IMG/VR virus record: IMGVR_UViG_3300006987_000044 | Span: 1-31,760 of that record | Source of the DNA: a virus | Length of the DNA stretch: 31,760 nucleotides | Reading direction: 5' to 3' (one strand) | Shown: piece by piece, positions 1 to 31,760 of the stretch | Layout: each line of letters opens with the position of its first letter | Numbering within the stretch: the first letter of the stretch is position 1 | Program-made: the position numbers and the translations under genes | The notes under the pieces: generated by a model | What the model was told of the DNA's origin: nothing | The model's input: only the letters and a program-made list of their open reading frames with translations | Database searches by the model: none

Positions 1-73
1 AGTCGCTCGACGCTTCAATCAGCATGCGAACGGCGCGTTCTTTAATCTCAGGAGTGTAGGTTTGTCTTTTCAT
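1..73 (-). CDS. IS3-family transposase OrfA, N-terminal fragment
   Basis: The ATG at 73 opens a frame reading MKRQTYTPEIKERAVRMLIE and continuing off the window. This is the typical start of an OrfA (HTH, transposase_8) protein, which binds the IS ends and is normally joined to OrfB by a -1 frameshift. Only 24 codons are present here, so integrity of the transposase cannot be judged. The orientation places transposase transcription leftwards, away from the rest of the window. Confidence 0.72.
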   Translation of the reverse strand, partial: MKRQTYTPEIKERAVRMLIEASSD

Positions 74-123
74 TGTCGTATTCTCTCAGAATGTTGAGTC
101 TCCGACAATCCCGGGGCGGTTCA
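1..123 (-). mobile_element. End of an IS3-family insertion sequence (partial)
   Basis: Read on the minus strand, the element begins TGAACCGCCCCGGGATTGTC at 123 and runs off the left edge of the window. A terminal TG followed about 50 nt later by the start of a small OrfA transposase is the usual layout of IS3-family ends. Only the left inverted repeat and the start of orfA are visible, so the subgroup and the target duplication cannot be judged. Confidence 0.7.
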
Positions 124-155
124 ATTCTTAATTACGAGTCTTTCCTGGAGACTAT

Positions 156-194
156 ATGGCCATTAAGGTTGTAGCTAATCTAAAAGAGCCTTAA
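156..194 (+). pseudogene. 12-codon remnant resembling the start of a monooxygenase-like gene
   Basis: The ATG at 156, preceded by CTGGAG five bases upstream, opens a 12-codon frame reading MAIKVVANLKEP and then a stop. The first ten residues resemble the opening strand of small antibiotic-biosynthesis-monooxygenase (ABM) proteins, which often start MAIKVVA. The frame lies 32 nt from the IS end. It may be a gene start truncated during island or IS rearrangement, or chance. Weak support. Confidence 0.2.
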
Positions 195-325
195 TACGTT
201 AATATATTAAGCAGTTTAGTATTAATAATCACTGAAAATATCTTAAATGACTTTACTCCTAGGCATAAACGACTACTGCAAAGCTTCTTTCCTATCATTA
301 ATATCTCTATATTCTTTTACATCGA

Positions 326-592
326 TTATCGCTTAGATCTTTTCGTAATACTTTCAAGTAATTCATCGTGCGCTTTGTCCATGGCTTCTTCAGACTCATA
401 GCCTCCATCTATTACCATTTGGGCTTTGTCTTTCTTGTACTTCTCAGCTGCTCTTGCTCTACTTAGAGTTGAAGCTTTAAGCATCTCATCCGCTGAGTTT
501 TCAAGCGCTTTACTAGCGTCTGCTGCGAACTTAGCAGTTCCATTAAGCAAAATACCTATCCCTTTAAAAAAATTCACTATTAATCTAAACAT
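326..592 (-). CDS. Hypothetical small protein, 88 aa
   Basis: An 88-residue frame with ATG at 592 and AGGA eight bases upstream on the minus strand. The first ~25 residues are hydrophobic to amphipathic (MFRLIVNFFKGIGILLNG), perhaps a membrane-associating helix. The rest is Lys/Glu/Ala-rich and probably helical, with an acidic-basic tail ending KRSKR. No family is recognised. The gene stands alone between the IS end and the Zorya operon and points away from it, so it is not part of that operon. The good ribosome-binding site and protein-like composition argue that it is real. Confidence 0.6.
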   Translation of the reverse strand: MFRLIVNFFKGIGILLNGTAKFAADASKALENSADEMLKASTLSRARAAEKYKKDKAQMVIDGGYESEEAMDKAHDELLESITKRSKR

Positions 593-683
593 CGGTTAAA
601 TCCTATTGTTAATTAGAGCAACAACTTAATTGCTATAAATAAAATATGCAAGCTTCACATAAGGTATATCGAGCATATCCACC

Positions 684-833
684 TTACTCAATTTCATAAA
701 GTTTTAGCTTTTTATCTAGTAAAAAAACGTCAGAGCCAATGTAAAAACTACTACCTAAACATATATACTCTTTACATACTACTAAACCATACATATCTGG
801 AATTTCAACTCTATAAGCATTTACCTGATGAGA
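684..833 (-). pseudogene. Decayed ORF, C-terminal fragment
   Basis: On the minus strand a 49-codon open stretch, with no plausible start, ends at the TAA at 684-686. It includes VEIPDMYGLVVCKEYICLGS and ends LLDKKLKLYEIE. The composition is protein-like. A second open stretch in another frame just upstream (about 835-895, including GNKVFIWDKPLF) could be its earlier part, separated by a frameshift. No family is recognised. It may be a remnant of a cargo gene that once sat beside Zorya. Confidence 0.28.
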
Positions 834-1101
834 TCACCAATAATAGAAATAAGGGCTTATCCCAGATAAATACTTTATTTCCTGTCTAACCTATTATTAT
901 AGCTCCTCTACAAGATTGAAGCTCCCTTTGCCTATGTTTAGCATTCAAGGTTAGATATGAAATATTTTATAGATACTACTATAGTATTATTTTTACCTTT
1001 TTATCGTACTTTAAACACATTTTAGCAATATTAATCTAAGACTGAACTTATATGTGTTAGGATTACCTTCGAAAAATCCTAGAAACAGATTTTTTAGTCG
1101 A

Positions 1102-1130
1102 TTCACTAAATGCATTTCACTTTTTATAAC
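1102..1130 (+). promoter_or_regulatory. Predicted promoter of zorABE
   Basis: A -35-like TTCACT (1102-1107) and a -10 TATAAC (1125-1130) are separated by exactly 17 nt, placing transcription start just upstream of the ribosome-binding site AGGAA and the ATG at 1148. The spacer and -10 include ATTTCACTTTTTATAAC (1114-1130), which recurs with one mismatch upstream of the exonuclease gene at 3914-3930. Confidence 0.5.
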
Positions 1131-1147
1131 TTGTTAGGAATATTTCA

Positions 1148-2242
1148 ATGGGTTTAAGTATAGAGACTTTATTCTTTATTGGTGTCATCCTACTTCTTAC
1201 ATTAATTTTCCATATTCGTTATAACCAGAAAATCTCGGAACAAGCACCTACAATTCTAACAACCTTAGGTATATTCGCGACATTTTTTGCAATCGCTTTA
1301 GGACTATTTAAATTTGATTCTTTCAACATTCAAGATAGTGTACCTGCCTTACTTGATAGTATGAAAACTGCATTCTGGGCTTCTGTATTCGGCGTAGGCG
1401 GAGCATTAACTTTTAACTTTAGAAGGTTGGTGTTTGACAATACAGATTACGTTGATGAATCCGATATTAATCAAGAGCTACTAAAGGAGCTGAAAGGATT
1501 AAGAGGTGAGAATCAGCAAAATCTAAAAGAGCTCGCAGAAGCGCAAAATAAAGCACTTGATAAAATCTCAAAGTCATCCTCTGATGAATTGGTTAAGGCT
1601 TTACAAGAAGTTATTAAAGATTTTAATTCTAAAATAAATGAGCAGTTTGGGGAGAACTTCAAACAGCTAAATGATGCGGTAGCAAAGCTTTTAGTGTGGC
1701 AAGAGCAGTATAAGGATCATATTGACACATCAACAAAGTCGTTGACTACTATCATACAAAATGTTCAAACCGTTACTGGTCAGTTTGAAAGCATAGTTAA
1801 AAGCTCATCAGTTATAGCTAATAACTCAGAAATCTTTACAAATAATGCAGAGAACTTTAAAAATACTGCTGAGAAATTAGAGATGACTCTAGGTAACCTG
1901 GATTCACAGCGAAATGCTATTCAAAATCAATTAGAAAGCTTATCAATTTTAGTTAGTAAAGCCTCAGATGATTTACCTGAAATCAATAATAAAGTATTGG
2001 GGATAGCAAAAACTATGCAGAGTTCGGCAACAGACTTCAATAATACTGTTTCTAATTTATCCACCGATACCAAGAAACAAACAGATGCTTTGACTACAGG
2101 ACTTGAAGAAGCTTTAACTCAGTCATTAAATGGCCTAGGGGGTCAGTTAAGTGCAATGACAGAAAAGTTTGCCGGTGATTATAACCAGCTTTCAAATGCT
2201 CTTGCCAGAATATCTAAAATCACACAAGATGGTGGACGTTAG
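1148..2242 (+). CDS. zorA: ZorA-like MotA/TolQ/ExbB-family motor protein (Zorya defence)
   Basis: 364 residues. Three predicted membrane helices lie at about 5-23, 35-54 (TILTTLGIFATFFAIALGLF) and 75-91 (AFWASVFGVGGALTFNF). The second and third match the proton-channel helices of MotA/TolQ/ExbB proteins. Residues ~95-364 are almost entirely helical, Gln/Asn/Lys-rich coiled coil, matching the cytoplasmic tail of ZorA. Known ZorA forms a ring around ZorB and is thought to use ion flow to sense phage infection and signal through the tail. The tail here is short compared with type I ZorA. Gene order ZorA-ZorB-HNH supports the assignment. AGGAA precedes the ATG by eight bases. Confidence 0.85.
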   Translation: MGLSIETLFFIGVILLLTLIFHIRYNQKISEQAPTILTTLGIFATFFAIALGLFKFDSFNIQDSVPALLDSMKTAFWASVFGVGGALTFNFRRLVFDNTDYVDESDINQELLKELKGLRGENQQNLKELAEAQNKALDKISKSSSDELVKALQEVIKDFNSKINEQFGENFKQLNDAVAKLLVWQEQYKDHIDTSTKSLTTIIQNVQTVTGQFESIVKSSSVIANNSEIFTNNAENFKNTAEKLEMTLGNLDSQRNAIQNQLESLSILVSKASDDLPEINNKVLGIAKTMQSSATDFNNTVSNLSTDTKKQTDALTTGLEEALTQSLNGLGGQLSAMTEKFAGDYNQLSNALARISKITQDGGR

Positions 2243-2244
2243 TT

Positions 2245-2919
2245 ATGGCAAGAAGCTCAGAAGGACATTGGATACCCTTGGCAGATTTAATGACAGGTCT
2301 CATGATGATGTTCATGCTTATTGCCGTTTTGTATATGCTGAAAGTCAATAGTGCGGTGTCTGATTACTCGATGTCAAAAAACGAACTAGGTCAGGATTTA
2401 TGTCAAGAGTTCGCTAGTGACTTAGAAAAATGGGATGCAGACTGTGACGAAGCTAATCTAATTGTCCGATTTAAGTCGCCAGATGTTTTGTTTGATACTG
2501 GACAGGCCGTTTTAAAGCCCCAGTTCCAAGATATATTAAGTGATTTTTTTCCTAGGTATATTAATGTACTTAAACAAGATAAATATCAAGATAGTATTGA
2601 AGAGATACGTATTGAGGGCCACACTTCAAGTAAATGGCGAGTAGGCACCTCAGAAAATGAAGCCTATTTCTCCAATATGCAATTATCGCAAGCTCGCACT
2701 TTAAGTGTATTGAAGTATGTTCTTTCTGAAAAAAATACGCCAAATCAAGCCTGGACTAAAAACCTACTAACAGCCAATGGACTCTCTTCATCCAAATTAA
2801 TACATCATGCTGATGGAAAAGAAAACCAGCAAGGTTCGCAAAGAGTTGAGTTTAAAGTCAGAACTAATGCTGATGAGCATATAAAAAGTATTATTGACGA
2901 TTTAGGTCAACAAAAATAA
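2245..2919 (+). CDS. zorB: ZorB-like MotB/OmpA-domain stator protein (Zorya defence)
   Basis: 224 residues. A short cytoplasmic N-terminus is followed by one membrane helix, WIPLADLMTGLMMMFMLIAV. Asp14 is positioned like the proton-binding Asp of MotB/ExbD. From ~70 on there is an OmpA-like peptidoglycan-binding domain with the blocks VLFDTGQAVLKP, IRIEGHTSS and NMQLSQARTLSVLKYV, a pattern typical of ZorB. It should anchor the complex to the cell wall and form the ion path together with ZorA. It starts two bases after the zorA stop and shares TAATG with zorE, so the three genes are translationally coupled. Confidence 0.88.
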   Translation: MARSSEGHWIPLADLMTGLMMMFMLIAVLYMLKVNSAVSDYSMSKNELGQDLCQEFASDLEKWDADCDEANLIVRFKSPDVLFDTGQAVLKPQFQDILSDFFPRYINVLKQDKYQDSIEEIRIEGHTSSKWRVGTSENEAYFSNMQLSQARTLSVLKYVLSEKNTPNQAWTKNLLTANGLSSSKLIHHADGKENQQGSQRVEFKVRTNADEHIKSIIDDLGQQK

Positions 2920-3785
2920 TGATTTCCTTTAAATTACCCAATTTTTTTAACAATACTTCTCTCAATACTTTAAAAGATCGTATGGGTATAGACATGCATA
3001 CCTATGGAGATTTTGGAGATAGTCAGTATCAGGGAGCTCGAGTTCAAATTGAGAGCATTGGTGTTGAGATTGAAAGTATCTCGGATATCACACCTCTAGA
3101 TGACTATACATTAACCTTTAAAGGCGAGAGGGTCGTTTTATATATACGTGATGTCAACGATTGGGGCGATAAAGAAAAACTGCCTAAATTCCATGTTGCT
3201 CACTGTTCAACTCTACAGTCAATGTTTGGTCATGGAAAGAAGAGAAGATACGTTGCTTCGCAAAATGAAAGTGACACTTTTCATTTAAATTTTATTAACG
3301 GTAAGTCTGTTCGAAAAATCGAGCATTCTTTAAATATTTGTAAAAACTGTCTAGAAATTTTGCGCTGGAATGATTATTCTAAAAGTTGGAGTTATGATAA
3401 GAAAAACCAATGTGTCAGCCACTTCCAAATTAAGGATTTTTTTTCTAAGTATCCAAAGGCCTTGATAGGTAAAGACGGATACTCTAATAAGAACTCACCT
3501 CTCAATCAATACTCTAGTAATTGGAGCCAGATTAGTCATCAATATAAAAGTTCTCAAAAATGGATTTGTGAGCAATGCAACGTTAATTTAATTAATAACA
3601 AACGGCTGTTACATACACATCATATAAACAGCCAGAAAAACGAAAATAACTATTCAAACTTAATGGCTCTTTGTGTTTACTGCCATGCTCATCAACCAAT
3701 GCATGACCATATGCATAACAGTCCTGATATGTCTAAAGATATTAAAGAAGTACTAGATGTTCGTAAGAGGCAAGGTATCAACTAG
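2919..3785 (+). CDS. zorE: ZorE-like HNH endonuclease (Zorya type II effector)
   Basis: 288 residues. The C-terminal half carries an HNH/McrA-type zinc-finger nuclease: C217-x2-C220, H232-x-H234-H235 (LLHTHHIN), Asn247, and C252-x2-C255-H256 (ALCVYCHAH). The N-terminal half has a second putative metal site, H92/C96 and C141-x2-C144 (NICKNCLEIL), seen in other ZorE-like proteins. Type II Zorya consists of ZorA, ZorB and the HNH nuclease ZorE; the helicase-like ZorC and ZorD of type I are absent here. The ATG overlaps the zorB stop (TAATG). No terminator is evident downstream. Confidence 0.8.
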   Translation: MISFKLPNFFNNTSLNTLKDRMGIDMHTYGDFGDSQYQGARVQIESIGVEIESISDITPLDDYTLTFKGERVVLYIRDVNDWGDKEKLPKFHVAHCSTLQSMFGHGKKRRYVASQNESDTFHLNFINGKSVRKIEHSLNICKNCLEILRWNDYSKSWSYDKKNQCVSHFQIKDFFSKYPKALIGKDGYSNKNSPLNQYSSNWSQISHQYKSSQKWICEQCNVNLINNKRLLHTHHINSQKNENNYSNLMALCVYCHAHQPMHDHMHNSPDMSKDIKEVLDVRKRQGIN

Positions 3786-3901
3786 GCTTAACACAAAAAA
3801 AACTTATGGAGGTTATATACGCCTATGCTTAGTAGTAACGCCACTCTATCAGTTAGAACCAGAAAGCTATGACCTCTAGTTTATTTAAAAACTACTCAAG
3901 A

Positions 3902-3930
3902 TAGACTAATATAATTTCACTATTTATAAC
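3902..3930 (+). promoter_or_regulatory. Predicted promoter of the DEDDh exonuclease gene
   Basis: TAGACT (3902-3907), 17 nt, then TATAAC (3925-3930). The segment 3914-3930 (ATTTCACTATTTATAAC) matches 16 of 17 bases of the zorA promoter element at 1114-1130, in the same position relative to -10. GAGGCG follows as the ribosome-binding site five bases before the ATG at 3955. Confidence 0.5.
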
Positions 3931-3954
3931 AAGTCAAAATTATCGAGGCGAATT

Positions 3955-4671
3955 ATGACCACCTATATACTCGACACCGAAACAACAGGACTTGTTGATC
4001 CGCACATGACGGAGGCCGCCTACTCTATTGTTGATATCAGCGATGGTAAGGTAACTGTATTACAGGCTCCAAGAGCGAAGCGCTTTAACCCTCTGAAAGA
4101 AATCAGCTTGGGCTCTATGGCAATATCACATATCTGTGACGAGGATGTGGCAGATGAGCCGCCTCATACTGATTTTAGACTGCCCAACAGTGTTGAGTAC
4201 TTGATTGGTCACAATATTGATTTTGATATGGCCGTTCTTAAAAATGCGGGTGTGACCCATACACCTAAGTTAATTTGCACCAATGCGATGGCTAACTACC
4301 TTCTTCCTAAATTGGAAAGCCATAAACTAGTATCACTACTCTATCACTTCCACCGAGATATAGCGCGTACTCAAGCAAGAGATGCGCATGCTGCTATTGC
4401 TGATATTCACTTCACTGAGCTGGTGCTTTGTAGTTTGATTGATTTGGCTAATAGCCAAGGTCATGTCATAACTGATGTGGAGAGCTTATATGAGTTTAGT
4501 CAAATGGCACGCGTACCCACGCATTTAAGTTTTGGTAAGCATAAAGGTGAGGCTATCGCAGATTTGGCTACCCATTCGGATGGTGCTGGATATCTGAAGT
4601 GGCTGCTCAAGCAAGATACAATTGATCCTTATTTAGCTCAGGCTTGCCAGCAGGTATTAGAGTCAGTATAA
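3955..4671 (+). CDS. DEDDh 3'-5' exonuclease, ExoX-like
   Basis: 238 residues. The three exonuclease motifs are complete: ExoI YILDTETTGL (Asp7, Glu9), ExoII GHNIDFD (Asp91) and ExoIII HAAIAD (His145, Asp150). This gives the DnaQ/RNase T-type two-metal active site that removes nucleotides from DNA 3' ends. The C-terminal ~55 residues (LSFGKHKGEAIADLA, then YLKWLLKQD) match the extension found in exodeoxyribonuclease X. Family members act in repair. It lies 169 nt after zorE on the same strand with its own promoter, so it is probably a separate unit; the shared promoter element leaves open co-expression with Zorya. Confidence 0.85.
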   Translation: MTTYILDTETTGLVDPHMTEAAYSIVDISDGKVTVLQAPRAKRFNPLKEISLGSMAISHICDEDVADEPPHTDFRLPNSVEYLIGHNIDFDMAVLKNAGVTHTPKLICTNAMANYLLPKLESHKLVSLLYHFHRDIARTQARDAHAAIADIHFTELVLCSLIDLANSQGHVITDVESLYEFSQMARVPTHLSFGKHKGEAIADLATHSDGAGYLKWLLKQDTIDPYLAQACQQVLESV

Positions 4672-4830
4672 ATACATAAAACAGGGATACTAATTTTTTT
4701 AATGAAATTTAGTTTGCCTAGTTTAACTCTATGGTTTCTTTAGAATAGATCACTAGTCATATAGATGAAAACTACATCCAGATATTCTAATTAACTATCG
4801 GGACGTAGTCTCTTTTTGACGATCGTTAGC

Positions 4831-5994
4831 TTAGCTTAATGCCCTCAAGTTCTCACAACCTTCTTGATTACCATTATTACAAGCTTTTCGGAACCAGTAT
4901 TTTGCCTGAGCTTCATTTTGGGTAGCGCCTTCTCCATAATAATAAAGTAGTCCAAGGTTTTTTTGAGCAATAGCTTCTCCTTGATCAGCAGCCTTTTTAT
5001 ACCAATAGAATGATTTATCATAATCTATAGGCACACCCTCTCCCTTATAATAAATTCTTCCCATATTAATCTGAGCTGCCGCTCTACCTTGGTCGGCAGC
5101 TTTTTTCATCCAGTAAAGTGCTTTCTCAAAATCTTGAGTTACACCTTCGCCTGTAGAGTATCTCATTCCAAGATTAGTTTGTGCAGGAGCATACCCTTGC
5201 ATAGAGGCTTCTTGATACCAATAGAATGCTTTTTCATAATCTTGACGCACACCTATACCATTTCTGTAGTTATATGCAAGATTATGTTGAGCTACCGGCT
5301 CACCTTGTTGGGCAGCTTTTCGATACCATTCATTTGCCTGATTATAATCTTGGATTACACCCCTTCCATTTTGGTAAGCCAAACCGAGATTGGCTTGACC
5401 TCCAGCATATCCTTGATCAGCAGACTCTTGGAATAACCTAAAAGCCACATAATGATTTTTAGGTACACCTTTACCATCTTTATACGCTATCCCAAGATTA
5501 TTTTTAGCGCCAGCGTTTCCTTGCTGCACTGCTTTTTTATATAACTCAACCGCTTTGCCACTATCTTGACGTACACCCTTTCCTTCTGCATAAGCTACTG
5601 CAAGATTATTTTGTGCTTCTGCATAACCTTGATTAGCTCCTTTCTGAAACCATTCAACTGCCCTGCCATAATCTTTACGCACACCTTTCCCAATGTAATA
5701 CATATTGCCGATACTAAATTGAGCGGGAGCATATCCTTGATTAGCCGCCTTTTGATATAACTCAATTGCTTTGCTATAGTCTTGAGTTACACCATCCCCA
5801 ATTTCATATCTCAGACCAAGATCAGTTAGCGATGCAGCATCACCTTTATCAGCCAATATTTTTGTGATCTCAATATCAGCTGCTACAGCTGATACATTCA
5901 TTCCAAACGACAGGCTCAAAACTACCAGTCCATAAACAAGCGTCTTTTTCATTATTTGCATGGCGGTACTTTTCCTAAGAAGCATTTTAATCAA
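4831..5994 (-). CDS. Secreted Sel1-like repeat protein
   Basis: 387 residues from the first ATG. The N-terminus holds a Sec signal peptide (KKTLVYGLVVLSLSFGMNVS, then AVAA). Because this lies some 15 residues in, translation may really start at the ATG at 5961 (MQIMKK), where AGGA lies upstream. About nine consecutive 36-residue Sel1 repeats follow, each close to A-x-L-G-x-x-Y-x-x-G-x-G-V then D-Y-x-K-A then A-x-Q-G, and a short Cys-containing end. Sel1 repeats form alpha-solenoids that bind other proteins; the partner is unknown. It follows brxL by 70 nt on the same strand, so read-through from the BREX operon is possible, but periplasmic export argues against a direct BREX role. Confidence 0.85.
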   Translation of the reverse strand: MIKMLLRKSTAMQIMKKTLVYGLVVLSLSFGMNVSAVAADIEITKILADKGDAASLTDLGLRYEIGDGVTQDYSKAIELYQKAANQGYAPAQFSIGNMYYIGKGVRKDYGRAVEWFQKGANQGYAEAQNNLAVAYAEGKGVRQDSGKAVELYKKAVQQGNAGAKNNLGIAYKDGKGVPKNHYVAFRLFQESADQGYAGGQANLGLAYQNGRGVIQDYNQANEWYRKAAQQGEPVAQHNLAYNYRNGIGVRQDYEKAFYWYQEASMQGYAPAQTNLGMRYSTGEGVTQDFEKALYWMKKAADQGRAAAQINMGRIYYKGEGVPIDYDKSFYWYKKAADQGEAIAQKNLGLLYYYGEGATQNEAQAKYWFRKACNNGNQEGCENLRALS

Positions 5995-6064
5995 ATATCA
6001 ATAGAGTAGTTTTTCATAGACGGTATAATCAAAACTGTGGTTGATTATAAAAACCAGTAGCACC

Positions 6065-8113
6065 TTACTCTACTATAGCTTTCAGCAGTGCATCCCGTGC
6101 ATCTTGATAGAACTGTATATCGATTTTCGTCGCCATATCATCTGACAAGTCATACAGCTGACGCCTAGCTGTAACCGGCATAAGTAGCACACTAGCACCC
6201 TTCTCTACTGCTAGCTCAGCAATATTGACCGCATTGGTTACAGGTTCAATAGAGCCACCCAGATTTATCTCTCCTATCAATATAAGACCGCCTTTTACTG
6301 ACTTCTTCAGTATACTACTACACATAGCAACTAACGCTGCCACACCAATCCTAGAGCCTTTTTTAGCTGCATCAAAAGCTCTCAGTTGTACTGTGAACTC
6401 ATGAGCTCTAGGGTCACGATCACCTATGAGCTGCATGGAGCGCGCGTAGAGATTCTGTTCAGCGTAACGCAAAGACTCCTTGAAAGCAGCAGGTGCTGGA
6501 TTATTAAGAATCTTCACTCCAGAACCTGGCCCCTCGTTTACCTCGATACGATACAAACCAGCATTATCATCAATCTCAGACCCACCTTCACTAATAGTCC
6601 AAACCTGTCCTGGTTCTAAGGGATCATCACCTATCTCGTTATTCGCTCGCAACTCTGCTGTGGCAACAAACTTTTCAATCCCATCATCACCGATGGTGTA
6701 ACTGAAATGGGTATTACGAAACTCAGCAGCACCAACGCGCTTCTGTTGCTCCTTCACCCGGCGGCGCACTTCAAGACCTAAACGAGTGGCCCATTCCAAG
6801 TCTTCATCAGATACGCTCAGTTCTGCATCTGGATACATTAACTTCAGTAATCCTGATACTGTTTTATTAACCGCATTGCTATCACGGCCACTGAGTGCAC
6901 CACCTAAATACACACGGTTCTGCATAGCAGATACACGACTTTGAAAGCGCAGGCGAGTCATGCATTCAGAAAAGAAGTCACTAACCAAACCAAAATGATC
7001 GGTGGTTAACTCTTTACTCATTTTTGGGACATCCCAGCCTGGGAGATAGCAATGGATACGATCCATCCATGCGGTATCATCACGCATTTCTGCAGGTAAA
7101 GGACCAAATAAGTGACCAACACGTTGTTGGTGCTCTACGTCCACGTCGAAGTTTCCTACGAATACCAATGAGCCATCTGCACGGATACTTTCTTTACCTC
7201 GGCTAAACTCACCTGACTCCATGTAGCCTTTCATGATATTGACGCCTTCTTTAGTATCGAAGGATATTCCGCTGACTTCATCAAAACAAACTACATCGTA
7301 CTGACACACTAAGCCACGCTGCCCACTAGCATTGTTCACAAACATCTTAGCAATTGTTGCTTTACCACCGGAAATCAGATGAGCATAAGGTGAAATCTGC
7401 TGAAACAGATGGCTCTTACCTGTGCCGCGCGGTCCCAACTCGACCATATTGTAGTTACGCTCAACGAACGGCACCATACGCAATAGGATGGCATCTTTAG
7501 CCCGTTGTGATAAGGCACTTGGTTCTAAGCCGATGGAGCGAATTAAGAAATCACGCCATTCATCACTCGTGTAGTTTTTGCGAGCTTCAGTCATCACATC
7601 TAGCACATTGCGCTTGGACATTTGAATGGGTCGTAGTTCAGCTATACCAAAAGCATTACCTTTTTCTTCTGCGATAATACTATCGTATTCTAGCGTTACC
7701 TCAGCATAAAACCCGCCTGTCAAAAGACGCTCATTGTCATCAACAATCTTGTCCGGAATACGTACTTTATTAAGGTTTAAACTAGGTAAGCTGGCAAGGT
7801 AACCATTCTCTTTTTCGACAAACTTAACACTAACGATATCAATAAGCTTGGCTGATCCGTCCTTATAGGCACGTGCCTTGAATAACTCCTCTTCTCCTGC
7901 ACGTACTGTTCGTGAAGACAGCTGGCGCTGGACAATCTCAAGACCCTCTTCTATTTCATCCGGGTCAGTTGATGCACAATAACGACCGAGCATAAACTCA
8001 ACTACATAAGTGGGTACGGGAAATTGACGAGCGAATGTACGGACAAGATCCTTACGAACGATGTATCCTTCAAAAAAATCCGCAGCCTTTTGATCCAGTA
8101 TATCTAATTCCAC
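6065..8113 (-). CDS. brxL: BrxL, BREX AAA+ protein with Lon-like C-terminal domain
   Basis: 682 residues. An N-terminal region with YIVRKDLVRTF and PVPTYVVEFMLGRYCA, typical of BrxL, is followed by an AAA+ module with Walker A GPRGTGKS (~227-234) and Walker B VVCFDEV (~274-280), then a Lon-protease-fold domain (~570-682). BrxL forms DNA-binding rings and is required for phage restriction in several type 1 BREX systems. By eye the Lon catalytic pair looks lost: Lon GPSAG reads GSRIG, and the Lys position in EINLGGSIEPVTNAV is Val. The start is GTG, directly after the pglZ TAA, with AGGAG eight bases upstream inside pglZ. Confidence 0.93.
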   Translation of the reverse strand: MELDILDQKAADFFEGYIVRKDLVRTFARQFPVPTYVVEFMLGRYCASTDPDEIEEGLEIVQRQLSSRTVRAGEEELFKARAYKDGSAKLIDIVSVKFVEKENGYLASLPSLNLNKVRIPDKIVDDNERLLTGGFYAEVTLEYDSIIAEEKGNAFGIAELRPIQMSKRNVLDVMTEARKNYTSDEWRDFLIRSIGLEPSALSQRAKDAILLRMVPFVERNYNMVELGPRGTGKSHLFQQISPYAHLISGGKATIAKMFVNNASGQRGLVCQYDVVCFDEVSGISFDTKEGVNIMKGYMESGEFSRGKESIRADGSLVFVGNFDVDVEHQQRVGHLFGPLPAEMRDDTAWMDRIHCYLPGWDVPKMSKELTTDHFGLVSDFFSECMTRLRFQSRVSAMQNRVYLGGALSGRDSNAVNKTVSGLLKLMYPDAELSVSDEDLEWATRLGLEVRRRVKEQQKRVGAAEFRNTHFSYTIGDDGIEKFVATAELRANNEIGDDPLEPGQVWTISEGGSEIDDNAGLYRIEVNEGPGSGVKILNNPAPAAFKESLRYAEQNLYARSMQLIGDRDPRAHEFTVQLRAFDAAKKGSRIGVAALVAMCSSILKKSVKGGLILIGEINLGGSIEPVTNAVNIAELAVEKGASVLLMPVTARRQLYDLSDDMATKIDIQFYQDARDALLKAIVE

Positions 8114-10438
8114 TTATATATCTCCTACTAATGTTGGTTTTTTTGCTAGCACATTGCCATGCTCGTCTAACAGCACAAGAACGGCGGAGGTATCTTCATA
8201 CTCATCATCTACCATGAGCGTGCATTTGCCTTCTTTAAGTGGTTTACGCTTACTAATCTCAGAGTCTGGGTTAGCCGCATGTATGCGTAGTACTGCAAAA
8301 ATCCCATCAGAGTCGCTATCAGCTTGCACTCTGCACTGTAATCCAAGCCAGCGCAACTCTGATAGGGTCGCTGTAATCGTTGATTTAGCGGCCGAGGCTG
8401 AGCTTTTTTTATTAAGAATCTCAATCACTGGTGTCAGGCACTCCTGTAAACTCAAGCCACCATGATCATAATACAAGCCAGCCTTGAAGCAAGAAACTCC
8501 TGGTGCCATAGCAATACTCACTTGGCTGTTCCAATACCAACCTACTTGCAAATAGCCACTGGCAACTGAATCTTTAATTACCGCGCATCGTCCCCAGCGA
8601 GTTTCTGTTAGATGTTTAGGTAGCTCTACCTTTGGCATAGTTTCAGGAGTCAACATCCACCCATGATCAGTTACTATTCTAATTTTGCGCCATCCTGCCG
8701 CCAGCAATTCTTCAATACGCTCAACTATTTCATCTAATAAACTATCAACTCTTCCTGCAAGCTTAAGACCTCGTACATGGCCTTCCTTATCTATGTCACC
8801 GCTTTGTACCCAGGCATTAGATGCCGGATCTCCTGAATCACCCTCTTCAAGATAGAGCCAGCCTTTCTCTTTCAGAAACTTTCTTAAGTAATAAGCAGAG
8901 AAGTCTTTATTGTCATCCAACAAGCTTGGCTCAAAATCACGGTCAGTTTCTCTACCGGTTAGACGCTCATGTACTGGCGTAACAGCAGCTTTAGCTGTTG
9001 CAGTAACAGAAGGTAGTGCCGCCCAATTAGTGGCAAACCCGACCTCTCCCAATGGCTCTAACTGTTCAATAAGACGCTGTGCCAAGTCATAACGTAGGCC
9101 ATCAACAAAAAACACTACTTCTCCCGCAGCAGCATAATCAGCTGTCGCTTTATTGAATTGAGTTGTACCGGGATAGCCTTTCTCTTTTACTAAACTTTGG
9201 AAGTTATGCGTAACCTCATCTAGCCAAGGCGTATAGATAAGCGCAAGCAATTTTTGTACTAAAGCTTGCTGGCTAGGCACTAAAGGATAAGCTAAAGCTT
9301 TAAGAGTTAGGTCATCCGCCTGCCAGTATTTATCACGGTATAACGTAGCCATCTCTTCAGGATCAGTGCCAGAAAACCCCTGCTGAGTGAGGCTTGCAAC
9401 ACCACTCAAATACTTCAGCACCCCAGCCAGCGGCGCCATATTTAATTTAAACCAAATCCATTCTCGTCGTTCGGCATGATGCTGTTCTAGTGCAGCTAAC
9501 TCTTGACGTATATCAACTGAGTTAAGTGTTTGTAGCTGAGATAATGATTTCTCCAGGGCAGCCTCTTCAGCTTGGTTTATAACTGGATAACTTGCACCAT
9601 CAGCAATAAGATCACCTTGCACCTTTAGCAATAGTTCTGGCAAAGAAGGATAGTGACGGCAGGATTCAACATAACGTTGCCACACTCCCTCCCAAACTCC
9701 CTGACGTTGGCACAACAGCTCAGCGGCTGTCAGTTCACCATCTTGCTCAGGATTAAAATGATATTCAGTTTCACAAATACCGACTAATGCTTGCCAGCGC
9801 GCTTCATCCCAGCGCTCACGGCAATTTTTTTCATCGTTCATCCAACTGAGTAAATCACGAACTGGATCACTGGACACTAGCTTATTAAAGTCTGAAGCCT
9901 CAAGACGACGATTCGCCAGATCTTCACGCTTGCTTTCAAGAATCTCATTTAGTACACGTAACATCGCCTGCTGGCTTTTATCATCCTTAGCGACATCAAG
10001 ACCAACACCACCGTTATCGGAGGTCAGAAAAGCATTTACGGTCCAATCACGACCAGAGTTATTATAAATCCACCAGCTACCACGGTATTGCAGTTCAGCT
10101 AGAGGCATCAGCGCTTCAGGACACGTAGCAATGGCTCGCAAGTCTCGGCGCTCAATGCCTGGCAAGTAAACGATAGGAGTACGATCAGTAGGAAGTTCGA
10201 TCTCTGAAAGAGCACCATCAACAACACATTTAATCCAAATAGCAGGACCTGTTTTTTGTTTAGGTGCATAATCACCCAGAACAATCAGCTCAGGCATAGC
10301 GGCTTGCAGTAACGGTAATGCTGACTCCCAATGGCGCTGCTTATCGATCCAAAGAATCACACTGGGAGCTACTTGAACATTCGAGTTGTAGTTAGCGCTG
10401 GCACGTACTTCTTTGGCCAGTAAATCAATAAGTTTCAT
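8114..10438 (-). CDS. pglZ: PglZ, BREX alkaline-phosphatase-fold protein
   Basis: 774 residues from the ATG at 10438. The PglZ domain shows metal-site motifs VVFFVDGLRYDLAQ (~440), ALPSVTATAKAA and RIVTDHGWML (~589), as in the alkaline phosphatase superfamily; a nuclease activity has been reported for a PglZ protein. PglZ is a core component in all BREX types. The frame could be extended to a TTG at 10459, but the ATG is better: AGGA lies five bases upstream, and the duplicated copy of this gene start at 13365 keeps both the ATG and an AAGGA at the same spacing. It abuts brxL and follows brxU by 39 nt. Confidence 0.93.
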   Translation of the reverse strand: MKLIDLLAKEVRASANYNSNVQVAPSVILWIDKQRHWESALPLLQAAMPELIVLGDYAPKQKTGPAIWIKCVVDGALSEIELPTDRTPIVYLPGIERRDLRAIATCPEALMPLAELQYRGSWWIYNNSGRDWTVNAFLTSDNGGVGLDVAKDDKSQQAMLRVLNEILESKREDLANRRLEASDFNKLVSSDPVRDLLSWMNDEKNCRERWDEARWQALVGICETEYHFNPEQDGELTAAELLCQRQGVWEGVWQRYVESCRHYPSLPELLLKVQGDLIADGASYPVINQAEEAALEKSLSQLQTLNSVDIRQELAALEQHHAERREWIWFKLNMAPLAGVLKYLSGVASLTQQGFSGTDPEEMATLYRDKYWQADDLTLKALAYPLVPSQQALVQKLLALIYTPWLDEVTHNFQSLVKEKGYPGTTQFNKATADYAAAGEVVFFVDGLRYDLAQRLIEQLEPLGEVGFATNWAALPSVTATAKAAVTPVHERLTGRETDRDFEPSLLDDNKDFSAYYLRKFLKEKGWLYLEEGDSGDPASNAWVQSGDIDKEGHVRGLKLAGRVDSLLDEIVERIEELLAAGWRKIRIVTDHGWMLTPETMPKVELPKHLTETRWGRCAVIKDSVASGYLQVGWYWNSQVSIAMAPGVSCFKAGLYYDHGGLSLQECLTPVIEILNKKSSASAAKSTITATLSELRWLGLQCRVQADSDSDGIFAVLRIHAANPDSEISKRKPLKEGKCTLMVDDEYEDTSAVLVLLDEHGNVLAKKPTLVGDI

Positions 10439-10473
10439 AATATTCCTATAAATGGACAAACAAGTATTGCTAT
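10335..10473 (-). repeat. Direct repeat copy A (start of pglZ)
   Basis: The first 104 nt of pglZ coding sequence (10335-10438) match 13262-13365 at 101 of 104 positions. Weaker similarity continues about 35 nt further upstream through the ribosome-binding site and TATTGCTA. Offset between the copies is 2927 nt, same orientation. The repeats flank the DUF932-like gene and brxU. Confidence 0.95.
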
Positions 10474-10477
10474 GAGC

Positions 10478-12280
10478 CTACTGAGCAGCTGTAGTCAATA
10501 TCGTCAGTGGATACTTCTCCATCACCTCAGCGACCAACCTGTTAGTCCGAACTTCAATCTGTTGCACAGACCAGCTGTCTTGTGTAATCAGCGACTCGTT
10601 TAAATACAGTCCGTTGTTATAGCCGACCTTACGTCCTTGGCTGTCCATTCGGTTTTTCTTATCTTCAAAACTTTTATTACCCAGCGTGCTGTTATAACCT
10701 GAGATAGTCAAATTCCCCAAGCAGTGCACATAAGACTGACGATACTCTTCAGCAAGCTCTGCATCGCCATTGGCAATCATCTTCACCCAACTGGTCGGTA
10801 TGTTATCGCCTTGGGGGAAAATATGTTCAATAGTCCAGACATACTGTTTGCCTTTAAGCGCCCATAGATTAACTTGAGTCTCACGAGTCATACGGCTCTC
10901 TTCTAGAGCACACAAAACAAAACGACAGACTGCTTTATTATCTTCGTAAATAGGCCCTTTGAGACTCTTCTCAAACTGCTCATCACTAGCGCTTTCGGTT
11001 TTGAGTCTAGTTTGAATATGCCTAACCACCTCATCACCTTCTAACATCATAATACTTTCAACCACATCCATAAAAATACGTGTGAGGTCTCGGGTTGGTG
11101 GTAAGTCAGTTGCGTTGCGACGAACGAAGTAGGAAATTAGGAATTCTACTGTTTGCTCTAAGTGAACTTCTTGCAGTTTCAGATCAGTCTTACACTCAAA
11201 TAGTACCATCAGTAGTAGATAAGCTGGTGTACCTTGAATACGATCTAATGAGAGTAATAGAGAAGACAGTTTAGACTGATCGGGCACAGCGCGATAACTC
11301 ACAATCTGCGCATAGTGCTCAGACATACGAATCATTGTCTGCAGAAAACCTTCAGCATCTCGGGCTATTAGCTTTTCATATATTTTGATCAGATTTGACT
11401 TGGTGGCCACTGGTACAGAGACTATCTGCTTTAAACTGGGTTTAAAAGCATTGTAGTATTGACGGAAAAACCGCTCTTGTACTGCATAATCATCACCTAA
11501 GGCATCAATAACTCTTTTCCAGCGATTATATTGCTTATCGATACTACCTTTATCTTGAGCTTCTAATACAGCCAGTAGTTTATTCTTGATAAGATCAATG
11601 GCGGTAAGTGGCACACCGCGGTTATTTAACGATTCAAATAGTGTGTAAGCATCAGAAGTGCTTGCTACCTCAATCTTCACCAAAGTTGCTGTATTTACTT
11701 TTTCAAGCAACCCTTGAAGCTTAGTAATCGGGTCATCACTGTGCTCAAGATATAGGTTAATGCGAGAAAGGAAGTGTCGGAACGCTTTAAACACTCGGCG
11801 GTTACCGGCATTTGCCACCGTTTCTATATCTTGAAGAACACCAATTTGACCCAGCACCGAAAAATAGTCTTGCTGATTATTATTTTGTACTTGAGGAATC
11901 AGACGTGGTTGATTCGGCATTTTCTTTAAGATCAGTTTATGCCTTAGATTATAGAGCTCCATCTGCTGATCCATAACTAGATTCGGCTGCTTACTAAAAA
12001 TATCATAAATTGCAGCTAATAAAATCGACACCGTCGTCATACGTTGTTGACCATCGACTAGCTCAAGCTCTTGCACTGCAAGGGCATCCTGAGATTGATT
12101 GATACAGATAATGGAGCCCAAAAAATAATGGAGTTCGTTATCTAATAAGTCATCGAGCAGTGCATCCCACTGTACACGACTCCAAGTGTATTCACGCTGG
12201 TAACGTGGAATGGCATAAACAACGCCGCTTTCAATATCGAGCAGGGTAGAAACTGGGTAGTTATAAACGGACTTAATCAT
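10478..12280 (-). CDS. brxU: BrxU-like GmrSD-family type IV restriction enzyme (DUF262 + DUF1524)
   Basis: 600 residues. N-terminal DUF262 (GmrS/ParB-like NTPase) shows IPRYQREYTW (24-33) and VDGQQRMTT (75-83). C-terminal DUF1524 (GmrD, His-Me-finger nuclease) shows TIEHIFPQGDN and LGNLTISGYNSTLGNKSF. Members cut DNA carrying modified bases such as (glucosyl-)hydroxymethylcytosine and so restrict phages that escape methylation-based systems. In the BREX island of an Escherichia fergusonii plasmid, BrxU likewise lies between pglX and pglZ, supporting this name. The start overlaps the stop of the DUF932-like gene as ATGA, so the two are coupled and travel as a pair. Confidence 0.85.
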   Translation of the reverse strand: MIKSVYNYPVSTLLDIESGVVYAIPRYQREYTWSRVQWDALLDDLLDNELHYFLGSIICINQSQDALAVQELELVDGQQRMTTVSILLAAIYDIFSKQPNLVMDQQMELYNLRHKLILKKMPNQPRLIPQVQNNNQQDYFSVLGQIGVLQDIETVANAGNRRVFKAFRHFLSRINLYLEHSDDPITKLQGLLEKVNTATLVKIEVASTSDAYTLFESLNNRGVPLTAIDLIKNKLLAVLEAQDKGSIDKQYNRWKRVIDALGDDYAVQERFFRQYYNAFKPSLKQIVSVPVATKSNLIKIYEKLIARDAEGFLQTMIRMSEHYAQIVSYRAVPDQSKLSSLLLSLDRIQGTPAYLLLMVLFECKTDLKLQEVHLEQTVEFLISYFVRRNATDLPPTRDLTRIFMDVVESIMMLEGDEVVRHIQTRLKTESASDEQFEKSLKGPIYEDNKAVCRFVLCALEESRMTRETQVNLWALKGKQYVWTIEHIFPQGDNIPTSWVKMIANGDAELAEEYRQSYVHCLGNLTISGYNSTLGNKSFEDKKNRMDSQGRKVGYNNGLYLNESLITQDSWSVQQIEVRTNRLVAEVMEKYPLTILTTAAQ

Positions 12281-13245
12281 AATTCAGTAATCATCTTAGA
12301 GGTTGTTATATAGTCGTTAAGGTATTTTTCAAAAGAAAACTCTCTGCTCTCTATTTGCTGTGAAAAATCATTGATCCAATCACCAGCTTTACGCTGATAC
12401 CCATCTATCCTATTTTCAGGAGACATTACTCCAACTGGCTGACTAGCATAATCCATCAGCACATTCAAAGCAGCATAGCCCTGCTCACCAAGAGCGGAAA
12501 AATAGTCATTAGTAAGCCGATCTATAGCGTTACGAAACAGAGTTAGCTCATTAATTTTGTTTGCGCTGACAGAACTCTTAGGATTTAGCTTAATACCAAA
12601 TACCTTGCATGCCAGTGGTAACATCCAACGCCTAGGAACGTGAAAACGTTCAAGATTTCTTAACTGATTAATGAACTCAATTTCAAGCTCTTTAATTTCT
12701 CCAAGATTCTCATGCCAGCGAAGCATAATGTCCTGTAATTGCTTAGTATGTGCAAAACTAATTTCTACACTCTTACTCTCAAAAATCACTTCATTGAAAT
12801 TGGTCAGACGACAGAAACCTATCTCAAAACGTAGTCTATGAGTTCGATTATAACTATTGGTAATACGGATAAAAGGTATCCATTGATCATCTTTCCATGG
12901 CTCAAAACCACTCTCTTTATGTATCAGGTCTATATGGCAAAAAGAGCATGTTTTAGGCATTATTATTTTTAAGCATGCCATATCCTTCAATGCCGTGAAA
13001 TCAAATACTGACTTAAGTGCCTCTGCTGCGAGCTCATATGCTTGCTGGTTAGTCACTAATTTATAATTCTCAGTCACTACCGCAAAAACATGGTCGCTTT
13101 CGCTCTCTACTACTGCAAAATGACGCGGCAATGCATGATAACCAAATAAGTCTCCACTCTGCTGAGATGATTGTATAAATACAGGTTTCAATTCGACAGG
13201 AAAAAACGCCACTGTTGGATCATAGTCAGGCCAATTACACTTCAT
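12277..13245 (-). CDS. DUF932-like protein of unknown function, inserted in BREX
   Basis: 322 residues, tentatively assigned to the DUF932/phage-plasmid-like family. FAVVTENYKLVTNQQAYELA resembles its first block, and IRITNSYNRTHRLRFEIGFC followed by RLTNFNEVIFE resembles its central nSxdgs...R.vC.N block. The C-terminal third is helical (MRW/MLP core, then FEKYLNDYITTSKM). No catalytic motif is evident. Known DUF932 members occur on phages and plasmids without a settled function. The ATG abuts the stop of the truncated pglZ leader (TAAATG), AGGGGG lies inside that leader, and the 3' end overlaps brxU. It is therefore tightly coupled to brxU and may be its partner or regulator; this is inference. 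Confidence 0.6.
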   Translation of the reverse strand: MKCNWPDYDPTVAFFPVELKPVFIQSSQQSGDLFGYHALPRHFAVVESESDHVFAVVTENYKLVTNQQAYELAAEALKSVFDFTALKDMACLKIIMPKTCSFCHIDLIHKESGFEPWKDDQWIPFIRITNSYNRTHRLRFEIGFCRLTNFNEVIFESKSVEISFAHTKQLQDIMLRWHENLGEIKELEIEFINQLRNLERFHVPRRWMLPLACKVFGIKLNPKSSVSANKINELTLFRNAIDRLTNDYFSALGEQGYAALNVLMDYASQPVGVMSPENRIDGYQRKAGDWINDFSQQIESREFSFEKYLNDYITTSKMITEL

Positions 13246-13365
13246 TTATTCAGCCCCCTGCCGCTGCTTATCGATCCAAAGAATCACACTGGGAGCTACT
13301 CGAACATTCGAGTTGTAGTTAGCGCTGGCACGTAATTCTTTGGCCAGTAAATCAATACGTTTCAT
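13246..13365 (-). pseudogene. Truncated pglZ copy: 39-codon leader ORF
   Basis: Starting at the ATG at 13365 (MKRIDLLAKELRASANYNSN...), this frame matches the first 35 codons of pglZ. It then diverges at 13262 into four new codons (QGAE) and a TAA at 13248-13246. The next base begins the ATG of the DUF932-like gene. It keeps an AAGGA five bases before the ATG, so it is likely translated. The three differences from pglZ all change an amino acid (Leu to Arg, Val to Leu, Gln to Arg), consistent with loss of constraint. It now looks like a leader peptide that couples translation into the inserted cassette. Confidence 0.85.
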
Positions 13366-13400
13366 AATGTTCCTTGCGGACAGATAGGAATATTGCTAAT
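13262..13400 (-). repeat. Direct repeat copy B (pglZ 5' fragment)
   Basis: Second copy of the pglZ start region, 101/104 identical to 10335-10438 over 13262-13365. A further ~35 nt upstream is recognisably related, with a 3-nt gap. The right-hand part adjoins the spacer downstream of the TrlF-like gene, which is where pglZ would have begun before the cassette arrived. Confidence 0.93.
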
Positions 13401-13509
13401 AAAAAATGCAAAACTACCGAATACAAGTGTTACAGCTTTAAACTTCAACTTGTATATTCGACAAATAGGCGATGAATAAACTCACACTCTTATGTTTATC
13501 TCTTTTGCT

Positions 13510-16323
13510 TTAGAATCCATACTTTTCACGCCTACTAGTAAACGCTTTTTCACTGCCTTCCATAATATCTAGAACAGCCTCAGTCACATCTTGGCGATCT
13601 AAACCACCTTGCGCTTGGCAAACTCCTTTACCATCTTTTGCTTCGAAGGCATAAAGTAAGTCTGCATCACCATTAACTGGTAAGTTGGCATTATGTGTAG
13701 CAAATATGAGCTGCCGCTTCATTTTCATGCGACGAATCATTGGGATAAGCTCGTTAAAAACAAAGTTTGAATCCAGCTCATCTTCAGGCTGGTCAATGAT
13801 TAATGGCCCTCCATCTTGCGCCAAAAGTAAAGCTAGGACGGCGGTATTTCTTTGCCCATCTGATAAGGTGTTGGCCGATATTTTACCTGCCGCAGACCCG
13901 TCTGAACGGTAAAGCGTGATATCAATTGAATCAGGAACTCTACGAGTTATTAATTTATTCCACTTACTAGAATTTGAATCAATATAGCTTTTCACCTCTG
14001 TTAGCTCTTCATTTGATTCAAGCTCTTGGTAAAGAGCAGTCCAAATACTACTACTTAGGTTCGAGGTTGCTCTTTCTAAACACTCTTTGATTAAGTCACA
14101 CCAATCCCTAGCCAACTTTGCTCGCTTGTCTTTTGGTCCAAACTCTTCCCAAGCCTGCAAGAAATACTGCTTGTCCCCTTGGTATATCAACTCTACTGTC
14201 ACAAAAGACTTATTACTTCCCTCATAAACAGCTAGCTTGTTAGCTTTGTCTGCAGCCTGCTTTCTGAGGTCAAACTGCTGAGCCCAAATAGCCTCTAAGT
14301 CTTGCTTTAATACATCAAGCTCCTGAAGTTCATTATCATATTCCTTATTTTTTGTTTCGAGCCGAATAACCTCTTTATTTTTTTGCGACTTCTGAGCTGA
14401 TAACGATGTTAGCTCTTTTATATCTTCTGGCTGGATACCTTTTGATGCGCAAGCTTTTTGAAATGTACCGTCTGCTTTATCAAGCTGATCTTGAATTGAC
14501 ACCCACTGCTCACTTTCCACAAAAAAACTATCAAGCTCTGATCTATGTTGTTCAACTAGCCTTAAAATATTGTCTTTTAATACTTGGTTAGCATTTTTAA
14601 CTTTCTGATCAACGTTCTTAAGCCATGCAGTATTAGGGGTATCATCATGAACAAAACCACTAAAACTCACATCAAACTCTAAAGCTTTAACTTTCAGATG
14701 ATCAATATCGTTATTAACTAAACTAACCACAGAATCGATATAGGTCTGCTCTTTTTTAAGCGAACTATGAGTCTCAGCATCAGCCTGGACGTCCTGTCTT
14801 GCTTGCCACTGTTGCGTTAAGCCATCAATTTCCTGCTTCAGCTTGGTGAGTTTTTCTGAGTTATCATCATGTAGTGTTTTTAGACTTTGCTTGTGCCTGA
14901 TCTGACCTAACAAATCCTCTTCTTTTTCATCTAACTCTTTCAGCTCATCAGCAACGAAGCCGTCTACTAACTCTAGCAGCAACTCTGTACTTTTTAACTG
15001 CCCATTCTCATCTGCCTCAGTAATTTTATTCAATTGCTGCTGACTAAAAAACTGAGCAGGCAAACCTTTTAATAATATAGCCTGGTCTTGTGCATCGTGA
15101 CTTATAACTGACGTTCCCGCAGACGTAAGCTCAAGTGTATAATCCACACCGTGCTTTTGACGGTATTCGACTGTCGCTTTAAAGTCTGGGTTTTGAGTAG
15201 TTTTTTTAACTCGCTCTGCTTTGCTACCTTGCTCTTTATTTTCCTTACCCAAGGAGAGACGTAAATACTCAAGCACTGTTGACTTGCCACTACCACGCCC
15301 ACCAATTAGAGAGTTTTTACTTGGTGAAAAGTGAATTTCTTGGTTATCTAAAAACTCAGCCCCTTCGATTTTAATGGATTTGATATAAGGGTAATTACTT
15401 AAAACTGATGGGTTTCTGTCGGTTGTGACGTCTTCAGGTAACTTAATGCGAGAAGTAGGATCTAAAAATGCTTGCCGTAATGACTCAATAGAGGGTTTGG
15501 ACATTTTAATCCAGGTGTGCCTATAGCCAAGACTGTTAGGCTTTGGTTTCCCACAGCTTTCTGTCTTTAGAGATTTTGCATCTGATGACATTATGTAAGC
15601 GGGATAAAACCCTTCTCTTTTCCAGTTAGTATTTCTCCCCTCTAAGATATCTAAATATTTTGGCGCTGGTGGGTTCTTAGTCACTTCAACACAATATAAT
15701 TGAGGATTCTTGAAATCCTCCTTGTTTTTGGCATCTACGAGCATTCCATCATCACTATCTGAATGAGCAGCTATTACGATTCCACACATTTCATTTTGAA
15801 CAAGTTCAATAAGCTCATTTAAGCTCACATAACTATTATTACGCCTTAATGGGCATGCAGCGTTACCATCAAACCTTTGTTCTACTGAAAGGCCAAGTTT
15901 AGTTAGGTTTTCATTACACTTAGAAAGTGCTTTTGAGTTTGAAACTGGTGGGAACAAACATAAAACATGGTAACCTATATCTACTTCGAATCCCGGGAAG
16001 ATAATAATAGGGTCTCGGCTCAACTCTTTTGCAACTTTTTTATTTTGTTCTACAAGGTGGGTTATAAACCAATCATCAGAATCCGATCTTCGTGAGAAAT
16101 TATGGTCTGTTATACCAATTGCATCAAGCTCTAAGTCATGACAACGCCTTAAGAACGTTTTTGCTTTTTTTTGAATACCTTCTTTGCACGGCAATCCTTT
16201 GTTTTTTGGTCTACGTGGCTCTCCTAAACGAAGATCGTCATCAATCCAGTGTGCATTATCCTCTGGTGTTTGCACTTGAAAATCACACTTGAGCCAGCGC
16301 ATACCTTGGTAGTTTTCACTCAT
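13510..16323 (-). CDS. TrlF-like PHP-domain plus SMC/ABC-type ATPase
   Basis: About 937 residues from the ATG at 16323, which overlaps the pglX stop as TAATG; a TTG six bases upstream is less likely. Residues ~1-300 form a PHP-type phosphoesterase region (DAIGITDHNFSRRSD, later GIVIAAHSDSDDG). Walker A IGGRGSGKST is at ~340, a coiled coil runs from ~430 to 720, then the ABC signature LSDGQRN (~818), Walker B LIIDQPEDELD (~842) and the H-loop THNAN (~877). The layout matches the TrlF family of AAA-like ATPases, found in defence loci and thought to couple DNA sensing to hydrolysis. Base composition is more AT-rich than the neighbouring BREX core. Its substrate is unknown. Confidence 0.82.
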   Translation of the reverse strand: MSENYQGMRWLKCDFQVQTPEDNAHWIDDDLRLGEPRRPKNKGLPCKEGIQKKAKTFLRRCHDLELDAIGITDHNFSRRSDSDDWFITHLVEQNKKVAKELSRDPIIIFPGFEVDIGYHVLCLFPPVSNSKALSKCNENLTKLGLSVEQRFDGNAACPLRRNNSYVSLNELIELVQNEMCGIVIAAHSDSDDGMLVDAKNKEDFKNPQLYCVEVTKNPPAPKYLDILEGRNTNWKREGFYPAYIMSSDAKSLKTESCGKPKPNSLGYRHTWIKMSKPSIESLRQAFLDPTSRIKLPEDVTTDRNPSVLSNYPYIKSIKIEGAEFLDNQEIHFSPSKNSLIGGRGSGKSTVLEYLRLSLGKENKEQGSKAERVKKTTQNPDFKATVEYRQKHGVDYTLELTSAGTSVISHDAQDQAILLKGLPAQFFSQQQLNKITEADENGQLKSTELLLELVDGFVADELKELDEKEEDLLGQIRHKQSLKTLHDDNSEKLTKLKQEIDGLTQQWQARQDVQADAETHSSLKKEQTYIDSVVSLVNNDIDHLKVKALEFDVSFSGFVHDDTPNTAWLKNVDQKVKNANQVLKDNILRLVEQHRSELDSFFVESEQWVSIQDQLDKADGTFQKACASKGIQPEDIKELTSLSAQKSQKNKEVIRLETKNKEYDNELQELDVLKQDLEAIWAQQFDLRKQAADKANKLAVYEGSNKSFVTVELIYQGDKQYFLQAWEEFGPKDKRAKLARDWCDLIKECLERATSNLSSSIWTALYQELESNEELTEVKSYIDSNSSKWNKLITRRVPDSIDITLYRSDGSAAGKISANTLSDGQRNTAVLALLLAQDGGPLIIDQPEDELDSNFVFNELIPMIRRMKMKRQLIFATHNANLPVNGDADLLYAFEAKDGKGVCQAQGGLDRQDVTEAVLDIMEGSEKAFTSRREKYGF

Positions 16324-19300
16324 TACCAATTCTCCCTCGCCGCGTGCTTGTCAGCCAATGTCAGATGATGGTCGTTAATTCGATCACCTTCCTTACCTTC
16401 ATGCTCTAAACCTAAGGTATACCAAGGTGCAGACTCGACATCTTTACCACGGTCTTTGGTCCATTTTACGTTAGGCTTCCAGCGCAACACGCCAGCATCC
16501 TTTTTACCAACATCACGAGCATTTAAGAATGGGCGAATATTTAGGCGTACACCATCATTAAGATCAGGATTCCAGCCGATAGGTTGCTCTTCTAGTGACT
16601 TCCAGCGTACAAAGATATCATAAGGTGCTTCGCCTTCAAGGATAGCTTCAAGCTCGCGCTTAAGTGCTTCAGCTGCTGCGAGTCGTTCTTGTGCACCGTC
16701 CTCACCGCCCGCCATCCCACTTTGCTGAGTACGTATCCAGTCACCTAGATAAGTGTAGATAAGACGCTCAAGGCCAGCTTTGTTCAACATATGATAGTTA
16801 ACTAAAGCACTAAAGCCATCATTTAGACCATCCCAGATGTGCCAGATAAAGGGACGATGCTGAAACATCTTACAGTGCTGCTCAAAGAACTTATCACGTA
16901 GCCATTGGTTGAGAGACTTGCCACCTACTGTTTCCAATAAACGGTTTTTTAAGGGTGTGGTCCAAGCTTCGCCATATGCTGCTTGGAGTAAAGCTTCTAG
17001 GCGCTGATCTGCTGCCTTTTCACCACGCACTGCTGGCAAGCAAACGATACCGTCGTCGTCAGTAAACTGGTTCAACTCTTTGCTGCGCTCAACCCACTGT
17101 CTTTGTTCAGCAGATAATTCCATTTCAGTATCAAGCTCAGCTGGCCATCGATAACCTAGCAACCGGGAGACAGCAACCTGCAGTACGTTATCATCAACTC
17201 GTAGTTCACCATTTACTGTCCACTTGGTTTCTTCATTCCAAACCACTGAGCCACAGGGGTGACCATGGAATGTCCACTGGGTAGGGTCGTTTGTATATGG
17301 CTCAGGCAAACTATTAGGATAAAGGCTATCTGATTTGACACTCCATTTATCAAAATCGAAAGGGACATTAACTAGGTAAGACATTGGTACTTCTGGTTTT
17401 GAATACAATTTTCTTACAGCTGGAACAAACTCTTCACTAGTACAGAAAGTGTACAGTGCCATAAAGTAATCTTCGCTATGTGGTGACACTACTCCAATAT
17501 CAACTGAAAACTTATCGCCCGAATATAAAGCTGTATGTAGACTCCCCATTCGGTTAACAGCAATTCCTTTCTTACCCCAATACGGCTTACCTCTTCTCCA
17601 GCTTTGAACAGAGTGATTTAAGTGCTTTAAACTATCTGCAAGTCTAGCTAAACGTCCTTTTTCATTTTCCCATAGAATAACGGAACACCGTCCACCTATT
17701 AACTGGGTAGAAGTAGATGTTTCATGTAAGTACTCCCACCCACTTCCCCTAAGAGAAGCAAACTCCCAAAAAAATCTTTCAAAAAGATTTTTTTCTCCAG
17801 TAGAAAGCCCTTGGAGAGAGTCCGCATAATCACCAATTGTTTCTCCTTTAGTTGATAAAGAACTTATTTCTTTTTTCTTACTATTGGAAATTTTGTATTG
17901 GGATGCTTGAACTAAAGCCACATCTTTAATTATTAGTGATTTATTTTCACATCCTTTTATCATTGAAGCATCACTAAAACTTATGAAGTTTTCATGATTG
18001 TTTATATCCACTTGCATAACCAACAACATTACTTGAGCACCAATCGGGGTTGTAAATGCATCATTACCTAAAGTGCACACAAGCTTTATATTATAATTAC
18101 TTAAAACCTCTTTTCTAAAATTCAAATCATTACTTTGAAATAACCAGCCTTGTGGTAAGACCAAGCTTGACACCCCTTTTTCACTCAATAAACTACGAAT
18201 CCTAGATGTAAAAACCAACGCAAGATCTGACTTAGACTGCTCGTAATTCTTTTGAATGTAGTCTTTCATAATGTCTGAATATTTTTTCTGGCCCAAGTAT
18301 GGAACATTCGTCACTACCCAAGTATATTGACCACCTAATAGTTCAGCCGCTTTTACTAAGCCTTGAGCCACAATGCCAGCTTCTATTTGGTTTTTTTGAG
18401 CATTGCTATCAGAGTCATCAGCTTGATTCTGGTCTTTTGCTAACGCCTCGCCTAGCAATTTCTGCAACTCATCCCATTTAGCAATCTTTGCAGCATCACT
18501 ACGGCGCGGGTTAATCAAACTACCTAACACTGGCGCATCCTGAAAGGTTTGATACATCCAGTCCAGAGCAATGCTTAGATTCTGCTTGCCAGCATTACGG
18601 CTTAGCGCTTTCCATTCGTCTCTGGCAGCGGTAATAGACAATCCGCTACAGGCTAAATTCAATTCTGGCAGCTGGCGATATCCACCACCATTCTTATATC
18701 GCCAGGCTTCTAATGCTAGGGCAAAGACTGCCAGCTCCACACAGCGTTGGTCTAACTCCAACCCATGTAAGTTTTCACTTAGCACCTTATCAATGGCTTG
18801 TTGTTCGCTTATATTCTCGAGCTGCATACGCATTGGAACAAGCATGAGGAATATAGCCACTAAGAAGTGACCTGAGCCACAGCATGGATCTATTGCTTTA
18901 AACTCACTAAGATTATCGGGCCAGGCATCAAAGGTGCCTGAGGCTGGTTTCCACTGTTTGGACGTTTCATCTTGGACAAAACGCAGATATTCAAGTGATA
19001 CTCCATCAATAGCCGCTTTGTCACGTAGCTCTTGTTCACTTTTAGCATTTTGCCAATCACTTTCAGTCAGTCGCTTGCCAGCCCACCACGCTCCCAACGC
19101 ATTGTCTAATAGAAAGCTGACCATGTAAGGTTCAGTAAATAGCTGAGTTACAGGAGATAGCTCATCAGCGCCTATCTTCACTTCAGACTTATTAACTTCA
19201 TCTTTGCGCTTGCTTTGCCAGAACTGATATACCCAGCCGAGGCTATCTTGCGCTTGGAATGTTTCTAAAGATAACCCAGTGACGAGTTGCTCTAAACTAC

Positions 19301-19817
19301 GTTGATGTTCAGGAGCAAACTCCAACTCAAACACTGGCGAGTCGATACGGAAAACCTGCGGCAACATATTTGATGCCAATACGCCTGCCAGCTCCCAACC
19401 ACTTTCACAACGTCGTTCTAAATCATCTCGAGCCATATCAGCGTCTTGAGCTAGCTCATTACATTCATCCAAGCTTAATGAAGTGTACTCGTCATACATG
19501 AGTAGATTGTTCTGTTCAAGAAACCGAGCGAACAACATACGATGCCAGTGCTCATAAGCTACTTCGGTGACCAGCCTATGAGTATCTTGTCGACCGTTAT
19601 CATTTTTAATATCGCCTAATTGACGACCACGTGCACGTAAACGAGTACGTAATCTACGCTGCTCATCATTTAAATAGTCAGCAGGTTTAGCATCACCTAC
19701 ACCCAGACGATTAATTGCTTGATTTGCCGCTAGCTCAGCAATATCGCGAGCTTTAATCACTGTCGCCTCTAATGTGCGACGCAAAGGCTTATCAAGAGGT
19801 TGTCGAGTTGTCATCAT
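16323..19817 (-). CDS. pglX: PglX, BREX adenine-N6 DNA methyltransferase
   Basis: 1164 residues. The methyltransferase core carries the SAM-binding motif FKAIDPCCGSGHFL (~307-318) and catalytic motif NVPY (504-507, N-x-P-Y type), giving N6-adenine methylation of a non-palindromic site that marks host DNA as self. Residues ~506-826, just after NVPY, should contain the target-recognition region. The corresponding DNA (about 17340-18300) is far more AT-rich than the flanks: 17/60 G+C at 17821-17880 against 32/60 at 16621-16680, counted by hand. The C-terminus (~850-1164) is conserved in style. The start overlaps the brxC stop as TAATG. Confidence 0.95.
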   Translation of the reverse strand: MMTTRQPLDKPLRRTLEATVIKARDIAELAANQAINRLGVGDAKPADYLNDEQRRLRTRLRARGRQLGDIKNDNGRQDTHRLVTEVAYEHWHRMLFARFLEQNNLLMYDEYTSLSLDECNELAQDADMARDDLERRCESGWELAGVLASNMLPQVFRIDSPVFELEFAPEHQRSLEQLVTGLSLETFQAQDSLGWVYQFWQSKRKDEVNKSEVKIGADELSPVTQLFTEPYMVSFLLDNALGAWWAGKRLTESDWQNAKSEQELRDKAAIDGVSLEYLRFVQDETSKQWKPASGTFDAWPDNLSEFKAIDPCCGSGHFLVAIFLMLVPMRMQLENISEQQAIDKVLSENLHGLELDQRCVELAVFALALEAWRYKNGGGYRQLPELNLACSGLSITAARDEWKALSRNAGKQNLSIALDWMYQTFQDAPVLGSLINPRRSDAAKIAKWDELQKLLGEALAKDQNQADDSDSNAQKNQIEAGIVAQGLVKAAELLGGQYTWVVTNVPYLGQKKYSDIMKDYIQKNYEQSKSDLALVFTSRIRSLLSEKGVSSLVLPQGWLFQSNDLNFRKEVLSNYNIKLVCTLGNDAFTTPIGAQVMLLVMQVDINNHENFISFSDASMIKGCENKSLIIKDVALVQASQYKISNSKKKEISSLSTKGETIGDYADSLQGLSTGEKNLFERFFWEFASLRGSGWEYLHETSTSTQLIGGRCSVILWENEKGRLARLADSLKHLNHSVQSWRRGKPYWGKKGIAVNRMGSLHTALYSGDKFSVDIGVVSPHSEDYFMALYTFCTSEEFVPAVRKLYSKPEVPMSYLVNVPFDFDKWSVKSDSLYPNSLPEPYTNDPTQWTFHGHPCGSVVWNEETKWTVNGELRVDDNVLQVAVSRLLGYRWPAELDTEMELSAEQRQWVERSKELNQFTDDDGIVCLPAVRGEKAADQRLEALLQAAYGEAWTTPLKNRLLETVGGKSLNQWLRDKFFEQHCKMFQHRPFIWHIWDGLNDGFSALVNYHMLNKAGLERLIYTYLGDWIRTQQSGMAGGEDGAQERLAAAEALKRELEAILEGEAPYDIFVRWKSLEEQPIGWNPDLNDGVRLNIRPFLNARDVGKKDAGVLRWKPNVKWTKDRGKDVESAPWYTLGLEHEGKEGDRINDHHLTLADKHAARENW

Positions 19818-22800
19818 TAGAAAGTCACCGGTCCATCACTAAGTTTATCAAGAATTTGAGTTTTAACTTCTGCTAGCCAGGTATTGACGTCTTCCTCTGT
19901 CTCAAAAGTCGCTCGTTGCAGAGCAATATACTGTACTTTAGGCTGCAATCTTCGTAACGCCTCCATACGTGCATTATCAAACTTGCTGGCTAGAGCATCT
20001 GTACGGTCTCTCCATTGCTCGAGACTAACCTCATTCAGTGCCTCGATAATGGCATCAGCATTATTTAGAGCAGGCTCATTAAACGTCGTTAGCTTGAACT
20101 TATTAAGAATCTCATTTTTCTGAGTATCATCTAGTTGCTGCCAATAGCTATCAGCTTCCAACTGAGCCAAATACTTGGTATGCTGTTCGAGGTAACTATC
20201 CACACGATATTGTACGGCTTCACGTAACTTATCAACCAACTGCTTACTAAGGCTAGTAATTGGATTTGGCTCGTCGAGTAACGAGCGATTGGCTTCGATG
20301 GCACTTACTTCGGCTTGGATATCAGCTTGGAATGACAGACCCTGACTCTGGTCTAATAAATCTTTTAACACAAACCAATCAGGTCGTCTCTTTTGAATTT
20401 TATCAGCAGTCTCAGCCCATTGTTGAAGTGACTGCTTGATGGCATCTTGTTCATCTAGAACATATTTAAGCTTGGCATTACCAGATTGCTGCGCAATCTC
20501 ATCAAACAAACGGTAACTTGGGCGCTCAGGAAAAGGAGCATCGCCACCTGCTTCTTTTGCCAATGTACGACCTTTATCTATTAGCAAATCTAGTTTAGCC
20601 GCTTCCTCACCAGGCTGGCACGCAATGCCGCTAGCATTCATTAAACCACGTATTTTAATCATATCTACTGGGCGAATAGTGATACTTTCTGGTTGAAAAT
20701 TAGTTTGGCTGATTTGTTTACGTTCTAACTCTTTTACAGAGATGGGATGGTTGCCATTACCTTTAGCAATGAGAATACCACTAGCCAATAATGCATATAG
20801 AGCGCCGTCGATAGTATCTTGCGGCCAACCATAAGGAGCGGCAGAAAAATAATCTCGAATCTCACTACCCTTTTTAGATACACCTATATAGCGTTTGATC
20901 TGTGCGCAAACCGGATGCTGTTCAGGCTCATCAGAGTAACCCACAGCTTCTAATGCATTCTGCCCGCCATCTTTGCGAGCTCGATCATAGACCTTGCCCC
21001 ATCCCGTATTATCCGCGACATCAAACTCACGATACAGACGAACCAATGAGGCTTTAGCAGCAGTCTCAACACGCTCTGCAATACTACTACCTTCAACTTC
21101 ACTACCACCAGCTTGTAACACTTGCACGCCAGCAAAGATCTCACTTAATAGAGCTTTGACTTGCTTTTGTGCGTCACGGTGGCGGGTTTCCATGGCACTA
21201 CGAGCATCCGTACCAGCGTCAGTATTAGGAATACCACGCTTCTCTAGTGTCGCAAATGCGGCATTCTCTGTAATGATTGCATTGGTTAATTCAGAGCGGT
21301 TACGCGCAGGAATATAAACAAAGATTGTAGGCTCGCCAGGCTGACGACGACGGGCTTCAGATATAAAGCTTTTTTCATCGAGGCTCCAACCGTCCTGTAT
21401 CCACACATAGATTTTTTCACTGGCATCACTTGGCAGCTCTAAATCGAAACTAACAATCAGCTGGCGCATCTCATTAGACTTACCTTGAGTCAAACGAATC
21501 TTGCTAATATCCTGGCGAATAGATTTATGCAGCAAGTCCACGCGTATATTTTCAACGCGTTGCATGTTGCCACGCAGATCTGCTTCCTCCTGGCGTAGAG
21601 TGTCATACCACTGAGCACTTTCTTGAGTTTGTAGTCGATACTCAGATCCTACGCTAGTCTCCATAACCATCAGTAGGCCTTCTTCAGTCAACTCGTTTAG
21701 TAACTGAGGCACAGCCGTACGGATCGCATCCTTGCCGTTATTAAAGTCTTCTATCAGTAAATCCGCAAGCATATCAGCGGTGGCTCTTACACCACAATCA
21801 GCTGCTGGATCAGTAGGCAGTTTCCCAATCAACAAGACCAAAGCGAGTATACGAGACTTGAGCTTGTCATCAGCATCACCCGCAGAAAACCGACCAATGG
21901 TTTCTGTGATTTCCTTAGAGATTACACCTGTCTGTAAAAGGTTTACTGAGATTTGATCATAGATAAAATCAGCTGGCACGACATGACCTAGTGGCTTGTC
22001 TGCTGTAGCCTGAGCTGCTTCGTGAATGACTTTGAGCTGATTGCGTAGCTGAGAAACTGTACCTGTTGTATCTACGATACGTAAGACCTTTTCCCAAAAA
22101 CGCCGGCGTACCGGCAATAATGGATAATCAGCCAACAGAACTTTCTCATCTTCACGGTGATGTTCAATTTTCGTACCTCGTAATTGCCGAGATATTTCTC
22201 CTAGATGAGATTGCAGCATAGACTCTAGCTGGGGTTTAACCGAGGCTTTCTTCTGTAAGATGACTTTGCGGATAACGGACTCCACATCAGTATCAGATAA
22301 CTGTACAGGGATCTGGAAGCGACCAAGCAAACGTTGTAAGTTTGCCATTCCCGACAATGCGCTTTGACCAGTGGCAACAAACAGCAATTTACTTTTAAAT
22401 TTAGAATGTTTGCAGCACGTCTCAACCATTTCTTGAACTTGATGCGCTTTTTCAGCATCAGTGCCAATATATTGTTGTACCTCATCTAATACAATCAGAG
22501 TTAGTGGAAAGCTACCATCCGATGCCAGAGCATCATAAATTGCATCTACCATCTGTTGGTTAGTAATATCTGAGGCAATGGGATACTGTTCACGAAGAAG
22601 CTGACGCACCTCTTTGAAGTCTTCACCCAGCGTATTGTCTTCTTCAAGCAATGCTCCTGCGATACTACGAGAGACATAAAGATCTTCTAATTCGTCTTCC
22701 CAGCAATCTCCTTCATCTTCAACACGTGCTTTAATGCTTTCAAAAATGCCTTTCTTCTTGAGCCACATCACAAAACGAGCCTGATGATATTGTTCTGGGA

Positions 22801-23284
22801 GCCCGGCAGATTTGAATATGATATTTAGTAGCGCCATGCGCACATTATTATTTGCACCTGAGCCAAGAGTGCCGGATGCAGCGTGAAGACCTCCATATCG
22901 ATTAGCCACACTACTTAGCTCTTTGAAGTGATCTGTAATTTCTAATGGGAGATCAGCAATATCTAGCGCGCTCATACCATCACTGAATTTTTGGTTAATC
23001 CAAAAAGCCCTAAGCATTTTTGCCAGATGTGATTTACCGGAACCAAAAAAACCAGATATCCAAACTCCTGGCTGCTCATGATCGCTGTTTAAATTTCTCA
23101 GATATGCAGACAATATTTTATCTAGTCCAGCTTCATACTCACCATCACAGACAAATGTCTCAATCTCATAACGTAATGTTTTAAGAGCTTGATCAGACTG
23201 GTCATCCTTTACTTCCGCAACACCATTGTTTTCTAATCGGTTCAGCGTAGGATCTAACTGATAAATTTCACGGTTCAACATCAT
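19817..23284 (-). CDS. brxC: BrxC, BREX P-loop ATPase
   Basis: 1155 residues from the ATG at 23284. Walker A is VWISGFFGSGKSHLAK near the N-terminus (~78-89) and Walker B is LTLIVLDEVQQYIG (~260). It is the large ORC/Cdc6-type ATPase found in every BREX system and is needed for defence. An ATG twelve bases upstream (23296, MEFAMMLN...) is in frame, but its GGAG sits exactly where a ribosome-binding site for the inner ATG would be, six bases away, and no site precedes the outer one. The gene follows brxB by roughly 55-70 nt. Confidence 0.94.
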   Translation of the reverse strand: MMLNREIYQLDPTLNRLENNGVAEVKDDQSDQALKTLRYEIETFVCDGEYEAGLDKILSAYLRNLNSDHEQPGVWISGFFGSGKSHLAKMLRAFWINQKFSDGMSALDIADLPLEITDHFKELSSVANRYGGLHAASGTLGSGANNNVRMALLNIIFKSAGLPEQYHQARFVMWLKKKGIFESIKARVEDEGDCWEDELEDLYVSRSIAGALLEEDNTLGEDFKEVRQLLREQYPIASDITNQQMVDAIYDALASDGSFPLTLIVLDEVQQYIGTDAEKAHQVQEMVETCCKHSKFKSKLLFVATGQSALSGMANLQRLLGRFQIPVQLSDTDVESVIRKVILQKKASVKPQLESMLQSHLGEISRQLRGTKIEHHREDEKVLLADYPLLPVRRRFWEKVLRIVDTTGTVSQLRNQLKVIHEAAQATADKPLGHVVPADFIYDQISVNLLQTGVISKEITETIGRFSAGDADDKLKSRILALVLLIGKLPTDPAADCGVRATADMLADLLIEDFNNGKDAIRTAVPQLLNELTEEGLLMVMETSVGSEYRLQTQESAQWYDTLRQEEADLRGNMQRVENIRVDLLHKSIRQDISKIRLTQGKSNEMRQLIVSFDLELPSDASEKIYVWIQDGWSLDEKSFISEARRRQPGEPTIFVYIPARNRSELTNAIITENAAFATLEKRGIPNTDAGTDARSAMETRHRDAQKQVKALLSEIFAGVQVLQAGGSEVEGSSIAERVETAAKASLVRLYREFDVADNTGWGKVYDRARKDGGQNALEAVGYSDEPEQHPVCAQIKRYIGVSKKGSEIRDYFSAAPYGWPQDTIDGALYALLASGILIAKGNGNHPISVKELERKQISQTNFQPESITIRPVDMIKIRGLMNASGIACQPGEEAAKLDLLIDKGRTLAKEAGGDAPFPERPSYRLFDEIAQQSGNAKLKYVLDEQDAIKQSLQQWAETADKIQKRRPDWFVLKDLLDQSQGLSFQADIQAEVSAIEANRSLLDEPNPITSLSKQLVDKLREAVQYRVDSYLEQHTKYLAQLEADSYWQQLDDTQKNEILNKFKLTTFNEPALNNADAIIEALNEVSLEQWRDRTDALASKFDNARMEALRRLQPKVQYIALQRATFETEEDVNTWLAEVKTQILDKLSDGPVTF

Positions 23285-23352
23285 TGCAAACTCCATTACG
23301 CAAATTGCGCTAATCTAAATGAGATAGGTATAATTATTAGTATGTGTTTATA

Positions 23353-23898
23353 TTAGTTTTCTGCTGTAATTGCTGTAGCCTGATAACCCCAACCATCACG
23401 AGCATCTAGCAAGCGATAAGTGTTATCAACATACTCTCCCGGAAAAAGTACCAATAAACGGCCAGGTACATGGAGAGCTAACTGCTTTACAAAATCAGAT
23501 ACTGAAGCAAGACCAAATAATGTCCCACACCCTACTAGTGCAACTAAAGTGTTCTCATCGGCTTCATCTTGGATACGTTCTGCTAACAACTCTACAGACT
23601 GTCGAACAAATACCTTGTATTTAGATTTTAGAAACTCTGGGTCTTCAAAATAGTCTTCACGGTATTTTTGTTCTGCCATCCATTCAGGAAACATGCGCGT
23701 AATATCCAACTTTAACCATGTATGTCCTGCATTTTCGGTTGCCAAACGAAACTCTTCTGTACGCGCTCGCAGCTTCAGCTCATCCTCTTTGTGGTAGACG
23801 GCAAACAGTACACGCTGCTCATCTGCAAGACCCTTCATCCAGGGAATACTAATATAGCTAGAATAGCTTTGAATTAAGCGGTTCAGTCGATTACTCAT
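23353..23898 (-). CDS. brxB: BrxB, DUF1788 BREX protein
   Basis: 181 residues matching the DUF1788/BrxB family: IPWMKGLADEQRVLFAVYHK, LKLDITRMFPEWMA, LVALVGCGTLFGLASVSDFV and RLLVLFPGEYVDNTYRLLDA near the end. BrxB is a small core component with no known catalytic activity, possibly a bridge between PglZ and other subunits. The start lies within brxA (8-nt overlap), with AGGAG about ten bases upstream, so the two are coupled. Confidence 0.93.
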   Translation of the reverse strand: MSNRLNRLIQSYSSYISIPWMKGLADEQRVLFAVYHKEDELKLRARTEEFRLATENAGHTWLKLDITRMFPEWMAEQKYREDYFEDPEFLKSKYKVFVRQSVELLAERIQDEADENTLVALVGCGTLFGLASVSDFVKQLALHVPGRLLVLFPGEYVDNTYRLLDARDGWGYQATAITAEN

Positions 23899-24670
23899 AT
23901 AGCCAGGACTCCTCTACTTCATTTAAATAGTTAGGAAACGTCACTTCCATCACCTCACTAGAATGCTTAAAATCAATTAAACCACTGTAGCTCGCCTGCC
24001 TTGCCAGCTCAACTAAACGTTCCTGGCGACAGCCCAGCATTTTAGTCCATTCAGTATTAAAGAGCCGGTTTCCGGTTGCTCCCTGTAGATAGCCGAGTAA
24101 TAGAGCAAATACCACATTAACCGGTCTAACATCGGGTTCAGCTCGATGCTTTTTGTTACGACCTTGCAAATAGCCTGCGTTTGTCCATGTACCATTAACA
24201 TTTTGTGCTAAAGATTTGAGCGATGCTGCACTGAATCGGTCAGGATACTGATCACTAATGGCCTGTTCCATATCCTCTCGTGGTAAGTGTTCACCTAACT
24301 GCAGGGATAATATTTTAGCTTTAGACATCTCTAATATCGGATCCCGCGTTAGTGACATCTGGCAAGCCAGCAAAGGACGTGCACTAGCATCACTCTCCCA
24401 TAATTGTCGAAAAATTCGAAAAAGTGGTATTTCAGTATTCATGCCATACAGATCAACCAGATGTCGCCAAGTCAGAGTTCTTGATTTGCTGGTAGGCTTG
24501 TGTAAAACGTTAGCCTGCTCAATATCATCACGATAATTCTCAGGCCTGGCATTAGCAGGCTGTCCATCGAATAGTTGTGTCAGCTCTGAGTACATCATGG
24601 TACGGGCTGAATGCGCACCATTTTGTCCGAATTTAAAGCCGAATTTTTGTTGGTTTTCTTTTGTAATCAT
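23891..24670 (-). CDS. brxA: BrxA, DUF1819 BREX protein
   Basis: 259 residues. DUF1819/BrxA features include an N-terminal block around FGQNGAHSARTMMYSEL, a helical middle, FSAASLKSLAQNVNGTWTNA followed by GYL, and a C-terminal YSGLIDFKHSSEVMEVTFPN. BrxA proteins are small DNA-binding components with NusB-like structure; this one is somewhat longer than the usual ~200 residues. It is the first gene of the operon. No strong ribosome-binding site precedes the ATG at 24670. No brxR-type WYL regulator gene lies upstream within the window. Confidence 0.9.
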   Translation of the reverse strand: MITKENQQKFGFKFGQNGAHSARTMMYSELTQLFDGQPANARPENYRDDIEQANVLHKPTSKSRTLTWRHLVDLYGMNTEIPLFRIFRQLWESDASARPLLACQMSLTRDPILEMSKAKILSLQLGEHLPREDMEQAISDQYPDRFSAASLKSLAQNVNGTWTNAGYLQGRNKKHRAEPDVRPVNVVFALLLGYLQGATGNRLFNTEWTKMLGCRQERLVELARQASYSGLIDFKHSSEVMEVTFPNYLNEVEESWLYE

Positions 24671-24713
24671 TGCTTAAAGCTCTAATTAAATTTTAAAAAA
24701 TAGTTTGGTTATT

Positions 24714-24722
24714 GTTATACCA
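24714..24722 (-). promoter_or_regulatory. Predicted brx operon promoter (extended -10)
   Basis: On the minus strand TGGTATAAC forms an extended -10 (TG-N-TATAAC) about 45 nt before the brxA ATG. The -35 region is poor, as often tolerated with extended -10 sites, and suggests dependence on an activator or release from a repressor. Confidence 0.42.
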
Positions 24723-24753
24723 AGCTAACTGGCTAGATAGAAAAATTTGCTAG

Positions 24754-24770
24754 CATTATGCTGCATAATG
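24754..24770. promoter_or_regulatory. 17-nt perfect palindrome, candidate operator of brx
   Basis: CATTATGCTGCATAATG is an 8-1-8 perfect inverted repeat lying about 35 nt upstream of the predicted brx -10 element. Size and position suit a dimeric regulator acting near the -35 region. Some BREX loci are controlled by the WYL-domain repressor BrxR, which binds inverted repeats upstream of brxA. No such gene is visible here, so the binding protein would be encoded elsewhere. Confidence 0.45.
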
Positions 24771-25114
24771 TATTCGCAATAAACTAAAGTTGATTTTATA
24801 ATTTCTGCAATTTTATTTAAACCGCTCTGATAGAAGGTGAAATAAGTGATTCGGTATATTAAAATTTTTTTATCTTCTTTCGATAGTTATTAAAAAACTT
24901 CACAAAGTGTTTCTTCTATGAGCTATAACTCTTTTCACAAACTCTGTTGAGTAATCGACTGATTGTAACTGATGCACTATGTTTTTAAAAGTAACTACAT
25001 TTTTAGTTATAAGATAAGTAAACCGCACTAGCAAAGCCCTCTCCATCCCTATCTGAATAGCTTCAACACAAAATTTTGCAAATTCTGCAACAACATATTG
25101 ATTTCATTACTATT

Positions 25115-25136
25115 GCTAAATCTCATAAGATTTAGC
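25115..25136. repeat. Perfect 9-bp hairpin, function unknown
   Basis: GCTAAATCT, loop CATA, AGATTTAGC. The stem is perfect but has no U tract on either strand, so it does not look like an intrinsic terminator. It could be a protein-binding site or part of a replication origin for the neighbouring phage replication module. Confidence 0.45.
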
Positions 25137-25391
25137 CGGATCAGAATGCAGCTAAATATAATCAACTTACAAGATTGATTAATAAGCCTGAAACACTTAA
25201 TTTATTATCTAACAATACCCGTTACAACACACGAATCAGTGAAAAAATAGTTAGAATATTCTCGTTAAAATTAGCTTTATTTACTATTAAAAACTGCTGA
25301 ATAATCTCATTAATGATGGATTTTCTTGTATATGCTGTCTGGTATAGGGCTTTGCTTTCGTATAGTACTATAAAGTGTAGGTAATCAAGGC

Positions 25392-25739
25392 ATGAATGAG
25401 CACTATATAGACATAGATAACATCATTTAAGGTCTGTTTGATATCCAAATAGGAACTAACAACGCTATTCGAGGCGCGTTTGATAACATACTAGGTTGTT
25501 TTAAACACTACTTAGGTTAGATTCACTGTGCTCTGAACCTGTTGCTATGCGCATCAGAGCCATACGGCATCAATATAGGTAACTATGTTATCTTTCAGGC
25601 CTTTTCAGGCACTTATAATCACCTATTAGGCATCTTTGATAACACATTGAACATCATTAAACACCTTACAGGCATAAAAAAGCTCATTACTGACCTGTAT
25701 GAGCAGCAATTCAACCAACTTGCTTACAATATAGGATAG
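25392..25739 (+). pseudogene. Stop-interrupted ORF, unknown small protein
   Basis: Starting at ATG 25392, one reading frame continues to 25739 with only two in-frame stops, TAA at 25428 and TAG at 25518. The segments are MNEHYIDIDNII, then GLFDIQIGTNNAIRGAFDNI running to KHYLG, then NIGNYVIFQAFSGTYNHLLG running to a natural stop. The second and third segments resemble each other: an IG.N..I..AF block followed by LG.F and a KH.LG/KHLTG block. The original product was probably a repetitive protein of ~115 residues. The last segment alone opens only with a TTG start and lacks an evident ribosome-binding site. Confidence 0.4.
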
Positions 25740-25917
25740 TAATGAGACGGTTTAGGCACTAATGAATTAATGAAGATATAAAAGTTCGAAAGCAAGACTG
25801 AGAATCTTAATTTAGTCCCTGCTCGAAAATATTTTCAATGTAATTTTGCAATACTACAAGTTTAAATAGCTGATTACGCGAGCTACTCACCTCAAAACTA
25901 TTTAAGAAGTCTATATA

Positions 25918-26193
25918 TTACATTAACCTCTCGACCTTACCACAGGCACTCATTGGCAAATCTATAACACTGAACGCAAAATCCAGACCATTCCAAGGTA
26001 TATTTTCAAGGCGCCCCAAAACCTCATCTGAATAACCCGCGTCGCTCATTCTGTGTTCGTAGGCCATACACATCATTTGATTATGCAAAAACTTAACAAC
26101 TCGCTGTTTAGTTGTAGCATCAACAGAGAAAAGTGTTTTTGTTGTAAAATCGCAAACACTGTCAAGAACTTCGACCACTAAAATATCACTCAT
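25918..26193 (-). CDS. Hypothetical phage-module protein, 91 aa
   Basis: 91 residues, ATG at 26193 preceded by GAGAGGG. It is mixed helical and rich in Met and Cys (FLHNQMMCMAYEHRMSDAGY), ends VIDLPMSACGKVERLM, and has no recognisable motif. It follows the helicase gene by 41 nt on the same strand and is the last gene of the leftward phage operon. Small accessory replication proteins are common in this place, but no function can be assigned. Confidence 0.6.
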   Translation of the reverse strand: MSDILVVEVLDSVCDFTTKTLFSVDATTKQRVVKFLHNQMMCMAYEHRMSDAGYSDEVLGRLENIPWNGLDFAFSVIDLPMSACGKVERLM

Positions 26194-26234
26194 AAAACCC
26201 TCTCTGATTGCTTGTTTGAACTACCTATGTATAC

Positions 26235-27599
26235 CTAGCTAGCCTCTCCATAAAGAGGTACATCATTCGTTTCATCGTGATACGGCATGTAATTGACAAA
26301 TCGTCCGTAGGCGCCTTCAAATGCCAATCTCACCGTGCCAATCTCACCGTTTCGGTTTTTCGCAATTATGATTTCAGCCATACCATCAAGGTCTGTATTA
26401 ACTGTGGTCTGTTTGTAGTAGTCGTCCCTGTAAACAAAAATAACCTGATCAGCATCTTGCTCAATTGCACCAGAATCACGTAAATCACTAAGGAGTGGCC
26501 GCTTATTAGGGCGGTCTTCAACCGATCGGTTTAACTGACACAATAGGAATATTGGACAGCCAAACTCAGCACCCAAAGACTTCAATGAGCGAGTAACGTC
26601 ACCAATTCTCTTAACAGAGTCGTTTCCACTCAGACCGTGCATCAGTCCTAGATAATCAATACCAATTGATGATATTTTGCCTTTCTCACGTAAAATTCTA
26701 TTGAGGTGACTTCTAATATGAGAGAGTTGCAGTTCTGTTTTTCGAACAATCGTTAACCTCTGATCAACAATTCTGGTGCAAGCACTAAAATATGATGCCC
26801 ATTGGTCCTCACTAAGATCACCTTTTATCAATGTATTGATGGGAATATTTGACTCAGCCGCCATAAGTCTTTTGCCGAGCTGCTTTTCGTTCATTTCGAT
26901 ACTGAAAAATACCGATTCACCCTCTGCAAACTGAGCCATGTGCGTCTGAATATTAACCACCAACAAACTCTTACCCATTGACGGGCGGCCCGCTACAATA
27001 ACCAGGTCTCCACTACCAGCTTTCATTAGGTCACTTAGTTCTGGGAATCCAACAGATATATGCGCTTGGACACCATCTCTAGCAGCCTTCATGCGCTCTA
27101 TTTGCTGGGCAATCATATCCCTGGTATTGAAAACCTCCTTAACGACCGCCTTGCTCTCTAAATCGTTAAGCGAACTAACCGTATCGTTGATAACATCATC
27201 TACTTGATTATTACCATCTTCTAAGCTTTGAATGCCGATTTTAAAGCGCCTCATTGCCTCACGGCGCTTAGACTTACTGATAACCAAATCTACATAACTT
27301 GAAATAGATTTTGCCAGCAGTGGTGGCATGTTTATAATCTCGTTTATATGAGATTGTGAGCAGCCTTTATCTGAAAACTGACCACGCGCTACTAGCAAAT
27401 CTTGAACCATAACTAGGTCGTAGGGCTTGTCATCATTCGCCAAATCTGTGATCGTTTCATAGACAATCTGATGAGCAGTTAGCGAAAAATGCTCAGAATT
27501 TAGGATATGACTCACATTGTCATAAGCACCCTCAAAACTTAGCAAGTTGGCTAGAACAGCCATTTCAGCAATGACATGGTTTTTAGTTTGCATAATCAT
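26235..27599 (-). CDS. DnaB-family replicative helicase, phage type
   Basis: 454 residues from the ATG at 27599, chosen because GGAG lies six bases upstream; the frame stays open further upstream, but that part overlaps the preceding gene and is not DnaB-like. An N-terminal DnaB domain (EMAVLANLLSFEGAYDNVSH) is followed by the RecA-like helicase domain with Walker A GRPSMGKS, the Walker B region IGIDYLGLM and DLRDSGAIEQDADQVIFVYR. It should unwind DNA at the phage origin. It overlaps the 3' end of the loader gene by 17 nt, so the two are translationally coupled. Confidence 0.92.
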   Translation of the reverse strand: MIMQTKNHVIAEMAVLANLLSFEGAYDNVSHILNSEHFSLTAHQIVYETITDLANDDKPYDLVMVQDLLVARGQFSDKGCSQSHINEIINMPPLLAKSISSYVDLVISKSKRREAMRRFKIGIQSLEDGNNQVDDVINDTVSSLNDLESKAVVKEVFNTRDMIAQQIERMKAARDGVQAHISVGFPELSDLMKAGSGDLVIVAGRPSMGKSLLVVNIQTHMAQFAEGESVFFSIEMNEKQLGKRLMAAESNIPINTLIKGDLSEDQWASYFSACTRIVDQRLTIVRKTELQLSHIRSHLNRILREKGKISSIGIDYLGLMHGLSGNDSVKRIGDVTRSLKSLGAEFGCPIFLLCQLNRSVEDRPNKRPLLSDLRDSGAIEQDADQVIFVYRDDYYKQTTVNTDLDGMAEIIIAKNRNGEIGTVRLAFEGAYGRFVNYMPYHDETNDVPLYGEAS

Positions 27600-28272
27600 T
27601 TTTTTCTCCAGCCAGTAGTAGGCTAATCTTGTTAGTATAATCACTGCTAATTGCAACGCTGGCGGGTCTAGGCTGGCTCTTATTCTCAATTTGATGTGAC
27701 ACTGGCTGGATATGAATTGCACCATCTAAGAACTCGTTACAGACTATCTGGTAGGCCTCTTTCCATGATGGGTAAACAAACCTAGTGTCTTCACTTCTCA
27801 GTCTCCATAACCCCACTCTTACTGCTGTCGCATGACATACGGGGTGTATATATGAATTGTTCGCTGCACTTATATAAGCCGTGTAGCTGTCTGGGAAATG
27901 AGAGGACGCTTCAAGCCTTGCTAGTGCTACGAAGTCAGCTGGGGCTGTCGGCGGCCATTTCTGAATGAGCGACTGAGTAAACGCAATCTCAAACTCAATC
28001 TCAGTAACTTCAAGTAATGCTAGTGCTATCGACCAAAGCCTCGCAGTCTGTAAATCAAGTTCTTGACGCTCTTTCAACTTGCTACCAAAATGCAATTTCC
28101 AATTCTTGAACAGCTCATCAACAAGCACTAAGCAATCAAGATACTGTTCTGATGCCTTCACTTGCGTTGCTGTTACCGCGTTCAGCTTTGAGACGCTGGA
28201 TTTCGAGCTGCACTGGACTGAGCTGCTGCTGTGTGTTAACTGATGGCAAACAGTGGGTATGTTGTGATGCAT
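27583..28272 (-). CDS. Lambda P-like replication protein (probable helicase loader)
   Basis: 229 residues. The middle matches the phage lambda P family: LFKNWKLHFGSKL, ARLWSIALALLEVTEIEFEI, WPPTAPADFVALAR and VRVGLWRLRS. P proteins bind DnaB and load it at the phage origin; the helicase encoded directly downstream is the likely client. The ATG at 28272 has AAGGA seven bases upstream, so the first 45 codons overlap the 3' end of the DUF1376 gene by 137 nt in another frame. That overlapping part is Ser/Gln/Thr-rich and unlike P. An internal GTG near 28155 is a possible alternative start but has a weak ribosome-binding site. Confidence 0.75.
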   Translation of the reverse strand: MHHNIPTVCHQLTHSSSSVQCSSKSSVSKLNAVTATQVKASEQYLDCLVLVDELFKNWKLHFGSKLKERQELDLQTARLWSIALALLEVTEIEFEIAFTQSLIQKWPPTAPADFVALARLEASSHFPDSYTAYISAANNSYIHPVCHATAVRVGLWRLRSEDTRFVYPSWKEAYQIVCNEFLDGAIHIQPVSHQIENKSQPRPASVAISSDYTNKISLLLAGEKNDYAN

Positions 28273-29023
28273 GGGTTAATCCTTTTTGATTAGATGATAA
28301 TTGCTTTGGCTGAAATACGTTTGTCCAACCGTTTATTATTGAGTTTTCAATCGCTGTATTAGCGTCAAAGCCAGCTTCATTGAATTCAGTAAGCTTGTTG
28401 ACTAACAGCTTGCATACATGCTCAGTAGCAGTTTTTTCCTTTCCATCCCTCATTTCATGAAATGCAGTCCAAAGTTCTCTATCAACAAAAATGGGGGTTG
28501 GATAACTAAATGCATCGAACTTAATTTTCTTAGCAGCAGATTTAGAAGTTGTCTTTTTTTCAACAACATCTATCTCTTTATCTTTTAAGTTAGTTTGATA
28601 GTTATTAGTTTGATAGTTATTAGTTGCCTTTCCAGTCGGTTCTGTTTGGGTTACCACTGGCAACCCATTAGTATCCGACTCGTAACCCACTGGGTTAGTT
28701 TTGCGAGGTCTGCCGCCTTTTGCACCATTTTTGCGGTTTTTGTCGGCATTCTTATGGTACTTTTCAATGTCAGAGTCGATGCGTTTGTGACGATACTCAT
28801 CATCAATCAGCATAAAGAAGTCATTTAAAACGTTTTCGAGCATCTGTTCGTGCTCAGCACCCTCAAGTGATAACCGCCGCATAACCCACTGGATTTTGTT
28901 GGGTATCGCTCTTTCGTCTGAGTAATACTGGTCAATCAGTGAGCGATAGATGTAATGCTCGATCGGCTTTAAGTGAGACGTGTCTTTCCTGTAATCTGGT
29001 ATGTTCATACTATAGAAGAACAT
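28136..29023 (-). CDS. DUF1376 (YdaU-like) phage replication protein
   Basis: 295 residues. The N-terminal DUF1376 domain shows MNIPDYRKDTSHLKPIEHYI and YYSDERAIP, as in YdaU-type proteins of Rac-like prophages, which occupy the replication-initiator (O) position. A basic, low-complexity linker (NRKNGAKGGRPRKTN, repeated NNYQTNNYQTN) leads to a helical C-terminal part. With AAAGGA eight bases upstream, the ATG at 29023 is preferred over the family-like internal Met at 29008. It lies between cro and the P-like gene, matching the lambda cro-O-P order; DNA binding at the origin is inferred. Confidence 0.78.
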   Translation of the reverse strand: MFFYSMNIPDYRKDTSHLKPIEHYIYRSLIDQYYSDERAIPNKIQWVMRRLSLEGAEHEQMLENVLNDFFMLIDDEYRHKRIDSDIEKYHKNADKNRKNGAKGGRPRKTNPVGYESDTNGLPVVTQTEPTGKATNNYQTNNYQTNLKDKEIDVVEKKTTSKSAAKKIKFDAFSYPTPIFVDRELWTAFHEMRDGKEKTATEHVCKLLVNKLTEFNEAGFDANTAIENSIINGWTNVFQPKQLSSNQKGLTHASQHTHCLPSVNTQQQLSPVQLEIQRLKAERGNSNASEGIRTVS

Positions 29024-29103
29024 GCTATAATCCTTTTGTGGTATACCTTTTTTATAGCTCTAACTAACCCCTGAGATTGCCGTTTCAAGGGTTTTTTTTA
29101 TGC

Positions 29104-29319
29104 CTAAATTTCAGCTTTAGGCTTTACAGGCTTAGTAAACGGCTTGATATCATTGAGCGTTCTAGGCATGAAATATTCTGGATATTTTAACTTGGCACTT
29201 GCTGCTGAGCCACGCGATTTCCAGTTGTTAACGGTGGTATAGGGAACTCCCAGAATTTCGCTGATACTTTTGACACCACCTAATTTCTGAATGACCTCAA
29301 TATCGCTAGGTTTTTTCAT
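29104..29319 (-). CDS. Cro-like HTH regulator
   Basis: 71 residues with one helix-turn-helix, KLGGVKSISEILGVPYTTVN followed by NWKSRGSA, typical of Cro/YdaS-type phage regulators. The start ATG at 29319 follows AAAGAGAA. It diverges from the CI-like repressor gene across a 175-nt operator region and heads the leftward replication operon, the standard arrangement of a lambdoid immunity switch. It probably represses cI and tunes its own promoter. Confidence 0.8.
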   Translation of the reverse strand: MKKPSDIEVIQKLGGVKSISEILGVPYTTVNNWKSRGSAASAKLKYPEYFMPRTLNDIKPFTKPVKPKAEI

Positions 29320-29352
29320 AAAATTCTCTTTTTACTCAAATTGTGAACTATT

Positions 29353-29381
29353 AGTATAAACAACAGACAATTAATACTCAA
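29353..29381 (-). promoter_or_regulatory. Promoter of the cro/replication operon
   Basis: On the minus strand TTGAGT (29381-29376), 17 nt, TATACT (29358-29353) is a close sigma70 match. The -35 hexamer is part of TATTGAGTATT, which includes the half-site GAGTA (TACTC on the other strand) also found in the palindromic operators. CI binding would therefore block this promoter, as in PR of lambdoid phages. Confidence 0.62.
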
Positions 29382-29410
29382 TAACGTTTAGTAAAATAAT
29401 ACAAATAAAA

Positions 29411-29425
29411 TACTCGTTATGAGTA
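29411..29425. promoter_or_regulatory. Candidate CI/Cro operator
   Basis: TACTCGTTATGAGTA is a 5-5-5 inverted repeat (TACTC/GAGTA) between the divergent cro and cI promoters. It overlaps the -35 region of the cI promoter. The same core recurs as ACTCATAATGAGT at 30233-30245. Half-sites also occur at 29375 and 29331. Confidence 0.58.
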
Positions 29426-29430
29426 ATAAG

Positions 29431-29439
29431 TGTTATAAT
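29431..29439 (+). promoter_or_regulatory. Predicted cI promoter (extended -10)
   Basis: TGTTATAAT is a perfect TATAAT with the TG-N extension and no good -35. The palindromic operator ends six bases upstream, so the gene is probably autoregulated. The leader to the ATG at 29495 is about 50 nt and ends with a strong AAGGAG. Confidence 0.5.
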
Positions 29440-29494
29440 ACTTATAGTTAGATGGGTTGGCCCTTTCAATAATAAATATATAAGGAGTTATGAG

Positions 29495-30139
29495 ATGCAT
29501 GAATCTATGGAGCGATTGCACAAGGTTTCTGGATTGGTTCGAAAAAAAGAAATTGCGGAAAAAATGGGTGTGGCTCAATCATCGGTTACCAATTGGAGTA
29601 CCAGAGGGTTGTCACAGAAAGCAGCCTTGCAAGCAGCAAAGATTTGGGGGGTGGACGCTAATTATCTAATAACAGGTGTTGATGGCTTATCTAGTAGTAG
29701 GAGTTTAGTTAATAGCGGCGATATGGCAGGAGTTAGTGTTGATCAGATGCCTATACTATCGTCTATAACCGTTACTGACATTAATCAGGCCGCTAGTAGC
29801 AACTCTATTATAGGTTGGATAGAAAAGCCCATTCGCCTATCAAAAAAATCTTTTGTCTTCCTTGTTATTGGCAGTGATTTTAGCTGGGTATTTCAGGACG
29901 GTGATTATCTATATATAGAGACTGAGTTTGATATAGGGGATTTGAGGAATAGAAATTACTTACTGTTAATTCATAAGAAGACTGGTAAGACTGTTATTAG
30001 ACAGGCTGGAGCTAATGTTGGCGGGGGTAATAATATGCTTGTTACTGAGACTAGATCTGATGGTTCAATGAGTATAGATGATTTTGATAACTACGAATTT
30101 ATTGGCGTTATCGATAGTAGACTGACTATATATAGGTAA
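29495..30139 (+). CDS. CI-like phage repressor with degenerate S24 peptidase domain
   Basis: 214 residues. An N-terminal HTH (VRKKEIAEKMGVAQSSVTNW, ~15-50, ending WGVDANYLITG) is of the CI-repressor type. After a linker with an Ala78-Gly79 pair comes a LexA/S24-fold domain (~85-214). In active S24 proteins the nucleophile sits in G-D-S-M; here the segment reads VIGSDFSWVFQDGD, placing Asp128 at the Ser position. The general-base Lys of TVKR is replaced by Ile168 (KTVIRQ). If this alignment is right, the repressor cannot cleave itself after RecA activation. AAGGAG lies seven bases before the ATG. Confidence 0.85.
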   Translation: MHESMERLHKVSGLVRKKEIAEKMGVAQSSVTNWSTRGLSQKAALQAAKIWGVDANYLITGVDGLSSSRSLVNSGDMAGVSVDQMPILSSITVTDINQAASSNSIIGWIEKPIRLSKKSFVFLVIGSDFSWVFQDGDYLYIETEFDIGDLRNRNYLLLIHKKTGKTVIRQAGANVGGGNNMLVTETRSDGSMSIDDFDNYEFIGVIDSRLTIYR

Positions 30140-30153
30140 TTCAAATAATACTC

Positions 30154-30180
30154 AAAAACCCGCATATTGCGGGTTTTTTT
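30154..30180 (+). terminator. Intrinsic terminator of cI
   Basis: CCCGCA, loop TAT, TGCGGG (30159-30173), followed by a run of eight T, 20 nt after the cI stop. A preceding A tract lets it also work in the reverse direction. Confidence 0.9.
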
Positions 30181-30221
30181 TGTTTTTAATTTACTTGTTT
30201 CATTTATTATTCATAAATGAG

Positions 30222-30250
30222 TTGACGAAATAACTCATAATGAGTAATAT
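30222..30250 (+). promoter_or_regulatory. Rightward promoter with embedded CI-type operator
   Basis: TTGACG (30222-30227), 17 nt, TAATAT (30245-30250). The perfect palindrome ACTCATAATGAGT (30233-30245) lies in the spacer and touches the -10. Its core matches the operator at 29411-29425, so the repressor probably controls this operon as well. ATGAGTT at 30217 and AACTCAT at 30232 form a second, wider inverted repeat. Confidence 0.55.
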
Positions 30251-30327
30251 CTGCTTATCTAATCAGCTGCTCTTAAAGCAGTGTGCCAGAGATTACAAAG
30301 TCAAAATTGAGAGCCTTAGAGGAAAAA

Positions 30328-30390
30328 ATGCTTGAAATAGAAATTAAGAAAGACCGTCATATAATCAGAGAAAATAACAGGGAGTATTAA
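30328..30390 (+). CDS. Possible 20-aa leader peptide
   Basis: ATG at 30328 with AGAGGA five bases upstream opens a 20-codon frame beginning MLEIEIKKDRHIIREN. It stops one base before the ATG of the zinc/HNH protein gene (TAATATG). The spacing suggests translational coupling. It is the first frame after the operator-controlled promoter. Highly charged, no family recognised; it may be only a leader. Confidence 0.4.
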   Translation: MLEIEIKKDRHIIRENNREY

Positions 30391-30391
30391 T

Positions 30392-30820
30392 ATGAAAAAA
30401 TTAGTACCGTGTAAAAAATGCGATAGCAGTAAATCAGTCAATGGTTTCTACAAATCAACAATCTATAAGGCCGGACATGGGGAATGCAAATCATGCGTGA
30501 GACAGAGAGTCAGTGAGTCTCATAGGGCTGCTCATAGACTTGCTTACTATGCCAGTGATGAGGGCAAACAAGCTGCTAGAGATCGCTTTCATGTTTATCT
30601 TGGCAAATACCCAGGCCGTCATGCAGTAAGAGTTGCAACGTATGCAGCTGTGGAATCAGGCAAGATTGTTAAAGACACTTGCTGCTCTGAATGTGGCAGT
30701 GATGGTTATATTGAAGCTCATCATGATGACTATAACAAGCCGCTATCAGTGAGATGGTTATGTAAGGGTTGCCATTGGTTATGGCACAACCATAACACTC
30801 CTATTTATCAATCACATTAA
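30392..30820 (+). CDS. Phage zinc-ribbon / HNH-like protein
   Basis: 142 residues with two Cys-pair modules. The N-terminal one is CKKC (7-10) with CKSC about 22 residues later. The C-terminal one reads CSECGSDGYIEAHHDDYNKP, then WLCKGCHWLWH, resembling HNH-type zinc folds found in phage early proteins. Whether it retains nuclease activity is unclear: the His-His-Asp core is present, but the usual Asn is not obvious. GGGAG lies seven bases before the ATG. It is in a rightward operon with the excisionase-like gene, under a promoter likely controlled by CI. Confidence 0.7.
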   Translation: MKKLVPCKKCDSSKSVNGFYKSTIYKAGHGECKSCVRQRVSESHRAAHRLAYYASDEGKQAARDRFHVYLGKYPGRHAVRVATYAAVESGKIVKDTCCSECGSDGYIEAHHDDYNKPLSVRWLCKGCHWLWHNHNTPIYQSH

Positions 30821-30830
30821 GGATTAGATT

Positions 30831-31103
30831 ATGGCTAAAAAAACATGGCGGCAAGTAAGCAGAAATGAGAAAATGGAGATGGCTCAGTACGTTATAGACA
30901 GCCCGCCTAACACCCCTCTCTCAGCAGAACACACCGCAAGCTATCTTGGTGTGTCAACTGCAACGCTACAAAAAATGCGATGTGAGGATACTAACGGCAT
31001 CACGTTCACTAAGATTGGCAGACAAGTTATTTATTATAAGCGAGATTTGGACGCTTATTTGGATAGCATGCCAGCCTACCAGCACACGGCGCAATATGCC
31101 TAA
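30831..31103 (+). CDS. Excisionase-like HTH DNA-binding protein
   Basis: 90 residues. The C-terminal half carries a winged-helix motif of the AlpA/Xis/MerR-like kind: LSAEHTASYLGVSTATLQKM, then TKIGRQVIYYKRDLDAYLDS. Proteins of this group guide site-specific recombination or switch on excision genes. The position 275 nt from the tRNA att remnant fits a recombination directionality factor. AAGGA precedes the ATG by seven bases, ten bases after the HNH gene. A general phage transcription regulator is the alternative. Confidence 0.72.
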   Translation: MAKKTWRQVSRNEKMEMAQYVIDSPPNTPLSAEHTASYLGVSTATLQKMRCEDTNGITFTKIGRQVIYYKRDLDAYLDSMPAYQHTAQYA

Positions 31104-31377
31104 CAGCACCCTGCAAATCTTTCTAAGAGCACCGTTACCGTTATCCTGAGGTGCATACGCTGTATGCACTTTAGATGTTAGAGATTATGATTTTAAGAGT
31201 ATCCATTTTCCTGTAAGTATACTATGAGTATACTCTGGGATTATTGTTACATATATTTTGATAGTTCTAAATATTGCGAGATTATCATTGAGAGCTATAA
31301 ATCTCAGGGCTTACAGTAAGATATTACGTTTTAATGAATTCCAATACTCTCTAATATTTCTAAATATTAATAGCCTA
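31104..31377. other. Non-coding arm between the xis-like gene and the att remnant
   Basis: No gene is supported here and no integrase gene is present. It holds the tandem AGTATACT repeats (31216-31234) and an AT-rich run up to the tRNA fragment, as expected of an attachment-site arm. Confidence 0.4.
31216..31234. repeat. Tandem palindromic AGTATACT sites, 11-bp spacing
   Basis: AGTATACT occurs twice, at 31216-31223 and 31227-31234, with starts 11 nt apart, close to one helical turn. Each unit is itself a palindrome. They lie ~145 nt from the att remnant, a plausible place for excisionase or integrase arm sites. Confidence 0.5.
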
Positions 31378-31429
31378 CAGAGGACTCATAATCCTTTGGT
31401 CGTAGGTTCAAGTCCTACTGGGCCCACCA
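31378..31429 (+). other. tRNA 3'-half remnant (CAU anticodon), attachment site of the island
   Basis: The segment holds the anticodon arm AGGA-CTCATAA-TCCT (anticodon CAT at 31387-31389), variable loop, T arm GTAGG-TTCAAGT-CCTAC, the 3' acceptor strand TGGGCCC and ACCA ending at 31429. The match to tRNA-Ile2(CAU) of E. coli is strong around the variable loop and T arm; a Met assignment is possible. The D arm and 5' acceptor strand are absent upstream. Such 3' fragments mark the distal attachment site of tRNA-integrating islands, so the element lies to the left and the intact tRNA should be beyond base 1. Confidence 0.8.
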
Positions 31430-31434
31430 CATTC

Positions 31435-31470
31435 AAACCCTCACAGTCATTGACTTGTAAGGGTTTTTTA
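31435..31470 (+). terminator. Intrinsic terminator after the tRNA remnant
   Basis: AAACCCT (31435-31441) pairs with AGGGTTT, with an inner ACAGTCA/TGACTTGT stem, followed by a T run. This is probably the native tRNA terminator retained with the attachment site. Confidence 0.75.
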
Positions 31471-31559
31471 TTGTCTAGAATTTAATAAAAAACAATCATT
31501 GAACTGTGCTGAAAAACCGGTAAAAGTAAACTTGCTAAACTAATGGATTGGATAGCAAT

Positions 31560-31609
31560 AAAAAAGGTTGCCAACACTATATGCAATATAGCGTTAGCAA
31601 CCTTTTTTC
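31560..31609. terminator. Bidirectional intrinsic terminator
   Basis: A long near-perfect hairpin: AAAAAAGGTTGC and GCAACCTTTTTT flank inner arms CTATAT/ATATAG around loop GCA. It has A and T tracts on both sides and lies ~60 nt beyond the stop codon of the leftward gene at the window end, so it should serve that gene and block traffic into it from the island. Confidence 0.85.
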
Positions 31610-31671
31610 ATTTAGTTTTTTACTTCGATAATGTGCTTAATATTAGAATTTGTTATATCTAATTTCTAACA

Positions 31672-31760
31672 TTAGAAAGAAGTACGGCGATAATTACGAT
31701 ATTCAGGTAACCAAAAATTCGCTTTTAATCGACGTTGTAAATTCTCCGCTGTGATAGGTA
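31672..31760 (-). CDS. C-terminal end of a flanking, probably chromosomal gene
   Basis: The minus-strand frame entering at the window edge stays open for 28 codons, includes ENLQRRLKANFWLPEYRNYR and ends RRTSF before TAA (31674-31672). The other two frames on this strand stop early. Composition is coding-like, and a strong terminator follows. The family cannot be told from so few residues. Confidence 0.55.
   Translation of the reverse strand, partial: PITAENLQRRLKANFWLPEYRNYRRTSF

What the first reader, a model, noticed from the sequence alone, without database searches (positions are those of the whole stretch)
10335..13400. Accessory cassette in BREX flanked by a duplicated pglZ start: insertion scar and possible excision substrate
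The first 104 nt of pglZ (10335-10438) recur at 13262-13365 with 101/104 identity, plus a related ribosome-binding region, as direct repeats 2927 nt apart. Between them lie exactly two coupled genes, DUF932-like and brxU. The simplest history is an ancestral order pglX-trlF-pglZ into which a cassette carrying a pglZ 5' end recombined. Recombination between the repeats would delete both genes and restore an intact pglZ behind trlF. This would be a modular way for BREX to gain or lose a type IV nuclease. The repeat geometry is seen directly; the mechanism is inference.
Basis: partly seen in the sequence, partly recalled or inferred. Interest (0 to 1): 0.8.

Follow-up and report, generated by a model that had tools for sequence, protein, structure and literature searches.

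The report
BREX accessory-gene recombination scar
A copied fragment of the pglZ gene inside a bacterial anti-phage (BREX) gene cluster is the fossil joint left when two versions of the cluster, carrying different extra defence genes between pglX and pglZ, recombined; such gene swapping at this spot is common, but the preserved joint is unusually readable.

Summary
The repeat is real: 104 nt of the pglZ start (10335-10438) recur at 13262-13365 with 3 mismatches, 2927 nt apart, around a DUF932-family gene and a GmrSD-family gene. The deletion arithmetic also holds: losing 2927 bp restores an intact 774-codon pglZ behind trlF. The sequence joining the remnant to the DUF932 gene is a relic of a pglX 3' end (15/19 nt identical to a relative at the same place). 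Pseudomonas veronii and two Marinobacterium-family loci have pglX directly followed by the DUF932 gene, without trlF and without a remnant. So the joint fuses pglX-trlF-pglZ5' to [pglX tail]-DUF932-gmrSD-pglZ, a recombinant of two cargo sets. Psychrobacter sp. Ps6 carries the same scar inside a recently exchanged trlF-scar-DUF932 block (dS about 0.1-0.2 against 0.4-0.7 elsewhere). No other surveyed locus has a pglZ remnant, so a repeat-flanked mobile cassette is not supported. The pglX-pglZ interval is a broad accessory slot (57 bp to 9.9 kb), in line with published BREX variation. Interesting as a mechanism trace, otherwise ordinary.

The parts
13262..13365 (-). Duplicated pglZ 5' end (codons 1-34 plus 2 nt), the remnant
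   Evidence: 101/104 identical to 10335-10438; all 5 substitutions private to remnants are nonsynonymous
13246..13264 (-). Relic of a pglX 3' tail (GCGGCAGGGGGCTGAATAA) fused to the remnant and abutting the DUF932 start codon
   Evidence: 15/19 identical to the 19 nt before the DUF932 gene in L066 (end of pglX), best of 560 ATG-anchored 19-mers; 13/19 in L059 (best of 546); 12/19 in P. veronii (4 of 927 as good)
13262..13272 (-). Junction zone GATAAGCAGCG: matches pglZ exactly and resembles pglX tails (GAGAAGCAGGCG, GACAAGCACGCG), a likely microhomology breakpoint
13249..13365 (-). 39-codon leader ORF (MKRIDLL...QRQGAE) with an RBS-like AAGGAAC; stop TAA (13246-13248) directly before the DUF932 ATG
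   Evidence: same frame and junction in Ps6
12277..13245 (-). DUF932-family protein, 322 aa
   Evidence: PF06067, 5 of 5 relatives
10478..12280 (-). GmrSD-family (DUF262/DUF1524) nuclease, 600 aa
8114..10438 (-). pglZ (BREX-1 PglZ type B), complete, 774 aa
13510..16329 (-). TrlF-family AAA-like ATPase, 939 aa; probable newcomer that brought the pglZ 5' copy
   Evidence: NF045780 E 4.5e-143, above cut-off
16323..19817 (-). pglX methyltransferase
13366..13509 (-). trlF-to-remnant intergenic, a divergent version of the pglZ upstream region
   Evidence: close to the Ps6 counterpart, only loosely like the real pglZ upstream; no promoter-like match on the gene strand
6065..8113 (-). brxL
19817..24670 (-). 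brxC, brxB, brxA core genes

Best explanation
The repeat is a recombination joint between two cargo versions of one type 1 BREX locus. Version B was pglX-DUF932-gmrSD-pglZ, still seen in Pseudomonas veronii. Version A was pglX-trlF-pglZ. DNA of version A entered a version B locus: one end recombined by homology in pglX, and the other end joined illegitimately, about 104 nt into pglZ, to the last codons of the resident pglX through a short GAtAAGCAGCG-like microhomology. This is the pattern of homology-facilitated illegitimate recombination (HFIR). The result is pglX-trlF-[pglZ 5']-[pglX tail]-DUF932-gmrSD-pglZ. The remnant no longer makes PglZ; at most it is a translated 39-codon leader that replaces the former pglX stop/start junction in front of the DUF932 gene. 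The scarred block was later exchanged between this lineage and that of Psychrobacter sp. Ps6 by ordinary homologous recombination. Shown: the repeat, the pglX-tail relic, the scar-free relatives, the shared scar and its low dS. Inferred: which version was the recipient, the HFIR mechanism and the leader role.
For: Scar-free P. veronii locus, with pglX stop and DUF932 start 4 nt apart, then gmrSD and pglZ. DUF932 directly behind pglX also in L059/L005 and L066. pglX-tail relic at the joint. No trlF in the clade (pglZ about 74% identical or more) outside the window and Ps6; none elsewhere in 105 Psychrobacter genomes at E 1e-40. DUF932/gmrSD diverge between window and Ps6 about as much as the core genes (dS about 0.5 and 0.69, against pglX about 0.7, brxA/B 0.63-0.72, pglZ 0.44), so they are old residents, while trlF aa 242-939, the remnant and DUF932 aa 1-80 have dS about 0.1-0.2 (one window 0.37), 0 and 0.13. 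HFIR is documented in Acinetobacter baylyi, Pseudomonas stutzeri and Streptococcus pneumoniae (PMC3240628).
Against: No close version A donor (trlF directly before a 75%+ pglZ) was found; only distant Polaromonas shows that adjacency. The remnant and the window's own pglZ have no synonymous difference while Ps6 pglZ has 7 synonymous codon differences from the window's, which fits a copy of the resident pglZ (rivals 1 and 2) at least as well as a donor allele. The first 240 residues of trlF are saturated in dS between window and Ps6, so trlF has a mosaic history. The relic is only 19 nt long.
Confidence: 0.58

Rival explanations
1. One reading: the window's lineage was pglX-trlF-pglZ and a fragment [pglX tail-DUF932-gmrSD] from a B-type locus was inserted, joining illegitimately at pglZ codon 35 on one side and homologously at the pglZ start on the other, thereby duplicating the resident pglZ 5' end.
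For: Produces the same joint; explains directly why remnant and resident pglZ have zero synonymous differences while their upstream regions differ.
Against: Needs trlF as the older resident, but trlF is absent from all other close relatives while DUF932 behind pglX is widespread; DUF932/gmrSD diverge like the core genes.
Confidence: 0.25
2. Two-step: a tandem duplication in a B-type locus with breakpoints in pglZ codon 35 and the pglX tail (microhomology), then replacement of the first DUF932-gmrSD copy by trlF through homologous recombination.
For: Explains the pglZ5'/pglX-tail joint and the allele identity.
Against: Two events and an unseen intermediate.
Confidence: 0.1
3. Selected regulatory duplication: the remnant is kept because its ribosome-binding site and 39-codon leader couple translation into the DUF932-gmrSD pair.
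For: RBS, start, frame and TAA directly before ATG are kept in both window and Ps6.
Against: All 4 codon differences between the two remnants are nonsynonymous, so the peptide is not conserved; the block was exchanged recently, so conservation is weak evidence; no promoter-like match.
Confidence: 0.05
4. An actively excising or mobile two-gene cassette flanked by 104-nt repeats.
For: Repeats are 97% identical and the deletion product would be intact.
Against: No recombinase in the interval; no pglZ remnant in about 20 other loci; the two genes occur separately; no deletion form found.
Confidence: 0.02

Closest known systems
StySA BREX of Salmonella Typhimurium LT2 compared with E. coli HS (PMC9009780)
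   Same: Two accessory genes (ATPase, DUF4435) form an indel exactly between pglX and pglZ, proposed as a later acquisition; the region before pglZ is altered too
   Different: Different genes; no duplicated pglZ start is mentioned in the passages read
BrxU / GmrSD with BREX on pEFER (PMC8565348)
   Same: A GmrSD-family type IV nuclease gene inside a type 1 BREX locus
   Different: Here the gene lies between pglX and pglZ and is only a family-level relative; BrxU is not among its PDB matches
Auxiliary and backup nucleases of BREX (PMC12839542)
   Same: GmrSD, OLD-ABC plus HNH and Schlafen modules recur inside BREX loci; several seen in our survey
   Different: In the section read, the paper catalogues content, not recombination joints
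Homology-facilitated illegitimate recombination (PMC3240628 and references therein)
   Same: Homology at one end, illegitimate joining at the other, foreign DNA trapped
   Different: Inferred here from one fossil joint, not shown experimentally

Membership tests
Type 1 BREX | brxA, brxB, brxC, pglX, pglZ, brxL in order | tested here: met
   PADLOC hits for all six
Type 1 BREX | PglZ of type 1 | tested here: met
   NF033450 BREX-1 PglZ type B, 924.7 bits, cut-off 400
BREX pglX-pglZ accessory slot | Variable, non-homologous content at the same place in relatives | tested here: met
   Interval 57 bp to 9.9 kb with GmrSD, DUF932, PtuAB, HEC-01, TrlF, Schlafen/AlbA and Hsp70-like genes
Repeat-flanked mobile cassette | Same repeats or pglZ fragments flank homologous cassettes elsewhere | tested here: not met
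   Only Ps6, which shares the event; about 20 other loci have none
Repeat-flanked mobile cassette | Deletion (excised) form observed | not testable with these tools
   No reads or population data
HFIR product | One homologous and one illegitimate (microhomology) junction | tested here: inconclusive
   Illegitimate junction seen; the homologous side cannot be located without the donor
TrlF family ATPase | NCBIfam NF045780 above curated cut-off | tested here: met
   479.1 bits, cut-off 350
BrxU | GmrSD_N plus GmrSD_C domains | tested here: met
BrxU | Close relation to BrxU of pEFER | tested here: inconclusive
   Not among PDB sequence matches; no direct comparison made
DUF932 | PF06067 match | tested here: met
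   5 of 5 relatives, best E 2.3e-10; the window protein alone 0.043

The most novel reading that the evidence does not exclude
The conserved pglX 3' and pglZ 5' ends act as general recombination anchors by which BREX loci swap nuclease cargo, and in this lineage the 104-nt duplication makes loss of the DUF932-gmrSD pair a population-level switch with pglX-trlF-pglZ as the alternative state.
Probability: 0.1. Interest if true: 0.6.

Novelty: new member of a known kind. Interest (0 to 1): 0.36.

Why it matters
How defence loci acquire extra nucleases without breaking a long operon is mostly inferred from gene content. A readable joint (pglZ codon 35 fused to a pglX tail) gives a concrete mechanism and predicts a specific donor arrangement and a specific deletion product, both testable. 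It also warns against reading a direct repeat as proof of a mobile cassette.

Tried and rejected
Near-identity DNA searches of plasmids, phages and E. coli genomes: no match. Viral-contig scans with pglZ, the DUF932 protein, TrlF and a degenerate pglZ-start pattern: nothing. Searches of 299 Moraxellaceae (pglZ) and 105 Psychrobacter genomes (pglZ, TrlF, DUF932) for an A-type donor: only Ps6. Gene conversion of pglZ by the remnant: window/Ps6 differences in pglZ polarise 95 window-derived to 98 Ps6-derived outside the first 104 nt and 2:5 inside it (Fisher p 0.45), so conversion is neither needed nor excluded. AlphaFold model of the DUF932 protein: mean pLDDT 38, not used. Active excision: no recombinase in the interval and no deletion form. 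Promoter in the scar: none on the gene strand.

Full report
Observation. The direct repeat exists as described: 10335-10438 and 13262-13365, 101/104 identical, 2927 nt apart. It is the only long repeat in the region. Between the copies are a DUF932-family gene and a GmrSD-family gene. Around them lies a complete type 1 BREX locus with PglZ type B, and trlF (NF045780) sits between pglX and the remnant. Deleting 2927 bp in silico restores an intact 774-codon pglZ behind trlF.

What the remnant is joined to. Reading on from the remnant, the sequence leaves pglZ at GATAAGCAGCG and continues GCAGGGGGCTGAATAA into the ATG of the DUF932 gene. In relatives where the DUF932 gene directly follows pglX, the same place holds the end of pglX: GAGAAGCAAGCGGCAAGGAGCTGAACAG in L066, GAGAAGCAGGCGGCAAGGAGCTGAGCCT in L059, GAAAAGCGCAAAGCGAGGGACTGAATAT in P. 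veronii. The last 19 nt match L066 at 15/19, the best of 560 ATG-anchored 19-mers in that locus; L059 gives 13/19, best of 546; P. veronii 12/19, with 4 of 927 as good. The joint is a pglZ-5'-to-pglX-tail fusion, as expected when a pglX-trlF-pglZ locus and a pglX-DUF932-gmrSD-pglZ locus recombine.

Relatives. Pseudomonas veronii plasmid LT599585 has pglX-DUF932-gmrSD-pglZ-brxL with no trlF and no remnant. L059 (Marinobacterium weihaiense) and L066 have DUF932 behind pglX followed by other cargo; L067 has gmrSD behind pglX followed by cargo with the same gene lengths as in L066. Psychrobacter sp. Ps6 has the same scar at the nucleotide level. More distant type 1 loci have an empty 57-58 bp interval (L044, L045, L048), GmrSD alone (L051, L053, L056), TrlF-like plus other genes (L047, L049, L050), PtuAB (L062), HEC-01 (L054) and more, up to 9.9 kb. 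Polaromonas has trlF directly before pglZ, but its trlF is only 33% identical. None of about 20 other loci has a pglZ 5' duplication. The interval is thus a general accessory slot, consistent with the published StySA indel between pglX and pglZ (PMC9009780) and the catalogue of auxiliary BREX nucleases (PMC12839542).

Timing. Between window and Ps6, dS is 0.63-0.72 for brxA/brxB, about 0.7 over much of pglX outside the swapped specificity region, about 0.5 for DUF932 beyond residue 80, 0.69 for gmrSD and 0.44 for pglZ, but about 0.1-0.2 for most of trlF from residue 242, 0 for the remnant and 0.13 for DUF932 residues 1-80. The scar therefore most likely arose once and travelled in an exchanged block. 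The remnants share the synonymous states of the window's pglZ (0 synonymous differences) and not of Ps6 pglZ (6-7), so the scar was probably made from a window-like pglZ allele. Substitutions private to the remnants are all nonsynonymous (5 of 5), as expected for a fragment no longer under selection as PglZ.

Polarity. Parsimony over the clade and the dS pattern make DUF932-gmrSD old residents and trlF the newcomer (my estimate 0.58). The allele identity of remnant and resident pglZ would fit the reverse polarity or a tandem duplication equally well or better (0.25 and 0.1). A donor with trlF directly before a close pglZ would decide it; none was found in the collections available.

Function now. 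The remnant carries an RBS-like AAGGAAC, an ATG and a 39-codon frame ending directly before the DUF932 ATG. It may act as a leader that replaces the former pglX stop/start junction; this is inference, and the peptide itself is not conserved.

Verdict.

Noticed in passing
window 31378-31432: 3' part of a tRNA-Met gene at the right end, an attachment-site-like fragment. In Psychrobacter Ps6 the BREX locus also lies between an intact tRNA-Met (L081:19132-19208) and a copy of its 3' end region (L080:1219-1279), so both BREX loci seem to sit on elements integrated at the same tRNA, while the flanking genes tested are not shared.
   Followed up: partly
window 17327-18250: The middle of pglX drops to about 47-57% identity with Ps6 while its flanks are 80-89%: a specificity-region swap.
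   Followed up: partly
window 15580-16326: The first 240 residues of trlF are at or near saturation in dS against Ps6 while the rest is nearly identical: a mosaic TrlF with an exchanged N-terminal part.
   Followed up: partly
window 25918-31103: Phage-type genes (DnaB helicase, primosomal protein, CI-like repressor, endonuclease) next to brxA on an IMG/VR virus record: BREX carried on a putative prophage-like element.
   Followed up: no
L066:9194-14004 and L067:4813-10317: Two related loci whose first gene after pglX differs (DUF932 against GmrSD) while the following genes have the same lengths (367/237/446 aa): a natural single-gene cargo swap.
   Followed up: no
L063:13600-15938 and L049:8936-12306: Polaromonas pglZ and the L049 pglX are found in several frames, suggesting broken BREX genes or sequencing errors.
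   Followed up: no
window 19817-22850: brxC from residue 151 on has dS about 0.13-0.34 against Ps6, lower than brxA, brxB and pglX: another recently exchanged block.
   Followed up: no
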